In this document: piece after piece, positions 1 through 64,000 of the stretch
How positions within the stretch are numbered: the stretch's first letter is position 1
Layout of the letters: each line of letters starts with the position of its first letter
NCBI RefSeq assembly: GCF_900129325.1
Contig: NZ_FQUP01000002.1
Location: 636,668-700,667 of the forward strand
Source of the DNA: Kaistia soli DSM 19436
GTDB lineage: Bacteria > Pseudomonadota > Alphaproteobacteria > Rhizobiales > Kaistiaceae
Direction: 5' to 3'
Length of the DNA: 64,000 nucleotides
Program-made: the position numbers and the translations under genes
The notes under the pieces: model-generated
Database searches by the model: none
What the model was told of the DNA's origin: nothing
What the model saw: only the letters and a program-made list of their open reading frames with translations

Positions 1-524
1 TCGCTCATGCGGCCCGTGCCGGCCTCGCCGCGCTCGGCCATCTCACCGCTTGCCGGGCCGACAAAGGCAATCCCGTCCGCAGCGAGGCGCGCCGCGTTGC
101 GCTGCGTCGCCTTGTGGTTCCACATCGCCGGATTCATCGCTGGCGCGATCAAGATGGGCGCGGCCGTCGCGAGCAGCACCGCGGTGGCAAGGTCATCGAC
201 GAGCCCCGCCGCCATCTTCGCCATCAGATCCGCGGTCGCCGGTGCGACGACGACGAGATCGGCGCCGCGCGCCAGGCGGATATGGCCGACATCCTGCTCG
301 GCCTCGCGGTCGAAGAGCTCGGTATAGACGGTGCCGCCGGCTAGTGCCCCAGCGGCCAGCGGCGTCACGAACTGGCAGGCCGCCCGCGTCATGACAACGG
401 CGACCACGGCGCCGCGCTCCTTGAGGCGGCGGATGAGACCGAGCGCTTTGTAGGCTGCGATCCCGCCGCCGATGACGAGAAGCACGGCGCGGCCGGCGAG
501 GGGGCTTGCAGTGGCCTCGGTCAT
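1..524 (-). CDS. coaBC: CoaBC, N-terminal part (runs off left edge)
   Basis: Bifunctional phosphopantothenoylcysteine decarboxylase / phosphopantothenate-cysteine ligase, cytosolic coenzyme A biosynthesis. Only the first 174 residues are in the window, covering most of the N-terminal FMN-binding decarboxylase (CoaC) domain. Visible motifs are the flavoprotein nucleotide-binding start IGGGIAAYKAL near residue 19 and the PAMNPAMW segment, which carries the conserved Asn of the decarboxylase active site, near residue 135. The start ATG at 524 gives MTEATASPLAGR just before the flavoprotein fold. It is followed on the same strand (upstream) by ubiB with a gap of about 20 bp, so the two are probably cotranscribed. 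The ligase half lies outside the window. Confidence 0.93.
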   Translation of the reverse strand, partial: MTEATASPLAGRAVLLVIGGGIAAYKALGLIRRLKERGAVVAVVMTRAACQFVTPLAAGALAGGTVYTELFDREAEQDVGHIRLARGADLVVVAPATADLMAKMAAGLVDDLATAVLLATAAPILIAPAMNPAMWNHKATQRNAARLAADGIAFVGPASGEMAERGEAGTGRMS

Positions 525-543
525 GCGGCGATTCCCCTCCCGT

Positions 544-2118
544 TCATCGCAGCGCAAGATAGGCGAGCAGCGCCGCCACCACCCAGACGCCGATCGCCAG
601 CCAGCGATTGCCGCGCCCTTCCGCACGGCCGATCGCCGCAACGGTCTCGGGCGCCAATGTGATGCCGTCCCGCGTCGCCGCGTCAAGCTGGATGGCGACA
701 CGCGTGCCGTGCTCCAGGAGCGCCGGGAGCCGCGTCGCGGCCCGGCCGAATTCGCCAAGCCCACTCGCCGCCTGCTCGATGCGGCCGAGGGGCCCCAGAT
801 TCTGCTCGATCCACTCGCGCACCACCGGCTCGGAGGCGCTCCACATGTCGAAATCGCGATCGAGCGAACGCGCGACGCCCTCGACGACGACCATGGTCTT
901 CTGCAGCATCAGCAGTTCGGGCCGCGTCTGCATGTCGAAGAGCTCGGTCACCTCGAAGAGCAACGTCAACAGCTTGGCCATCGAAATGTCGCGCGCCGGC
1001 TGGCCATGGATCGGCTCGCCGATGGCGCGCAGCGCCTGCGCGAAGTCTTCGGCGGCGTGACGCGGCGGCACATAGCCCGCCTCGATATGCACCTCGGCGA
1101 TGCGGAGATAATCGCGGCGGATGAAGCCGTAGAGGATCTCGGCGAGAAAGCGCCGTTCGGCGAGGCCGAGCCGCCCCATGATGCCGAAATCGACCGCCAC
1201 GACATCGCCCGCCGCGTCGACGAACAGATTGCCCTGGTGCATGTCGGCATGGAAGAATCCGTCGCGCATCGCGTGGCGCAGGAAGGCTTGCATCAGGCGT
1301 CGCGCCACGAGCTTCGGGTCATGGCCGGCGGCGGCGATGCCGGCCGGGTCCGACAGCTTGACGCCGTTGATCCATTCGAGCGTCAGCACGTCGCGCGCCG
1401 TCTGCGCCCAATAGACCTTCGGTACGCGAAAGCCGGGATCGCCGCTGGTCCGCTCTGCCATCTCTGACAGCGCCGCCGCCTCGAGACGCAGGTCCATCTC
1501 CATCGACACCGAGCGGGCGAGAATGTCGACGACCGCGACGGGCTTCAGCCGCTTCATCTGCGGGTCGAACCGGGTGGCGAGTTCGGCGCCGGCATAGAAG
1601 GTCGAGAGATCGCGGCGGAAGCGTCCGCGCACGCCGGGCCGGAGCACCTTGACCGCCACGGCACGCCGGGTTCCATCGGCCTCGATCAGTTCGGCCTTGT
1701 GCACCTGCGCGATCGAGGCCGCGGCGACGGGCGGCGAGAAGGCGGCGAAGATCTCGTCGGTCGGGCGCCCGAGATTGTGCTCGATCGATATCCGCGCCGC
1801 GGCCTCGCCGAACGGCGCGATCTCGTCGCGCAACTTGCCGAGCGCATCGGCGACGTCCTCGCCGACGACATCGGCTCGCGTCGCCATGAACTGGCCGAGC
1901 TTGATATAGGAGGGGCCGAGCCGGTTGAGCGCCGCCGAAATGCGCTCGCCGCGATCCTCCTTGCGGGCACGGCGGCGCTCGAACAACCGGGCAAGCCGCA
2001 CGCCAAGCGCCGCACCTGGCGGCAGATCCTCGATCTCGACAATGCTGAAGGCGCCCTCGCGGGCGAGGACGAAGCCCGCCTGCGCGAGGCGGAAGAGCTG
2101 GACAGGGCCGATCGCCAT
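544..2118 (-). CDS. ubiB: UbiB, ubiquinone biosynthesis ABC1/ADCK-family kinase-like protein
   Basis: UbiB is an atypical kinase/ATPase needed for ubiquinone synthesis, anchored to the inner membrane. The 524-residue length is normal. Visible family motifs in order: the KxGQ segment IKLGQFMATRADVVG, the Ala-rich loop AAASIAQVHKAEL replacing the usual P-loop, the ATP-site lysine in VAVKVLRPGV, the catalytic-loop HADMHQGNLFV, and the metal-binding DFGIMGRL. A C-terminal hydrophobic helix (about 19 residues ending YLALR) fits the membrane anchor of the family. It lies 13 bp downstream of ubiE on the same strand, giving a ubiE-ubiB-coaBC transcription unit, a common alphaproteobacterial arrangement. 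Confidence 0.95.
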   Translation of the reverse strand: MAIGPVQLFRLAQAGFVLAREGAFSIVEIEDLPPGAALGVRLARLFERRRARKEDRGERISAALNRLGPSYIKLGQFMATRADVVGEDVADALGKLRDEIAPFGEAAARISIEHNLGRPTDEIFAAFSPPVAAASIAQVHKAELIEADGTRRAVAVKVLRPGVRGRFRRDLSTFYAGAELATRFDPQMKRLKPVAVVDILARSVSMEMDLRLEAAALSEMAERTSGDPGFRVPKVYWAQTARDVLTLEWINGVKLSDPAGIAAAGHDPKLVARRLMQAFLRHAMRDGFFHADMHQGNLFVDAAGDVVAVDFGIMGRLGLAERRFLAEILYGFIRRDYLRIAEVHIEAGYVPPRHAAEDFAQALRAIGEPIHGQPARDISMAKLLTLLFEVTELFDMQTRPELLMLQKTMVVVEGVARSLDRDFDMWSASEPVVREWIEQNLGPLGRIEQAASGLGEFGRAATRLPALLEHGTRVAIQLDAATRDGITLAPETVAAIGRAEGRGNRWLAIGVWVVAALLAYLALR

Positions 2119-2131
2119 TCCCGTTGCGGCC

Positions 2132-2962
2132 CTAGATCTTCCAGGCGGAATGGATCGCCGCTATGCCGCCGGTCAGATTGCGGTAGCTGACGCGCGAGAA
2201 GCCGGCACGGCGGATCATCTCCGCGAAGCGCTCCTGGTGCGGGAAACGGCGGATGGATTCTACGAGATAACGGTAGCTCTCGGCATCTCCCGCCACGAGC
2301 TTGCCCATGCCGGGGATGAGGTTGAACGAATAGACATCGTAGATCTTGTCGAGCACCGGCACGTCGACAGCCGAGAATTCGAGGCAGAGGAACCGTCCGC
2401 CCGGCTTCAGGACGCGATAGGCCTCGGAAAGGGCTTTCTCGATCCGCGGTACGTTCCTTATGCCGAAGGCGATCGTGTAGGCGTCGAAACGGCCGTTCTC
2501 GAAGGGCAGTTCCTCGGCATTGCCAAGCGTGAAGTCGACATTGTCGGTGAGGTGGCGCTTCGCGGCGCGCTCGCGCCCGACCTCAAGCATCGAGGCATTG
2601 ATGTCGGCAACCGTGACATGCGCCGATCCGCCGGAGCGGTTGACGATGCGAAACGCAATATCGCCGGTCCCGCCGGCTACGTCGATCACGTCGAAAGGGC
2701 GGCCGCGCGGCGGCGCCAGCCAGGAGACGGCGGCATCCTTCCAGACGCGGTGCATGCCGGCCGACATGACGTCGTTCATCAGGTCGTAGCGGGCGGCGAC
2801 CTTGTGGAACACCTCGTCCACCATGCCCTGCTTGGCCTCGACCGCGACGTCGCGAAAACCAAACGAGGCCTGGCGCTCGGCGCGATCGGCAACGGTTTCG
2901 CCCGTCCGATCGCTCGTGGGGGCCAATGCTGTCGGGGCAGCCGATCCAGTCTGGGTAGCCAT
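2132..2962 (-). CDS. ubiE: UbiE, demethylmenaquinone/2-methoxy-6-polyprenylbenzoquinol C-methyltransferase
   Basis: SAM-dependent C-methyltransferase of ubiquinone (and menaquinone) synthesis. The 276-residue protein has SAM motif [15 protein letters not shown], and the UbiE/COQ5 signatures: the region [14 protein letters not shown] and the C-terminal [16 protein letters not shown] followed by the [10 protein letters not shown] helix. The N-terminal ~25 residues are low complexity (Ala/Thr rich), and an internal start at the Met of MVDEVF would be too short, so the ATG at 2962 is kept, although a somewhat shorter N-terminus is possible. First gene of the minus-strand unit with ubiB and coaBC, divergent from mutM; the ~98-bp gap must hold both promoters. 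Confidence 0.95.
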
Positions 2963-3060
2963 GGCACGCGGCTCCTTATATGACGCTTGAGGGTCCTTGA
3001 TAACCGAAGCGCCGCGACCGCGCCACGGTAGCAGGCGCCCAAGTCATGACGAGCGACACC

Positions 3061-3924
3061 ATGCCCGAGCTTCCCGAAGTCGAAACTGTCCGCCTCGGCC
3101 TGCAGCCTGTGCTGGAGGGCGCGCGGATCGATGCCGTCGAATTACGGCGGCCCGACCTCCGCTTCCGCTTTCCCGCGCGTTTCGCCGAGCGGATCGCCGG
3201 CCGGACGGTCGCGAGCCTCGGGCGGCGTGCGAAATATCTCCTCGCCGATCTCGACGACCGGACGCGGCTCATCATGCATCTCGGCATGTCTGGCTCGTTC
3301 CGCATCGAGGAGGGCGGCGCGAGCACGACACCCGGCATCTTCTATCATCCGCGCGACAAGCAGGCCGTGCACGACCATGTCGTGTTTCATCTCTCGAACG
3401 GCCATGCCGTCATCTACAATGACCCGCGCCGCTTCGGCTTCATGGACCTTGCCGACGGACCCGGCGACGCCGCCTCTCCGCATCTGGCCTCGCTCGGGCT
3501 GGAACCGGTCGGCAACGCGTTCGACGGCCCGGCGCTTTTCGCCCTCTTTCAGGGCAAGCGCACGCCGCTGAAGGCCGCGCTGCTCGACCAGCGGATGATC
3601 GCCGGGCTCGGCAATATCTATGTCGCGGAGGCGCTGCACCGGGCGGGCCTGTCGCCGATGCGCTCCGCCGGGACGGTAACAATCGAGGAAGCCGATCACC
3701 TGGCGGCGGCGATCCGCACGGTGCTCGGCGAAGCGATCGCGGCCGGCGGCTCATCGCTGCGCGATCACCGCCAGGCCAATGGCGAGCTCGGCTATTTCCA
3801 GCATGCGTTCCGCGTCTATGACCGCGAAGGCGAGGCCTGCCCAACGCCAGGATGCGACGGCGTGATCCTGCGCGCCGTCCAGTCGGGCCGCTCGACGTTC
3901 CATTGCGTCATCTGCCAACGGTGA
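3061..3924 (+). CDS. mutM: MutM/Fpg, formamidopyrimidine-DNA glycosylase
   Basis: Bifunctional DNA glycosylase/AP lyase that removes 8-oxoguanine and other oxidised purines. The start is fixed at 3061 because the mature protein must begin with the catalytic Pro2-Glu3 (MPELPEVET); the in-frame ATG five codons upstream at 3046 would bury Pro2. Length 287 residues. Lys in RRAKYLL, the IMHLGMSG segment and the DPRRFGF motif are present. The C-terminal zinc finger is C-x4-C-x16-C-x2-C, ending FHCVICQR. Divergent from ubiE and followed after 58 bp by the enoyl-CoA hydratase, a frequent neighbour in Rhizobiales. Confidence 0.96.
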
Positions 3925-3982
3925 GCTTGCCGCTGCCATCGGCGTCCGCTACGCCTTTGCCATTCGACCAAGGAGGCCGCGC

Positions 3983-4756
3983 GTGAGCTTCGAGACCGTC
4001 ATCGTCGAGCGGCAGGCCGCCGTGGGCATCATCCGCCTCAACCGGCCGAAAGCGCTGAATGCCCTGTCGCTCCAGCTTGTGGCCGAGCTGAACCAGGCGC
4101 TTGACGCGTTCGAGACGGATCCGGAGATCGGCGCCGTGGTGCTGACCGGATCCGACAAGGCGTTCGCCGCCGGGGCCGATATCCGCGAGATGCAGCCGCT
4201 CTCTTATGTCGATCTGCTCGCCGATGATTTCGTCGCCGCCTGGGAGCGCCTCGCGCGCATGACGAAACCTGTCGTCGCGGCCGTGGCAGGCTTTGCGCTC
4301 GGCGGCGGCTGCGAGCTGGCGCTGATGTGCGACATCGTCATCGCCGCGGATACGGCGAAGTTCGGCCAGCCCGAGATCACGCTTGGCCTGATGCCGGGAG
4401 CGGGCGGCACGCAGCGTCTCGCGCGCGCCGTCGGCAAGGCCAAGACCATGGACATGGTGCTGACGGGCCGCATGATCGATGCCGCCGAGGCCGAGCGGAT
4501 CGGGATCGTTTCGCGCGTCGTTCCGTCCGCCGAATTAATGGAGACGGCGCTTGCCGTCGCGACACGCATCGCCGCGCTGTCGCAGCCGTCGGTCCGGCTT
4601 GCCAAGGAGGCGGTTAACCGCGCCTTCGAAGGCGGCCTTGCCGATGGAATCCGCACGGAGCGGCGGCTGTTCCAGTCGCTTTTCGCCACCGAAGATGCGC
4701 GCGAGGGCATGGCGGCGTTCACAGAGAAGCGCGTGCCGCACTTTCGCAATCGCTGA
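3983..4756 (+). CDS. Enoyl-CoA hydratase (crotonase family)
   Basis: Hydrates trans-2-enoyl-CoA to 3-hydroxyacyl-CoA in fatty-acid or amino-acid catabolism. The 257-residue length is standard. The crotonase oxyanion-hole regions are visible: [14 protein letters not shown] and [14 protein letters not shown]. The catalytic glutamates of the classical hydratase are both present, in GGCELAL and in [16 protein letters not shown]. The GTG start at 3983 is preceded by AAGGAGG at 3970-3976, an ideal ribosome-binding site. It follows mutM closely and precedes the rpsT promoter. Exact acyl chain specificity cannot be read from the sequence. Confidence 0.93.
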
Positions 4757-4771
4757 ATCGGCCCGCGGCGA

Positions 4772-4800
4772 TTGACGGCGTCATCCAGCGCGACTATAAG
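4772..4800 (+). promoter_or_regulatory. Sigma-70-type promoter for rpsT
   Basis: TTGACG at 4772-4777 and TATAAG at 4795-4800 are separated by exactly 17 bp, upstream of rpsT (start 4909). The predicted transcript would carry a leader of about 100 nt, which suits a ribosomal-protein gene that may be autoregulated through its leader. Assigned by motif and spacing only. Confidence 0.7.
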
Positions 4801-4908
4801 GCGCCCTCGAACCGAGGCGGGGTCAAGACCGCCATTCCGTGCTGTTGTGGCCAAGACGCCGCCGGTGCGGAACCCGACGAACAAGTTGATGGATCAGGAA
4901 GGCCCTGA

Positions 4909-5175
4909 ATGGCCAATACGCCCTCTGCCAAGAAGGCCGCGCGCAAGATCGCTCGCCGCGCCTCTGTGAACCGTAACCGTCGCAGCCGCATGCGCACCGA
5001 GGTCCGCAAGGTCGAGGAAGCGATTGCCTCCGGCAATGCGGCGACCGCTGCCGAGGCGCTCAAGAAGGCGCAGCCGGAGCTGATGCGAGCCGCCCAGAAG
5101 GGCGTGCTGCACAAGAACACGGCATCGCGCAAGGTCAGCCGCCTGGCTGCCCGCGTGAAGGCCCTTTCTGCCTGA
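4909..5175 (+). CDS. rpsT: Ribosomal protein S20
   Basis: Small-subunit ribosomal protein bS20 that binds 16S rRNA. It is 88 residues and highly basic, beginning [21 protein letters not shown], the standard S20 start, followed by the [16 protein letters not shown] helix and ending in [13 protein letters not shown]. It has its own promoter (4772-4800) and a strong intrinsic terminator (5201-5226), so it is monocistronic. Its position just upstream of the dnaA region is conserved across many Alphaproteobacteria. Confidence 0.97.
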
Positions 5176-5200
5176 ATCAATCCTTTCTGGGGATGATGGA

Positions 5201-5226
5201 AAAGCCCGGCCTTGGCCGGGCTTTTT
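5201..5226 (+). terminator. Rho-independent terminator of rpsT
   Basis: A perfect GC-rich stem AAGCCCGGCC / GGCCGGGCTT with a two-base TT loop runs into a T tract at 5221-5226. It begins 26 bp after the rpsT stop codon. Confidence 0.9.
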
Positions 5227-5827
5227 GTTATGCGGGTAAGTGGCTGTTCCCGCTGCAAAATGCCCTGACAGCCAGATTCCGTGTCCTTTTGAAGATGCCG
5301 GCTTCTCATGAAAATACCATTAATATCAATGGCTTGAGCCTTGGTCTTCTGTCGCGGAGAGATTCCCTGCGAGTCAAGGGGAACGGCGCTAAATTTTTTC
5401 GCCCGCTATGCTTCGAAAAGGCGCCCGGCGTCCCCGTCAACCGAATCCGTTGACTCGCAATGGCTTACCGAACGAGTCGCCGCGCGGCCCGGCCGCTACG
5501 AGGTGCGAGAGGCCTGCCGGGAGCGTTGTCTTGGCCGTTTCAGCCGTTGCGGCCCTACCCCTCCCTGTGTATTTTCCACTCATGGAGACGGCGGCCCAAG
5601 TTATGGCCGCAGACGGGCCGATGGTTCGCATATGTCTCGCAGCAGTGCTGTTGCTTCCGTAGATTTAGAAGAGTGTGCGTGTTTGAGAGTTGAGAAGTCG
5701 TGTCTGATTAATCTGTAGCTTGTCTCATATTTGATTGCCTTCCTTTTGGAAGGATCCTGTGTCCTGCATTCATGATCGACGATCGATAGTGTAGCTGCCG
5801 TGAGGGTGGCCGCATGAGGGGTAATTT
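5227..5827. promoter_or_regulatory. 600-bp gene-free region upstream of the dnaA unit, GANTC-rich
   Basis: No convincing coding gene is seen between the rpsT terminator and the rhodanese gene. Six GANTC sites (the CcrM methyltransferase target in Alphaproteobacteria) lie within 204 bp, starting at 5275, 5361, 5371, 5443, 5452 and 5474; chance predicts about one per 256 bp. Two of them are the arms of a 9-bp inverted repeat, GCGAGTCAA at 5369-5377 and TTGACTCGC at 5450-5458. A short AT-rich stretch lies at 5305-5332. I find no cluster of consensus DnaA boxes, so I call this a cell-cycle regulatory region rather than an origin. Confidence 0.45.
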
Positions 5828-6274
5828 ATGTCTCAATCGCCTGCCGGAACCTTTGCCGGCGATGTCTCTGCCGCCGAGGCCTGGGACGGCCTTGCCAGCG
5901 AGCCGCAGTCGATGCTGATCGATGTGCGGACCAAGGCTGAATGGGGCTATGTCGGCATCGTCGACCTTTCGGCGCTTGGCAAGGAGACCCTGCTCGTCGA
6001 ATGGCAGAGCTTTCCGGCGATGACGGTGAATGCCGATTTCGCCGAAGTGCTCGCCGCCGAGCTTGACCGTCGCGGCGTCGGCCGCGAGACGGCGCTCTAT
6101 TTTCTCTGCCGCTCCGGCGTTCGCAGCCTCGCTGCGGCACGGGCCATGGCGGCGGAAGGTTTCGACCGCTGCTTCAATATTGCGGGCGGTTTCGAGGGGC
6201 CGCTCGATGAAGCGCGCCACCGGGGTTCGGTCGACGGCTGGAAGGCCGCTGGACTGCCCTGGGTTCAATCTTGA
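5828..6274 (+). CDS. Rhodanese-like domain protein
   Basis: Single-domain rhodanese homologue of 148 residues. The N-terminal conserved LIDVRTKAEW and the active-site loop with cysteine, FLCRSGVRS near residue 97, are present, followed by the conserved NIAGGFEGP. Such single-domain proteins carry persulfide sulfur, but the acceptor is unknown here. GAGGGG about 6 nt ahead of the ATG at 5828 is a good ribosome-binding site. The stop codon nearly touches the dnaA reading frame, so the two genes are probably cotranscribed from the GANTC-rich region. Confidence 0.88.
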   Translation: MSQSPAGTFAGDVSAAEAWDGLASEPQSMLIDVRTKAEWGYVGIVDLSALGKETLLVEWQSFPAMTVNADFAEVLAAELDRRGVGRETALYFLCRSGVRSLAAARAMAAEGFDRCFNIAGGFEGPLDEARHRGSVDGWKAAGLPWVQS

Positions 6275-6303
6275 TGACACTTTCGATGAACAGAGGGGCT
6301 GTG

Positions 6304-7827
6304 ATGCGCGATGACAGGACGGGAGACTTCGGCTCCGGGACGGCGGCGCTCAAGGCGATCGCCGATACGGGGGGCATTGTCGTGAGTGGGTCCGCCACCA
6401 CCGGCCCGGCCGATGCCGCCCTCTGGGATCGCGTCAAGCGTCGCTTGCGCAGCGAGCTCGGCGAGGATGTCTTCCAGAGCTGGTTCGCGCGCGTCGAATT
6501 CGCCGAGGCCGATGGCCTGTCGGTCAATCTTTCGGTGCCGACCCGCTTCCTGAAATCCTGGATCCAGGCGCATTACATCGAGAAGCTGCTCGGCCTTTGG
6601 CAGGCCGAGATCGAGAGCATCCGCCGCATCGAGCTCGTGGTGCGCGGCACGATCCGCGCCCGTCCGCTGGCCCGCGTCGAGCCCGCCATCGCAGTTGCGG
6701 AGCCGGCAGCGCCTGCGCCGACGCTCATTCCCGCGGCGCCAGTGGTCATCGCTGCGCCGCAGCGCGTCGAGAGTGAGGGCCCTGGCTCGCCGGTCGATCC
6801 GCGCTTCAGCTTCGATACCTTCTGCGAGGGGGCGGCCAACCGCGTCGCCTATGCGGCCGCGCGCGCCATCGCCGAGACCCCATCGGGCCGCCCGACCGCC
6901 TATAATCCGCTCTATCTCAATGCGGGTGTCGGCCGCGGCAAGACACATCTCCTGCATGCGATCGCACAGGCCGCCCGCGCCGCCGATCCCCAGCGCAAGG
7001 TCGTCTATCTCACGGCGGAGCATTTCATGTTCCGCTTCGTCGCCTCGCTCAAGAACCAGTCGGCGATCGCCTTCAAGGAAGGCCTGCGCGAAATCGACCT
7101 TCTGCTGATCGACGATCTGCAGTTCCTGCAGGGCAAATCGGTGCAGCAGGAATTCTGCCACATGCTGAATGCGCTGATCGACGGTGCCCGGCAGGTGGTG
7201 GTTGCTGCCGACCGACCGGCCGCCGATCTGGAGACGCTCGACGAGCGCGTGCGTTCGCGCCTCAGGGGCGGTGTCGCCTTCGAGATCGATGCGCCGGACC
7301 TCGATCTTCGCCGCCAGATCCTGAAGAGCCGCTACCGGCTGGCGCAGAACCAGAATGCCGGCGTTGCGATCCCCGACACGGTGATCGAATATGTTGCACA
7401 GTCGGTGGTCTCCAACGGCCGCGATCTCGAAGGGGCGCTCAATCGCCTCGTCGCGCAGTGGCAGTTCACCAACCAGCCGGTGACCATGGCCTCGGCCGAA
7501 ATCACGCTGCGTGATCTCGTCGGGGCGCGTGAGCCGCGCCGCGTCAAGATCGAGGACATCCAGAAGGTCGTCGCCGTCCATTTCAACGTGTCGAAGGCCG
7601 ACCTCCTGTCGAGCCGCCGCACGCGGACGATCGTCAGGCCGCGCCAGATCGCAATGTATCTCTCGAAGACGCTGACGCCTCGCTCGCTACCCGAGATCGG
7701 CCGCCGCTTTGGCGGGCGCGACCACACCACGGTGTTGCATGCCGTACGCAAGGTCGAGGAACTGATGCGCGATGACCGCAGCCTCGCCGAAGAGGTCGAG
7801 CTCCTGAAGCGGATGATCGACGAGTAG
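6304..7827 (+). CDS. dnaA: DnaA, chromosomal replication initiator
   Basis: AAA+ ATPase that binds DnaA boxes and melts the origin. Domain I is near residues 30-110 (LWDRVKRRLRSELGEDVFQSWF), then a Pro/Ala-rich linker, then the AAA+ domain with Walker A GVGRGKTH and Walker B LLLIDDLQFLQGKS. Domain IV has the DnaA-box-binding signature RRFGGRDHTTVLHAV near the C-terminus. I chose ATG 6304 because AGAGGGG at 6292-6298 is correctly spaced; in-frame starts at 6274 and 6289 would add 10 or 5 residues and overlap or abut the rhodanese stop. Predicted length is 507 residues, with dnaN downstream. Confidence 0.95.
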   Translation: MRDDRTGDFGSGTAALKAIADTGGIVVSGSATTGPADAALWDRVKRRLRSELGEDVFQSWFARVEFAEADGLSVNLSVPTRFLKSWIQAHYIEKLLGLWQAEIESIRRIELVVRGTIRARPLARVEPAIAVAEPAAPAPTLIPAAPVVIAAPQRVESEGPGSPVDPRFSFDTFCEGAANRVAYAAARAIAETPSGRPTAYNPLYLNAGVGRGKTHLLHAIAQAARAADPQRKVVYLTAEHFMFRFVASLKNQSAIAFKEGLREIDLLLIDDLQFLQGKSVQQEFCHMLNALIDGARQVVVAADRPAADLETLDERVRSRLRGGVAFEIDAPDLDLRRQILKSRYRLAQNQNAGVAIPDTVIEYVAQSVVSNGRDLEGALNRLVAQWQFTNQPVTMASAEITLRDLVGAREPRRVKIEDIQKVVAVHFNVSKADLLSSRRTRTIVRPRQIAMYLSKTLTPRSLPEIGRRFGGRDHTTVLHAVRKVEELMRDDRSLAEEVELLKRMIDE

Positions 7828-8013
7828 CGCTGCAGCGCATATCGCGGAGAGCGTCTTTAGGCTGCGCGGCGGGTTTTCCCTGCCGTGCCCGGCGTCGGCG
7901 CTCTTGCCTTCCGCGGCGGAAACCGCCACCTTCCTTCGTCCGTGGAGGCGGCAGCGCCCGCCTCATCCGACCCCGCGCCGCGCGCGGCTCACTGCCAGGG
8001 TTCCCGCGTTTCC

Positions 8014-9141
8014 ATGAGAGCGATCCTCGAGCGTTCCAGTCTCCTCAAGTCCCTCAACCACGTTCATCGCGTCGTCGAGCGGCGGAACACGATCCCGATC
8101 CTCTCCAATGTCCTGATCCGGGCGAGCGGGTCCGAATTGACGCTGAAGGCGACGGATCTCGACCTCGAGATTCTCGAGACGGTGCCGGCCGAGGTCGGAC
8201 GAGCGGGGGCGACCACCGTCCCCGCGCATATGCTTTACGACATCGTCCGCAAGCTGCCCGACGGCGCTGAGGTCGCGCTTGAGACCGCGCCCGACGGGCA
8301 GACGGTCTTGGTGCGCTCTGGCCGGTCGAGCTTCTCGCTGCAGATGCTGCCCGAGACCGATTTCCCCGACCTTACCACCGGCCTGTTCCCGGTGCGTTTC
8401 GAACTGCCGGCAACGGCGTTCAAGACGCTGATCGACCGCACCCAGTTCGCGATCTCCACCGAGGAGACGCGCTATTATCTGAACGGCATCTATCTGCACA
8501 CGCCGACGGTCGAGGGCCGCACGCTGCTCCGCGCCGTCGCGACCGATGGCCACCGTCTCGCCCGCGCCCAGACCAATGTCCCGGAAGGCGCCGATGGCAT
8601 GCCCGGCATCATCATTCCGCGCAAGACGGTCGGCGAGATCCAGAAGCTTCTCGACACGTCCGATCCAGCGGCGCTCGCAGCGATCGAGATTTCCGACACC
8701 AAGATCCGCGTCACGTTCGGGCCCGTCGTGCTGACGTCGAAGCTGATCGACGGCACCTTCCCGGATTATGCCCGGGTCATCCCGCAGGGCAACGACAAGG
8801 CTCTTAAGGTCGACCGCGCCACCTTCTCGGACGCCGTCGACCGCGTCTCGACGATCGCCAGCGAGCGTGGCCGAGCCGTGAAGCTCTCGCTTGGCGATGA
8901 CGGCCGGCTGTCGCTGACCGTCAACAATCCCGATTCCGGCTCGGCAACCGAAGAGCTCGACGTCGATTACAGCGCGAGCCCGCTCGATATCGGCTTCAAC
9001 TCCCGCTACCTGCTCGATATCGCGGCGCAGCTGAAGACGCCGACCGCGCTGTTCCGTTTTGCCGACCCGGGCTCGCCGACCCTGATCCAGGACGAGGGCG
9101 ACGAAGACGCGCTCTATGTCCTGATGCCGATGCGCGTGTGA
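8014..9141 (+). CDS. dnaN: DnaN, DNA polymerase III beta sliding clamp
   Basis: Ring-shaped processivity clamp of replication. The 375-residue protein begins MRAILERSSLLKSLNHV, the standard alphaproteobacterial N-terminus, and ends with the hallmark ALYVLMPMRV. The three repeated clamp folds account for the whole length. The start at 8014 is preferred over the frame's upstream extension, which has no clamp homology and low-complexity composition. About 185 bp separate it from dnaA, and its stop overlaps the recF start (GTGA), so dnaN-recF translation is coupled. Confidence 0.96.
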   Translation: MRAILERSSLLKSLNHVHRVVERRNTIPILSNVLIRASGSELTLKATDLDLEILETVPAEVGRAGATTVPAHMLYDIVRKLPDGAEVALETAPDGQTVLVRSGRSSFSLQMLPETDFPDLTTGLFPVRFELPATAFKTLIDRTQFAISTEETRYYLNGIYLHTPTVEGRTLLRAVATDGHRLARAQTNVPEGADGMPGIIIPRKTVGEIQKLLDTSDPAALAAIEISDTKIRVTFGPVVLTSKLIDGTFPDYARVIPQGNDKALKVDRATFSDAVDRVSTIASERGRAVKLSLGDDGRLSLTVNNPDSGSATEELDVDYSASPLDIGFNSRYLLDIAAQLKTPTALFRFADPGSPTLIQDEGDEDALYVLMPMRV

Positions 9142-10310
9142 GCGTCGGCGAAGCATCCGCCGCGCCGCGCGTCGCGCGGATCATCCTCTCCGATTTCCGC
9201 TCCTATACGAGCCTGGACCTGCCAGTCGCGGGCCGGCTCGTCGCACTCACCGGCGAGAACGGCGCCGGCAAGACCAATCTGATTGAGGCGCTGTCGCTGT
9301 TCACGGCCGGGCGTGGCCTCCGCCGTGCCGACCTCGCTGAGATGGCGCGAGCTGGAGGCGACGGCGGCTTCGCCGTCTCGCTGGCGCTTGACGGACCCTC
9401 GGGCGACGTCCGGCTCGGCACGGGCGTCGAACGCCTTCCGGACGGTGCCCTGTCGTCCCGCCGCTGCCGCATCGATGGTGCCACGGTCGGATCGCCGGCT
9501 GCCTTCGCTGAGTATATCCGCGTCGTTTGGCTGACGCCGGCGCTGGACGCCATTTTCACCGGTTCTGCCGGCGATCGGCGGCGGTTCCTTGATCGTCTGG
9601 TGCTCGCCATCGATGCGCGTCATGGCGCGCGCGTTTCGGCCTATGAGCGGGCGCTCCGCGGCCGCAACCGTCTGCTCGAGGACCCGCGGCCCGATCGGGC
9701 CTGGCTCGACGGGATCGAGGCGGAAATCGCAAGCCTCGGCGTCGATATCGCCCGGGTCCGCAGCGACGCAGTCGCTAAGCTCGCCGTCCTGGCCGCCGGC
9801 GAGCGCGATGATGCCGCACCGTTCCCCTTCGCCGATCTCGCGATCGAAGGCGCCGTCGAGGCGATGCTGGGCGACGGCGATGAGGCGGCGACTGAGCGCT
9901 TCCGCGCCGCGCTTCGCGAAGCCCGTCCCCGGGATGCCGCGGCAGGCCGCGCGCTCATCGGCCCACATACCAGCGACTTGAAGGTCCGCCACGGACCGAA
10001 GGACGTCGCTGCGGAACGGGCATCGACCGGCGAGCAGAAGGCGCTTCTTGTCGGGATCGTGCTCGCCCATGCGCGCCTCGTTGCGGCTGCGAGTGGTCTC
10101 GCCCCTCTGGTTCTGCTCGACGAGGTCGCCGCCCATCTCGACCGCCGCCGCCGCGCCGCGCTGTATGACGCGCTCAGTGCCTTGGGAAGTCAGGTCTTCA
10201 TGACTGGTGCCGACCCGCAGCTCTTCGGCGAGCTGCCATCATCGGCGGAGATTTTCATGGTCCGCGCTGGTAAGATCGAGCTCTACGCTCGGGAGGAGCA
10301 TCGATCATGA
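9138..10310 (+). CDS. recF: RecF, recombination mediator ATPase
   Basis: SMC-like ATPase that works with RecO/RecR to load RecA at gaps and stalled forks. The 390-residue protein shows Walker A GENGAGKTN near residue 39, the signature segment STGEQKALLVGIVLAHA and Walker B PLVLLDEVAAHLD. The GTG start overlaps the dnaN stop by 3 nt, and its own stop overlaps the next ATG (ATGA), forming a tight dnaN-recF-LysE unit. Confidence 0.95.
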   Translation: MSVGEASAAPRVARIILSDFRSYTSLDLPVAGRLVALTGENGAGKTNLIEALSLFTAGRGLRRADLAEMARAGGDGGFAVSLALDGPSGDVRLGTGVERLPDGALSSRRCRIDGATVGSPAAFAEYIRVVWLTPALDAIFTGSAGDRRRFLDRLVLAIDARHGARVSAYERALRGRNRLLEDPRPDRAWLDGIEAEIASLGVDIARVRSDAVAKLAVLAAGERDDAAPFPFADLAIEGAVEAMLGDGDEAATERFRAALREARPRDAAAGRALIGPHTSDLKVRHGPKDVAAERASTGEQKALLVGIVLAHARLVAAASGLAPLVLLDEVAAHLDRRRRAALYDALSALGSQVFMTGADPQLFGELPSSAEIFMVRAGKIELYAREEHRS

Positions 10311-10930
10311 CCGGATTGTCGCTGTCAGGGCTGCTGATCTTCGCCCTTGCGCTGGCTGTCGCCGCCTTCGCGCCCGGCCCTGGCATCGCCGCGATCGTCG
10401 GACGTGTGCTCGGGCGGGGCCGTGATGGGGCCGTCGCTTTCGTCTCGGGCATGGCCATCGGCGATATCGCCTGGCTGACGCTCGCGGTGCTCGGCCTCGC
10501 GGTCCTCGCCGAGACGTTCCGCGAGGTCTTTATGCTGGTCAAATATGCCGGCGCGGCCTACCTGCTCTATCTCGCTGTCCGGATGTGGACCGCGCCTGCC
10601 GAGGCCAGCCAGATCGCGCCGGCGCGCGGCCGCGAGAGCCATGCGCGTCTCTTTCTCGCCGGGATTGCCGTGACGATGGGCAACCCGAAGACGATGATCT
10701 TCTATCTCGCCCTGTTGCCCAGCCTCGTCGATCTCGCTCGGATCGACGCGCTCGCCTTTGTTGAACTTGCTCTCGTCACGCTGGCGGTGCTTGCTCTCGT
10801 CTTCGGCTTCTACATCGTGCTCGCCCTTCGGGCCCGCAGCCTCATCACCAGTCCGCGCGCACTGAAGCTCGTTCATCGTGGCAGCGGCGCCGTGATGGCC
10901 GGTGCCGCCGTCGCCATCGCCACCCGCTGA
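10307..10930 (+). CDS. LysE/RhtB-family exporter
   Basis: Inner-membrane amino-acid exporter family protein, 207 residues with about six hydrophobic segments. The N-terminal FAPGPGIAAIVGR region matches the conserved Pro-Gly-Pro motif of the family, and GNPKTMIFYLALLPSLV matches the second family signature. Its ATG overlaps the recF stop, so it is translated from the same message. The exported compound cannot be inferred. Confidence 0.88.
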   Translation: MTGLSLSGLLIFALALAVAAFAPGPGIAAIVGRVLGRGRDGAVAFVSGMAIGDIAWLTLAVLGLAVLAETFREVFMLVKYAGAAYLLYLAVRMWTAPAEASQIAPARGRESHARLFLAGIAVTMGNPKTMIFYLALLPSLVDLARIDALAFVELALVTLAVLALVFGFYIVLALRARSLITSPRALKLVHRGSGAVMAGAAVAIATR

Positions 10931-11009
10931 CGCAGGACGCGAAAGGCGTGAATTGCACCGGGCGAGGCGATAGCATCCCGGTAACGAATCACCTCGCCCC
11001 AGGATCTCC

Positions 11010-12815
11010 ATGACGCTGTCGCGCGCCCGTGCCGCGCTCAATTCCATTTTCGGCTATCGCGATTTCCGTCCGGGACAGGAAGAGGTCATCGGCGCGGTGC
11101 TGGCCGGCGAGGATGTGCTCGCCGTCATGCCGACCGGTTCTGGCAAATCGATGTGCTATCAGCTCCCCGCTGTTGTCGAAGGCGGGCTGACGGTGGTTGT
11201 CTCGCCGCTGATCGCGCTGATGCGGGACCAGGTGCAGCAGATGGCGCATGTCGGCGTCGCCGCGGCAACGCTGAATTCCAGCAATGGCGACGAGGCCAAC
11301 CGCGAGGCGCTGGCCCGCGTCCGCGCCGGCGATCTGTCGCTGCTGTTCGTCTCGCCGGAACGTCTCGCCTCGGACGGGCTCGTCTCCTTGCTGGCGGCGT
11401 GCAATGTGCGCCGCCTCGCCATCGACGAGGCGCACTGCGTGTCCCAGTGGGGCCATGACTTCCGCCCCGAATACCGCCAGCTTGCCGCGGTTCGCACCGC
11501 GCTCGGCAACGCGCAGGTCGTCGCGCTGACGGCAACGGCCGATGCGGCGACGCGGGGCGACATCGCCAGTCAGCTCTTCCAGAAGCCGCCGCGCATCGTC
11601 GTCCACTCCTTCGATCGCCCGAACATCCATCTTCGCTTCGAGGCCAAGGACCGCCCCCGAAGCCAGATCGCCGATTTCCTGAAGCGCCATGAGCGGGCGA
11701 GCGGCATCATCTACGCCTCCTCGCGCGACCGGACCGAGAAGCTCGCCGATTGGCTGAACGGCACCGGCCGCCGCGCCGTCGCTTATCACGCCGGCATGGA
11801 CGCGGCGCTCAGGGCGAAGAATCAGGACATCTTTCTTCAGGAGGACAACGTCGTGGTCGCCGCGACGATCGCCTTCGGCATGGGCATCAACAAGCCGGAT
11901 GTCCGCTTCGTCATCCATGCCGACCTGCCAGGCGGTGTCGAGTCCTACTACCAGGAGATCGGCCGCGCCGGCCGCGACGGGCTGCCGGCCGATACCCTGA
12001 CGCTCTACGGCATCGAGGACATGGCCTTTCGCCGTCGTCAGATCGACGACAAGGCCGTTTCCGAGGCGCAGCGCCGGCTGGAGCATCGTCGCCTCTCGGC
12101 GATGATTGATCTTGCTGAAAGTGCCACCTGCCGCCGCCAGGCGCTGCTGGCCTATTTCGGCGAGGAGAGCGGTCCCTGCGGGGCGTGCGATCTCTGTCAG
12201 GGCGGGGCGGCATTGGCGGACGCGACGCGTGAGGCGCAGATGGTGCTCTCGGCCGTGGCGCGCACCGGCCAACGCTACGGTGCCGGACATCTTATCGACG
12301 TCCTGCGCGGCGAGGCGACCGAAGCGGTGCAGCGCCAGGGCCACGACAAGATCAAGACCTTCGGCGTCGGCACGGCGCGCAGCGCCAACGGCTGGCGCAC
12401 GCTGATACGGCAGATCTTCGCCGCCGGGGCCCTTGCCGAGGCCAGCGAGGAGCATGGCGGCTTCTGCCTCACCGAAAAGGGCGAGGCGATCCTGTTTGGC
12501 CGGGAGACCATCGAGCTGCGCATGGTTGAAGACGCACCGCCCCGTGCCCGCCGCTCATCAGCGCGCGAGAGCCGGGCTGATGGTCTCGAAGGCGAGGCGG
12601 CCAATCTTTTCGAGGCGTTGCGGGCCCTGCGCCGCGAGATCGCCCGCGACGAGGGCGTCGCGGCCTATATGGTGTTCCCGGACCGGACGCTGATCGAGAT
12701 GGCCGAACAGCGGCCGGCGACACGCGAAGAGATGCGGGCCGTGCAGGGCGTCGGCGAGAAGAAGCTGTCGCTCTATGGCGATGCCTTCCTCGAGGCCATC
12801 AGCGAGGCGTCATGA
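11010..12815 (+). CDS. recQ: RecQ ATP-dependent DNA helicase
   Basis: 3'-5' DNA helicase of the RecF pathway. The 601 residues show Walker [15 protein letters not shown], the DEAH box in [19 protein letters not shown], motif [12 protein letters not shown], the RecQ zinc-binding cysteines (CRRQ...PCGACDLC near residues 372-395), the RQC winged helix and a C-terminal HRDC domain ([13 protein letters not shown] to the end). Its location just after recF-LysE gives a replication/repair cluster. The next gene begins one base after its stop. Confidence 0.96.
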
Positions 12816-12816
12816 C

Positions 12817-13242
12817 ATGCGGGCCTTCCTGCGCATCATCCTGCTCATCCCGCTCGGCCTGATTGCGGCGATCCTCACCGCCGTCGCGGTCTATCTGTTG
12901 GCATTCGGCTTCAAGCCCGACGATTTTCAGTTCGCCCCGGACGGATTGCCGCCTGGCGCGCTGGCGCCTGCCTTCGTGCTCACCGGCGTCCTGGCGCAGG
13001 GCGCGCTGCTGCCCTTCCTCGTCGCGATCGCCGTCGCGGAGGTCTTCACAATACGTTCGCTGATCGCCTGGGTGCTGTTCGGCGGCGCGCTCGGATTCGC
13101 ACTGCAACTCGTCGGCCTGCCGGGAAACATGGCGTTCCTGCCCCCGGTGGCGGCTGGCTTTGCGGCGGGCTTCGCCTACTGGCTTGTTGCCGGACGCGGC
13201 GCGGGGCTTCGCGAGCGCGTCACTTTCCGTGCGCCAGAATGA
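12817..13242 (+). CDS. Small hydrophobic membrane protein
   Basis: Protein of 141 residues with about four predicted transmembrane helices (roughly residues 5-27, 47-72, 78-100 and 105-130) and short loops. No recognised family motif is visible. It begins one base after the recQ stop, so it is likely cotranscribed with recQ, and it converges with the LysE gene on the other strand, overlapping its 3' end by about 20 bp. Function unknown. Confidence 0.7.
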   Translation: MRAFLRIILLIPLGLIAAILTAVAVYLLAFGFKPDDFQFAPDGLPPGALAPAFVLTGVLAQGALLPFLVAIAVAEVFTIRSLIAWVLFGGALGFALQLVGLPGNMAFLPPVAAGFAAGFAYWLVAGRGAGLRERVTFRAPE

Positions 13243-13861
13243 GGCGAACGGCAAACGCGCCCATCACGCCTGCAAACAGCCAGTCGACCGCCCGCGTCGC
13301 CTTGGGCGAGCGCTTCAGGAAGGTGGCGATCGAGCCGGCAAACCAGATCAACGCGAGGCTGATTGGCGTTGCGACCACGACGAACAGGATGCCGAGAAAC
13401 ATCAGCTTGCCTGCCGCATGCGGATCGCCCGGTGAGACGAATTGCGGCAGGAAGGTCACGAAGAACACGATGATCTTTGGATTGAGCAGGTTGATGGCAA
13501 GGCCCTTCAGATAGACCTTGCCGATCGGGTCGGACGAGCCCTTGCCGCCGACCGAAAGCGCCGAGCCATGGCGGATCGCCTGCACCGCGAGATAGACGAG
13601 ATAGAGCGAGCCGACCACCTTCAGGATCGTGAAGGCAGTGACCGAAGCGGCGAGAAGGGCCGAAAGGCCGACGGCGACCAGCACGGTATGGATGATCAGC
13701 CCCGTCGAGGCGCCGAGAAACGCGGCGCAGCCAGCGAGCCGCGACTGGCCGATCGCCTTGCCGAGAAAGAGCGTCATGTCCGGCCCCGGCGTCAGCGTCA
13801 GCGCGACGACGGCGACGAGATAGGCGAGGAGGACGGGGGTCTGCGGGATGAAGGCGAGCAT
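13220..13861 (-). CDS. LysE/RhtB-family exporter
   Basis: Second LysE-type translocator in the window, 213 residues. It shows ALTLTPGPDMTLFLGKAIG (family Pro-Gly-Pro signature near residue 25), GSLYLVYLAVQAIR, and NLLNPKIIVFFVTFLPQFV, typical of the RhtB subfamily. The Met at 13861 (MLAFIPQTPVL) is taken as the start because it sits just before the first membrane helix; the open frame extends further upstream without homology. Converges with the small membrane protein and is divergent from the AbrB gene. Substrate unknown. Confidence 0.88.
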   Translation of the reverse strand: MLAFIPQTPVLLAYLVAVVALTLTPGPDMTLFLGKAIGQSRLAGCAAFLGASTGLIIHTVLVAVGLSALLAASVTAFTILKVVGSLYLVYLAVQAIRHGSALSVGGKGSSDPIGKVYLKGLAINLLNPKIIVFFVTFLPQFVSPGDPHAAGKLMFLGILFVVVATPISLALIWFAGSIATFLKRSPKATRAVDWLFAGVMGAFAVRLILAHGK

Positions 13862-13976
13862 GGGACAGGTCTCGTTATGATCGAAGCTATAGCATGGCCT
13901 CTCGAAAAGCGGCATTGGCGGATGGCGAGGCTGGCGTGATCGGCTATCATAAGGCTCCCTCATTGATCCGGGCCTG

Positions 13977-15062
13977 ATGTCCACCACCACCGCAACGCTC
14001 TTCGGCAGCGCCCCCAGGCCGCTGCAATGGACCGGGCTTGTCGCCGTCTCCGGACTGCTCTGCGCCGGACTCTTCATGATCGGACTGCCGGCTGCGCTGC
14101 TGATCGGCCCGATGCTGGCCGGAATCGCAGCTGGCCTGGCCGGAGCGACGATCCGCGTGCCCGGCGGCTTGGCGCTCGGCGCCCAGGCCATCGTCTCGAT
14201 GCTGATCGCCTCGGCCATCACGCCCGCCATCCTCGTCGCCTTCCTTGCCGACTGGCCGCTCTTTCTCGCCGTCGTGCTCGCGACCATCGCCGCCTCGTCC
14301 TCGCTCGGCTATCTGATGAGCCGTCGCCGCATCCTGCCGGGCACGACGGCCGTCTGGGGCTCCTCGCCCGGCGCTGCCTCCGCCATGGTGCTGATGGCCG
14401 AAACCTTCGGCGCCGATGCGCGGCTCGTCGCGCTGATGCAGTATCTGCGCCTTGTGATGGTCGCTGGCGCCGCTTCGCTGGTGGCGCGCTACTTCGTCGA
14501 TGTGAGCGGCGCGGCACCGCCGCCGATCGTCTGGTTTCCACCCATGGATCCGCTGGCCTTCAGTCAGACGGTGGCCATTGCAGTGATCGGCACCCTCGTC
14601 GGTCGGTTCCTGCCCATCCCCTCCGGCGCGATGATCGTGCCGATGCTGGCAGGCGCTCTTCTGCAGGCCTTCGGCCTCGTCCAGATCGTGCTGCCGGAAT
14701 GGCTGCTCTCGATCGGCTATGCGCTGATCGGCTGGCGCATCGGCCTCGGCTTCACGCGCGCCGTCGTCCGCCATGCCGCCCGCGTCCTGCCGCAGATCGC
14801 GCTGTCGATCCTCGTCCTCATCACCTTCAGCGGCTGCCTCGCGGCGCTGCTTGTGCACATTCTGGGCATCGATCCGCTCACCGCCTATCTCGCGACGAGC
14901 CCTGGCGGCATGGATTCGATCGCGGTCATCGCAGCGTCGACCCCGGTCGACCTTTCCTTCGTCATGGCGCTGCAGGCAGTACGATTCTTCATCATCGTGC
15001 TGACCGGACCCTCGATCGCACATTTCATCGCGCGCCGCATGCAGCCGCATCACCCTGTCTGA
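13977..15062 (+). CDS. AbrB-family membrane protein
   Basis: Integral membrane protein of 361 residues with about ten hydrophobic segments arranged as two similar halves. The conserved GLPAALLIGPMLAGI and TTAVWGSSPGAASAMV in the first half are echoed by IPSGAMIVPMLAGALLQAFG and YLATSPGGMDSIAVIA in the second, which is the duplicated AbrB domain (PF05145). Older databases label this family putative ammonia monooxygenase, for which there is no support in this sequence. Probably a transporter or regulator of export. Confidence 0.82.
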   Translation: MSTTTATLFGSAPRPLQWTGLVAVSGLLCAGLFMIGLPAALLIGPMLAGIAAGLAGATIRVPGGLALGAQAIVSMLIASAITPAILVAFLADWPLFLAVVLATIAASSSLGYLMSRRRILPGTTAVWGSSPGAASAMVLMAETFGADARLVALMQYLRLVMVAGAASLVARYFVDVSGAAPPPIVWFPPMDPLAFSQTVAIAVIGTLVGRFLPIPSGAMIVPMLAGALLQAFGLVQIVLPEWLLSIGYALIGWRIGLGFTRAVVRHAARVLPQIALSILVLITFSGCLAALLVHILGIDPLTAYLATSPGGMDSIAVIAASTPVDLSFVMALQAVRFFIIVLTGPSIAHFIARRMQPHHPV

Positions 15063-15193
15063 TCAGGCGAGCCTTGGCGGGTCGGGGCCAGAAAATGCGT
15101 AACACGCGCATGTTGATGCAGTGTCGCCACCGCCGAAACTGCTCTAGCTTCGCGTCATGCCGAAAATGGCAACGAGATCGGGAGGAACGGGCA

Positions 15194-16042
15194 ATGCACG
15201 GCTTTGGAATTCACACCAGTCTTTGGGCGCATAGCTGGACGCGAGAGGCGGCGGAACTCGCCATTCCCGAGGCAGCCGAACGTGGCCTCGCCTTTGTCGA
15301 AATCGCGCTGCTGGAGCCCGGCAAGGTCGATACCGCCCATACACGCGCGCTGCTCGAGAAACACGAGCTCGGTGCTGTCTGCTCGCTCGGCCTGCCCGAC
15401 GATGCGCGGCCGACCAGCAACCCCGACAAGGCCTATGACTTCCTGAAGCTCGCGCTCGACAAGAGCGCGGAAATCGGCGCCAAGGCGCTGTCCGGCGTCA
15501 TCTATGGCTCGATCGGCGAGCGCACCGGCAAGCCGCCGACGGAAGCCGAATATGACGTGGTCGCCCGCGTGATGCAGAAGGTGGCCGCCCACGCCCGCAC
15601 GCTGGGCCTGGAACTCGGCATCGAGGCCGTCAACCGCTACGAAAACCACATGATCAACACCACCGAGCAGGCGGTCGGCCTGATCGAGCGGATCGGCGCG
15701 CCGAACGTCTTCCTGCATCTCGACACCTATCACATGAATATCGAGGCGAAGGGGCAGGCGAACGGCATCCTCGCCGCCGGCGAGCACCTGAAATATATCC
15801 ACCTTTCCGAGAGCGATCGCGGCGTGCCGGGCACCGGCACCATCGGCTGGGACGAGGTCTTCGCCGGACTGAAGGGCATCGGCTTCAAGGGCGGCATGGC
15901 GATGGAGAGCTTCGTCCATATGCCGCCCCAGCTTGCGGCGGCGCTCTCCGTCTGGCGCCCGGTCGCGGACAGCCGCGAGCAGATCCTCGCCGAGGGCCTG
16001 CCCTTCCTGCGCAACAAGGCGCGCCAGTACAAGCTGATCTAG
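15194..16042 (+). CDS. Sugar phosphate isomerase/epimerase, D-tagatose 3-epimerase-like
   Basis: TIM-barrel ketose epimerase family, 282 residues. The metal-binding residues of the DTE/psicose epimerase family are recognisable: Glu in LGIEAVNRYE, Asp and His in HLDTYHMNIE, His in IHLSESDRGVPGTGTIGWDE, and the final Glu in MAMESFVHMP. These coordinate the divalent metal and take the C3 proton. GGAGGA precedes the ATG at 15194. The gene stands alone, so its sugar substrate is not shown by context. The plus-strand unit ends before the tRNA gene. Confidence 0.85.
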   Translation: MHGFGIHTSLWAHSWTREAAELAIPEAAERGLAFVEIALLEPGKVDTAHTRALLEKHELGAVCSLGLPDDARPTSNPDKAYDFLKLALDKSAEIGAKALSGVIYGSIGERTGKPPTEAEYDVVARVMQKVAAHARTLGLELGIEAVNRYENHMINTTEQAVGLIERIGAPNVFLHLDTYHMNIEAKGQANGILAAGEHLKYIHLSESDRGVPGTGTIGWDEVFAGLKGIGFKGGMAMESFVHMPPQLAAALSVWRPVADSREQILAEGLPFLRNKARQYKLI

Positions 16043-16140
16043 CCGCGCAGCGGCGCCCACCCGCGCGTCCGGGCTGGGGCGGGCCAATGATGCGGCGCCG
16101 AAGCGAGGCGCCGCGTCGGTCGGTGTCTTTCGCCATTGAA

Positions 16141-16254
<114 letters not shown>

Positions 16255-16322
16255 CTTAAACCATTGGTGTCTCTGCACTTTTGGTTTTGACTGCCGCCTC
16301 GCAAACCTCAGAAAAGTCGATC

Positions 16323-16342
16323 TGTCACACTGGTGTCACACC
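16323..16342 (+). promoter_or_regulatory. Putative integrase arm sites, left end
   Basis: Two TGTCAC motifs (TGTCACAC) begin at 16323 and 16334, an 11-bp period, just upstream of the integrase start. A matching pair with the same orientation and period is found near the right end at 33780. One helical turn between copies suggests cooperative binding on one DNA face. Confidence 0.45.
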
Positions 16343-16359
16343 AAGGCGGACGACAAATC

Positions 16360-17406
16360 GTGGCAACGATCCGAAAACGAGGTTCATCGTGGCAGGCGCA
16401 AGTTCGCCGTGTCGGCTTCCCACTCCTGACCAAGTCGTTCTCGATGAAGTGCGATGCGCAAGCGTGGGCACGAGAACGGGAAATGGCGATTGACCGGGCC
16501 GGGCTCCCACAGACAGTTCGAGAACTGAAGGGCCGGACCGTTGGTGACCTTCTGAAGCGGTATGAAGAAACGATCACATCGACCAAGCGGGGCGCTGAGG
16601 TCGAGCGGTATCGTCTCAAGACAATGCAGAGGCACAATCTGTCGAAAGCCCGTCTTGCCCAACCACTCGCTTCTGCCGTTGCGGCATATCGGGATGACAG
16701 GTTGAAGGTAGTCAAGGGCGAGACGGTCCGAAGAGAACTGACGGTTCTCAGGCATTGTTTTGAAATCGCCATGAAGGAGTGGGGCGTCCCGCTTCCGAAC
16801 AATCCGGTCAAGCAGATCACTTTGCCCAAGCCATCGCAGGCCCGAGAGATTCGGTTATTCGAGGGTGACGAGGCCGTTCTTATCCACGAGTCAACGTCGC
16901 CCTCGGCACGATATCTGCTACCCCTGATGAAGCTCGCCATCGAGATGGGAATGCGTCGGGGCGAACTGCTTTCGCTACGATGGGATCATTTGGACCTTGA
17001 GCAAGGGCTCGCCTATCTGCCTATCACGAAGATTGGAAGCGCTCGGGCTGTGCCGCTTACACCGGTTGCAATTGCGCTCTTGGCGGGCGTGATGAGGGTG
17101 GAGGAAAGGGTCTTCCCCGTTTCTGCTGATGCTGTTCGGCACGCATGGGCGAGGCTCCGGAAACGTGCCGGCCTAGACGGGCTTCGGTTTCACGATCTGA
17201 GACATGAGGCTGTATCTCGGTTCTTTGAGATTGGGTTGAGCGCTCAAGAAGTTGCCTTGATAAGTGGGCACCGAGATATGCGTATGTTGGCACGCTATAC
17301 CCATCTTCGGCCGGCGAGTATTTCTGATAAGCTGGCTAATCTCTATTCGGCGGAGCCCAGCCATCCACGGTCAGAAAACGATGCGGAGTCCGAGGAGCCG
17401 AATTAG
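16360..17406 (+). CDS. int: Tyrosine recombinase (integrase) of the island
   Basis: Site-specific integrase/excisionase-type recombinase, 348 residues. The catalytic tetrad is visible in the C-terminal half: Arg in EMGMRRGELLSLRW, His-x-x-Arg in FHDLRHEAVSRFF, His in LISGHRDMRM, and the nucleophilic Tyr in LARYTHLRP. The N-terminal part (MATIRKRGSSWQAQVRR) is the short arm-binding domain typical of such integrases. I chose GTG 16360 because AAGGCGG at 16343-16349 is well spaced; an in-frame GTG at 16333 would overlap the TGTCAC repeats. It reads away from the tRNA 3' end, the usual arrangement. Confidence 0.93.
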   Translation: MATIRKRGSSWQAQVRRVGFPLLTKSFSMKCDAQAWAREREMAIDRAGLPQTVRELKGRTVGDLLKRYEETITSTKRGAEVERYRLKTMQRHNLSKARLAQPLASAVAAYRDDRLKVVKGETVRRELTVLRHCFEIAMKEWGVPLPNNPVKQITLPKPSQAREIRLFEGDEAVLIHESTSPSARYLLPLMKLAIEMGMRRGELLSLRWDHLDLEQGLAYLPITKIGSARAVPLTPVAIALLAGVMRVEERVFPVSADAVRHAWARLRKRAGLDGLRFHDLRHEAVSRFFEIGLSAQEVALISGHRDMRMLARYTHLRPASISDKLANLYSAEPSHPRSENDAESEEPN

Positions 17407-17409
17407 AGA

Positions 17410-17643
17410 ATGTCCAGCAAATCCACCAAAGCTAAGCGCAAGGCCATCCATGGCAATTCGGTACAAGAACTGATCGACGCCGGCTTGATCGACCAATTCT
17501 ATAACCTGAAGGATTCCGTCGATACGCCGCCCCTTCGCATGACCCGTCATCTCTACCTTCCTAAGCTTCCAAAGAGAGCCAAGGAAGCCATTGGGCCGCC
17601 TGATAATGACCTTCTAGGAGAGAAGCGAGATGACCGCCCTTGA
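17410..17643 (+). CDS. Small hypothetical protein, 77 aa
   Basis: Begins 3 bp after the integrase stop, so it is probably cotranscribed. It has a Lys-rich N-terminus (MSSKSTKAKRKAIHG) and a short helix HGNSVQELIDAGLIDQFYNL, with no recognised family. Its end overlaps the next small gene by 14 bp. Its placement beside int would suit an accessory recombination protein, but no excisionase-like DNA-binding motif is clear. Confidence 0.55.
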   Translation: MSSKSTKAKRKAIHGNSVQELIDAGLIDQFYNLKDSVDTPPLRMTRHLYLPKLPKRAKEAIGPPDNDLLGEKRDDRP

Positions 17644-17845
17644 GCCCGCCAGCTGCCTCAATTGTCGATTCATGTTCAATGGAATCGGCGTCGGACAAGG
17701 GTTACGGTGTTCGCACCAAGCCAACAGGGGCGCCGCCCTGACGCCGAACGGCCGAACGCCTTTGCAGAAGACGCCATTGCCGGTGATCCCGTCACGAGAT
17801 TTCGTCTGCCAGCATCATGAATCGGTCAAACCGTCGCCGGCATGA
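17630..17845 (+). CDS. Small Cys-containing hypothetical protein, 71 aa
   Basis: Starts ATGACCGCCCTTG with a fair upstream AGAGAAG. It contains C-x2-C (SCLNCRF), a further Cys in LRCSHQAN and C-x-H-H near the end (FVCQHHE), which could form a small metal site. No family recognised. Overlaps the 77-aa gene before it and abuts a doubtful frame after it. Confidence 0.5.
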   Translation: MTALEPASCLNCRFMFNGIGVGQGLRCSHQANRGAALTPNGRTPLQKTPLPVIPSRDFVCQHHESVKPSPA

Positions 17846-17941
17846 GCGGGCCACTTGGCAATATTCCAGCGCCGGTGATGCTGTCAACGAGTTCAGGTCG
17901 GTTCGCATTCATCAAACTGTCGAACCGACAGGGAGCCGAGC

Positions 17942-18175
17942 ATGGTCAAAGAGATGACCGACGACGCCGGATGCTGGATTTCAACGCCGAGTCCGGTGCT
18001 CGTGAAGCGATCGAACCGATCCGTACTAGGACGGAATAGGGAATTTCACCGAACACTAGAGAGAGCATCGGGCGGAGCAGAAGAACTTCGAGTGGGAATG
18101 GGCCCATCGCCTGTCGGACCATCGAACCTCACGCTCACACCGTCCATTGTTTCGAGAATCGTCGAACACTCTTGA
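17942..18175 (+). CDS. Doubtful small protein, 77 aa
   Basis: The ATG at 17942 is preceded by AGGGAG at a workable distance. The product is low in recognisable features. It runs convergently 40 bp into the 3' end of the helicase-primase gene. An alternative overlapping frame starts at 17842 (65 aa, ATGA overlap with the previous gene). One of the two may be real; neither has recognisable homology. Confidence 0.25.
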   Translation: MVKEMTDDAGCWISTPSPVLVKRSNRSVLGRNREFHRTLERASGGAEELRVGMGPSPVGPSNLTLTPSIVSRIVEHS

Positions 18176-20564
18176 CCGTGCCTTCAATGGAGGCTCTGCG
18201 ATCGTCTGGCGAATTTGCGGTTCCCGCCGCTGTCCGAAGCAGGGACTGCAGTTCGTCGTCATCGACGCCAGCCCTGACCAGCTTCAGCGCCAGCTTCAAG
18301 AATTGCTCGTTACCGCTGCCCGGCTTCCAGCCCTGTTGAGCCCATTGGGTCAACGCCTTTTCAATCATGACGTCGTTTCGAGGAAATGTTGGGTCGATGG
18401 TCGGAGATTCGACGAACGGGATGTCGTCGCCCGGCGTCGATCCGGCAAGGTGATCATCAAGGGCGGCCTGCAGCCATACCTGCACATCAATCGAGGTGCG
18501 TCCGGCATCGTTGAAATAACGGAAGTAATTTCCTGAAGAATCTGTCGCCAGACAGGGAAGCAGGAATAGATCCGTCGGCGCAAGTTTGTCTTCAACGTGC
18601 GCATCCTGAACGCTTTCGTGGATTCGTGTCGCCAATCTTTCAGCAATAAATTTATAAGATTCGGGAGGCATAATCGTCTTGGTGGGAAAATACAGATGCA
18701 GTCGCCACTTCCCATCAATATTACTCACACTGTTGAATATAGCGAATTTACAATCACGAAATATATCGGATAAATTGTCCGGCCCGCAGCTGATCCTATC
18801 AACGTCAATCCAGACCCCACTGACGAATTCGATATTTTGTCGACCACGTCTTTTCTGACCCGCCTTGAACGCATCATATATCGCTGGGGATATTGCCTCC
18901 ATTTTCTTCTTATTATCACTACGTGCTTGCACCAGCCCGTACTGCCTAAGTCTCTCAATAAATTGATCTTCGCTGCGCTCGATTAGCACAGCCTTCGGCG
19001 TGCTACATTTAACGTTATCGAATCGCATTCCGTAACTCAAAATTGCGACGTTATTATCATCTATATAGATAGTTTCGTCTCCAATTAGTTCCGACTGGGG
19101 CAGCAGTCTCTCTATCCGTTCTAAGAGCGCAGATCGATTATTGATCAGCGCTTCCGTTGCACTGATAGCATTACACAATTCAATTTTTCGTCTGCTATGT
19201 GATCTACGATCGTTGTCATTCTCGTGAATTCTCGGGCGGCCCGCTTTCTTCTTATGTCTGAGTCGTTCAGGAATCCAATCCAAGAAATCCAACGTCGATT
19301 CGGGAAACTTGGTCTGGAGCCATTCAGCCGTCGCTAAGTCCGGAAGATAGACGTGAACATGTTCAACGCTATTTTCCGAGCGAAGCGAGGATCGGGCGAT
19401 AGCCTGATAGGCCGCTTCCATATGGATCGCTGCGTCTATCTCGATCGCCGAAATGCCCATAGCCTCGAACCAAGACCGAACCGGATTCGACAACCGAAGG
19501 GCCGATAGGAAGACGACGCAATTATAGTCCTGAAACTCGTTCAACCCATGCGGAACGTTCGGCAAACGGAGACCATTCATCCCGTTAAATAGATTGTCCG
19601 GGTCACCTTTGTTAGCGACCCAGAGAAAATGCTGATCGCCAAGGCGGTTCCGGAGCTTCCCGACCATCAGGTCCATCAGCGTCTCGAACTCCGATCTTTT
19701 CAGAGCTGTGCCCTTTCCGGTCTTTGACCACCTGCCGTCATAGGCGTAGTGGATTGTCAAAAGACGACCGTTCTCATGGCTCCGATAATTTAGTTTGGCG
19801 GTATCCGCCGAATTTTCGACGAAGGCGACGCCTTGCCGGGACCAGAGCCGGAAGAGCATCGATTCCCTGAAGTTTGCTGCGGCAATGGTGACGCCGTCGA
19901 AGGGGTCGCAGATCGACGGTTGCAGTAGCGAGAAGATCAACAGCTTTTTCATAGTGCCGTTCCTGACGCCATCAAAATTCTCACCATGGAGGTAGGTCAG
20001 CCATCGGGTGGACTCGAGAACACTGGCGACGGCTTGGAACTGCGCCCAGACTTCGTCCTTTTCGCCGTTCCTAGCCATTTTCCTGAGCTCGGTTCCATCA
20101 CGGACAACAGCGAACGGGTATCCGGCAATGTCGCTCTGACCCGGCGTGATTAAGTCAGTCAGGATGCGGTGCGTCTCCGGCACTGTATGTTCAAAGCACT
20201 GAAAGGCGGTCGGCACTTCGTCGATCATCAGATGCCAGCCCATGAGCCGCCCGTGCCATTTCAGACGAAGGAAGGCCACGTGCGTGATGAAAAGAACGCC
20301 GCCGCCGTCAAAGCCGGACTTCAGACGTTCGATTATCTGTTTGGAGACTGATACTCCACGACGTTCGTCATCAGAATAAATCGCCTCGTATCTTGTATGT
20401 CGTTGGTTGGAGGCCAATTGCCTTTCAATAGTGCGATCGATTAGCTCTTTCGTTGGCTGAACAAATAGGACATTATCACCTGTATGGGCCAGCCATCGTG
20501 CCTTTTCCGTAAGCGCCCTCGTCTTGCCACTGCCGGCGGGTGCGTCAATATATATAAGTCTCAT
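18135..20564 (-). CDS. Helicase-primase-like fusion protein (SF2 ATPase + AEP-like primase + PriCT-like tail)
   Basis: 809-residue protein, numbered from ATG 20564 (a TTG start at 20630 would add 22). The N-terminal ATPase has Walker A APAGSGKT at 8-15, LMIDEVP (Walker B, Asp115-Glu116) and a motif-VI-like QAIARSSLR at 387-395, as in superfamily 2 helicases. A basic linker (KKKAGRPR) follows. Residues ~575-690 resemble archaeo-eukaryotic-type plasmid primases: WIDVDR at 585-590 supplies an Asp-x-Asp pair, then KWRLHLYFP and LFLLPCLAT. The tail (GSGNEQFLKLALKLVRAGVDDDELQ) resembles the PriCT domain that follows such primases. Probably the element's own replication protein. Low GC over much of the gene marks it as foreign. 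Confidence 0.65.
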   Translation of the reverse strand: MRLIYIDAPAGSGKTRALTEKARWLAHTGDNVLFVQPTKELIDRTIERQLASNQRHTRYEAIYSDDERRGVSVSKQIIERLKSGFDGGGVLFITHVAFLRLKWHGRLMGWHLMIDEVPTAFQCFEHTVPETHRILTDLITPGQSDIAGYPFAVVRDGTELRKMARNGEKDEVWAQFQAVASVLESTRWLTYLHGENFDGVRNGTMKKLLIFSLLQPSICDPFDGVTIAAANFRESMLFRLWSRQGVAFVENSADTAKLNYRSHENGRLLTIHYAYDGRWSKTGKGTALKRSEFETLMDLMVGKLRNRLGDQHFLWVANKGDPDNLFNGMNGLRLPNVPHGLNEFQDYNCVVFLSALRLSNPVRSWFEAMGISAIEIDAAIHMEAAYQAIARSSLRSENSVEHVHVYLPDLATAEWLQTKFPESTLDFLDWIPERLRHKKKAGRPRIHENDNDRRSHSRRKIELCNAISATEALINNRSALLERIERLLPQSELIGDETIYIDDNNVAILSYGMRFDNVKCSTPKAVLIERSEDQFIERLRQYGLVQARSDNKKKMEAISPAIYDAFKAGQKRRGRQNIEFVSGVWIDVDRISCGPDNLSDIFRDCKFAIFNSVSNIDGKWRLHLYFPTKTIMPPESYKFIAERLATRIHESVQDAHVEDKLAPTDLFLLPCLATDSSGNYFRYFNDAGRTSIDVQVWLQAALDDHLAGSTPGDDIPFVESPTIDPTFPRNDVMIEKALTQWAQQGWKPGSGNEQFLKLALKLVRAGVDDDELQSLLRTAAGTANSPDDRRASIEGTVKSVRRFSKQWTV

Positions 20565-20717
20565 GGATACGATTTTATGGATTTTCTGTTTGAGTGAAAT
20601 TCGTGGATTTGTTTGATTTATTGACAACAATATTGTCTATTCGGCCGCACAGATTTGATCTCGTGCGGCCGCTTATCAGGAAATCGGTATGCCCAGTTCT
20701 ATGGTCTGGTGCTCCCG

Positions 20718-21011
20718 TCAGCTCATAATCTTTGCCAATTCAACTTCTTCAGCCTCTTGAAGCGCCTTTGTAAATATTCTTATGCATCGGTTGTCGCTCA
20801 TGCGTTGGAAACTCAGCAACTGGGCAACGAGTTCATTGCGACGAGCCTCCGATATGTACGAATTATGCAGCTTTCTCAACGAATTCTGTACGTTCGAGAT
20901 GCAGTGTCGTTTTTCTTCTTCTGGATATTCCGCCTCACTTTCTTCGAGTATTGCCTCGACAATTCCTAAATTCAGAGTCGACGCTTCTACTATCGTTGAA
21001 TTTGATTCCAT
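20718..21011 (-). CDS. Hypothetical acidic protein, 97 aa
   Basis: Not recognised. The start ATG at 21011 has AAGGA seven bases upstream on the minus strand. The product is acidic and helical (EESEAEYPEEEKRHC, KALQEAEEVELAKIMS), with no membrane segment. It lies 150 bp upstream of, and on the same strand as, the helicase-primase gene, so it may be its partner or regulator. The region is AT-rich compared with the chromosome. Confidence 0.55.
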   Translation of the reverse strand: MESNSTIVEASTLNLGIVEAILEESEAEYPEEEKRHCISNVQNSLRKLHNSYISEARRNELVAQLLSFQRMSDNRCIRIFTKALQEAEEVELAKIMS

Positions 21012-21112
21012 GGGTAGTTCCTTCGATTTCGCCTTTGTATGTCGTCGTCCCTAATTTCATAGGTCCAGCATGGACCGGGCAGAGCGGAACCGAACGGTAG
21101 ACCATCTTCAAT

Positions 21113-21364
21113 ATGGCTTTTGGACGTGAGATAACCTATCCAAAGCCGTTCAACTTCTTGAAGATGGGCAACATGCTACGGATGGCCCTCGGACTATACG
21201 AGCGCCATTCCGAGCCCGACGAACATTTTCATGCTCGCCCTGTCCAACTCAGCTACGACCGAGACTTGGATGCCGCTTACATAGATCGATGTACGAGAAT
21301 GTCAAGCATAAAATTCGACAATGCGGCATCTAGTCGATTGAGGCCATTCATATTATTTGAATGA
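21113..21364 (+). CDS. Doubtful small protein, 83 aa
   Basis: Open frame starting MAFGREITYPKPFNFLKMGNM, with no strong ribosome-binding site and no recognised family. Listed because it fills an otherwise gene-free stretch (21.0-21.5 kb) between minus-strand genes. The rest of that stretch shows nothing else identifiable. Confidence 0.25.
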   Translation: MAFGREITYPKPFNFLKMGNMLRMALGLYERHSEPDEHFHARPVQLSYDRDLDAAYIDRCTRMSSIKFDNAASSRLRPFILFE

Positions 21365-21514
21365 TCTGACCGATACGTCGGCTTCATGCTCTCTATGCCA
21401 TTTTTGCCAAAGTATCAAAGACGTTCATTTCTATATCACCTCAGTTGCGATACGACTTTGCCGCCACATTAGTAGCGCTAGCCCTATGCTTAGCGTGCCG
21501 AGTTGGCGACAATT

Positions 21515-21679
21515 CTATCTGCGATTGTCGCAATAGAGTCTAATTGCTTTGCGTGCGATGAAGGACACCGGCAACCCAGTGTCTTCTGATATCCGGCAGA
21601 TTCGAGCGAAATCGCCGGGGAACAGCCGAACCGTGATTTTGGGATCGAGCAAGGTGCGGGGATCACTCTGACGGCTCAT
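21515..21679 (-). CDS. Small ribbon-helix-helix-like protein, 54 aa
   Basis: Begins MSRQSDPRTLLDPKITVRLFP at ATG 21679, with GGGGAG about 8 nt upstream; a longer frame to 21805 is unlikely because it overlaps the upstream gene widely. The beta strand KITVRLFPGDFARI followed by SEDTGLPVSFIARKAIRLYC matches the ribbon-helix-helix pattern of small DNA-binding repressors. It overlaps the upstream 105-aa gene by 17 bp, so the two are translationally coupled. Could regulate island transfer or replication, or be an antitoxin. Confidence 0.55.
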   Translation of the reverse strand: MSRQSDPRTLLDPKITVRLFPGDFARICRISEDTGLPVSFIARKAIRLYCDNRR

Positions 21680-21980
21680 CGGGCGACTCCCCATTTTCAT
21701 TGACCAAAGGGGCGTCGAGCAGTTCGTCGAGCAGGGCCTGCACATATGGGCGATCGGCAACATCACATAGGATTTGCATGAATCTGACCAAGAAATTATA
21801 GTCAATTGGCGCTAGAAGGCGGGCTCCACCAATATGCTTAGCTCTGCCCATATGCAAAAGAAGCTGATACAGGTCGGAGTCATTGTTCCGCTCGTATTCT
21901 CGTTCAACGGTGCGCAAAGCCGAATCGAATATCTCGTCTGCGATCGCATGATATAGGGCGTCGTTATTTTCGGTTGTCAT
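21663..21980 (-). CDS. Hypothetical protein, 105 aa, coupled to RHH gene
   Basis: The start MTTENNDALYHAIADEIFDSAL at 21980 has AAAGGA 8-9 nt upstream; the frame continues 13 codons further but lacks a site there. Acidic, helix-rich, no membrane segment and no recognised motif. It overlaps the RHH-like gene. It is divergent from the SIR2-STAND gene, with about 260 bp between. Confidence 0.55.
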   Translation of the reverse strand: MTTENNDALYHAIADEIFDSALRTVEREYERNNDSDLYQLLLHMGRAKHIGGARLLAPIDYNFLVRFMQILCDVADRPYVQALLDELLDAPLVNENGESPDEPSE

Positions 21981-22241
21981 TTGTTGGTCCTTTCGGGCAG
22001 CAGAACCATTCTGATGCACTGATACTTCTATTTAGCATCTGGGGTTTCTTACCGGCTAACGACGGCCGTCGACCGACAACCATCCACAGACATGGACGCC
22101 GGTAGGAAAGGCAGGAATTTGCACTGGGCCGGGGGAGCGCTAAGCTGCGCCGGTTGAGGATATCAGCGGAGAACATACATGCGGGGATTCGGGCGATTGG
22201 CGTCGTCTAGGCTGGAGTAAACAATCGGTTCACGGTCAGAA

Positions 22242-25200
22242 GTGAGGCCTAACACTTTGACGACAAGTGATTTTTTCTCGGAGGACGCCCTGTTTGACAG
22301 GCTAACCTCCGGGGTACGCCGTAACCAGCGCCCGGTTACGTTTTTGGTTGGATCGGCCGTTAGCAGTCCGATTTCAGAGGGCACGCCGGGCGTGCCGAAT
22401 ACGGACGGCATAGTGGAACTAATTCGGCGGGAGTTCGATAGCGACGTCTTGGACGAGTTGAACCGGGAGATTGAGGCGTCTGAGCATCGATATCAAACGG
22501 CATTTCGATTTCTACAGGGCCGTAGAGGTCAGGCACATGTCAATGATATCGTTAAGAAGGCCGTATGGTCAGCACGAGCCGCTCCGATTGATAGCTCACA
22601 GGCCATTCAGTATGTCCCCACTTCCTCGACGGATGATGAGGTCTGCCTCGCCTACGAAGATGACATCTCATCGTGGTGGCTCTCTCCTTCGCATAAAGCC
22701 CTTGGGCAACTGCTATCGAAGGAGCCAAACCTATTCGGCGGCTCAATCTTAACCACGAATTTTGACCCCCTAATCGAAGTCGCAATTCGCTCTTTTGGCG
22801 GCGCATATTATAGAACGACGCTACATAGAGATGGAGACCTCAATCAGACGCACAGTGATGGTTGCCACGTGATCCATCTCCACGGTCACTGGTTCGGTAC
22901 CGACACCCTCCACACGCCCCGTCAGCTCAGCCAGTCGAGACCCCGCCTTGAGTCATCGCTCTACCACCTCATTAAGGGCCGCACGGTTGTGGTAGTTGGA
23001 TATGGCGGATGGGATGACGTTTTCACACAGGCACTGATGAACGTTGTTGTGGATGATCGGGCTTCGCCCGACGTGCTGTGGACGTTTCGAAGTGATGCCC
23101 CCGCCATGAACCCGAAATTGCAGGGCTTTCTTTTGCCGGGGCTCGATCGGGGGAACGTGACACTATATTCTGGTGTTGATTGCAATGCGTTCTTGCCGAG
23201 ACTCGCCAGCGGGTGGGGCTGCGAAGGACTGACTGCAAAACTCGATGAAAATGCTCATAGAGATTTGACGGAGAGGACCACTTCTTCAAGGCTCGCCCGA
23301 ACATCGACTGAAACGAAATTTGTTGAGCCGATTGATTTCACACGTGGCGAACAGGATCATCCCCCTAAGGTTGATTTTTACGTCGGTCGTAAATCAGATA
23401 TCGAAAAGATAATTGCCAGCGACTCCAAGATCGTTTACCTAACTGGCATCGGAGGACAGGGAAAGTCCGCCCTTGCAGCCGAGTACTTTAGCTTCGCAAT
23501 TAATTCATCTCGTTACGACCACTACGTCTGGCGAGACTGCAAAGAGGAAAGTGAACGATTTGAGCGTCAGCTCATATCGATTGTGACCGCATTAAGTCAC
23601 GACAGGGTCCACGCTCACGAACTAGCCACGCAGCCCATAGATACAATCTCTGATCTATTCATAGAGTTGATTGGATCGAAGCGCATACTTATTATATTTG
23701 ACAATATCGATCATTACATTGACTTGCAGGCCCGACGCCCAACTGGAAATATTATTCGATTCATTGATCGTTTGATTGGTTCCAATACAAATACGAGAAT
23801 AATATTTACCTGCCGGCCTGAGATTCTCCATAATCATATCCGTGTCCTTTCGCATCGGATGGGCGGTATCAGCCTGCAGGAGGCGGCGGAGCTGTTCCAC
23901 CTAAGGGGCGCCTCGACCGACTCCGCCTCGCTCTTCCGGGCTCATGAATTGACCCAAGGCCATGCTCTCTGGCTTGACCTGTTAGCCGCTCAGCTAGCTC
24001 GGCGAGGTCCAGAAATCGAATTAAACGATCTGCTCGATGAACTCCATGGAGATACACCACAGCTCCCTATTGCAACTCTTCGTTCAATCTGGGCCACACT
24101 TCGTGAACCAGAGCAGCTCGTTTTGCGCACCCTCGCTGAGACCGTGCGCCCGACAACGATACTGCAATTGTCGAATTATCTGAGCGAGAAGATACGGTAC
24201 AATAAGCTCGATAAGGCCCGCCGATCGCTGCGCAACGCCAACTTGCTGGTCGTCAAACCTCAAGGCGATGGGCAAGACGTCATGGAACTGCATCCGCTCG
24301 TTCGGACCTTTATCAGGACAAACTTTCCACCAGTCGAGCGGGAATGGTTTATTAAAATCATCCTTTCCGTATATGAAGCGTTTTTCGGATCTCACCGCTC
24401 TCATTTGAAGACAACGCCCAGACTTGAGACTTTGGATCATTGGACCGAGGGCGCCGAGCTTCATATAGCCGCCGGTCAGTTCGCAGACGCTATGGACTGT
24501 TTGCACGAAATTAGCCAACCGATCCAGAACAGTTCGTCACCGAATGAGTTCATTCGTGTAGCTCGACTACTTTTTGACCAGAAAGATTGGACACTGGTCG
24601 AAAGAGCAAAGCACTTTGATAGCGTGTTTTCACTATATGTCCGCCTTCAGGCTCTCGCTGGACATGTCGATGAGTGCTCGAATGCACTAGAACGCTATCG
24701 TGCAACTATTGAAGGCAAGGAGGTTCGCTATATAAATTTTTGCGATCTAAAGTGCTATACTCATTGGACAAATGGGGATGCGCTCGCTGCGGTCAAGTGG
24801 GGTGCGGAAGGAGTCTCATTAAAAGCTCAGTCCGACGCAGATACTGTTTTTGATGCTAGCCACAACCTTGCACTGGCTCAACGGGACTCGGGCGCCATCG
24901 ATTCGGCATTGGCCTATTTCCTTAAGGGTGCGTCTATTCGGGACGTGATCAGTGCCGGCGAGCCAGACAGTAACCAAAATGCACCATTTTATGGCAATAT
25001 CGGCAGGTGCCTCCAGCTGATGGGTCAGATTGAGTCGGCTCTTATCTGTTATCGCAAGTCAGCGAAAATGTTGAACGATCGGAGCCTTGGAGAGATCGCA
25101 GTCAATCAAGCATACATTCGCCAGTGGGTGGGTGAATTGCTTCTCGCAAACGGTGAAACGCAGCAGGGCTGCTTAATGCTCGAAGCCGCAAAGTCGAGAT

Positions 25201-25334
25201 GGGAATTCCTTTCTCCTCGGCACGTCCGAGCTATCCAAAGCCAGTTGTCGGCCGTCTCTAGAGGTCAGCATGCGAAGACGCCGACGTCAGAAGAGGCGGA
25301 ATCAGCCTTTCTTGCTTGGATTGTTGATTCCTAG
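22242..25334 (+). CDS. SIR2-STAND-TPR protein, Avs5-like antiviral NTPase
   Basis: 1030 residues. Residues ~30-290 form a SIR2-like NAD-binding domain: VGSAVS near 36, the catalytic-type TTNFD at 171-175 and HLHG at 212-215. A STAND (NB-ARC-like) NTPase follows, with Walker A GIGGQGKS at 402-409, Walker B RILIIFDNID at 481-490 and a TCRPE sensor-like strand. The C-terminus (from about 620) is helical repeats, TPR-like near 820-1000. The architecture matches SIR2-STAND defence proteins (AVAST type 5): the repeats sense a phage component, the NTPase oligomerises, and SIR2 depletes NAD, killing the infected cell. The start is GTG 22242, or possibly TTG 22257, which has better spacing to AAGTGAGG. 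Substrate and trigger are inferred. Confidence 0.85.
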   Translation: MRPNTLTTSDFFSEDALFDRLTSGVRRNQRPVTFLVGSAVSSPISEGTPGVPNTDGIVELIRREFDSDVLDELNREIEASEHRYQTAFRFLQGRRGQAHVNDIVKKAVWSARAAPIDSSQAIQYVPTSSTDDEVCLAYEDDISSWWLSPSHKALGQLLSKEPNLFGGSILTTNFDPLIEVAIRSFGGAYYRTTLHRDGDLNQTHSDGCHVIHLHGHWFGTDTLHTPRQLSQSRPRLESSLYHLIKGRTVVVVGYGGWDDVFTQALMNVVVDDRASPDVLWTFRSDAPAMNPKLQGFLLPGLDRGNVTLYSGVDCNAFLPRLASGWGCEGLTAKLDENAHRDLTERTTSSRLARTSTETKFVEPIDFTRGEQDHPPKVDFYVGRKSDIEKIIASDSKIVYLTGIGGQGKSALAAEYFSFAINSSRYDHYVWRDCKEESERFERQLISIVTALSHDRVHAHELATQPIDTISDLFIELIGSKRILIIFDNIDHYIDLQARRPTGNIIRFIDRLIGSNTNTRIIFTCRPEILHNHIRVLSHRMGGISLQEAAELFHLRGASTDSASLFRAHELTQGHALWLDLLAAQLARRGPEIELNDLLDELHGDTPQLPIATLRSIWATLREPEQLVLRTLAETVRPTTILQLSNYLSEKIRYNKLDKARRSLRNANLLVVKPQGDGQDVMELHPLVRTFIRTNFPPVEREWFIKIILSVYEAFFGSHRSHLKTTPRLETLDHWTEGAELHIAAGQFADAMDCLHEISQPIQNSSSPNEFIRVARLLFDQKDWTLVERAKHFDSVFSLYVRLQALAGHVDECSNALERYRATIEGKEVRYINFCDLKCYTHWTNGDALAAVKWGAEGVSLKAQSDADTVFDASHNLALAQRDSGAIDSALAYFLKGASIRDVISAGEPDSNQNAPFYGNIGRCLQLMGQIESALICYRKSAKMLNDRSLGEIAVNQAYIRQWVGELLLANGETQQGCLMLEAAKSRWEFLSPRHVRAIQSQLSAVSRGQHAKTPTSEEAESAFLAWIVDS

Positions 25335-25403
25335 GCGGCAGGCACGACGAGGTGCTGGACGGCCAGGGCCTCCTCCGTTTAAGCAGAGAGGTTACCTGGC
25401 GGG

Positions 25404-25976
25404 TCACCTCGATGCCGCTTGATCCCTCGCTGCAGGCAAGTAGCGATAGAGTGTTGGCTGAGACACGCCGAGCCGCTCGGCAACCTCTTTCACCGTGATG
25501 GAGGGATCAGCCAGCAGAGCCTTTGCTGCCGCCAGATCGCCGTCTGACAGAGCACGGGGCCGCCCGCCGACCTTGCCGGCTTCCTTGGCCGCCTTGAGGC
25601 CCGCCATGGTGCGCTCTCGGATAAGCGACCTCTCCCATTCGGCAAGCGCTCCGAAGACGTGAAAGATGAGCCTTCCGCCCGGCGTGCTGGTATCGATGTT
25701 TTCCGTTATCGATCGAAACTCGATCCCCCGCTCGCCGAGCGCCTCGACAGTATCGATGAGTTGACGCAGCGAGCGTCCAAGCCGATCGAGCTTCCAGACG
25801 ACCAGCACGTCGCCCTTGCGTAGGAATTCAAGCGCCTTGCCGAGCTGCGGACGATCTCGCTGTGCGCCGGACGCTGTCTCGACAAACACCCTCTCAACGC
25901 CATCCCGCTGCAGAGCCTGCTCCTGCAGACCAAGAGACTGGTCCGTCGTCGAGACACGTGCATATCCCACCTTCAT
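25404..25976 (-). CDS. Serine recombinase, resolvase/invertase family
   Basis: 190 residues. The catalytic domain starts MKVGYARVSTTDQSLGLQ with the nucleophile Ser9, followed by VWKLDRLGRSLRQLID and the long E helix near LIRERTMAGLKAA. A C-terminal helix-turn-helix (ITVKEVAERLGVSQPTLYRYLP) binds the site. It resembles Tn3-family resolvases, but no transposase is nearby. It is therefore an orphan, either the remnant of a transposon inserted in the island or a resolvase serving the element. It separates the SIR2-STAND gene from the DUF2971 and type I R-M genes. Confidence 0.92.
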   Translation of the reverse strand: MKVGYARVSTTDQSLGLQEQALQRDGVERVFVETASGAQRDRPQLGKALEFLRKGDVLVVWKLDRLGRSLRQLIDTVEALGERGIEFRSITENIDTSTPGGRLIFHVFGALAEWERSLIRERTMAGLKAAKEAGKVGGRPRALSDGDLAAAKALLADPSITVKEVAERLGVSQPTLYRYLPAARDQAASR

Positions 25977-26222
25977 GCCGTCTCCCTCTCAAAACTCGTC
26001 GACATGGACATTATGAGAATGGCTATTTCGAGAGACTGTTTCAAGAACTGGCTTTGATTAATGCATGCAGTTTTGACCGGTCACGGCGGGCCCTCTCAAT
26101 TACCTTCGTTTTCGAGATGGCGAGTAACTGGACAACTCGGGGCAATACGGCAAGGTCGTCAGCATGCATGCTCACCTCTAGGGCGGCCGGCACGCCAAAA
26201 CAAACGTAACGAGGCCACTATT

Positions 26223-27188
26223 TTGGACAAGACGGATCATCCAGACGAGATATTCCACTACACGAGCATCGGCGGGCTACTCGGCATAATTCAGTCTAAA
26301 TGCCTTCATGCTTCTCATATTGAGTTCATGAATGATCGAATGGAAATGCGTTATGCGGATGATCTTATACGTCCGCTTCTGGTTCCGGCATTTAGGGAGT
26401 GCTTTTCGCATCTGCAACGTCAGGTAGTTATGACCGGCGGTTTTGACATGGACTGGCTATGTGAACATGAGGCAAGCAATTTACTTGCTGCTATCAGGCG
26501 AACGTCGAATAGGTTGGCACCTCTCTTCGTCGTGTCTTTCTGTCGAGCTACATCAGCCGAGATAGCAAGCGACGGCCTGCTGAGTCAGTGGAGAGGATAC
26601 GGAGTAGATGGAGGAGTTGCGATCGTATTCGATCAACGGGGGATAAGTACGTTGATTGAGTCAGAGAGAGCCAAATTCCAACTGGCTACGATCTCTTTCG
26701 GTGATGTCATCTACGGGCCTAACGATCCAGAATTTGAAAGCATAATCCCGAACCTCGAATTATATAAAAGCGCAGCGGCAACAATAATAGAAATGACTAT
26801 GAACACAACGGCTGCCAAGAATCTTCTAGAGCATTTCCCAAAAGTTCCGCTTGAAGAATTGTTTCAACCATACTCATCGGTTCAGCCTATGCTCAAGCAC
26901 CCGTCATTCAGAGAAGAGAATGAATACAGATTGACATTATCTGTGGGAAAGAACGGCTTTGTCGAGTCCGATTCTCTCGCTGAGAAAGGCGTGAAATTCA
27001 AACAGAGAGGCAACTACCTGATTCCCTACATCGAATTGCATTCGAATGATGGGCCCGCTCTCCCGATACTGAGGGTTATCGTCGGGCCGTCCGTGGAGGG
27101 GGAGCGGCGGAGAGACAGTGTTGAAATGCTGCTTCGAGAGCATGGGCATTCAATTCCTGTGTCGCTATCAAAAATCCCACTCACTTAG
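26223..27188 (+). CDS. DUF2971-family protein
   Basis: About 321 residues, starting at TTG 26223 ([15 protein letters not shown]) with TAACGAGG 8 nt upstream; the frame is open back to ATG 26061, but that stretch is unlike protein. The family hallmarks are visible: [32 protein letters not shown] near the start, and VVSFCRATS with LLSQWRGYG in the middle. DUF2971 proteins are found often near restriction and other defence genes; their activity is not established. Low GC indicates foreign origin. It is followed after 139 bp by hsdM. Confidence 0.75.
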
Positions 27189-27327
27189 TGTGAGCAAGAG
27201 CGGCAACAGTGGCGGTATGTGGTCACAAGTCCACACTGCTCGACGACGCCACTTCCCCCGCCTTGCCATCACCGGTTGCCTTCTGGCCATATGGCCTGAA
27301 TCAAGAGCGATCGGGAGCCTCGCCACC

Positions 27328-29163
27328 GTGTATCATCAGACGCTTTCGTCCTTCATCTGGTCCGTCGCCGACCTGCTTCGGGGCGACTACAAGCAGTCGG
27401 AATATGGCAAGGTCATTCTGCCGTTTACGGTTCTCCGTCGCCTCGACTGCGTGCTGGAATCGACCAAGGCGGCCGTGCTCGCCGAGTTCGAGGCGAAGAC
27501 CAAGGCCGGGCTCAATCCGGAGCCGTTCATGCTCCGGGTCGCCGGGCAGAGCTTCTACAACACGTCGCCGATGGATATGCGCCGCCTCATGGGCGATCAG
27601 GACCATATTAGGGAAAACCTGTTCGCCTACATCCAAGCCTTCTCGCCAGCTGTCCGGGACATCTTCGAGCGTTTCGAGTTCTATGCCCAGATCGAGCGGC
27701 TGGCGAAGGCCAAGCTCCTCTATCAGGTGACGGAGAAGTTCGCCGGCATCGATCTGCACCCGGAGAAGGTCGACAACAGCCAGATGGGACTGGCCTTCGA
27801 GGAGCTGATCCGGAAGTTCGCCGAAATCTCGAACGAGACAGCGGGCGAGCACTTCACCCCCCGTGAGGTCATCCGGCTGATGGTCAACCTGCTGTTTGTC
27901 GAGGATGACGACATCCTGACCAAGCCGGGCATCGTTCGAACGATCTATGATCCGACGGCAGGAACCGGCGGCATGCTGTCGGTCGCTGGCGAGCATCTGG
28001 AGGCGCTCAATCCGAATGCCCGCCTGACCATGTTCGGGCAGGAGTTGAACGACGAATCCTATGCGATCTGCAAGGCTGACATGCTTATCAAGGGGCAGGA
28101 CGTCGGCAACATCATTGTGGGCAACACGCTCTCCGATGATGGCCATGCCCATCGCAAGTTCGATTACATGCTTTCCAATCCGCCCTTCGGCGTCGAATGG
28201 AAGAAGGTCGAGAAGGAAGTCCGGAAAGAGCACGTGAGCCAAGGCTTCAATGGGCGCTTTGGGCCGGGCCTCCCACGTGTCTCGGACGGCTCGCTCCTTT
28301 TCCTGATGCATCTCATATCGAAGATGCGCCCGGCGTCCGAAGGCGGCTGCCGTTTCGGCATCGTCCTCAACGGATCACCCCTGTTCACGGGCGGCGCCGG
28401 CAGCGGCGAAAGCGAAATCCGCCGCTATGTGCTGGAGAACGACCTTGTCGAGGCGATCATCGGCCTGCCAACCGACATGTTCTACAATACCGGCATCGCC
28501 ACCTATGTCTGGATCGTGTCGAACCGGAAGCCGCAGCACCGCAAAAGCCACGTCCAGTTGATCGACGCCTCTTCGATGTGTCGGAAGATGCGCAAGAGCC
28601 TTGGGTCCAAGCGCCGGGAACTGGCCGAGGATCATATAGCGACGATCACGAAGCTGTTCGGTCAGTTCGCCGAGGCGAGGCTTGCCACGGTGATGGATGG
28701 CGAAGGCAAGGAGATCGGCCAGTCCGTCTTGCTCGATGACGGGACACCGCCCGTAGCCCCGGATGGGGGCAAGGTAAAGCTGGCGCCACTGTCTCGCATC
28801 TTCCCGAACGAGTTCTTCGGCTATCGAACGATCACCGTGGAACGTCCGCTCCGGGACGACAAGGGCAGGCTCGTTCTCGGGGGGAGGGGCAAGCATAAAG
28901 GCAAGCCGCAGGCGGATTCATCGCTGCGAGATACGGAAAACGTGCCGCTGTCGGAGGCGATCGAGACCTACTTCAACCGGGAAGTTCTGCCGCATGCGCC
29001 GGATGCGTGGATCGACCCTGACAAGACCAAGGTCGGCTATGAAATTCCGTTCAATCGGCACTTCTATGTGTTCGAGCCGCCCCGCTCCCTCGACGAAATC
29101 GATGCCGATCTGAAGCTCGTCACCGACCGCATAAAGGCCATGATCGAAGGGCTGGCGGCATGA
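27328..29163 (+). CDS. hsdM: Type I restriction-modification DNA methyltransferase subunit HsdM
   Basis: N6-adenine methyltransferase subunit, 611 residues. The GTG start at 27328 ([19 protein letters not shown]) has GGGAG about 10 nt upstream. The N-terminal HsdM helical domain is followed by SAM motif [12 protein letters not shown], and catalytic motif IV, NPPF, in [12 protein letters not shown]. An HsdM2S complex methylates, and with HsdR it restricts. The stop overlaps the hsdS start (ATGA), and hsdS overlaps hsdR, so all three are one operon. Confidence 0.95.
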
Positions 29164-30512
29164 GCTTACCGAAATACGAGAGCTACAAGGACTCGGGCGT
29201 CGAATGGCTGGGCGAAGTGCCGTCACATTGGTCCACCGCCGGTCTCCGCTGGCTCGCAGTGAGATATAGCGGAGGCACTCCGGACAAGGGCAACCCTTCC
29301 TACTGGTCGGACGGGGACATCCCTTGGCTCAATTCCGGATCAGTGAACCAGCCTCTTATATCAAAGCCATCCGCCTACATAACGGAGGAGGCGTTTTCCA
29401 ACAGCAGCGCCAAATGGATTCCTGAGGGAGCCCTGTTGATGGCTCTGGCCGGCCAAGGCAAGACCAAAGCAACGGTTGCTCAGCTTGGATTTCGTTCGAC
29501 ATGTAATCAGTCAATGGCAGCAATCGTTCCGGGAAACAAGATAACGGCGAGATTTCTATATTGGTGGCTTACGTCAAATTACGAGAATATCCGCAACCTC
29601 TCCGGCGGCGATTTACGTGATGGCCTCAATTTAGAGCTTCTCGGATCAATCCCTTGTCCAATTACGGAGATTCGTGAGCAAACCGCCATCGTCGCCTTCC
29701 TCGACCGGGAAACGGCCAAAATAGATGCGCTGGTAGAGGAACAGAAGCGGCTGATCGAACTGCTGAAAGAAAAGCGGCAAGCCGTGATTTCCCATGCCGT
29801 TACCAAGGGCCTCGATCCGAATGCGATGATGAAAGAATCGGGCGTCGAATGGCTGGGTGAGGTGCCGGCGCATTGGAATGTTAGAAGCTTCCTGAGCGCC
29901 TTCGATGTTGTCTATCGTTATCCTACCTACTTCGACATACAGTATGAAGATGCTGGTATCATTGAAATACGAGGAGAGGCCATCGGATCAAATGGTGAAA
30001 TAATTACACTTAATGATCAAAGATACATCTCCAAAGAGACTAGCGATCGATTTCCAATGACTCAAATGGAAGAGGGAGATCTCGTTATGTCCGTCCGTGG
30101 AACACTTGGAAAAGTCGCAAAGATCACAAAGAGTTATATTGGATCTAATATAACTGCAAATTTATTACGACTATCTCCAAATAGGATTCTTTTTGACAGT
30201 GATTTTGTCCGATACACTGTCAATAGCTTGGAATTTACAGAACAGCTTTCGATGTTTAGCTCTCAAACAACTATAAGAACTGTCACAATACCGCAACTGA
30301 ATCAGATTCGAATTGCTTGTCCTCCGCTAGAGGAACAAGCCGCTATAGCAGAAAAACTAGGCCGAAGAATCGCTAAGCTCGACGCACTCTCGGTAGAAGC
30401 CCAGACGCTCGTACAATTCCTCCGTCAACGCCGCTCAGCCCTGATTTCGTCGGCAGTGACGGGCAAAATCGACGTGCGAGGCATGTCTACGATCGAAGTG
30501 GAAGCGGTATGA
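29160..30512 (+). CDS. hsdS: Type I restriction specificity subunit HsdS
   Basis: 450 residues with two target-recognition domains, each opened by the repeated motif [10 protein letters not shown](S/A)HW (near residues 12 and 229) and followed by helical spacers containing the [16 protein letters not shown] and [16 protein letters not shown] coiled coils. The two domains each read one half of a bipartite target. The second recognition domain (about 29,880-30,360) is clearly AT-richer than the first and than hsdM/hsdR, which suggests separate replacement of that half. Start and stop overlap hsdM and hsdR. Confidence 0.94.
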
Positions 30513-33500
30513 CTCTGCATAAGGAAATCAGCTTCGAAGACGAGATTTGCAGTTATCTCGCCGATCGTGGCTGGCTCCATACGCCCGGTGACGCCGTGCT
30601 CTATCACCGTGCCCATGCGCTCTTCCCGCCCGACCTAAAGGCGTGGATCGAAGCAACCCAGCCCAAGGCATGGGAGACGCTAACCAAGAACCACGGCGCT
30701 GCTGCTGAGGCCGTCTTGCTCGACCGTATCCGCAAGCAGTTGGACGATCGAGGCACGCTCGACGTCCTTAGGCACGGGGTCGAGATGATCGGTCTTCGTC
30801 ATCCTCTTGCGCTGGCCCAGTTCAAACCGGCCATGGCGATGAATCCCGAGATCGTCGCTCGCTATCAGGCCAACCGGCTGCGGATCATCCGGCAGATTCG
30901 CTATTCGGGCGCCAACGAGAATTGCATCGATCTGGTGCTTTTCCTGAACGGCCTTCCCGTGGCGACCGCCGAACTCAAGACGGACTTCACCCAGAGCGTC
31001 ACGGACGCCATAGATCAGTATCGCTTTGATCGGCACCCGAAGCCCAAGGGACAGGCTCCAGAGCCGCTGTTAAGCTTCCCAAGCGGCGCATTGGTGCATT
31101 TCGCCGTCAGCAATACCGAAGTGAACATGGCGACCGAGTTGCTGGGTCCGGCGACCCGGTTTCTGCCTTTCAACAAGGGCGACGACGGCGGCAGGGGCAA
31201 TCCCCTGAACCCGGATGGGCACCGCACCGCCTATCTTTGGGAAGAGGTCTGGGAGCGGGAAAGCTGGCTCGAAATTCTCGGCCGTTATCTCGTCACGCAG
31301 CGCAACGAAAAGAAGCAAATCAAGAGCGTCGTTTTCCCCCGCTATCATCAGCTCGACGCTACAAGGAAGTTGCAGGCTGCCATTCTGGAGGAAGGCGCTG
31401 GCGGCAAATTTCTCATTCAGCATTCGGCAGGATCGGGCAAGACGAACTCGATCGCATGGTCGGCCCATTTCCTCGCCGACCTGCACGACGCCGACCATCG
31501 GAAGCTGTTTTCGACCGTGATCGTCGTCTCCGATCGGAACGTCATCGATTCCCAGCTTCAGGAAGCGCTGTTCGATTTTCAGCGCACGACCGGCGTCGTC
31601 GCCACGATCAAGAGCGAAGGCGAGAGCAAGAGCGGCAAGCTTGCCGAGGCCCTGTCGCAGGGCAAGAAAATCATCGTCTGCACGATCCAGACGTTTCCCT
31701 TCGCCTTGGCAGCCGTTCGGGAATTGGCAGCGACGAAGGGCAAGACCTTCGCCGTGATCGCTGATGAGGCGCATTCTTCGCAGACTGGCGAGGCGGCATC
31801 GAAACTGAAGCAGGTTCTTTCCCCCGAGGAACTGGCCGACCTCAGCGACGGCGGGGAAATCAGCGCCGAAGACATTCTGGCCGCTCAGATGTCCGCTCGG
31901 GCGAGCGACACGGGCATCACCTTCGTTGCCTTTACGGCCACCCCGAAGGCGAAAACATTGCAGCTTTTTGGGCGCCGGCCGAACCCAGCTGAACCGGCGG
32001 GGCCGAACAACCTCCCCGCCCCGTTTCACGTCTATTCGATGCGACAGGCGATCGAGGAGGGCTTCATCCTCGACGCCTTGAAGAATTACACGCCCTATCA
32101 GCTCGCCTTCCGCCTCGCCCATGGCGGCAAAGAGATCGACGACCGGGAGGTCGAGCGGGACGCCGCCCTCAAGAGCATCATGAAATGGGTCCGGCTGCAC
32201 CCCTACAACATCAGCCAGAAGGTCGAGATCGTCGTCGAACATTTCCGGGCCAATGTCGCAGGCCTGCTGGATGGCAAAGCCAAGGCCATGGTCGTCTTGG
32301 GAAGCCGGGTCGAGGCCGTCCGCTGGCAGCTCGCCATCGACAAGTACATCAAGTCCAAGGGCTACCAGATCGGCACCATGGTCGCCTTTTCGGGCGAGGT
32401 CGAAGACAAGGACAGCGGACCCGACCCGTTCAAGGAAACCGGCCGGGAACTCAATCCGGGCTTACGGGGCCGGGATATTCGGGAGGCCTTCAAGGGGGAT
32501 GAGTATCAGCTTCTTCTCGTCGCCAATAAATTCCAAACCGGTTTCGATCAGCCGTTGCTCTGCGGCATGTATGTCGATCGCCGCCTTGCCGGCATTCAGG
32601 CTGTGCAGACTTTCTCCCGCCTGAACCGAGCCCATCCGGGCAAAGACACGACCTACGTCCTCGACTTCGTCAACAGCTCTGACGAGATTCTTGCAGCGTT
32701 CCGAACCTACTACGACACGGCCGAACTCGAGTCCGTCTCCGATCCGAACATCATCTTTAACCTCAGGGCCAAGCTCGACGCCTCAGGCCATTATGACGAG
32801 TTCGAGGTCGATCGAGCGGCGAAGGTCGAGTTGGACCCGAAGTCGAAGCAGAGCGACTTGATTGCGGCTATCGAGCCGGTCGCCGATCGACTGCTGAAGA
32901 GGTTCAAGCAGGCACAGGATCGCCTGAAAGCGGCGATATCCATTGGCGACAGCAGGGGGCAGTCAGCCTCTCAAGACGAGATTAACGCCCTGATCTTGTT
33001 CAAGGGCGATATCGGCGCATTCGTGCGGCTCTACACGTTCCTGTCGCAGATTTTCGACTACGGCAACACGGCAATCGAGAAGCGCTTCATCTTCTACAAG
33101 CGACTGATTCCGCTGCTGGAATTTGGCCGGGAGCGGGAAGGCGTTGATGTCTCGCAACTGACCCTGACCCATCATGTTCTCCGATCCAAAGGCACCCTGC
33201 CCTTGCCGCTGGGAGAAGGTGACACGCCGAAGCTCGCCCCTGTCAACGAAGCAGGTTCCGGCGCCGTTCAGGAGAAGGAAAAGGCGCTCCTGAACGAGAT
33301 CATCGCCAAGGTCAACGACCTGTTCGGAAGCGACACGACGGATGGCGATCAGCTCGTCTATGTGAACAACGTCCTGAAGGGGAAGCTGCTGGAATCCGAG
33401 GAACTCGTGCTGCAGGCCTCGAACAACAGCAAGGCCCAGTTCGCCAATTCGCCGACGCTGGCCAGCGAGATCATGAACGCCATCATCGACGCCCTCGCCG

Positions 33501-33622
33501 CCAATCAGAGCCTCAGCAAACAGGCTTTGGATTCAGCGAAGGTGCGAGAGGGACTGAAGGATATTCTGCTCGGACCGGGGCGCCTGTATGAAGCGCTGCG
33601 AGCGCAAAGTGGCGCTGACTAA
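30509..33622 (+). CDS. hsdR: Type I restriction endonuclease subunit HsdR
   Basis: 1037 residues. The N-terminal PD-(D/E)xK nuclease is seen as NCIDLVLFLNGLPVATAELKTDF (Asp ... Glu-x-Lys). The motor domain has Walker A SAGSGKTNS, DEAH-type IADEAHSSQTG, FTATPK and motif VI QTFSRLNRAHPGKD. The HsdR C-terminal helical region that docks on HsdM/HsdS fills the remainder. Complete and apparently intact. It is the last gene before the right repeat. Confidence 0.95.
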   Translation: MTLHKEISFEDEICSYLADRGWLHTPGDAVLYHRAHALFPPDLKAWIEATQPKAWETLTKNHGAAAEAVLLDRIRKQLDDRGTLDVLRHGVEMIGLRHPLALAQFKPAMAMNPEIVARYQANRLRIIRQIRYSGANENCIDLVLFLNGLPVATAELKTDFTQSVTDAIDQYRFDRHPKPKGQAPEPLLSFPSGALVHFAVSNTEVNMATELLGPATRFLPFNKGDDGGRGNPLNPDGHRTAYLWEEVWERESWLEILGRYLVTQRNEKKQIKSVVFPRYHQLDATRKLQAAILEEGAGGKFLIQHSAGSGKTNSIAWSAHFLADLHDADHRKLFSTVIVVSDRNVIDSQLQEALFDFQRTTGVVATIKSEGESKSGKLAEALSQGKKIIVCTIQTFPFALAAVRELAATKGKTFAVIADEAHSSQTGEAASKLKQVLSPEELADLSDGGEISAEDILAAQMSARASDTGITFVAFTATPKAKTLQLFGRRPNPAEPAGPNNLPAPFHVYSMRQAIEEGFILDALKNYTPYQLAFRLAHGGKEIDDREVERDAALKSIMKWVRLHPYNISQKVEIVVEHFRANVAGLLDGKAKAMVVLGSRVEAVRWQLAIDKYIKSKGYQIGTMVAFSGEVEDKDSGPDPFKETGRELNPGLRGRDIREAFKGDEYQLLLVANKFQTGFDQPLLCGMYVDRRLAGIQAVQTFSRLNRAHPGKDTTYVLDFVNSSDEILAAFRTYYDTAELESVSDPNIIFNLRAKLDASGHYDEFEVDRAAKVELDPKSKQSDLIAAIEPVADRLLKRFKQAQDRLKAAISIGDSRGQSASQDEINALILFKGDIGAFVRLYTFLSQIFDYGNTAIEKRFIFYKRLIPLLEFGREREGVDVSQLTLTHHVLRSKGTLPLPLGEGDTPKLAPVNEAGSGAVQEKEKALLNEIIAKVNDLFGSDTTDGDQLVYVNNVLKGKLLESEELVLQASNNSKAQFANSPTLASEIMNAIIDALAANQSLSKQALDSAKVREGLKDILLGPGRLYEALRAQSGAD

Positions 33623-33902
33623 ATCAAGACGACCTCCGTCTAGCAGAGCTCTGGATCGGCGATCCGCTGCGACTTCAAAGTGTTTCAGCAATTGAAATGA
33701 TGGGTAAGGGCGTAGGGGAGGGCGGTGCCTCAGCTCCGGATCGAAATCCAGAAAATTGATAAGTAAGGCATATCAATCCTGTCACGCATCTGTCACAGCG
33801 GAGGACGTTTCAACATCGGTTTTGGTGGACAGGCGCCATTGGCAAAGTCGTCTTGTGCGTGCTATAAGGTGAACCAACAGATTGATTTGTATTAGGTTTC
33901 CG
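33623..33902. other. 280-bp gene-free right arm of the island
   Basis: No gene is supported here. It contains the right-end pair of TGTCAC motifs (33780 and 33791), the counterpart of those at 16323 and 16334. An AT-rich segment precedes the 114-bp repeat. No clear terminator after hsdR was found. Confidence 0.6.
33780..33797 (+). promoter_or_regulatory. Putative integrase arm sites, right end
   Basis: TGTCAC occurs at 33780-33785 and 33791-33796, same strand and 11-bp period as the left pair. The pair lies about 105 bp inside the right repeat, against about 70 bp for the left pair. The match of motif, orientation and period at both ends supports arm-type integrase binding. Confidence 0.45.
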
Positions 33903-34016
<114 letters not shown>

Positions 34017-34526
34017 ACACCTCAAGTCGCAATGCATGCCGCGTCGCCTGGGCGGCGAGCCGAAACGGCATTCGGATTCAGCAAGCAAATCATGCAATCG
34101 CCTTCGCCGATGCATCCGCCGCGCAAGGCGACCTGATTGTCTGGGCCGGCGGTGCGTGGTCAGTCGAGGGCGCGGACGGGCATTGTGAGATGCAGAACCG
34201 CTCGCACCTCAACCGTCGTGTCTTTGATTGGCTCGACGAACAGTTGGCCGAAGACGCTCAGTCCGCGGTGGCTCTCCGATATGTCAGTTGGGGCGGAGGT
34301 GGCCAGCCCCGTCTCGAGGACGCTTCGGGGAACCTCTCGGGCTCACCTCAGTTTTGGGACTTGGAGGGTGTCTTACCTACTACATCCGCCAGGCGATCTA
34401 CTGAGCGCGAAACCCGGCCGCAGCAATATCTAGCCGAACGACCGGTTCGAGTGGGAGCGGCGATCGCCCCTGTCGACGGCGCAACTCGTCCGTATGTGGT
34501 TACACGCCGCTCGGCCAGGTACTCTG
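34017..34526. other. 510-bp stretch without a supported gene
   Basis: Two overlapping short plus-strand frames (34137-34433 and 34190-34540) exist, but neither has a good start, family motif or codon pattern. Probably decayed DNA at the island edge. Confidence 0.4.
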
Positions 34527-35144
34527 CTATGCGATGTTGAACCTCGCGACGAGCATGTCGGTAAGCGGGTCAGCTTGTCGGATGAGTTCGGCTCCTCCGG
34601 TTCCCTCATCCGTCGTCCGTTCCGCGAAGCTGGTGGTCAGCAGCACAACGAACCGAACGTCGAAGTCGAGGTTGCCGGAATGGCCGTTCCCTACAGCCTC
34701 GGCGATAAAGCGTTTCGTCAGGTCGGCACCCGCCGCCAGAAGCGCCCGGAACTCTTCCGTCTCCTTTAGGTCCACCGATGCAGCCCTCAGCGCGCGGCGA
34801 AGATCGACTTCGGCGGCCTCGATCAGAAAAAACTCGCGGACGAAGTCGCGTAGCTTCACGGCGTGATCTTCGCCGGGGCGGGTGAGGATTGGCGACAACC
34901 TCGCCAGCTGTCTTTCCCACGTCTGCCTCACGATGTGGAAGAGCAGCGCCTCCTTGTTGGGAAAGTACTGGTAGAAGGAGGCGATGTTCACGCCCGCTTT
35001 CTCAGCCACCTTGTTGGCGGTGAAGCCGCCGAGTCCTTCGCGGGCCAGAATGTAAGTAGCGGCCTCCGCGAGTGCCTCGACCGTGGCAACGGCGCGCCGC
35101 TGCCGCGGTAGCTTTTTCGGGGCGAGATCGATCTTGCGGGGCAT
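34527..35144 (-). CDS. TetR-family transcriptional regulator
   Basis: 205 residues. The N-terminal helix-turn-helix is typical: AVATVEALAEAATYILAREGLGGFTANKVAEKAGVNIASFYQYFPNKEALLFHIV near residues 18-70. The C-terminal ligand domain is not assignable. It is divergent from the PobA-like hydroxylase with a 75-bp AT-rich gap, so it very likely represses that gene and itself. Ligand unknown. Confidence 0.9.
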   Translation of the reverse strand: MPRKIDLAPKKLPRQRRAVATVEALAEAATYILAREGLGGFTANKVAEKAGVNIASFYQYFPNKEALLFHIVRQTWERQLARLSPILTRPGEDHAVKLRDFVREFFLIEAAEVDLRRALRAASVDLKETEEFRALLAAGADLTKRFIAEAVGNGHSGNLDFDVRFVVLLTTSFAERTTDEGTGGAELIRQADPLTDMLVARFNIA

Positions 35145-35219
35145 GATGGCGCGTCCGATCGAATGTGATTAGCGGATATCATCAAATACTTATATTTTTA
35201 TCGCCGATACATCGACGAG

Positions 35220-36410
35220 ATGGAAGGCGAACCCGTGGCAAAGACAGAAGAAGCCCCCGTCGTCATCATTGGCGCGGGCGTGGCGGGGCTCACATTGGCG
35301 ACGTTCCTTCACACGGCCGGCGTCGGGTGCATAGTGTTGGAGCGGCGCGACCGCAGCTATGTGGAAACCCGGCAGCGTGCCGGTGTTGTGGACGCGCGGA
35401 ATGTGCGGATGTTCGAGCGTTGGGACGTGGCGGACAAGCTCCTCGCCGGGCCGGTCGCGCAGACGATCGACTATCGGACCAACGGCGTCAGCCGCGTGTT
35501 CGAGATCGTCGGCGACGACGCCAGCGAAGGCCGATTCTGCACGCAGCAGCTGCTCGTCAACAATCTGTTGCGCGTGCTGATCGACGAGATGGGCGGTGAT
35601 GTCCGCTTCGAGGTTAGCGACGTCACCGTCCGTAACGAAGACGGCGTTCGGCCTCAGGTCGCCTATACGGACGCCAGCGGCGCGAATGAGGTCGCCTGTG
35701 ATTATATCGCCGGGTGCGACGCAGACCGTGGTGTTAGCCGCGCGTCGATACCTGACGGCGTGCTGACCACGATCACGCACGAGTTCGGCTATGCTTGGCT
35801 TGCCGCGTTGGTTGAGGCGCCAGTGAAGGGGCATCCGATCATGGGCGTGAGCGAGCATGGCTTCGTCGCCCAACTTCCACGCGGGCCACAGCGCAGCCGC
35901 TACTACCTGCAATGCGCGTTGACCGATGGGCCAGAGGACTGGTCCGACGAGCGCATCTGGAACGAGATTCGGCTGCGCACGGGCGACGCCTCAATCGAGA
36001 ACGCAGTCGTGCACGACAGGGAATTCGTACCGCTGCGCTCTGTCGTTCATTCCCCTATGCAGTACGGCCGTCTTTTCCTGGCAGGTGATGCTGCGCATCT
36101 CGTGCCGCCCACTGGCGCCAAGGGCATGAATCTCGCCTTGTTCGACATTGACATGCTGGCTCAGGCACTGGTGGGCGCGGTGCGCGACGGTGACGCAGCC
36201 GCATTGGCAAACTACTCGCGCACGGTGCTGCCGCGCGTATGGCGCTATCAGGAGTTCAGCGCCTGGATGACCGACACCATGCATGATGCAGGGGATCCGA
36301 CACTAAACGGACCATTCCGTCAGATGACGGCACGTGCCCGGCTGGACGAGGTCTTCAACTCTTCCACAGCGGGTCGTCTGCACAGCGACTACCAGCGCGG
36401 CGTTGCCTGA
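35220..36410 (+). CDS. FAD-dependent aromatic hydroxylase, PobA-like
   Basis: 396 residues of the 4-hydroxybenzoate 3-monooxygenase type. Visible are the FAD-binding VVIIGAGVAGLTLATFL, the RAGVVD segment, CDYIAGCDADRGVSR (NADPH/FAD DG-like motif), RSRYYLQCALTDGPEDWSDERIW and GDAAHLVPPTGAKGMNLALFDIDML, all nearly superimposable on PobA. By eye, the substrate tyrosine of PobA's VYPFGW is Phe here (HEFGYAW), and the Ser ahead of the substrate-binding Arg is not kept, so the substrate probably differs from 4-hydroxybenzoate. The start is ATG 35220 or GTG 35235; the latter has a better-spaced GAAGG. Likely under TetR control. Confidence 0.8.
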   Translation: MEGEPVAKTEEAPVVIIGAGVAGLTLATFLHTAGVGCIVLERRDRSYVETRQRAGVVDARNVRMFERWDVADKLLAGPVAQTIDYRTNGVSRVFEIVGDDASEGRFCTQQLLVNNLLRVLIDEMGGDVRFEVSDVTVRNEDGVRPQVAYTDASGANEVACDYIAGCDADRGVSRASIPDGVLTTITHEFGYAWLAALVEAPVKGHPIMGVSEHGFVAQLPRGPQRSRYYLQCALTDGPEDWSDERIWNEIRLRTGDASIENAVVHDREFVPLRSVVHSPMQYGRLFLAGDAAHLVPPTGAKGMNLALFDIDMLAQALVGAVRDGDAAALANYSRTVLPRVWRYQEFSAWMTDTMHDAGDPTLNGPFRQMTARARLDEVFNSSTAGRLHSDYQRGVA

Positions 36411-36647
36411 TCGTCGAGCGGCTCACGAGCGAGAGGGACGGTCCACCTCTATCGATCAAGTCGTGGAAGCGGACCGTCGCAAGAGCGCCAGGAGCGGACA
36501 TCGAGCTCGCCGCGCGCAGCGGCCATTCAAAGGTGGATGGCTACTTTTATAAGCCGAAGGGACGTTGTGGCGAGCCGAGAAGTTGGAGACTCGCACGGTC
36601 CGTCACGACGACTGTCATCGGATTTTTCCCGGACTTGCCAATTCTGC
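36411..36647. other. Gap with decayed coding sequence
   Basis: No intact gene. One frame reads GADIELAARSGHSKVDGYFY but has no start or family support; probably a degraded remnant. Confidence 0.3.
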
Positions 36648-37655
36648 TCAGGCGAAGGTCGCCGTTGGAGAATGCCGCGCCTCCTCTGGCGTGAGGCCAG
36701 TCCAGTCGCGGAACGACCGGTAGAATGAGTTCTGCTCAGAATAGCCCAACAGAAAGGCGATTTCGGGTGTGCTGAGGTGAGTCTGGGTCAGATAGTGTCG
36801 GGACAGCTTGAGGCGCGTTTCAGCCAGCAGCATCTGAAAGCTGGTGCCCTCGTCCGTCAGTCGCCGCTGCAATGTGCGGGTGCTGACACTCAGTCCGCGC
36901 GCGGCGTCATCGATGCTGGTGCGGCCCGAGGCGATGGTTTCGGTCAACCAGCCGCTGACGCGCGCGCTGGTGGAGGTTACGGTCGTGGCGTCCGACAGCC
37001 GCTGGCGCAGCGAGGGCTCAAAAGCAGCCCACATGGCGGGATGGGCCGTCAGGAAAGGGCGCTCGGAATCCCGACGATGAAAGGCGATGCGAGTGGTTTC
37101 GCCCGGGCGCGGACGGCAGCCGAACCATTGAGCATAGGCGCCCGGATCCGGAAATATCGCGGGTCCCTCGACCCAGGTGGGCGCGATCCGGTCCCTGAGC
37201 CCAAGCCGCGCGAGTTGAGTGAGGAAGGCAAGTTCGCCTGCGAGCATGATGGCAGGAGGCTGCGCGTCGGCGGGCAGACCGGCGATTTCGGCCACCGTTT
37301 CTGTTGGTCCCTTGGTAATCTGCAGCCGCATTGGCCCGACCAGGGGTTTGAAATGCGAAAGCCGCATCAGCGCCGCGTCCAGCGTTTCGCTGCATAGGCA
37401 GGCAAATAGGGCGGGACTGAACGTCTCGGCCGTCATCTCGCCCACCAGCCGGATCGGCACCAGCGGATCACCCGAGACGGTTTCGATCGCCGACCAAAGG
37501 CGGAAATACTCGGCGCTGGTCACTTGGGCGGTCTTGCGCTGGAACAGGTCCAGCGGTAACCGCGCCTGACGCAGGAGATCGGCGGGCTTGATGCCAAGGT
37601 TCCCCAGCATCAGGCCCCAGCCCATATCGACGGTGTAGCGCGTGGCGCCGTCCAT
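36648..37655 (-). CDS. AraC-family regulator with arabinose-binding-like N-terminal domain
   Basis: 335 residues. The N-terminal two-thirds is the AraC_binding-type ligand domain (LLRQARLPLDLFQRK; FYRLWSAIE-like and LGEMTAETFSP-like segments). The C-terminal AraC DNA-binding domain has two helix-turn-helices: ISIDDAARGLSVSTRTLQRRL-type and STPEIAFLLGYSEQNSFYRSFRDWTG, the second being the family signature. Its ATG overlaps the stop of the upstream SDR gene (ATGA), so the regulator is translated from the SDR message and probably controls it through the repeats at 38553-38591. Confidence 0.9.
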   Translation of the reverse strand: MDGATRYTVDMGWGLMLGNLGIKPADLLRQARLPLDLFQRKTAQVTSAEYFRLWSAIETVSGDPLVPIRLVGEMTAETFSPALFACLCSETLDAALMRLSHFKPLVGPMRLQITKGPTETVAEIAGLPADAQPPAIMLAGELAFLTQLARLGLRDRIAPTWVEGPAIFPDPGAYAQWFGCRPRPGETTRIAFHRRDSERPFLTAHPAMWAAFEPSLRQRLSDATTVTSTSARVSGWLTETIASGRTSIDDAARGLSVSTRTLQRRLTDEGTSFQMLLAETRLKLSRHYLTQTHLSTPEIAFLLGYSEQNSFYRSFRDWTGLTPEEARHSPTATFA

Positions 37656-38479
37656 CAGCGCACCGTAGCCATGATGACGCGGTCATACATGCGATCGCCG
37701 AGCCATTTGCGAATACCCATCAGCATGCGTGCATATCTGCCTACGGCATAGCGAGTCCTGGGACGGCGCGCCTTCAGCGCCTGAGACACGGCGTCGGCCA
37801 CGACCTGCGGCGAAGAGCCGTTGCCCTTGGCGTAGGTATCCGCCGTGCCGCGTGCGACTTTCGCCGCAAGGTCGGCATAGGCGCCCTTGCCGGAAAACTT
37901 CTGCAGGGGCCCATCGAGGACCGCGCCGAAATCGGTCAGGATGATCCCGGGCTCGATCACGATCACGTCGATGCCGAAGGGGCTGAGTTCCAGCCGCAGG
38001 CTGTCCGACAGGCCCTCGACGGCGTGTTTGGTAGCGTGATACCAGGCCCCCAGCGGCGTGTAGATCTTTCCGCCCATCGAGGCGATATTGACGATCTTGC
38101 CGGCCTTCTGCCGCCGCATGTAGGGAGTGAAGAGCTGGATCAGGCGGCCCATCCCGAAAAGATTGACCTCGAACTGATAGCGAACCTCGGACAGGGGCAC
38201 GTCTTCGACCGCGCCGTAGAGGCCGAAGCCTGCATTGTTCACCAGCACATCGACGCCACCGAATTGCGCCTCGATCTGGGCGTAGGCGGCGGTGATGCTT
38301 GCCTCGTCCGAGACGTCGAGCGCAACGGGATGCGCGCCGAGCGCCTTCAGATCCTGCATGTTCTCGACCCGTCGCGCCGCGACGATGACGTCGTAGCCAT
38401 CCTGCAGCAGCTGCTTGGCGATGATCTTTCCCATCCCGGAAGACGCTCCGGTGACGAGTGCGCTCTGTTTGCGTTCCAT
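37655..38479 (-). CDS. Short-chain dehydrogenase/reductase (SDR)
   Basis: 274-residue NAD(P)-dependent oxidoreductase. Coenzyme motif TGASSGMGKI near residue 13, LVNNAGFG near 86 and catalytic Tyr-x3-Lys in WYHATKHAVEGL near 160 are all present, with the preceding Ser in IASMGGK. The start at 38479 (MERKQSALVTG) is chosen because GGAGA lies 6 nt upstream; ATG 38485 is possible. The C-terminal extension (GKGAYADLAAKVARGTADTY, RYARMLMGIRKWLGDRMYD) is typical of the DltE/YbbO-like classical SDRs. Forms an operon with the overlapping AraC regulator. Confidence 0.9.
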   Translation of the reverse strand: MERKQSALVTGASSGMGKIIAKQLLQDGYDVIVAARRVENMQDLKALGAHPVALDVSDEASITAAYAQIEAQFGGVDVLVNNAGFGLYGAVEDVPLSEVRYQFEVNLFGMGRLIQLFTPYMRRQKAGKIVNIASMGGKIYTPLGAWYHATKHAVEGLSDSLRLELSPFGIDVIVIEPGIILTDFGAVLDGPLQKFSGKGAYADLAAKVARGTADTYAKGNGSSPQVVADAVSQALKARRPRTRYAVGRYARMLMGIRKWLGDRMYDRVIMATVR

Positions 38480-38552
38480 GTCCATTCTCCATGTTTGCCG
38501 GCCGATTGCCGGTGCGATGGAGATACGGGGCTTGTGCGCCGCATCTAAACCC

Positions 38553-38591
38553 GATCGCGCCAAACTACAATCAGATCGCGCCAAGCTCCAA
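38553..38591. repeat. Direct repeat pair, 21-bp period, upstream of SDR-araC operon
   Basis: GATCGCGCCAAACTACAA at 38553-38570 and GATCGCGCCAAGCTCCAA at 38574-38591 match at 16 of 18 positions with a 21-bp repeat distance (two helical turns). They lie 74-112 bp upstream of the SDR start. Tandem half-sites with this spacing are the usual AraC-type operator form. Confidence 0.5.
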
Positions 38592-38967
38592 GTCGGCGTC
38601 GGCGGGGCTGTCGATAGTCGTCAGTGGCCCGACCGGCATCTCGGAGCGGCTGTCGGATGCGAAGAACGCGGAGATGAAGCGCCGATTGCGAACGCGACTG
38701 CCAGATAGCGCCAGCGGCGCAACTACGGTTCATGCCTGGGGCACCGCGATCAAGGGCCAAAAGCCAGCTCTTGGATTTGATGATCGTAAGCCTCCCACGA
38801 GTCCGCGTCACTATCGGAGAGTATCCGAGGTCCGCTTCGGGTCAGTGCCAGAATTGGCGCGCTATCCGACACGGAGGTTCGGCTTTTCGCCCTCATTTCG
38901 GTCGTTCCAACGCCCCGTTGGGCATCCTAAAAGCCGCCGTCTGTCTGCAGCGGTTGGTTCGGACGCT
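38592..38967. other. 376-bp stretch without a supported gene
   Basis: Lies between the AraC-type repeats and the TetR gene stop. A long plus-strand open frame here is the antisense shadow of the neighbouring genes and lacks any family motif. Nothing else is recognised. Confidence 0.35.
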
Positions 38968-39639
38968 CTACAAAGTGGCTTTTGCCCCCGCCAGGATCAT
39001 GTCGAGACCATCAAGGAACACCTCTCGCTCGTCATGATTCCTCACTTGGTCCGCCAGCAAGTGAACGAACGGGTATTGCGCGGGATCACGCTGCGTCCAC
39101 TGTTCGACGATCGTGCCGAGGACGGCCGATCGGTCAGACGCGCTGAACTTGTGGCGTGCAGCCGCTGCGGTCTGGGCGGCGGTCCCGATGAGATATTGAG
39201 CAAGTGCCGACACGCAGGGGAAGATCGCGTCGCGAGAAACGCCCAGAGCGGCGAACTGCGCGCTGCTGCGCTCGAAGATCTCGACCATCGCCGGCTGCCA
39301 AGGTTCTCGTGCGAGTTGGGTCCCCACCCACGGATGCGCTTCGATTGTGTCGAAGACGCTCAGCGCGATGGCACGTAAGGCGGCAGCTGGATCGGCCGCG
39401 CTGGCCACCTCAGCAATCGATCGAGACAGGACCGTCTCGGTGGCCGCTGCCAGCAGCGCGTCCTTATCCGCGACATGCCAATAGATAGCCCCGCTTCCCG
39501 TCGAGAGACGGCTCGCAAGCGCACGAAACGTCAGGGCGCTCTCGCCATTGGAATTGAGGATGTCGATGGCAGACGCGATGATTCGCTCTTTGGACAGCGC
39601 GCCAACGCGTATCTCGGAAGGCTTGGACTTGGGGCTCAT
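38968..39639 (-). CDS. TetR-family regulator, TetR-like class
   Basis: 223 residues starting MSPKSKPSEIRVGALSKERII at 39639. The helix-turn-helix region (ALTFRALASRLSTGSGAIYWHVADKDALLAAATETVLS) strongly resembles true tetracycline repressors (AIYWHVKNKRALLDALA). The C-terminal effector domain is TetR_C-like. It is divergent from the Tet(X)-like monooxygenase, and the two 15-bp palindromes in the shared intergenic region are its likely operators. An induced-by-substrate repressor is the expected role. Confidence 0.9.
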   Translation of the reverse strand: MSPKSKPSEIRVGALSKERIIASAIDILNSNGESALTFRALASRLSTGSGAIYWHVADKDALLAAATETVLSRSIAEVASAADPAAALRAIALSVFDTIEAHPWVGTQLAREPWQPAMVEIFERSSAQFAALGVSRDAIFPCVSALAQYLIGTAAQTAAAARHKFSASDRSAVLGTIVEQWTQRDPAQYPFVHLLADQVRNHDEREVFLDGLDMILAGAKATL

Positions 39640-39658
39640 ATCCTGTTCTTGACATACC

Positions 39659-39700
39659 TGGAACGATGTTCCAAGAGGGGGGAGATGGAACGTCGTTCCA
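39659..39700. promoter_or_regulatory. Twin 15-bp palindromic operators, TetR / Tet(X)-like intergenic region
   Basis: TGGAACGATGTTCCA at 39659-39673 and TGGAACGTCGTTCCA at 39686-39700 share the pattern TGGAAC-N3-GTTCCA, centred 27 bp apart in a 78-bp divergent gap. A TTGACA at 39649-39654 is next to the first palindrome. Two such operators in a TetR-divergent gap mirror the tetO1/tetO2 layout. Confidence 0.75.
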
Positions 39701-39717
39701 CGATTGAGGTAAGTATC

Positions 39718-40863
39718 ATGGATGAAGCTGTCATTATCGTTGGTGCGGGGCTGGGAGGGCTGACGCTCGCCCGCGTCCTCCATGTACGGGGTATCCCGTC
39801 GATCATCTACGAGGCAGAGCCCTCGGTCGACAGTCGAACCCAGGGCGGCCAGCTCGACATCCATGACTATAATGGCCAGCTTGCGCTCGAAGCCGCCGGT
39901 CTCATGGACGCGTTCCGGTTGATCATCCACGAGGGTGCGGAAGCTACGCGCGTGCTGGACCGGGACGGCTCCGTCCTCCTCGACGTGCCCGACGACGGCC
40001 AAAATAAGCGTCCCGAGGTCCTCCGCGGGGATTTGCGGAGGCTCCTCCTCAACGCCTTGCCGGAAGGCACGGTCAGATGGGGCAAGAAAGTCACGAACGT
40101 CTCGAACCTCGGAGGGGGGCGACACGGAATCGCCTTCGCCGATGGATCCGCCGCAGAGGCCGATCTGCTTGTCGGGGCCGACGGCGCGTGGTCAAGGGTG
40201 CGCCCGCTCCTGTCCGCTGCTGCGCCCGAATATGCCGGTGCGACATTCATCGAGACATACCTGTACGACGTCGACAATCGGCATCCACGCGCGGCAGCCA
40301 TGGTCGGCCCGGGAGCGATGTATGTGCCAGCGCCGGGGAAAGCGATCTTCACCCACCGCGAAGCCGGGGGCGTGCTGCATAGCTATGTGGAGCTGAAGCG
40401 GCCTGCCGCTTGGTTTGCGGCGATCGACTTCAACGACCCGGCTGCGAAAGACCGTATCGTGGCCGAGTTTAGCGATTGGGCGCCAGCGTTCAGACCTTTC
40501 ATAACCGACAGCGACACGGCGCTGGTGCCGCGGATGATCTACACGCTTCCCAACGGACACCGATGGCAGCGTGCGCCCGGCGTGACGCTCCTGGGAGACG
40601 CCGCGCACCTTATGCCGCCATCGGGAGAAGGCGCGAACCTGGCGATGCTGGAGGGCGCCGAACTGGCTGACGCCATCAGTCGCCATCCCGGGAACATCGA
40701 GGCGGCGCTTGCCGCTTATGAGGAGCCGATGTTCTCCCGCGCAGCTTTGGAAGCTGAAGAGGCGCATCTGATGTTGGACCTCTGCCTCGGGGACACGGCT
40801 CCGTCTGCATTCATCGAGATGATGACGAGCGTGACGAGCAAGGGCGAAGGCAGGCCCGCATGA
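39718..40863 (+). CDS. Tet(X)-like FAD-dependent monooxygenase
   Basis: 381 residues. The FAD-binding VIIVGAGLGGLTLARVLHV at the start, GGQLDIHDYNGQLALEAAGL near residue 40 (TetX has [20 protein letters not shown]), RGDLRRLLLNALPEGTVRW (compare the TetX NRNDLRAILLNSL region) and GDAAHLMPPSGEGANLAML near residue 300 all match Tet(X)-type monooxygenases, which hydroxylate and inactivate tetracyclines. Length is also close. The family has many members with other substrates, so resistance is not shown. The start ATG 39718 lies 18 bp after the second operator. Confidence 0.85.
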   Translation: MDEAVIIVGAGLGGLTLARVLHVRGIPSIIYEAEPSVDSRTQGGQLDIHDYNGQLALEAAGLMDAFRLIIHEGAEATRVLDRDGSVLLDVPDDGQNKRPEVLRGDLRRLLLNALPEGTVRWGKKVTNVSNLGGGRHGIAFADGSAAEADLLVGADGAWSRVRPLLSAAAPEYAGATFIETYLYDVDNRHPRAAAMVGPGAMYVPAPGKAIFTHREAGGVLHSYVELKRPAAWFAAIDFNDPAAKDRIVAEFSDWAPAFRPFITDSDTALVPRMIYTLPNGHRWQRAPGVTLLGDAAHLMPPSGEGANLAMLEGAELADAISRHPGNIEAALAAYEEPMFSRAALEAEEAHLMLDLCLGDTAPSAFIEMMTSVTSKGEGRPA

Positions 40864-41261
40864 GTGAGCGTTTGACGGAGGACGGCATGCGCAGGCAGGC
40901 AACGTGGATCCGGGCCATGACGGACTTCGCAGCGACGGCGAGGAGCAGCCCTTTGCGGATGTCACTGTCCGCACGACGGTGCCGCGAAGTTCACCGAAGA
41001 TCCTGCTCGATGAAGGTCGCGAACGTGCGCGTCTTCATCCGCGCATCACAACGCTCCGTTGCAGGATCGTAGGCGAGGGCTGCATTGGCCGGCTGAATGG
41101 GCCGCGTCGTGTCGCCCCTAGACGAGCCAATTGTCGCCACATGCCCTAAAGCAAGTGGCTCAAGACGTGCATACATGGCTCTCGTTAGCAATTGAAGCAT
41201 GCGAAAAAATCAACATCATCATACCAGGCGGGAGTGGTGATGCGTCAGCCAACGACGACAA
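40864..41261. other. 400-bp stretch without a supported gene
   Basis: A 70-codon frame starting at 40860 overlaps the monooxygenase stop but has no family motif and is probably decayed. The last 80 bp ahead of 41262 would carry the MocR-gene promoter; I see no confident promoter boxes. Confidence 0.35.
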
Positions 41262-42755
41262 ATGGCCCGCAAGCGAGGTTCAGACGTGGAACTGGCTCTC
41301 ACGCTAGATACAAGTTCGAAGAAGTCGCTTCAGGCCCAGGTCTTTGATCAGGTACGAGCACTTATTCTTGACGGACGGCTCCAAGCCGATATGGCGCTTC
41401 CTCCCACACGGGCTCTGGCAGAACGTTTCAACGTCTCTCGAAACACCGTGATGATCGCCTATGAGAGGCTGGCGGCCGAGGGTTATGTAGAAGCGCGCGG
41501 AACGGCCGGCATATTCGTCACTTCGATCCCGCCTGATGATTTGCTTCTGATCAATGGCGGCTTCGACGGATTTCGGTCGAGCGAACCTGTCGCCCAGCAG
41601 TCCAGTGAACCGATTCTATGCTTCGCGGGCTCGCCTGGAGGGGAAACCGATCGCCCTGCGCTGGATTTCTGGCCTGGCCGATCGGCGGCAGGCGCGTTCC
41701 CGCTGCAGACATGGCGCCGTATCATAACCAACCTTCTGTCCACCGAGCCCCAGAATCTCACGGACTATTGCGACCCCGCCGGGCTGCCGGAACTTCGCAA
41801 GGCCATTGCCGATCATCTGGGACGCAGTCGCGGCATGCATGTCGCGATGGATCAGATCATCATTACAGCGGGCAGCCAGGATGCACTCAATCTGATCCTG
41901 AATTTGTTGCGTCAGCACACGCAGCGGCTTTGTATCGAGAATCCCTGCTATATCGGCGCCTCGATGCTGTTTCAGAGTCAGGGACTGCCCATCGATCCAG
42001 TCCCCGTTGATAAGGACGGAATTCGGACGGACTGCCTGCCGAGCGTGCACCGCAGCCTGCTCTATGTGACGCCCTCGCGCCAGTTTCCGACAGGCGTCAT
42101 GATGAGTCGCGGCCGTCGCCTCGCCTTGCTTCGATGGGCCGAAGAGACTGAAAGCTATATCGTCGAAGACGATTACGACAGCGACCTGCGCTATGATGGG
42201 CCGCCCCTGACTTCGCTGGCCGGCCTCGACCAGGGGCGTCGCGTCTTCCATGTCGGGACGTTTTCCAAATCGGTCGGTGCGGGACTGCGGCTTGGCTTTG
42301 CGGTGGTTCCCCGCATCCATTGGGACGACGCCCGCGTTTTGAAGGCGCAGATGAGCAATGGCCAGTCCTGGCTCGAGCAACGCGCGCTGGCGGAGTTCAT
42401 CACCGAGGGTCACTTCGACCGGCATGTGCGCAAAGTCCGCCGCATCTACAAATCGCGGCGCGACTGTCTCCGCGCGGCACTCCAGAAGAACTTCGGAGAT
42501 CCAGTCCTCTCGGGGTCGGAGAGTGGGCTGCACCTGATTTGGCAATTGCCACCGGGAATGCCGAGCGCCCGATTCATTCAGGCCAAGGCACGTGAACTCG
42601 GCATCGGTGTCTATGCGTTGTCGAGCGGCGGGGCCTTCGACTTCGGCGGCGCGGAGCCCGATGACAAGCTCATGTTTGGCTATTCGTCCCTGACGGAAAA
42701 AGAGATCGTTCAGGCGGTCGAAACTTTGCGAGACCTTCTGCGCGCCAGACATTGA
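41262..42755 (+). CDS. MocR/PdxR-type regulator (GntR winged helix + aminotransferase domain)
   Basis: 497 residues. The N-terminal GntR winged helix (SLQAQVFDQVRALILDGRL, ALAERFNVSRNTVMIAYERLAAEGYVEARGTAGIFV) spans about residues 20-85. A class I aminotransferase-like domain follows: DYCDPAGLPELRKAIADHLGRSRG, the PLP lysine in HVGTFSKSVGAGLRLGF (SxSK-type loop), and DDYDSDLRYDGPP. Such regulators bind PLP and an amine ligand and usually control adjacent genes. It is the first gene of the unidirectional Mo cluster and is its likely regulator. Confidence 0.9.
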   Translation: MARKRGSDVELALTLDTSSKKSLQAQVFDQVRALILDGRLQADMALPPTRALAERFNVSRNTVMIAYERLAAEGYVEARGTAGIFVTSIPPDDLLLINGGFDGFRSSEPVAQQSSEPILCFAGSPGGETDRPALDFWPGRSAAGAFPLQTWRRIITNLLSTEPQNLTDYCDPAGLPELRKAIADHLGRSRGMHVAMDQIIITAGSQDALNLILNLLRQHTQRLCIENPCYIGASMLFQSQGLPIDPVPVDKDGIRTDCLPSVHRSLLYVTPSRQFPTGVMMSRGRRLALLRWAEETESYIVEDDYDSDLRYDGPPLTSLAGLDQGRRVFHVGTFSKSVGAGLRLGFAVVPRIHWDDARVLKAQMSNGQSWLEQRALAEFITEGHFDRHVRKVRRIYKSRRDCLRAALQKNFGDPVLSGSESGLHLIWQLPPGMPSARFIQAKARELGIGVYALSSGGAFDFGGAEPDDKLMFGYSSLTEKEIVQAVETLRDLLRARH

Positions 42756-43586
42756 CGCGGCCGTCGCAGGCCTGCGTGCGGCAACATTCGGTTGTTCCGC
42801 AGCTTGTCGCTGCGAGAGGCGCGCGGCCGGGGACCGTTTCGCGGGCTTAAGGTCGCGCGGTACGGCCGTGCATCATCAATGGACAGCCCACGGTCTCCCG
42901 GCAAGGGCGCGAAGATCGTCTGCCTCAAATGAATATCTGATGCCGGAGTGTCGATTTTCGGTCTCGCTCATCGTCGATGAGGGCCGGCTCGGACACTGAA
43001 ATGCTCAGCAAATGGTCAAATCGTGAGTCGTTGTCGGAGATATCCGGTATGAGCGGACGATAGACGTAATATATGCGTAAAAAATGAAAATATTAATACA
43101 TTGATTGAGCGATAGTCATTTTAAGAAATACGTATAACTGATCGACACAAGGGATTTTATCGGATTTTCTAGCTTCAATACATGAAATGTTCCCGAAGCA
43201 AATTTATTGGCCATTTCTTGGCTCCAGCCTTCGCCGCGTTGCACAAAAGATCACCATATTGGCACCATGGATTCACGCGAATTTGGCTCTTTTGCAAACC
43301 AAGGCGGGGTGCTTTGTTAGCGACATGGAGCGAAGGGCAATCGGGTAACCCGAGATCGTCTCTTCGATATCCGGTCCTCATCGGAGCAATCGATGGTCGA
43401 CGGCCAGGACAGATAGAAAAGCGCTGCATAGCAGCGGCGACGACTTCGAAGATCGTTGTCGCCTGCTCGTGGTGCCGAATGACAGACCGATTGCTGGGTC
43501 TGGCATCGAAAAAACCGGTTGGTCCTGTTTTTCGATCGTTGCCGATGCGCCCCATGCGCTGGGGTGAGTTTGATACGGAGATGTTC
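42756..43586. promoter_or_regulatory. 830-bp gene-free control region ahead of the ferredoxin reductase
   Basis: No supported gene; the reading frame of the downstream reductase stays open to 43182, but this part lacks homology and Met context. It is AT-rich at about 43,060-43,180. A perfect 15-bp palindrome, CTCATCG-T-CGATGAG, lies at 42967-42981. This is the likely promoter and MocR target for the fpr-ABC-Mo operon. Confidence 0.35.
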
Positions 43587-45014
43587 ATGGCCTTTCATGT
43601 TGCAGTTGTCGGAAGCGGGCCAGCTGGCTTCTACGCCGCCGAGGCGCTGCTGCAATCCGATATGCCCATTCGCGTCGATATGTTCGAGCGGCTGCCTGTG
43701 CCGTTTGGTCTTGTTCGGCACGGCGTCGCGCCAGATCATCAGAAGCTCAAGGCTGTCACGGCCTTGTTCGAGAATATCGCAGGCCATGAGAACTTTCAGT
43801 TCCTGGGCAATGTCGCCGTTGGCCGCGATATCGAACTTGCCGATCTGCAAGAAGCTTATGATGGCGTCGTGCTTGCTACCGGCGCTGCTTCCGACCGCAA
43901 GCTGGGCGTCGACGGCGAACACCTGACGGGAAGCGTGTCGGCGTCCGAATTCGTCGGATGGTATAATGGCCATCCGGACCATCGGGATCGGACGTTCGAT
44001 CTGTCTCATCCGACCGCCGTCATCGTTGGTAACGGTAATGTCGCATTGGACGTCTGCCGGATCCTGTCCAAGAGTGTCGACGAGTTGAAGAGCAGCGACA
44101 TCTGCGATCACGCCCTGGACGTCCTCGCCGGAAGCCGCATCACCGATATCTTCCTCGTCGGCCGGCGTGGTCCGGCACAGATGAAGTTCACCACGAAGGA
44201 GTTGCGTGAGTTCGGCGAACTCGATCTCGCCGAGCCGGTCGTCGACCCGGCTGAACTGCAGCTCAATGCGGCATCGTCCCGCGAAGTCGAGGGACCGGCC
44301 GGAGCCGGTGTCGACCGAAGCCTGAAGATCCTTCAGACATTCGCGACACGGACAGGCGGTCTACGCCGACCAAAGCGCGTCCATTTCCGCTTTCTGCTTT
44401 CGCCGCTTCGCGTGGAAGGCGATCGGCAGGTCGAGCACGTGGTCTTCGACAAGATGCGCCTGACCGGCCCGGCTTTCGACCAGCGCGCGGAGCCGGTCGG
44501 CGAAGAGGTGAGCATTCCGGCCGGCTTGCTGGTCCGCAGCGTCGGTTATCGCGGCACGCCCATCCCCGGCGTGCCGTTTGACGCCAATCGGGCCACCATC
44601 CCTCATAAGGATGGCCGCGTCCTCGACGGCAACGATGTTGCCGTTCCGGGTCTCTACGTCGCCGGATGGATCAAGCGTGGGCCGAGCGGCGTCATCGGCA
44701 CAAACCGCGCCTGCAGCGTCGAGACGTCGGAGGTCATCCTGTCCGACCTGCAAGCCCTGCGCGAGACATCGCATTCCAACAAGGGCGCACGGCGTGACCG
44801 CCTCCTGCACGCGCTTCGCAGCCGGTCACCAATGCCTGTCGATTTCGACGGCTGGCGCAGGATCGACGTCTTGGAGCGGGCTGTCGGGGCAGCGCGCGGG
44901 AAACCGCGCGAGAAGCTGACGACCATTCGCGAGATGATAGGCGCAGCGAAGGACAAGCCAGAACCGCCTCATCGCACGCTGCGGCCGCTTGAATCGTGCG
45001 AGGTGGGAAGCTGA
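43587..45014 (+). CDS. Ferredoxin-NADP+ reductase, FprA/adrenodoxin-reductase type
   Basis: 475 residues. FAD-binding VAVVGSGPAGFYAAEALL at the N-terminus, VPFGLVRHGVAPDHQKLK near residue 47, VIVGNGNVALDVCRIL for NADP and RRGPAQMKFTTKELREFGEL are diagnostic of the adrenodoxin-reductase/FprA class, and YVAGWIKRGPSGVIGTNR is the C-terminal signature. It transfers electrons between NADPH and a ferredoxin. The start ATG 43587 follows ACGGAG by 6 nt. The cluster's own ferredoxin gene at 53548 is the natural partner. Confidence 0.9.
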   Translation: MAFHVAVVGSGPAGFYAAEALLQSDMPIRVDMFERLPVPFGLVRHGVAPDHQKLKAVTALFENIAGHENFQFLGNVAVGRDIELADLQEAYDGVVLATGAASDRKLGVDGEHLTGSVSASEFVGWYNGHPDHRDRTFDLSHPTAVIVGNGNVALDVCRILSKSVDELKSSDICDHALDVLAGSRITDIFLVGRRGPAQMKFTTKELREFGELDLAEPVVDPAELQLNAASSREVEGPAGAGVDRSLKILQTFATRTGGLRRPKRVHFRFLLSPLRVEGDRQVEHVVFDKMRLTGPAFDQRAEPVGEEVSIPAGLLVRSVGYRGTPIPGVPFDANRATIPHKDGRVLDGNDVAVPGLYVAGWIKRGPSGVIGTNRACSVETSEVILSDLQALRETSHSNKGARRDRLLHALRSRSPMPVDFDGWRRIDVLERAVGAARGKPREKLTTIREMIGAAKDKPEPPHRTLRPLESCEVGS

Positions 45015-45184
45015 TCATGAATAGACGAAGTTTCAGCTGAGCGGCTGACAGGTCGAAATCAAAAGATGCGTTCGTTTTAACTGCGATCATTTCGCAGGTC
45101 GGATATCTGCGCCCTGATTTCTACCAGGACGTTCATTCATCGCGCAGCGCTTTGCTGTCGCTGACCAATTTGGAGCCAAGAGAC

Positions 45185-46810
45185 ATGACGATCAGCAGAC
45201 CGCCGATGGCACCGTCCCGCAGAGAGCTTCTGAAAGGCTCGGCGGCCGCCTTGGCCGCAACGGGGCTGGGAGGGCTCGGTAGCTTCGTGACCACGCCCGT
45301 GTTTGCCAGCGAATTTGCGCCTGGGATGACAGGCGGTCCGACTGGCTTCGAGGGCGCCGAGCGCTTCCAATACAATAGCGGGATGTCCGAAGGACGCGCC
45401 ATTGAGGGCATCAAGGCGCTTCAGGCCGCGGGCAAGGCCCCCAAGAAGCTGACGATCCTCTTGCCCGATGGCACGATCGACCAGATCAGCAAGCCCTTCC
45501 GCGAAGGGGCATCGGCACCGCTGGACGTCTGGAAGCGCGAGACCGGCATCGAGATCGAGATGATCGGCGCGCCCGTCGGCGACGTCTTCAAGAAGGTGAT
45601 GCAGGACGTCACGACCGGCAGCGGGTCCTATGACATCTATACCGGCCCCTGGAACTCCACGGGGGATCTGGTCGCGTCCGGGGGTGCGGTCGATTGCTCG
45701 GAATTCGTTCAGAAGTACCAGCCGGATTGGGGCGATCCCGAGCGCGGCATGTCCACCGAAGCGCTGGTGAAGCTGCTCTATACCTACAACAACAAGTATT
45801 ACCCCGTCGCGCTCGATGGTGATTTTCTGACCTGGTACTACCTGCGCGGCATTTATGAAAAGCCTGCCGTCCAGGACGCTTTCATGAAGGAGATGGGCCG
45901 CGAACTGGCCGTTCCCAATACGTGGCAGGAGGTCGACGATATTTCGAAATTCTTCACCGGGAAGGATTTCGGCAATGGGACGATGTATGGAAACGGCTGC
46001 CTGATGAGCCGGTTCTGGGGGCTGCCGACCTTCTATATGCGGCTCGCATCCATGGCTTTCCCGAATTTCTATTTCTTCAACGAAGACGGCCATCCGAACC
46101 TCAATTCCGATCTCGGAGTCCAGTGCGCGGAAGAGCATGTCCGTTCGCTCGCATGGTCGCCGCCCGACGCGCTGAACTTCACCTTCGCCGAAGGCTGGGC
46201 CTCGATGTGGAACCTGCAGGTTCCCAATATCGCGACCTACACCGCGATCGCGAAGTTCGGCGACGGCTACAAGGAAGACGGCACGCCGAAATCGCGGGCG
46301 ACCGGCATGATGGATTCGCATGCTCCCGTCGGTCGCCGGTTCGGCGACAAGATCAACCGCCGGTCGATCCTGCATTACAGCATCAGCGGCTGGATCTCGT
46401 CCAAGTCGCCGAACGCCGAAGCCGCATTCCTCTTCCTGCAGTGGCTGAGCTCGACCCGCACCTTCACTTTGATGATGGCGAGCCCCACCGGCTATTTCGA
46501 TCCGATGCAGCAGGCCAATTTCCGCGAGCCGCTGGTTGCCTCGAACTACAAGCCCTATGCGATGGAGACGATCCCCTACACGATCGCCCGCTCGGTCCCG
46601 GGACTGAATTTCGGCGGCCAGACCGCTATGGACAATGCCCTGGATGAGGAACTCCAGGCGGCGCTCACCGGGCAGAAGACGGCGCGCGAAGCCATGGACG
46701 CCGCTCAGGGCAAGTGGGAACAGATCATCCGCCGCCAGAAATCGAAGGGCATCCTGGAGGCCATCAAAGCCAGCCGCGACACCTGGACGACCATTGTCGA
46801 TCCCGCCTGA
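45185..46810 (+). CDS. ABC transporter solute-binding protein, Tat-exported, CUT1-like
   Basis: 541 residues, larger than common CUT1 binding proteins (~420) but like the long GlpV-type group. A twin-arginine signal peptide is clear (PSRRELLKGSAAALAATGLGGLG, Arg-Arg then a hydrophobic run, cleaved near FAS/EF). The mature part shows the fold typical of sugar-binding proteins, with KEMGRELAVPNTWQEVDDISKFF and a C-terminal KWEQIIRRQ. The start ATG 45185 lies after GGAG. It is the periplasmic receptor of the importer encoded next. Tat export implies folding before transport. Confidence 0.85.
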   Translation: MTISRPPMAPSRRELLKGSAAALAATGLGGLGSFVTTPVFASEFAPGMTGGPTGFEGAERFQYNSGMSEGRAIEGIKALQAAGKAPKKLTILLPDGTIDQISKPFREGASAPLDVWKRETGIEIEMIGAPVGDVFKKVMQDVTTGSGSYDIYTGPWNSTGDLVASGGAVDCSEFVQKYQPDWGDPERGMSTEALVKLLYTYNNKYYPVALDGDFLTWYYLRGIYEKPAVQDAFMKEMGRELAVPNTWQEVDDISKFFTGKDFGNGTMYGNGCLMSRFWGLPTFYMRLASMAFPNFYFFNEDGHPNLNSDLGVQCAEEHVRSLAWSPPDALNFTFAEGWASMWNLQVPNIATYTAIAKFGDGYKEDGTPKSRATGMMDSHAPVGRRFGDKINRRSILHYSISGWISSKSPNAEAAFLFLQWLSSTRTFTLMMASPTGYFDPMQQANFREPLVASNYKPYAMETIPYTIARSVPGLNFGGQTAMDNALDEELQAALTGQKTAREAMDAAQGKWEQIIRRQKSKGILEAIKASRDTWTTIVDPA

Positions 46811-46875
46811 TTTCATCAGCAGGGCCGCCGCCGGGCGGTCCTGCATCGGTGCTCGAACCTAAGGGAGTTGCGGCA

Positions 46876-47730
46876 GTGACGTCATCGTTCCGAACCGTCG
46901 TGTTGAAATATGCCCTGGTGCTGCTGGCATGTTCCATCGTGATCTATCCGCTCCTCTGGATGGTCACGATGGCGTTCAAGCCGGTCGCGGAATGGACGAC
47001 CGGTAACGGACTGACCTGGTTCCCGAAAAACCCGACCCTTCAGAACTTCGAGTACATCTTCTTCGGGCATACCGCCGGACTGGCGGTCAGTCTTGACCGG
47101 ACGGTTATCGGCCCGCTGACCGCGAGCCTCGTCACGTCGATCTGCGGTACGGTCCTGGCGGTGGTGGCCGGCACGTTGTCGTCCTATGCCGTCGTGCGCC
47201 ACCGCACCCTGCCATCGCTGGCTATTTCGGTGCTGCAGCTGCGTCTGTTCCCGCCATTGGCGGTGATGATCCCGGTCATGGTGATGTGGGCCTTCATTGG
47301 CGCCATCGACACCTGGTGGGGATTGTCGCTGATCTACGGAATCGTCACGCTTCCTTTCGCCTTCTGGCTGATGAAGACGTTCTTTGAAGAAATCCCGGTC
47401 GAGATTGAGGAGGCCGCGCGCGTCTCTGGTAGTTCGCACTGGAGAGTATTCTACAGGATCACGCTGCCCATCGTGAAGCCTGGCCTGGCAACCTGTGTTC
47501 TGTTCGTCTTCATCATCAACTGGTCGGATTATCTTCTGGCGCTGCTGCTCACCCAGAAGAACTGGGTGACCTTGCCGGTGTTCATGTCGACGCTGAACTC
47601 CGCGATGGGCGAGATGTACGGCATGAAGGCCGCCCTCGGATTGATCGCGGCGATCCCGCCGGTGGTTCTCGGGCTGCTCATACAGAAGCATCTCGTGAGG
47701 GGCCTCACATTCGGAGCACTGAAGCAATGA
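46876..47730 (+). CDS. ABC transporter permease, MalG type
   Basis: 284 residues with six membrane helices. The binding-protein-dependent permease (EAA) loop is EEIPVEIEEAARVSGSSHWRVFYRITLPIVKPGL. The GTG start at 46876 is preceded by AAGGGAG with ideal spacing; the frame continues upstream but only over non-homologous sequence. The stop overlaps the next permease start (ATGA). Confidence 0.9.
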   Translation: MTSSFRTVVLKYALVLLACSIVIYPLLWMVTMAFKPVAEWTTGNGLTWFPKNPTLQNFEYIFFGHTAGLAVSLDRTVIGPLTASLVTSICGTVLAVVAGTLSSYAVVRHRTLPSLAISVLQLRLFPPLAVMIPVMVMWAFIGAIDTWWGLSLIYGIVTLPFAFWLMKTFFEEIPVEIEEAARVSGSSHWRVFYRITLPIVKPGLATCVLFVFIINWSDYLLALLLTQKNWVTLPVFMSTLNSAMGEMYGMKAALGLIAAIPPVVLGLLIQKHLVRGLTFGALKQ

Positions 47731-48677
47731 CCGACGTGACAGCAAACATCGTGAGCGCGGCGCCTGCCGGATCCACCACCCGGCGCGGCTACTGGTCCGG
47801 TGTCGCACGCGACGGCAGGAAGCTCGGCCTCTGGTTTGTCGCGCCTACCCTGGTCCTGTTGCTGTTCATCGTGATCTTCCCGATGGGCATGCAGCTCTAT
47901 CTCAGCGCCACCTGGTGGACACCGCTGGATGGCACGCCCTGGTATCTCGCCTTCGAAAGCTTCAATGGCGGCGAGAACTATCTACGCCTCGTCACCGATC
48001 CCGGTCTCTGGAGTGCGCTCTGGCGGACTGTGCTCATTATGGCGGTGGCCGTCCCTGTGCAGTTCATGCTCGGCCTGGGCCTTGCCTTCCTGTTCATCGA
48101 CCAGTTTCCCGGCCGCAAGATCTTCTATTCGATCCTGCTGACGCCGATGATGATCGTGCCTGCGGTCGTCGGCATGATGTTCTACCTGTTGTTCCAGGGC
48201 ACGGGACCGATCAACAACACCTTTGGCCTGCCGGCGAGCTTCTCTTGGCTCGCCGACGTCAACAGGGCGATGATTTCGGTGATCATTGCGGATGTCTGGC
48301 AATGGACACCGCTGATGTTCCTGATCCTGCTGGCCGGTATGCTGGGCGTTCCTCAGGATCAGCTACTGGCGGCGCGGCTCCTGGGCGGATCCAACTGGCA
48401 GAATTTCCGAAAGATCATCCTGCCGCGGATGAAGCCGGTGATCGCCATTGCCCTCGTGCTGCGGTCGGTCGAGTGCTTCAAGATCTTCGACCTGATCTAC
48501 ATCATGACGAAGGGCGGGCCGGGCGTTCAGACGGAGACGATCTCGCTTTATCTCTACAAGCAGACCTTCGCCGACCTCGATTGGTCCTATGTCGCCGCCA
48601 TCGGTTTGACCATCCTGCTGGTTCTGAGCCTCGCCGCGGCCAGGGGTCTGGCCTACAACGCGAAGAAGAGGGCGTGA
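47727..48677 (+). CDS. ABC transporter permease, MalF type
   Basis: 316 residues with six helices and a cytoplasmic N-terminus (TTRRGYWSGVARDGRKL). The EAA-type loop is VPQDQLLAARLLGGSNWQNFRKIILPRMKPVI, in which the usual EAA alanines are replaced by LAARLLGGSNWQNF. It forms the heterodimeric membrane channel with the preceding permease. Four bases separate it from the first ATPase gene, whose ATG lies at 48681. Confidence 0.9.
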   Translation: MTDVTANIVSAAPAGSTTRRGYWSGVARDGRKLGLWFVAPTLVLLLFIVIFPMGMQLYLSATWWTPLDGTPWYLAFESFNGGENYLRLVTDPGLWSALWRTVLIMAVAVPVQFMLGLGLAFLFIDQFPGRKIFYSILLTPMMIVPAVVGMMFYLLFQGTGPINNTFGLPASFSWLADVNRAMISVIIADVWQWTPLMFLILLAGMLGVPQDQLLAARLLGGSNWQNFRKIILPRMKPVIAIALVLRSVECFKIFDLIYIMTKGGPGVQTETISLYLYKQTFADLDWSYVAAIGLTILLVLSLAAARGLAYNAKKRA

Positions 48678-48680
48678 TCG

Positions 48681-49790
48681 ATGTCCTCCATCCAGATCAG
48701 CAAAGTCACGAAGCGTTTCAACGATTTTACCGCAGTCAGCGATCTGTCGCTCGATATCGCAGAAGGCGAGTTCGTCGCGCTCCTCGGGCCTTCGGGCTGT
48801 GGCAAGACGACGACGATGAACATGATCGCCGGGTTGGAAGAGCCGAGCGAGGGCTCGATCCTGTTCAACGGCCAGGACCTGTCAGCCACGCGGATACAGG
48901 ACCGCAATATCGGCTTCGTCTTCCAGAACTACGCCATCTTCACCCATCTCAGCGTCTACAGAAACCTCGCTTACGGGCTCGAGGTGCGAAATGTCCCGAA
49001 ATCGGAGATCGAGCGCCGGGTGCGGGCGATGGCCGATCGGATGAGCCTTGTGCACCGGCTCGACCAGCCGGCCTCGAGCCTCTCGGTCAACGAGATGCAG
49101 AAGCTGGCGATCGGCCGCTCGGCCGTTGTGGAGCCACGCATCTTCCTGCTCGATGAACCGCTGTCGAACCTCGACGCAGGCTTCCGCGCCTATATGCGCG
49201 CCGAGCTGAAGGTGCTCCAGCGGGAGTTTGGCCAGACGATGATCTACGTCACTCACGACCAGATCGAGGCCATGAGTCTCGCTGACAAGATCGCCATCAT
49301 CGATAAGGGGAGGCTCATGCAGTACGGCTCTCCTCTGGAGGTCTACAACAACCCCGCCAATCGCTTTGTCGCCAATTTCGTCGGCAGTCCGCGGATCAAC
49401 CTGATCGACGGCGCGCTTCGCGAGGAGGCCGGTCGCATGACGATGATGCTCCCGGACGGAGGGGAGATCAACCTGTCAGGCCAGGTGGGGGCCGCCTTCG
49501 CGCAAATCGGATCGGCGCGGAGCGGCTCATTCGCTATCCGCCCGCAGGACATCTATTTCGGCGAATCCCGGGCGGCTGATGACATCGCGATGCAGGGGGT
49601 CGTCGACAGCCTGGAGAGGGTCGGTCCCAAGCGGCTGGCCTATCTGCAGGTCGGGCAGACCCTGTTTCTCGCCATCGACGATCAGGATCGTCTGACGGCC
49701 GGCGACCAGGTCGAGTTCCACCTGAGCGCCGACAAGAGCATGGCCTTCGATCTCAAGACGGGCGCGCGCCTGGCGGGACGGCTTCAATGA
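48681..49790 (+). CDS. ABC transporter ATPase with degenerate signature motif
   Basis: 369 residues. Walker A GPSGCGKTT near residue 36, Q-loop FVFQNYAIFTHLSV, Walker B IFLLDEPLSNLDA and the switch His in YVTHDQIEA are intact, but the ABC signature LSGGQ is replaced by LSVNEMQK. A C-terminal TOBE-type regulatory region (from ~240) places it in the MalK/UgpC class. It pairs with the next ATPase, which has a normal signature, so the transporter should have one composite site degenerate. Its stop overlaps the next start. Confidence 0.9.
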   Translation: MSSIQISKVTKRFNDFTAVSDLSLDIAEGEFVALLGPSGCGKTTTMNMIAGLEEPSEGSILFNGQDLSATRIQDRNIGFVFQNYAIFTHLSVYRNLAYGLEVRNVPKSEIERRVRAMADRMSLVHRLDQPASSLSVNEMQKLAIGRSAVVEPRIFLLDEPLSNLDAGFRAYMRAELKVLQREFGQTMIYVTHDQIEAMSLADKIAIIDKGRLMQYGSPLEVYNNPANRFVANFVGSPRINLIDGALREEAGRMTMMLPDGGEINLSGQVGAAFAQIGSARSGSFAIRPQDIYFGESRAADDIAMQGVVDSLERVGPKRLAYLQVGQTLFLAIDDQDRLTAGDQVEFHLSADKSMAFDLKTGARLAGRLQ

Positions 49791-50848
49791 ACGCGATCGA
49801 AATCAGGGGTGTGGTGAAGGCCTATCCGAAGTTCACGCTCGGGCCGATCGACCTGACGATCGGGCAGGGCGAGTTCTTCGGGATCTTCGGACCGCCATCG
49901 GCGGGCAAGACGTCTGTCCTGAAGCTGATCCTCGGCCTGCTGAACCATGACAAGGGAAGCGTGTCGCTCGGCGGGGCGGATGCCAGCGGCATGGAAGTCG
50001 CCGACCGCAATATCGCGATGGTGTTCCAGAATCTGGCCCTGTTTCCCCATATGAGCGGCCGCGAGAACATTACCTTTCCACTCACCGAACGCGGCGCGTC
50101 GCAGGCCGAAATCGCGGCGCGGCTGAAGGCCGTGTCCGAGGTGCTCCACGTTGATCATATCCTGCGGAAGAACCCGGCGCAGATGTCGGGCGGCGAGCGC
50201 CAACGCGTTGCACTGGGCCGGGCGTTGGCGGCCGACAGCCGCGCCATCCTGCTCGATGAACCCATCGCAGCGCTTGATACCCGCCTCCGCGAGGAAATGC
50301 GGATCGAGCTGAAGCGGCTTCAGCGCTCGAACAACCAGACCTTCGTCTACGTGTCGCATGACGAAGAGGAGGTCATGGCGATTTCCGACCGTGTCGCCGT
50401 GATGATCGGCGGGCGTATCGTGCAGGTCGGCGTTCCCGACGACGTCTACAACCGGCCGAATTGCATGGCTGTGGCCCAGCTGATCGGCTCGCCACCGATG
50501 AATCTCTTCAGCGGACGCTTCTCGGACGATGGCTGGCACTTCGAATGCGACGCCTTCGCCGCGCCCTTTCCGCTTCCGGAACGGACGCGCCCGGGTGAGG
50601 TCGGAACGCTGGGGATCCGGCCGGAGGACATCCATCAAACCGAGGATCGGGGGGCTCTGAGCCACGAAATCGGCATCAGCTCCATCGAGCCCCTCGGCGG
50701 CTATACGATCGTCAATGCCATGCTTGGTGGACAGCTCACCAAGATCAGGGCCGCCGGGCAGATCGTTCGGGCGGACGATCACGCGAAGCGGGTCACATTC
50801 GACACGCGGCGGCTGCATCTGTTCGACGCTGAAGCCAATCGCATCTAG
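49787..50848 (+). CDS. ABC transporter ATPase, canonical
   Basis: 353 residues. Walker A GPPSAGKTS, Q-loop MVFQNLALFPHMSG, intact signature MSGGERQRVALGRAL, Walker B AILLDEPIAALD and switch YVSHDEEEV, followed by a TOBE-type tail. Together with the preceding ATPase it forms a heterodimer; paired ATPases beside a long binding protein are also found in the rhizobial glycerol importer GlpVPQST. Substrate is therefore possibly a polyol or related organic compound, but this is only class resemblance. Confidence 0.9.
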   Translation: MNAIEIRGVVKAYPKFTLGPIDLTIGQGEFFGIFGPPSAGKTSVLKLILGLLNHDKGSVSLGGADASGMEVADRNIAMVFQNLALFPHMSGRENITFPLTERGASQAEIAARLKAVSEVLHVDHILRKNPAQMSGGERQRVALGRALAADSRAILLDEPIAALDTRLREEMRIELKRLQRSNNQTFVYVSHDEEEVMAISDRVAVMIGGRIVQVGVPDDVYNRPNCMAVAQLIGSPPMNLFSGRFSDDGWHFECDAFAAPFPLPERTRPGEVGTLGIRPEDIHQTEDRGALSHEIGISSIEPLGGYTIVNAMLGGQLTKIRAAGQIVRADDHAKRVTFDTRRLHLFDAEANRI

Positions 50849-50924
50849 CCAGGCGCGTCCGGCCGATCCGGCGCCTTGGATTTCTCACATAACGCAATTT
50901 CTTACATGCAGAAGGAAAATCAAA

Positions 50925-51314
50925 ATGTCGCAACTGAGTGCAGCCACCCAGGAAGATTTGGTTCTGGACGTCATTGGCGGATACTTGAAGGGGTTGCGCG
51001 AGGGCGACAAGAGCATTCTGAGCGATGTTTTCCTCGAAGATGCGAAAGTAATGCATCTGTCGTTCTCGGATGAGAAGTTCGCAATCTCAGGAGTGCCTGA
51101 ATTGCTCGAACTTATCGATGACCTGCACAAGCAGTACGACTATGTCGAAGAAATCCATTCGGAGCCGATTGTTGCCGTTTCCGGCCCTGTGGCGAGCGTC
51201 CATGTGCCTTTCGTCGTGAAATTGGGTTCCGCGGAAGTAAAAGGAACCGATGTCTTCGCTCTGATCAAGGTTGCCGACAAGTGGAAGATTGCCAATAAAC
51301 TGTACGGTATGTAG
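50925..51314 (+). CDS. NTF2-fold (lumazine-binding-like) protein
   Basis: 129 residues. The N-terminal helix (EDLVLDVIGGYLKGLREGDKSILSDVFLEDAKVMHL) and the following strands match the SnoaL/NTF2-like group, most like the putative lumazine-binding proteins. ATG 50925 is preceded by AAGGAAA about 8 nt upstream. It could be an isomerase, carrier or small-molecule-binding accessory; its position between the importer and the Mo enzyme suggests a role on the imported substrate. Activity cannot be assigned. Confidence 0.75.
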   Translation: MSQLSAATQEDLVLDVIGGYLKGLREGDKSILSDVFLEDAKVMHLSFSDEKFAISGVPELLELIDDLHKQYDYVEEIHSEPIVAVSGPVASVHVPFVVKLGSAEVKGTDVFALIKVADKWKIANKLYGM

Positions 51315-51360
51315 GCCGATATATCCGCGGTAATCTTAGGAATTATACGGAGATTCTCAC

Positions 51361-53493
51361 GTGACATCCGAATCGACCACCGTCAAAGGGGCTTGCCCTC
51401 AAGATTGTCCGGACACATGTGCGTTCATCTACACTGTGGAAGGTGACCGTCTGACAAACGTCAAAGGGGATCCCGATCATCCGGTTACGCGCGGACATCT
51501 GTGCACGAAGTTGAATGACTTCGCCGCGCACCACTACAATCCGAACCGCCTGCTCTACCCGATGAGGCGGATCGGACCTAAGGGAGCGGGGGAGTTCGAG
51601 CGGATCACCTGGGCCGAGGCGCTAGCGGAAATCAAGTCCCGTTGGACCGGCATCATCGACGAATTCGGGCCGCAAGCCATCATGCCATGCAGCTATCTCG
51701 GCCACGAAGGCATGCTGAACGGCCTCACTTCAGGCGATCCGTTCTTCAACCGGCTGGGCTCGAGCATCGCTGAAAAGACGTTCTGCGGACCCGGAAGGGA
51801 GGTTGGCACTCACCTGACCTACGGGCCGACCACGGGCGTCGATCCAGAGAGCCTGATCCATTCGAAATACATCATACTTTGGGCCGTGAATCCGCTCAGC
51901 ACGGGCAATCATCATTGGCCGTTCATGGAGGAGGCGCGGCAGAACGGCGCTAAGATCGTCGCGATCGATCCGCTCCGCAGCCGGACGGCCGCCCAGGCCG
52001 ATTGGCACATCCCCATCCGGCCGGGAACGGACGCCGCGCTCGCTCTCGGAATGATGAATGTCATCATCTCGGAGGGCCTGCTCGATCGGGACTATGTCGA
52101 CCGATACACGGTTGGATTTGAGGAACTGGCTGAGAGTGCCGCCGAATATCCCGTCGAACGGGTCTCCGCCATCACGGGGATTCCCGTCGAAGACATTCTG
52201 ACCCTCTCGCGCGAATACGCCGCGCAGCAACCCTCCGTTATTCGGGTCGGCGTTGCGATCGAGCGCAACCGCAATGGCGGCCAGGCTTCGCGGGCGATCA
52301 GCTGTCTGCCTGCGTTGACCGGGGCATGGCGGAACGTCGGCGGCGGCTACCTGACGCTGACGATGGGGGCATTTCCCATCAACTGGGATGCGATGAGCCG
52401 GCCCGACTGGATCGAGGGAACGCCGCGCGTCGTCAATCTCAATTCGCTCGGAACGGCGCTGCTCGAAGCCTCGTATCCGCCGATCAAGTCGATGATGGTG
52501 TACAATATCAACCCGGTCGTGCAGGCGCCGGAGCAGAACAAGATAAGGCAGGGTTTCGCTCGAGAAGATCTCTTTCTCGTCGTGAGCGAACTCTTCGTGA
52601 CCGACACCGCGCGCTATGCCGACATTCTCCTGCCGGCGGCGATGCAGGCTGAACAGACCGATCTGATGTTCTCCTGGGGCCATTTTTACTGGACCTATAA
52701 CAACAAGGCGATCGAACCTCCCGGCGAGGCGGTGTCGAACACGCAACTCTTCCGGCTGCTGGCCGAGACGATGGGTTTCGATGAACCCGAGTGGCAGCGA
52801 ACGGACGAGGAGATGATCCGCGACTTCGTCGACTGGGACTCGCCGTTCATGGAAGGCATCACCTTCGAAGCGCTCCGGCAGAACGGCTACATGAAGCTGG
52901 CTGTGGGCGACAAGGATGAGCGAGCGCCTCATGCCGAAGGCAACTTCCCGACCCCATCGGGGAAAGCCGAGTTCAAGACCAGCCTGGCTGCCGGGGGCAA
53001 CTTCGTTCCGTCACCGTTCAGGGCCGGCTATCAAGGTCTTCAGGATGGCGGCCACATTGATGCCGTGCCAAGCTATATCCCACCGTTTGAATCGCTGGAA
53101 GGCTCCCCCGAACTCGCGGCGAGATATCCGCTCAATATCATCAGCCCGAAAGCTCACGGCTTCCTCAATTCGCAATATGCGAACGAGAAGAAGCAGCAAC
53201 GGCGACAGGGCGGCCCGATCATCATCATGCATCCGGACGATGCTGGCTCGCGTGGAATCAGCGATGGCGACGCCGTCAGGGTCTTCAATGATCGAGGCAC
53301 GTTTGCCGGGTCGGCCCATGTGTCGACGGACACGCTGAAGGGCGTAGTCGCGACCTATCTCGGTCATTGGGTGGCTGATTCCCAATCGAGGAGCGCCGTG
53401 AACTCGATCAGCTCCAGTCGGACAGCCAATCTCGGTCGTGCACCAACCTTCAATGACAATCTGGTCGAGGTGGCGAAGACCGCCGGTGACTGA
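51361..53493 (+). CDS. Molybdopterin (bis-MGD) oxidoreductase, DMSO-reductase superfamily
   Basis: 710 residues. The N-terminal 4Fe-4S motif (C-PQD-C-PDT-C, then LC about 28 residues later) is followed by the molybdopterin-binding domains: PCSYLGHEGMLNGLTSGDPFFNRLG, KYIILWAVNPLSTGNHHW, KIVAIDPLRSRTA, and the C-terminal cap domain RYPLNIISPKAHGFLNSQYAN. No Tat signal is seen, so the enzyme acts in the cytoplasm. Start GTG 51361 with CGGAG upstream. Electrons could come from the clustered ferredoxin and FprA-type reductase. The Mo ligand is not certain; the Cys in KTFCGPG is a candidate. Reaction unknown. Confidence 0.88.
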   Translation: MTSESTTVKGACPQDCPDTCAFIYTVEGDRLTNVKGDPDHPVTRGHLCTKLNDFAAHHYNPNRLLYPMRRIGPKGAGEFERITWAEALAEIKSRWTGIIDEFGPQAIMPCSYLGHEGMLNGLTSGDPFFNRLGSSIAEKTFCGPGREVGTHLTYGPTTGVDPESLIHSKYIILWAVNPLSTGNHHWPFMEEARQNGAKIVAIDPLRSRTAAQADWHIPIRPGTDAALALGMMNVIISEGLLDRDYVDRYTVGFEELAESAAEYPVERVSAITGIPVEDILTLSREYAAQQPSVIRVGVAIERNRNGGQASRAISCLPALTGAWRNVGGGYLTLTMGAFPINWDAMSRPDWIEGTPRVVNLNSLGTALLEASYPPIKSMMVYNINPVVQAPEQNKIRQGFAREDLFLVVSELFVTDTARYADILLPAAMQAEQTDLMFSWGHFYWTYNNKAIEPPGEAVSNTQLFRLLAETMGFDEPEWQRTDEEMIRDFVDWDSPFMEGITFEALRQNGYMKLAVGDKDERAPHAEGNFPTPSGKAEFKTSLAAGGNFVPSPFRAGYQGLQDGGHIDAVPSYIPPFESLEGSPELAARYPLNIISPKAHGFLNSQYANEKKQQRRQGGPIIIMHPDDAGSRGISDGDAVRVFNDRGTFAGSAHVSTDTLKGVVATYLGHWVADSQSRSAVNSISSSRTANLGRAPTFNDNLVEVAKTAGD

Positions 53494-53547
53494 TCTGCCT
53501 GTAAAAAGCAGGTGCACTCAGCAACACGAGTTAAATAGAGTATCACC

Positions 53548-53856
53548 ATGCCACACGTTGTAACGGAAAACTGCACAGACTGCCAATTTACAGACTGTGT
53601 GGAGGTATGTCCGGTTTCTTGCTTTCATGGCGATGGTCGCCGTGTCTATATAGATCCGGTCGCCTGTATTGATTGTGGCGCCTGTGTTCCGCTCTGTCCG
53701 GTTCATGCGATCTACGAAGACCTGGACCTGACGGAGGAACGCGAGTCCTGGCAGGAATTGAACGCAGTCAGGGCACCGGCCCTGCCTGTGGTCAGAAAGA
53801 AGCAGGCTCCGTTGGCCGGGGCCGAGGCGCGTAAAGCGTCTCTCGGGTACTCTTGA
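53548..53856 (+). CDS. Ferredoxin, FdxA/7Fe type
   Basis: 102 residues starting MPHVVTENCTDCQFTDCVEVCPVSCF, the characteristic opening of 3Fe-4S/4Fe-4S ferredoxins, and CIDCGACVPLCPVHAI for the second cluster. A charged tail follows. Soluble electron carrier. It lies 55 bp after the Mo enzyme and in the same operon as the FprA-type reductase, so the chain NADPH-reductase-ferredoxin-Mo enzyme is plausible. Confidence 0.92.
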   Translation: MPHVVTENCTDCQFTDCVEVCPVSCFHGDGRRVYIDPVACIDCGACVPLCPVHAIYEDLDLTEERESWQELNAVRAPALPVVRKKQAPLAGAEARKASLGYS

Positions 53857-54119
53857 TCGACACAGAGTCCGAAGCATGCACACCGACGCTCCGACGGCGT
53901 GACGGACTTGATCGTGCTCGCGCGATCAGGTCCGTCCGGACCTCCTTTTGGTGGATCGAAGAGAAGCACCAGAGGTTTCGGAAGGGCGACCGAATCCTCA
54001 CGTCCATCTTCGCCACCGGAGCTGCGCGACATGCCTGATATGCCTGGAAACGAGCACCGCAGTCCGCATTCCACGATGGAATGCGGATGCCGGCTTGGTG
54101 GCCATTCGGAACGCTGCCG
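53857..54119. promoter_or_regulatory. 263-bp leader between ferredoxin and moeA with two hairpins
   Basis: Contains a 14-bp stem (GACGGACTTGATCG at 53901-53914 pairing with CGATCAGGTCCGTC at 53923-53936, one G-T pair, 8-nt loop) and a 9-bp stem (CCGCATTCC at 54064-54072 with GGAATGCGG at 54078-54086, 5-nt loop). Neither has a T tract. The second would occlude the ATG at 54081. Confidence 0.5.
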
Positions 54120-55376
54120 ATGAGATGGATCGAGGATCAGTGTGCTGCGCAGGCGTCGTCGCCGATCTCTTCGGCGCTCGACCTGATGGCAGATTGTGCC
54201 AGGATCGTTGAATCTGAAGTCATTCCCATTCAAGCCGCGTCAGGGCGTATTTCGGCCGCTGCCGTCGAGAGCCATATGGCCCTGCCTCGGTTTTCGCAGT
54301 CCGCAATGGATGGCTACGGCTTCCACCGGGCGGATGTCGCCGCGAAGGTCACGGGGAGCTTTCCGATTGTCGGCAGGGTGCACGCCGGCGGTGTTCCTCC
54401 GGGGGCGATGGATCGCGGGACGGCAATTCGACTCCTCACCGGCGCGGCCGTGCCTCCGGAGGTCGGAGCGGTTGTCATGGAGGAGAGAGTTCAGAGGAGC
54501 GGTGAGACCGTCGAGTTGCAGCATCCTGTCAGGCTTGGCGACAACGTCCGTTGCAGAGGCGAAGACGTGGGCCTCCACGATGTTGTGCTGCCTCCGCGGA
54601 AGCGAATTGATCCGCGCCATGTCGCCCTGCTGGCAGCGACCGGCTATCGCACGGTCGAGGTGGTTCGCCGGATCAAGGTCGGGCTCTTGTCCACGGGCAA
54701 CGAATTGACTGAAGCGGGACAACCTTTGTCGGCGACGAGCGTCTTTGACTCGAACCGTCCGATGCTCATGTCGCTCCTGTCTCAACCCCATGTCGAGCTG
54801 ACGGACCTCGATCTCATCGGCGATGATCTCGACAGTTATGCGGCCTACTTGCACGATCGGCACCAGTCCCTTGATGTGATCGTTACGACGGGCGGCGTTT
54901 CCGGAAGCGATGCGGACTACACGGTCAGAGCCGTGGAAATGGCCGGAGGACAAAGCCAGCGCATCGCGCTCGCCGTAAAGCCTGGAAAACCGTTCGCCTT
55001 TGGCCGGCTGGGCGCTTGCAGCGTTGTTTCTCTTCCCGGCAATCCAATGGCAGCTCTTATCGGCGCCCTTCTTTTCGTGCGTCCGCTTCTTCTGACCATG
55101 AGTGGTGTGCCGCAGGCGCCTCGTCCCGGCATTGCCGCACAGGCGTCCGCCCCCTTCGTTCACCGCCCCCGACGCACGGAATTCGTTCCAGCCATCGAAG
55201 TGGGGAGTTCTACTTCTGGCATTCCATTGATTCGTCCCGTTAGTGGGGCGGGATCGGCTCGTCTCATGTCGTTGAGCCTCGCCGACGGTCTGGCAGTCAT
55301 TCCGGCCGGCGAGACAGATATCGTGCCAGGCGCAAGTCTGCTGTTTCACCGATTTGGTTCCGATTTTTCGCTTTAG
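54120..55376 (+). CDS. moeA: Molybdopterin molybdenumtransferase MoeA
   Basis: Inserts molybdate into adenylated molybdopterin. About 418 residues from ATG 54120 (MRWIEDQCAAQ); ATG 54081 would add 13 residues but lies inside a strong hairpin. Motifs: ALPRFSQSAMDGYGF (MoeA N-terminal signature), LTGAAVPPEVGAVVMEE, VGLLSTGNELTEAG, FDSNRPML, VIVTTGGVSGSDADY and KPGKPFAFGRLG...SLPGNPMAA, all typical of MoeA. A paralogue supplied with a Mo enzyme; a general chromosomal copy probably exists elsewhere. Confidence 0.93.
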   Translation: MRWIEDQCAAQASSPISSALDLMADCARIVESEVIPIQAASGRISAAAVESHMALPRFSQSAMDGYGFHRADVAAKVTGSFPIVGRVHAGGVPPGAMDRGTAIRLLTGAAVPPEVGAVVMEERVQRSGETVELQHPVRLGDNVRCRGEDVGLHDVVLPPRKRIDPRHVALLAATGYRTVEVVRRIKVGLLSTGNELTEAGQPLSATSVFDSNRPMLMSLLSQPHVELTDLDLIGDDLDSYAAYLHDRHQSLDVIVTTGGVSGSDADYTVRAVEMAGGQSQRIALAVKPGKPFAFGRLGACSVVSLPGNPMAALIGALLFVRPLLLTMSGVPQAPRPGIAAQASAPFVHRPRRTEFVPAIEVGSSTSGIPLIRPVSGAGSARLMSLSLADGLAVIPAGETDIVPGASLLFHRFGSDFSL

Positions 55377-55397
55377 CAGCAGGTCAGAGGTATCCCG

Positions 55398-56444
55398 ATG
55401 AACGTCCAGTCTCTTGCGGAATTCACTGGCGCCACACAACAAATCTCGGGGGAACTGGTCGATGGGTTTGCTCGACGCATATCTTATCTTCGCGTCTCAG
55501 TAACCGACCGATGCGACTTCCGGTGCATCTACTGCATGAGTGACAAGATGATTTTCCTTCCGAAGAAGGATCTCTTGACGCTCGATGAGCTTCAGCGGCT
55601 TTGCGATATCTTCATTGCGAAAGGCGTCCGGAAGATCCGGCTCACCGGTGGAGAGCCTTTGGTTCGGCCCAATGTGATGAGCCTCATTCGTGCGCTTGGC
55701 GGCAGGGTCTCTTCGGGCCGACTGGAGGAGTTGACGCTGACGACCAACGGGTCGCAATTGGGTCGCTTCGCAAGCGAACTGGCCGAGTGCGGCATTCGAC
55801 GGATCAACGTTTCGCTCGACACGCTCGATCCGGAGAAATTCCGCCAGATCACGCGCCGTGGCGATCTCGCCAAGGTTCTGGCAGGGATCGAGCTTGCCCT
55901 CAAAGCGCAGATCGAGGTCAAGGTCAACGTGGTGGCGCTGAAGGGGCTCAATGAATTCGAGTTGCCGGAGATCATGCGTTGGGCGCACGGCTTGGGCATG
56001 GCCATGACGGTGATTGAGACGATGCCTATGGGTGACGTCGAGGAGGATCGTACCGATCGCTATCTGCCGCTGACGATTGTTCGACGACGGCTGGAAGAGC
56101 TTTTTACTCTGAACGACAACCAACGTCGCACCGGAGGGCCCGCCCGTTATGTTTCGGTCGCGGAAACCGGAGGCACATTGGGTTTCATCACGCCGATGAC
56201 CCATAATTTCTGTGAAAGTTGCAACCGCGTGCGGGTCACCTGTAACGGGACGCTCTATTCATGCCTCGGACAGGACGACGCCGTCGACCTCCGGACAATT
56301 CTTCGGCAAACGATGGATGATGCCATCGTGGCACGCCGCATCGATGAGGGTGTGCGCCGCAAGCCGAGGGGCCACAATTTCATCATTAGCGCTGACAACC
56401 GGCGGCCAGCAGTGGCGCGGCACATGAGTGTCACTGGGGGCTGA
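55398..56444 (+). CDS. moaA: GTP 3',8-cyclase MoaA
   Basis: Radical SAM enzyme for the first step of molybdenum cofactor synthesis. 348 residues with the SAM-cluster motif C-x3-C-x2-C in [11 protein letters not shown] near residue 41, TGGEPLVRP near 90 and a C-terminal second 4Fe-4S cluster ([20 protein letters not shown]). The C-terminus is [13 protein letters not shown]; most MoaA proteins end in the Gly-Gly pair needed for activity, and GG is present. It lies 21 bp after moeA. Its presence makes the cluster partly self-sufficient for cofactor. Confidence 0.95.
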
Positions 56445-56519
56445 TGGCGGGGGCTGCGGGCCATGGCTCTGTTCCGCGCCGTATTCTTCGTCAAATGTGA
56501 TGGCACTATTCAAAGCTAG

Positions 56520-57053
<534 letters not shown>

Positions 57054-57087
57054 GCAATCCGTTGGGTGCGGTCAGCCGGGGCCGTGC

Positions 57088-58017
57088 CTATCGTAAGCTG
57101 CCGGCGAAGCGCTCCGCGAGGCGCTGCGTCTTGAAGGCTTCCGCGACCCAGTCGACGAAGACGCGGGTCTTCGTCGGCAAAAGACTGCGCGACGCATAAT
57201 GGATCGCGATCGCTCCTGCGTCCGCATACCAGTCGGGAACGAGGCGGATCAGCGCTCCAGACTCCAATGCCGGCAGGACATCGGCCGTCACGGTCATGGC
57301 GACGCCGAGACCGAGCAGCGCCGCCTCCCGCATCGCGACGGGGTCGTTGACGACGAGCGTTGCCGTCAGCGCCGCCGCCATCTCGCGGCCCGCCACATTG
57401 CGCATCGTCCATTGCCTGATGCGGCCCGTATCCAGCGAACGCATGACGATGCCGTCCAGTTGGTGAAGGCCGCCGGGATCGCCCGGCAACTTGCGGCCCC
57501 TCAGAAAGGCGGGCGAGGCGACGGCGATGATATGCGCGGGGGCGAGCGCGCGGGCCACGATGCCGGCAGAACGCTCGAACCCGCCACCGATCGCCGCATC
57601 ATAGCCCTCGGCGATCAGATCGACTTGGCGGGTCTCGAAATGCCACTCTGGCAGGACTCGTGGATAGCGCGCCCGGAAGCTCGGCAGCTGCGGCAGGACA
57701 TACATGACCCCCAGCGTCAGCGGCATGCTGACCTTGAGCGTCCCGACCGGCTCGCCGCCCTCGGTCGCGATCCCTGCGATGGCAGCCTGGATGCCGTGGA
57801 GATTATCGGCAATCGCCAGGCGGAAGGCCTCGCCGGCCTCTGTGAGCGTCAGACGTCGCGTCGAGCGGTGGAACAGGCGAACGCCGAGATTGCGCTCGAG
57901 CATCGCGATATTGCGGCTCACCGCCGCGGGCGTCAGCGACAGCCGCCGTGCGGCCTCGGAGAAGCTTCCGTGCTCGGCGCTACGGATGAAAGATTCAAGG
58001 TTCGCCAGAGTCTCCAT
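57088..58017 (-). CDS. LysR-family transcriptional regulator
   Basis: 309 residues starting METLANLESFIRSAEHGSFSEAARRLSLTPAAVSRNIAMLERNLGVRLFHRSTRRLTLTEAGEAF, the LysR winged helix, followed by the substrate-binding fold. It resembles CrgA-type LysR proteins. Start ATG 58017; an upstream in-frame ATG at 58038 is less likely. Divergent from the NADP-binding protein with a ~156-bp gap, and probably controls it. Confidence 0.92.
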   Translation of the reverse strand: METLANLESFIRSAEHGSFSEAARRLSLTPAAVSRNIAMLERNLGVRLFHRSTRRLTLTEAGEAFRLAIADNLHGIQAAIAGIATEGGEPVGTLKVSMPLTLGVMYVLPQLPSFRARYPRVLPEWHFETRQVDLIAEGYDAAIGGGFERSAGIVARALAPAHIIAVASPAFLRGRKLPGDPGGLHQLDGIVMRSLDTGRIRQWTMRNVAGREMAAALTATLVVNDPVAMREAALLGLGVAMTVTADVLPALESGALIRLVPDWYADAGAIAIHYASRSLLPTKTRVFVDWVAEAFKTQRLAERFAGSLR

Positions 58018-58173
58018 GGCACCGATTAAAGCGATCATTGAAAATGAAGCAAGTTATTCCCTGCTAATAGCGCATGGGTAAATGGGGCACGATAACCCGA
58101 TCAAAGCGGTGGTCTAGCCTGGCGGGCGCGGGTGCCTCGACCGACCGGCGAACCTTCGAAAAGCGGGGCGATC

Positions 58174-58821
58174 ATGACGATACGCGACAGAGTCGAGACC
58201 TCAAAGGCGGGTGCAGGTCAGCCCGGCATCGGCATCATCGGCGCCGGCGCCATCGGCAGCGCCATTGCCGGCATGCTTGGGCGTCACGGCCTCGCCGCAA
58301 CCCTTGCCAACAGCCGTGGGCCAGCGAGCCTCGCCGAGATCGTCGCGGCAATGGGGCCGAGCATCACAGCGGGGACGCGCGAAGAAGCTGCGGCGAAGGA
58401 CATCGTTTTCGTCGCGGTCAACTGGTCCAAGCTGCCGGCGGCATTGTCCGGCCTGCCGGATTTCTCCGGACGTATCGTCATAGACGCCAACAATCCCATC
58501 GAAGCGCCGCTCTTCAAGCCCGCCGAGCTCAATGGTCGCACATCCTCGGAGATCGTCGCGGGGATGGTTCCGGGCGCCCGTGTGGTCAAGGCCTTCAATC
58601 ATCTCTTCGCGTCACTGTTGGCGTCTGATCCCCGAACTGAAGGCGGCCGGCGCGTGCTCCTCTATTCGGGCGACGACGCTGAGGCGAAGGCCGAGGTCGG
58701 GGCGCTGATCGACCGGCTTGGCTTCTGCGGCATCGATCTCGGTCCGCTTGCGGTCGGCGCGCCGCTCACCCAGTTCCCCGGCGGTCCCCTCGTCGGCGTG
58801 AACCTTGTCAAATTCGACTGA
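58174..58821 (+). CDS. NADPH-dependent F420-reductase-like NAD(P)-binding protein
   Basis: 215 residues with a Rossmann fold: GIGIIGAGAIGSAIAGMLGRHG near residue 18, VNWSKLPAAL, the DANNPIEAP segment and KAFNHLF, all features of the F420-reductase-like family (NPN motif region). Start ATG 58174 is preceded by GCGGGGCG. Alphaproteobacteria usually lack F420, so it probably uses NAD(P)H with another flavin-like acceptor. Divergent from LysR. The next gene is co-oriented after 113 bp. Confidence 0.82.
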   Translation: MTIRDRVETSKAGAGQPGIGIIGAGAIGSAIAGMLGRHGLAATLANSRGPASLAEIVAAMGPSITAGTREEAAAKDIVFVAVNWSKLPAALSGLPDFSGRIVIDANNPIEAPLFKPAELNGRTSSEIVAGMVPGARVVKAFNHLFASLLASDPRTEGGRRVLLYSGDDAEAKAEVGALIDRLGFCGIDLGPLAVGAPLTQFPGGPLVGVNLVKFD

Positions 58822-58934
58822 GCACGAGCCTTCACGGCAAACCGTCCGCCCGCGGCCATGCGGCTGCGCCGGCTGCGAGGGACGGCACTGTCCGGAATGC
58901 CGGACCCCAACCCCCGATCGTCAGGAAACGAGCA

Positions 58935-59324
58935 ATGACCGCCGATCCGATCGAGATCGCCACAACCTTCTTCGCCCACTGGAGCGCCAACCGCATCGAC
59001 GATGCAATCGCCATGCTGGCCGAGGACGTCCTCTACGACAATGTTCCGTTTCCCGACATCCTTGGGCGGGAGCAGGTTCGGAAATTCCACGCCGATTTTG
59101 GCCTCGGGACCAGCTTTACCGTCAACTGGAAGGTGACGGCCATCGCTTCGGCCGGCAGCGTCGTGCTCAACGAGCGCGTCGACGTCTTCACGCATGTCAA
59201 TGGCGCCACGATCACGCTTCCTGTCATGGGGACTGTCACCGTCGAGGATGGCATGATTACGGTCTGGCGGGACTATTTTGATCCGACCGATTTCGATCGT
59301 CAGCTCGCGACGATCAAACGCTGA
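58935..59324 (+). CDS. Limonene-1,2-epoxide hydrolase-like protein
   Basis: 129 residues. The helix-strand pattern ATTFFAHWSANRIDDAIAMLAEDVLYDNVPF and the catalytic-type residues of the LEH family are visible: Tyr and Asn in LYDNVPF, Arg-x-Asp in NERVDVF, and Asp in WRDYFD, arranged as the Arg-Asp-Asp triad. The function is therefore a candidate epoxide hydrolase; NTF2-fold relatives with other roles exist. Start ATG 58935 with AGGAAACG upstream. Confidence 0.8.
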   Translation: MTADPIEIATTFFAHWSANRIDDAIAMLAEDVLYDNVPFPDILGREQVRKFHADFGLGTSFTVNWKVTAIASAGSVVLNERVDVFTHVNGATITLPVMGTVTVEDGMITVWRDYFDPTDFDRQLATIKR

Positions 59325-59397
59325 TCACGCTGCACGAAATCGAAAGGGTCGTGATCCGAAGTGCGTTGCTGCTCTATCCCGGCCGGCGCCAAGCGGC

Positions 59398-60027
59398 CTA
59401 TGGCTTTGCCGCATGGGCCCGCGCGTCGGCGACGACCTGACGGAAGCCGGCATAGTCGAGCGTCGACGTCATGAAGGGGCCCACCAGATAGGTCGGTGTT
59501 CCCTGCAGTCCGAGCGTATCCGCCTGAGCCAGGTTGCGGCGCAGGAGAGCGTCGATCTCTGCGGCATGCGCCGTGAGATCCTGGTTCAGTCTCTCCATAT
59601 CGATACCGGCCGCGCGGATGGCAGTGAGCATCTTGTCCTCGGCGATTCCGTGTCCTGGAATGCCCATGAGGGCATGATGCGCCGCCTCGTAGCGGTCCTG
59701 ATACTTGACGGCGAGCGCCGCACGAGCACCAAAGACGGAGCTTGGAGCCAGGATCGGCCAATCCTTGTAGACGAGCCGAATCTTGCCATCCTCACGGACG
59801 ATCCGATCGAGGTCTGGTGCCGATTTCTTGCAGAACGGGCAGTTGTAGTCGAGGAACGCGACGATCGTGACGTCACCCCGGGGATTGCCGCCGACGGGCG
59901 CATCAGGATCGTGGAGAATGGCATTCGTGTCCCCCCTCTCGGAGTGCGCAAGCCCCGCGCCGGCGAGCGAGAACAGGCTCGACGCGGCGAACAGGGTCGA
60001 AAGGCTCAGGAAGTTGCGACGATGCAT
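59398..60027 (-). CDS. DsbA-family periplasmic thiol oxidoreductase
   Basis: 209 residues with an N-terminal export signal (MHRRNFLSLSTLFAASSLFSLAGAGLA). The thioredoxin fold carries the active site CPFC in FLDYNCPFCKKSAPDL. The cis-proline region is GTPTYLVGPF. It resembles the DsbA/ScsC-type proteins that work with DsbD-like reductases. It is 39 bp downstream of the dsbD gene on the same strand, so they form one unit. Confidence 0.9.
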   Translation of the reverse strand: MHRRNFLSLSTLFAASSLFSLAGAGLAHSERGDTNAILHDPDAPVGGNPRGDVTIVAFLDYNCPFCKKSAPDLDRIVREDGKIRLVYKDWPILAPSSVFGARAALAVKYQDRYEAAHHALMGIPGHGIAEDKMLTAIRAAGIDMERLNQDLTAHAAEIDALLRRNLAQADTLGLQGTPTYLVGPFMTSTLDYAGFRQVVADARAHAAKP

Positions 60028-60066
60028 GGGGTCTCCGTAAGGTGATGGTGAACTGGAAATGTGGGC

Positions 60067-61863
60067 TCACGCGCCGGCCCGGCTGAGCGTCTGGCTGAAC
60101 TCCTCCGTCGAGACGGCACCGATCGTCCGCGCTCCGTCGATTTCGCGCCCTGTCGCCGGGTCGATGAACAGCAGCGTGGGCGGTCCGACGACGTCGAAGC
60201 GACGCATCAGGGTCTGGCCGCCGGCGGAGTAGTCCGAGAGATCGACGCGGATGGTGGAGAGGGTCTCGAGCCTCGCGCGTGTCGCCGGATCCTGCATCAC
60301 GGTGCGGTCCATCTCGACGCAGGCGGTACACCATTGCGCCGTGAAATCGATCAGGATCGGCCGCCCCTCGGCTCGAGCCGCCGCGAGCGCCTTGTCGAAT
60401 TCGGCTGGGTCGACGACCGTGCGGACGGCGCTGGAAGCGCCGCGCGCCGAAGCGCCTGGTGGCGGCCGATGATCTGGCGATCCTCCCGCCGCCGCGCCGG
60501 CGATGAGGACGATTCCATACAGCGCCGCCGCCACGCCGAGGACTTCCGGCCCGAGGCGGCCACCGAGGCGCGCCTTGCCCCGGATCAGATCACAGCCTCC
60601 GAGCCAGACGCCGCCGGCGATAGCAAGGATCCCCCAGAGCAGCTGCGTCACGACACCAGGCAGGAACCTCGCCAGCATCCAGATCGCCAGACCGAGGAAG
60701 ACAAAGCCGAAGGCCTGCTTGACCTTGCCCAGCCATCGTCCGGATTTCGGCAGGACCTTGCTCCCGAAGGTGCCGAAGGCGATGAGCGGCAATCCCATCC
60801 CGAGGCCGAGCGCGAACAGCGCCATGCCCCCGCGAACCTGATCGCCGGTCTGCGCCACATAGAGCAGCGCGGCCGCGAGCGGCGGCGTGACGCAAGGCCC
60901 GACGATCAGAGCCGAGACAAAGCCGAGCAAGGCTGCGCCACCCAGCGTTCCGCCTCCGGTCGCGGGCAGGCGCGTGAGGCGCGTCGACCAGGCCGCCGGC
61001 AGTTGGAGATCCACGAAGCCGAACATCGACAAGGCCAGGATGACGAAGACAAGGCTCATCAGCCCGAGCGTTGCCGGCATCTGCAATGCGATCTGCAGAT
61101 TCTGTCCCGACCAGGCTGCGGCGACTCCGAGCATCGCGTATGCGAGCGCCATCGCGACGGCATAGGCGCTGGACAGCACGAACCCACGCCGTGGCGTGAG
61201 GCCGTCTCCCGATCGCGTCAGGATACCCGATAGGATCGGGATCATCGGGAAGACGCAGGGCGTGAATGCCAGCAACAGGCCGAAGCCGAGAAAGCTGATC
61301 GCCATGACCCCAATGTTGCCGGCAAGAAGCGCGGGGGAGGGCTGGTCGGTGCCGGCAGGTTTGGCGCCCGATACCTCCAGCGCAGTCGGCGCCTCCGACC
61401 CTGCGAGGGACACGCCGCCGCGTCCGGCAGGTGACACGGCCAGTGACGCGAGATCGACCGTCTTCGTGACCGGCGGATAGCAGACGCCCTGCTCGGCGCA
61501 GCCCTGATAGGTGATGTGAAGCGAGGCGTTTCCCTGGAGGTCCGATGCCGCGACCATCGCCGCTGCCTCGCCATGATAGATCTCGGTGAGACCGAAAGTC
61601 GGATCGTCCTTGACGGTCCCGGGCGCCGTCGCCATGCGAAGTGCCCCGCCTGCATCCCCTGCGGCCGCGAGCTTGTCGCGGTAAAGATAAGTGCCGGGCG
61701 CGATCGTCCAGTGGAGACGCAGATCGCCGTTCGATGGACGGGTCACCGTCAGCCGAAATACCTCGTCTGCCGGACGCGGAAGCTGCGCCATGGCAGCGCC
61801 CGGCAAGGCGCAGCTGAGCAACACAAGAACGGTGGCGAGGATCGGCTGAAGGGTCTTTGGCAT
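60067..61863 (-). CDS. dsbD: DsbD, thiol:disulfide interchange protein
   Basis: 598-residue inner-membrane electron conduit. Signal peptide (MPKTLQPILATVLVLLSCALPGAAMA), periplasmic N-domain with the Cys pair in GCAEQGVCYPPVTKTV, eight membrane helices with the pair of cysteines in FTPCVFPMIPILSG and VGPCVTPPLAAALLY, then a C-terminal thioredoxin domain with FTAQWCTACVEMD. All three redox modules are present. Reduces the neighbouring DsbA-like protein with cytosolic thioredoxin electrons. Divergent from the response regulator. Confidence 0.93.
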   Translation of the reverse strand: MPKTLQPILATVLVLLSCALPGAAMAQLPRPADEVFRLTVTRPSNGDLRLHWTIAPGTYLYRDKLAAAGDAGGALRMATAPGTVKDDPTFGLTEIYHGEAAAMVAASDLQGNASLHITYQGCAEQGVCYPPVTKTVDLASLAVSPAGRGGVSLAGSEAPTALEVSGAKPAGTDQPSPALLAGNIGVMAISFLGFGLLLAFTPCVFPMIPILSGILTRSGDGLTPRRGFVLSSAYAVAMALAYAMLGVAAAWSGQNLQIALQMPATLGLMSLVFVILALSMFGFVDLQLPAAWSTRLTRLPATGGGTLGGAALLGFVSALIVGPCVTPPLAAALLYVAQTGDQVRGGMALFALGLGMGLPLIAFGTFGSKVLPKSGRWLGKVKQAFGFVFLGLAIWMLARFLPGVVTQLLWGILAIAGGVWLGGCDLIRGKARLGGRLGPEVLGVAAALYGIVLIAGAAAGGSPDHRPPPGASARGASSAVRTVVDPAEFDKALAAARAEGRPILIDFTAQWCTACVEMDRTVMQDPATRARLETLSTIRVDLSDYSAGGQTLMRRFDVVGPPTLLFIDPATGREIDGARTIGAVSTEEFSQTLSRAGA

Positions 61864-61903
61864 GCCGGACTTTCGTTTGGGGTCCGGCGTCGTCCAAAAT
61901 CTA

Positions 61904-61922
61904 CCTTAAGCGGGCCTTAAGC
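61904..61922. promoter_or_regulatory. 11-bp-period direct repeat, putative response regulator site
   Basis: CCTTAAGC at 61904-61911 and again at 61915-61922, an 11-bp period, in the 135-bp gap between dsbD and the response regulator. OmpR/PhoB-type regulators bind direct repeats with this spacing. Confidence 0.55.
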
Positions 61923-61998
61923 TCAGCGCGGCCTGTTGCGGCGACAGGATGGTCACATCGCGTCGGCACGAGATCGCCCGGAATCTGGGAAGCACTAC

Positions 61999-62661
61999 AT
62001 GCGCATTCTCGTCGTTGAAGACGATCCGATCCTGGCCGACGGCCTCGAAGTCGGGCTTGGCCTGGCCGGAGCCACCGTCGATCGCCTCGGAAATTGTGCC
62101 GATGCGCGCGCGGCCCTGGCGACGACGCTCTTTGATGCGGTCGTGCTGGATCTCATGCTTCCCGATGGATCGGGCCTCGATCTGTTGCGAGACATCCGGG
62201 CGGCCGGCGACCGCACGCCCGTTCTACTGTTGACGGCGCTGGACGAGACGCCGGACAGGATTCGCGGGCTCGACATGGGGGCCGACGACTATCTCGGCAA
62301 GCCGTTCGATCTCGACGAGTTGGCCGCCCGGATCCGCGCGATCGCGCGGCGTGGCGGCGGTCGCGCGGCGCCCTGCCTCGCGGCTGGAGGTGTGGTCCTC
62401 GATCCGTCCCGATTGTCCGTAACGCGTGACGGGGAGCCGGTCGTCCTTTCCCGGCGCGAGTTCGCAGTTCTGTCCGCCCTGATGGAACGGCCCGGCACGA
62501 TCCGCTCGAAGGGCGAAATCGAGGAACGACTCTATGGCTGGCAGGAGGAAGTCGAGAGCAACACGGTCGAGGTCCATATCCACTATCTGCGCTCCAAGAT
62601 TGGCCGCGAGGCCATCGAGACCGTACGGGGCCTCGGCTATCGGATGAGGGCAGCCAATTGA
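61999..62661 (+). CDS. OmpR-family response regulator
   Basis: 220 residues. The receiver domain has the acidic pair in VVEDDPILADG, the phosphoacceptor Asp in VVLDLMLPDGSGLDLL (near residue 51), Thr/Ser LLLTALDET and Lys LGKPFDLDE. The OmpR winged helix ends the protein (VVLSRREFAVLSALMERPGTI, VEVHIHYLRSKIG, VRGLGYRM). Divergent from dsbD and overlapping the kinase start, so it likely controls the Dsb pair. Confidence 0.95.
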   Translation: MRILVVEDDPILADGLEVGLGLAGATVDRLGNCADARAALATTLFDAVVLDLMLPDGSGLDLLRDIRAAGDRTPVLLLTALDETPDRIRGLDMGADDYLGKPFDLDELAARIRAIARRGGGRAAPCLAAGGVVLDPSRLSVTRDGEPVVLSRREFAVLSALMERPGTIRSKGEIEERLYGWQEEVESNTVEVHIHYLRSKIGREAIETVRGLGYRMRAAN

Positions 62662-64000
62662 CGTCGCTGCGCAGGCGGCTCTTCGTCATCCTGCTGGCGG
62701 CGACGGGCCTGATCTGGCTTTCCGCGATCGCCTGGATTTTCGTCGGAACCCGAAGCGAACTGGAACACGTCCTCGATACGAGGCTTCAGGAAGCCGCGCG
62801 CATGGTGAGTTCGCTCGTCGCCGACCGTGGCATGGCAGCCTCCACCGCGATCGCCGCCGCACCCGGCCTGGCGCCGGAGCCTGGAAGCTATGAGCGCCAG
62901 CTCTCATGCCAGATCTGGTCGTTCGACGGCCATCTGGTCGCGCGGTCAAGCGGTGCTCCCGACGAGAACCTCTCCAGCAGTCCGTCGGGCTTATCGGAGC
63001 GAACCGTCGACGGAGAGCCCTGGCGCGTCTACACGATCGAGAACGCTGCGGCTGGCGTCCGGGTCATGGTCGGCGACCGGCTTGGCCTCCGCGATCGCCT
63101 CGTTGCCGACCTGATCAAGGGCTTGCTATGGCCGGCAGTGCTGATCGCGCCACTGCTCGGACTGTTGATCTGGGCGAGCCTCGGGCATGGCCTCCGACCT
63201 CTGAATGCCATGGCCGGCGATCTAAGGGCTCGTGACGGCAACGACATGAGTCCGATCGATCCGGGTCGAGCCCCTTCCGAGGTCAAGCCGATCGCCGAGG
63301 CGCTGAACGGTCTGTTCGTGAAGGTGGAGACGGCAAGGCGGCATGAACGGGATGTGACCGCCTTCGCGGCCCATGAACTCCGGACCCCGCTCGCTGGCCT
63401 GAAGACGCAGGCCCAGATCGCCATCGCCGCCCAGGATTCGGACGTCAGGCGGGGCGCGCTCAACCAGATTCTCCGCTCGGTCGATCGCACCACGCGCCTC
63501 GTTCGGCAACTCCTGACGCTCGCAAAGCTCGACGCCAGCATGGAGGTGAGCGAGGTCGAAAGCGTGAATATCGGCGACATTCTGGACGAGATCGCCGAGC
63601 CAGCCGGCGTCACCGGAGACGCCGTCCGTATCGTCATCGGAACGGAGCTGCGCGGCCTCACGCTGCGGTCCAATCGCGAGCTTCTGACGCTCGCGTTTCG
63701 CAACCTCCACGAGAATGCGGTCCAGCACATGCAGAATGGCGGAACCGTGATGTGGCGTTCGGGGCCTGATGCGAACGCCATCTCCGTGGAAGACGAGGGG
63801 CCGGGGATTCCAGCTGAAGACCTCGCCCTGGTCACGCAGCGCTTCTTCCGCGGCCGCCACCAGAGCACTGTTGGCACCGGCCTTGGGCTTGCCATCACCG
63901 AGGTGGCGATACAAAAGCTCGGTGGATCCCTCCTGCTGGAAAACCGGCAGGACGGGCCTGGCCTCCGCGCCACGATCCGCCTCCCGAAACCAGACTGGAC
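62658..64000 (+). CDS. Sensor histidine kinase (C-terminus beyond right edge)
   Basis: At least 447 residues from TTG 62658, which overlaps the response regulator stop (TTGA). Two membrane helices (about 8-30 and 155-177) bracket a periplasmic sensor region. The HAMP-like stretch is followed by the HisKA box FAAHELRTPLAGLKTQ and the HATPase motifs N (NLHENAVQHM), G1 (VEDEGPGIP) and G2 (GTGLGLAI). The last residues (ATIRLPKPDW) are close to a normal kinase end, so only a short C-terminal part is missing. QseC-like. Expected signal: periplasmic redox or metal stress, by context. Confidence 0.92.
   Translation, partial: MTSLRRRLFVILLAATGLIWLSAIAWIFVGTRSELEHVLDTRLQEAARMVSSLVADRGMAASTAIAAAPGLAPEPGSYERQLSCQIWSFDGHLVARSSGAPDENLSSSPSGLSERTVDGEPWRVYTIENAAAGVRVMVGDRLGLRDRLVADLIKGLLWPAVLIAPLLGLLIWASLGHGLRPLNAMAGDLRARDGNDMSPIDPGRAPSEVKPIAEALNGLFVKVETARRHERDVTAFAAHELRTPLAGLKTQAQIAIAAQDSDVRRGALNQILRSVDRTTRLVRQLLTLAKLDASMEVSEVESVNIGDILDEIAEPAGVTGDAVRIVIGTELRGLTLRSNRELLTLAFRNLHENAVQHMQNGGTVMWRSGPDANAISVEDEGPGIPAEDLALVTQRFFRGRHQSTVGTGLGLAITEVAIQKLGGSLLLENRQDGPGLRATIRLPKPDW

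Follow-up and report, generated by a model that had tools for sequence, protein, structure and literature searches.

The gene studied here lies in a 64,000-nucleotide stretch of DNA from Kaistia soli DSM 19436 (hereafter the window) and raises the question whether its product is an antiviral receptor and, if so, of which kind. Avs5 is the main known source of SIR2-STAND immunity, and the initial annotation, made from the sequence alone, had filed the protein there. Our data indicate that the window protein is very probably a single-gene bacterial NLR-type immune receptor, which would sense phage and then deplete NAD. It is Avs5-like, yet its filing under Avs5 is not supported. It appears to represent a distinct and seldom encountered lineage, in which the killing end has been exchanged between relatives. 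The features of the locus are collected in Table 1.

Table 1. Position, strand and supporting evidence of the receptor gene, its predicted domains and the surrounding island.
Feature	Position in window	Strand	Evidence or content
SIR2 - NB-ARC - TPR protein	22242..25334	+	1030 aa; uninterrupted ORF; Pfam; five full-length relatives
SIR2_2 NADase-like domain	22242..23231	+	residues 1-330; Pfam, 13-domain alignment, model, Foldseek
NB-ARC STAND ATPase and presumed winged-helix region	23412..24299	+	about residues 391-686; Pfam, motifs, PDB matches
TPR-like helical sensor (predicted)	24339..25280	+	about residues 700-1013; model, VIA-align, sub-cut-off TPR_12
Left 114-bp direct repeat	16141..16254	+	contains tRNA-Arg(ccg) 16178-16254
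Right 114-bp direct repeat	33903..34016	+	contains second tRNA-Arg(ccg) 33940-34016
Tyrosine integrase	16333..17406	+	Phage_integrase E 3.8e-25
Helicase plus PriCT_1 (primase-like) protein	18135..20630	-	831 aa; ResIII, PriCT_1
Serine resolvase	25404..25976	-	Resolvase E 3.4e-46
DUF2971 protein	26061..27188	+	E 7.7e-10
Type I restriction-modification operon	27118..33622	+	HsdM 27118-29163, HsdS 29160-30512, HsdR 30509-33622; Pfam, PADLOC

Using the ORF listing, we found that the reading frame annotated at 22242-25334 is real and intact, with its coordinates as originally given. Two start codons are candidates, GTG at 22242 and TTG at 22257; the latter, which would yield a protein of 1025 aa, is preceded by GAGG nine bases upstream and agrees with the N-termini of the homologues. 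At 1030 residues the protein had been called compact, but this length is ordinary in the family, where the four unsplit relatives measure 1015-1034 aa. The proposed order of a SIR2 effector, a STAND ATPase and a TPR-like sensor was borne out by SIR2_2 and NB-ARC matches above the Pfam cut-offs and by a helical model of the C-terminal part. The protein has the plan of bacterial NLR-type receptors, with an effector, a STAND ATPase carrying Walker A, Walker B, sensor and MHD-like motifs, and a repeat sensor.

The SIR2_2 model (PF13289) matches residues 168-286 with 48.7 bits against a cut-off of 24.5. The TTNFD motif, with N173 and D175, was found as annotated, and so was the position of HLHG (H214-G215), but the sirtuin HG histidine is H214 and not His212, a residue that is replaced by tyrosine in one relative (L002). 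N173, D175, H214, G215 and K408 are unchanged across the window protein and its four unsplit relatives, and the first four of these residues are kept in 13/13 aligned SIR2 domains. A feature absent from the initial annotation concerns the first NAD-binding loop, usually GAGxS, which reads GSAVS in the window protein. Within the family this loop occurs as GSAVS, GSALT, GAPLT and GSPLS, and GAG is missing in all six members as well as in 12 of the 13 aligned SIR2 domains. Since the loop is not GAGxS, SIR2 catalysis is not certain. Structure prediction, a check suggested together with the initial annotation, recovered the SIR2 NADase fold from residues 1-330 (pLDDT 75, pTM 0.80), all of the best 50 Foldseek rows being SIR2 NADase proteins (SPARSA, ThsA, KomC, DSR2 and SIR2-HerA; E 6e-10 to 5e-7). 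A sequence-profile comparison ranks human FAM118B first among solved SIR2 proteins (E 3e-11), followed by SPARSA (1.5e-6) and KomC (1e-5). FAM118B is nevertheless absent from the best 50 Foldseek rows, and we therefore keep the FAM118 link as a lead.

NB-ARC reaches 29.5 bits (cut-off 23.5) over residues 390-496 in Pfam, and Walker A (402-409) and Walker B (484-490) sit where they had been placed. Further ATPase motifs are the sensor TCRP (523-526), GHALW (573-577) and the MHD-like LHPLV (683-687), and the NB-ARC motifs are kept in the four other unsplit family members. The ATPase region may include a winged helix, across which the model is poor (pLDDT under 50 at residues 601-703). When a profile of five family members was compared with PDB sequences, similarity in the ATPase was found to the STAND-TPR sensor PH0952 (6mfv; E 6e-12) and to the NB-ARCs of the plant proteins Roq1 (1e-4) and NRC2 (3e-4). 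PH0952 also has TPRs, by name, and its match starts at residue 5 of its chain, leaving no room for a preceding SIR2 domain. The C-terminal part of the window protein is modelled as all-helical from about residue 685 to 1029, where the pLDDT lies mostly at 70-89 beginning with residue 731, and TPR-type matches in VIA-align cover about residues 700-1012. The Pfam TPR models match below their own cut-offs, the best being TPR_12 at residues 871-944.

With Avs5, represented by EfAvs5 (9jap), the AVAST5 filament (9nc9) and PaAvs5, the window protein shares an N-terminal SIR2_2 domain, a central STAND ATPase and C-terminal helical repeats in the same order. Foldseek placed EfAvs5 SIR2-STAND first (E 3.5e-10) and the AVAST5 filament third for the full-length model. 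The alignment with EfAvs5 extends over 1042 columns, at TM 0.16 and 0.19 from a weak model (pLDDT 59, pTM 0.39), and the Avs5 rows overall have TM 0.15-0.20. No Avs5 chain occurs among the best 50 VIA-align entries for this model, an absence that excludes nothing. It has been reported that three tested Avs5 clades are only 18-21% identical, which makes a distant clade conceivable, and the same report describes Avs5 as SIR2 plus nSTAND3 (PMC12931631). PaAvs5-1 is described there with GAGxS and NG, whereas the window protein has an HG motif and has lost GAGxS. Its nSTAND3 match (PF20720) scores 24.7 bits, slightly below the cut-off of 27.2; nSTAND3 passes this cut-off in none of five family members, while three of the five match at E<=0.01, the window protein best. 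NB-ARC, on the other hand, does pass its cut-off. Moreover, the 53 rows of the PDB comparison up to E=10 include PH0952, Roq1 and NRC2 and not one chain of Avs5, the presence of Avs5 chains in the sequence file being unconfirmed. On these grounds the Avs5 label was not upheld, and we consider it unlikely that the protein is a true Avs5 (AVAST type 5) member from a further clade.

Neither PADLOC nor NCBIfam gave the window protein an Avs name. The silence of PADLOC carries little weight, because a full-length DSR2 relative (L059) received no DSR2 name either. As an Avs5 control, a SIR2-bearing nSTAND3 protein was sought; an nSTAND3 match, mostly weak, was present in 106 of 274 genomes, and when the long frames of 8 of 30 nSTAND3 loci, some of them truncated at the edge of the locus, were viewed by eye, no SIR2 motif was seen in the first 260 residues.

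Among the other known systems, SPARSA SIR2-APAZ comes closest to the SIR2 domain in fold (Foldseek E 6e-10; VIA-align Z 20.0, rmsd 2.9, 205 aligned). The window protein differs in having an ATPase and TPRs in place of APAZ/Argonaute; Pfam detected neither APAZ nor Argonaute in the 10 island proteins scanned, and the PADLOC SPARSA models match the SIR2 part alone (residues 142-304). DSR2 resembles the window protein in its SIR2 fold, its one-gene plan and its C-terminal helical region, but a phmmer search of the window protein found no DSR2 chain to E=1. SIR2_2 is the sole Pfam match in L059, a DSR2 relative that matches DSR2 chains with E 0; this protein reaches only E 5.2 with the family's SIR2 profile and does not appear among the matches listed for the NB-ARC-TPR part. 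The general plan is also shared by SIR2- and TIR-STAND-repeat proteins of P4 hotspots, a likeness drawn from their published description; these NLR-like proteins are described as carrying an exchangeable N-terminal effector (TIR, SIR2 or nuclease) on STAND plus repeats (PMC9122126).

The gene was proposed to lie on a mobile element, and this was confirmed by perfect 114-bp direct repeats, each with tRNA-Arg(ccg), and by the integrase. The island spans 17.8 kb, with a GC content of 48-60% against 62-68% outside. Conservation runs from end to end in five relatives, one of which is divided between two ORFs. The gene has a patchy spread: counting its own genome, it was found in a single genome out of 61 from relatives, in two out of 385 from the class and in three out of 398 from the phylum, and a further copy with 41% identity lies on an Acidobacteriota plasmid. 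The genetic setting, counted for four of the six copies (L002 and L005 left out), is the integrative island in the window, plasmids for L008 and L009, and phage DNA for L046. The latter, on the same contig as L049, is a full-length relative (37-38% identical) flanked by integrase and by terminase, capsid, protease and portal genes. It is the one full-length relative from the IMG/VR scans, which also gave two SIR2-only relatives (L047, L048). Among 50,697 records of deposited phages no homologue was found by tblastn. One candidate, L003, was rejected by eye, its 88-residue match lying inside an ORF that resembles a transporter permease.

There is good support for the three-part architecture, for the mobile setting and for the NAD-depletion hypothesis, and a role in abortive infection is also supported by what is known of the family. 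In the resting state, the NB-ARC ATPase with ADP bound would keep the SIR2 domain silent. The C-terminal TPR-like superhelix would then bind some component of the phage, most probably one of its conserved proteins, whereupon SIR2 would destroy NAD and the cell would stall or die ahead of phage release. The gene itself is carried as cargo by the tRNA-Arg integrative island, alongside the type I restriction operon.

It might be argued that the SIR2 domain of such a phage sensor serves to produce a signalling nucleotide or to modify a target and spares the NAD pool, since its first loop is altered throughout the family and its nearest solved relative by profile is FAM118B; FAM118 proteins have been described as noncanonical, though they process NAD (PMC12700824). 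However, N173, D175 and H214 are invariant in the 13 aligned domains and the fold matches are NADase proteins, and we regard this reading as improbable. SPARSA, to which the SIR2 domain is related in fold, acts on plasmids. Together with the occurrence of copies on an island, plasmids and phage DNA, this would fit a protein whose main role is to guard the island from competing mobile elements, such as plasmids and other islands, and not from virulent phages. Such a role appears quite doubtful, given that no adjoining DNA-sensing partner gene was found by Pfam among the neighbouring ORFs and that a similarly built TIR-STAND-TPR protein of a P4 hotspot is classed as anti-phage (PMC9122126).

If the protein is a phage-sensing receptor that depletes NAD, a second, NB-ARC-based lineage nearer in sequence to PH0952 and plant NLRs would mean that one solution was assembled repeatedly. 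The effector has been exchanged among its relatives. A homologous NB-ARC-TPR part is found in a Pantoea ananatis plasmid protein (L010) and in genome G750 (L006 and L007, two contig ends), with E 2e-119, 2e-94 and 3e-56. The SIR2 domains of L010 and L006 have GAGIS and GAGLS, respectively, and are matched by the window family's SIR2 profile in neither case; that of L010 is KomC/ThsA-like. An IMG/VR scan with L010 as query gave no match. Conversely, the window SIR2 subfamily, mostly without GAGxS, is also joined to at least two further types of C-terminal part, and the P2-type locus L047 and the phage locus L048 share this subfamily without the family's NB-ARC-TPR part. We tentatively propose an undescribed NB-ARC-TPR phage-sensor module in which the SIR2 cassette is replaced (GAGxS-type versus divergent), with the divergent SIR2 also attached to two or more further C-terminal parts, of which one is found in P2-like phages. 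Were this true, the divergent subfamily would be a plug-in NADase that holds NAD in its own way and has a human protein, FAM118B, as its closest solved sequence relative, a link that would be of interest for the origin of that enzyme. Such natural effector swaps, with one sensor and differing SIR2 domains, allow the independence of sensor and effector to be tested, and the altered NAD loop poses a testable question of SIR2 chemistry.

Relatives were also compared with a view to an empty site. Three of the 13 further genomes of the genus retain the left flank of the island at 83-87%, but the right flank was not found in them; 40 kb of each of these three genomes gave no match to the island except the repeat. 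In a fourth genome (G004), of which 17 kb were also compared, the left flank is kept at 73% and stops short of the tRNA. Within the island, the 831-aa protein matches ResIII above its cut-off (24.4 bits) and PriCT_1 slightly below it (20.4 bits against 21.1), and is possibly the island's replication protein.

Using Pfam, we found that SIR2_2 (48.7 bits) and NB-ARC (29.5 bits) score above the cut-off in the window protein, and that nSTAND3 (24.7 bits, cut-off 27.2) and TPR_12 (26.9 bits, cut-off 30.1; other models likewise) fall below it. The earliest start is GTG 22242; TTG 22257, with GAGG nine bases ahead, is equally plausible and fits the N-termini of homologues. The motif residues named in the initial annotation were correct overall, except that the histidine of the HG motif is H214 and not H212.

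Features of the window, the full-length relatives and further loci
Source	Feature	Position	Strand	Remark
Window	SIR2 - NB-ARC - TPR protein, 1030 aa	22242-25334	+	open reading frame uninterrupted
Window	identical 114-bp repeats	16141-16254 and 33903-34016		each contains one full-length tRNA-Arg(ccg) with its 37 preceding bases
Window	island between repeats			integrase, helicase/primase-like gene, SIR2 gene, resolvase, DUF2971 gene, type I restriction operon
Window	831-aa protein	18135-20630	-	
Window	DUF2971 gene	26061-27188		between resolvase and restriction operon
Window	right of second tRNA	34017-35200		
L002, Sphingobium	full-length relative			44% identity
L008, Granulicella plasmid	full-length relative			41-43%
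L005, same order as window organism	full-length relative			37-38%
L046, IMG/VR contig	full-length relative			37-38%
L009, Rhizobium phaseoli plasmid	full-length relative, split over two overlapping ORFs			37%
L004	SIR2 fusion	1-2427	-	
L047	SIR2 protein	5959-9087		
L048	SIR2 protein	3223-6291		
L013, Klebsiella plasmid	two ORFs	3989-7023		
L054, genome G007	left flank and tRNA	18796-19001		
L060, Pantoea plasmid	pyrophosphatase and SIR2 genes	2935-4286		

N173, D175, H214 and G215 are invariant in all 13 aligned SIR2 domains. The first loop reads GAGGS in L011 only; its second glycine is absent from the other 12, including all six family members. Among PDB sequences, the SIR2 profile matched FAM118B (3e-11), SPARSA SIR2-APAZ (1.5e-6) and KomC (1e-5), and more weakly the SIR2 of SIR2/HerA (1e-4), SeThsA (0.004), DSR2 (0.07) and ThsA (0.09). 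The model of residues 1-330 (pLDDT 75, pTM 0.80) resembles SPARSA, ThsA, KomC, DSR2 and SIR2/HerA in fold. Together with what is known of those families, these matches make it likely that the domain is an NADase.

No NB-ARC motif is missing from the window protein: it has Walker A, Walker B, TCRP, GHALW and LHPLV, with LHPLV standing where NLRs have their MHD motif. In seven of the eight sequences searched, every pattern is present; the exception is L010, on a Pantoea ananatis plasmid, which lacks GHA. Residues 601-703, the expected winged helix, were modelled with a pLDDT under 50. The C-terminal region is predicted as a helical superhelix (pLDDT mostly 70-89), with VIA-align rows at Z 15-18 that include TSK/BRU1, APPBP2, MalT domain III and Rap/AimR proteins; since high Z comes easily to helical repeats, the predicted region can be called TPR-like and nothing finer.

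The initial annotation had placed the protein with Avs5. According to PMC12931631, Avs5 consists of SIR2, nSTAND3 and repeats, and the three homologues tested share 18-21% identity with one another. Foldseek with the full-length model (pLDDT 59, pTM 0.39) lists EfAvs5 first (3.5e-10) and the AVAST5 filament third, with TM-scores of only 0.15-0.20. Among PDB sequences, the five-member profile matched PH0952 (6e-12), Roq1 (1e-4) and NRC2 (3e-4); its 53 rows to E=10 include no Avs5 chain. In Pfam, nSTAND3, the ATPase described for Avs5, was above the cut-off in 0/5 family members, whereas NB-ARC was above it in three (window protein, L002, L008) and matched all five at E<=0.01. The Avs5 label is not supported by these results, so the protein is better described as one that would 'work like' Avs5 than as an Avs5. 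The general kind, a SIR2 effector on a STAND-repeat protein, is already known, because PMC9122126 reports STAND-repeat proteins in P4 hotspots with SIR2 replacing TIR, and the review PMC10952713 describes TIR or Sir2 effectors as often borne by NACHT proteins. For the family itself, no description was found in the open-access literature searched, in which compound names of the SIR2-STAND or SIR2-NB-ARC type turn up in a single paper, the one on Avs5.

A phage component would bind the TPR-like part, NB-ARC would then exchange nucleotide and multimerise, and the SIR2 domains would cluster and hydrolyse NAD+, whereupon infection would abort. By analogy with the named families, this order from trigger to abortive infection appears most likely. 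Of this picture, the sequences directly show only the protein's anatomy and conservation, its mobility and the exchange of modules.

The named full-length relatives belong to Alphaproteobacteria and Acidobacteriota. Occurrence is sparse: 1/61 genomes at E<=1e-10, and 2/385 and 3/398 at E<=1e-20, in partly overlapping samples that each count the window's own genome. The other match among the 385 is L004 (SIR2 part only); among the 398 they are L005, at full length, and one genome with the NB-ARC-TPR part only (contig ends L006 and L007). In L046 an integrase lies 2.3 kb ahead of the SIR2 gene, and terminase large subunit, HNH endonuclease, major head protein, head maturation protease and portal protein genes follow it (each PHROGs match 6e-27 or better); by its gene content, L046 is phage DNA.

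From five full-length members (window, L002, L046, L008, L005) we built separate profiles, one for the SIR2 part and another for the NB-ARC-TPR part. The SIR2 profile matched L004, L011, L012, L013a, L014, L047 and L048 (E 1e-65 to 4e-37), and left L010 and L006 unmatched even when filtering was disabled. The NB-ARC-TPR profile matched L010 (2e-119), L006 (2e-94) and L007 (3e-56), and of the SIR2 matches outside the family listed L012 alone (E 7.5). The SIR2 of L010 is of the KomC/ThsA kind; the first loop is GAGIS in L010 and GAGLS in L006. In L004 the family-type SIR2 is fused to nSTAND_NTPase5 (123.9 bits, Pfam). L012, L013b, L014, L047 and L048 have another C-terminal part in common (10/10 pairs match), in which Pfam found no ATPase family. 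Sensor and effector have thus recombined in both directions. In L047 the SIR2 gene is flanked by a P2-type replication nickase on one side and portal/terminase genes on the other; in L048 it adjoins a phage tail gene. In L013, the SIR2 and C-terminal parts occupy separate ORFs with 56 bases between them, and a run of A stands just before the end of the first; the L047 equivalent is a single gene.

On the L060 plasmid, a purine NTP pyrophosphatase gene precedes a SIR2 gene, a pair that we take to resemble Kongming (HAM1-SIR2) defence. Pantoea made up 95/108 records matched in one search; L060 was the one locus of its type inspected.

GC per 1-kb block is 48-60% in the island and 62-68% outside, the first block (16000-16999) being mixed. 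Because the repeats contain the whole tRNA-Arg and 37 preceding bases, the island appears to carry a full tRNA copy and not merely its 3' end. About 1 kb of the left flank is kept at 83-87% in 3/13 other genomes of the genus (G005, G007, G013). In the 40 kb taken from each of these three towards the tRNA, this flank and the tRNA repeat are the only matches to the window (>=60 bases, E<=1e-10). A clean empty site was not established among the 13, because of the right flank beyond the tRNA only short pieces were matched in these genomes. Sequence past the second tRNA is covered in the 13 by short scattered matches only, so another variable region may begin at that point. In L054, the left flank ends within the tRNA-Arg, after 42 of its bases, and some 125 bases further on there is a full copy (90%), as if this were the scar of another integration.

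No phage structural genes were found among the island proteins scanned. The 831-aa protein has helicase and PriCT_1 primase-type matches (Pfam), and on this basis the island may replicate in the manner of a phage satellite. The DUF2971 gene runs into the beginning of the long HsdM frame (27118), and the HsdM_N domain starts only at residue 76 of that frame, so the true HsdM start probably lies downstream, further into the frame.
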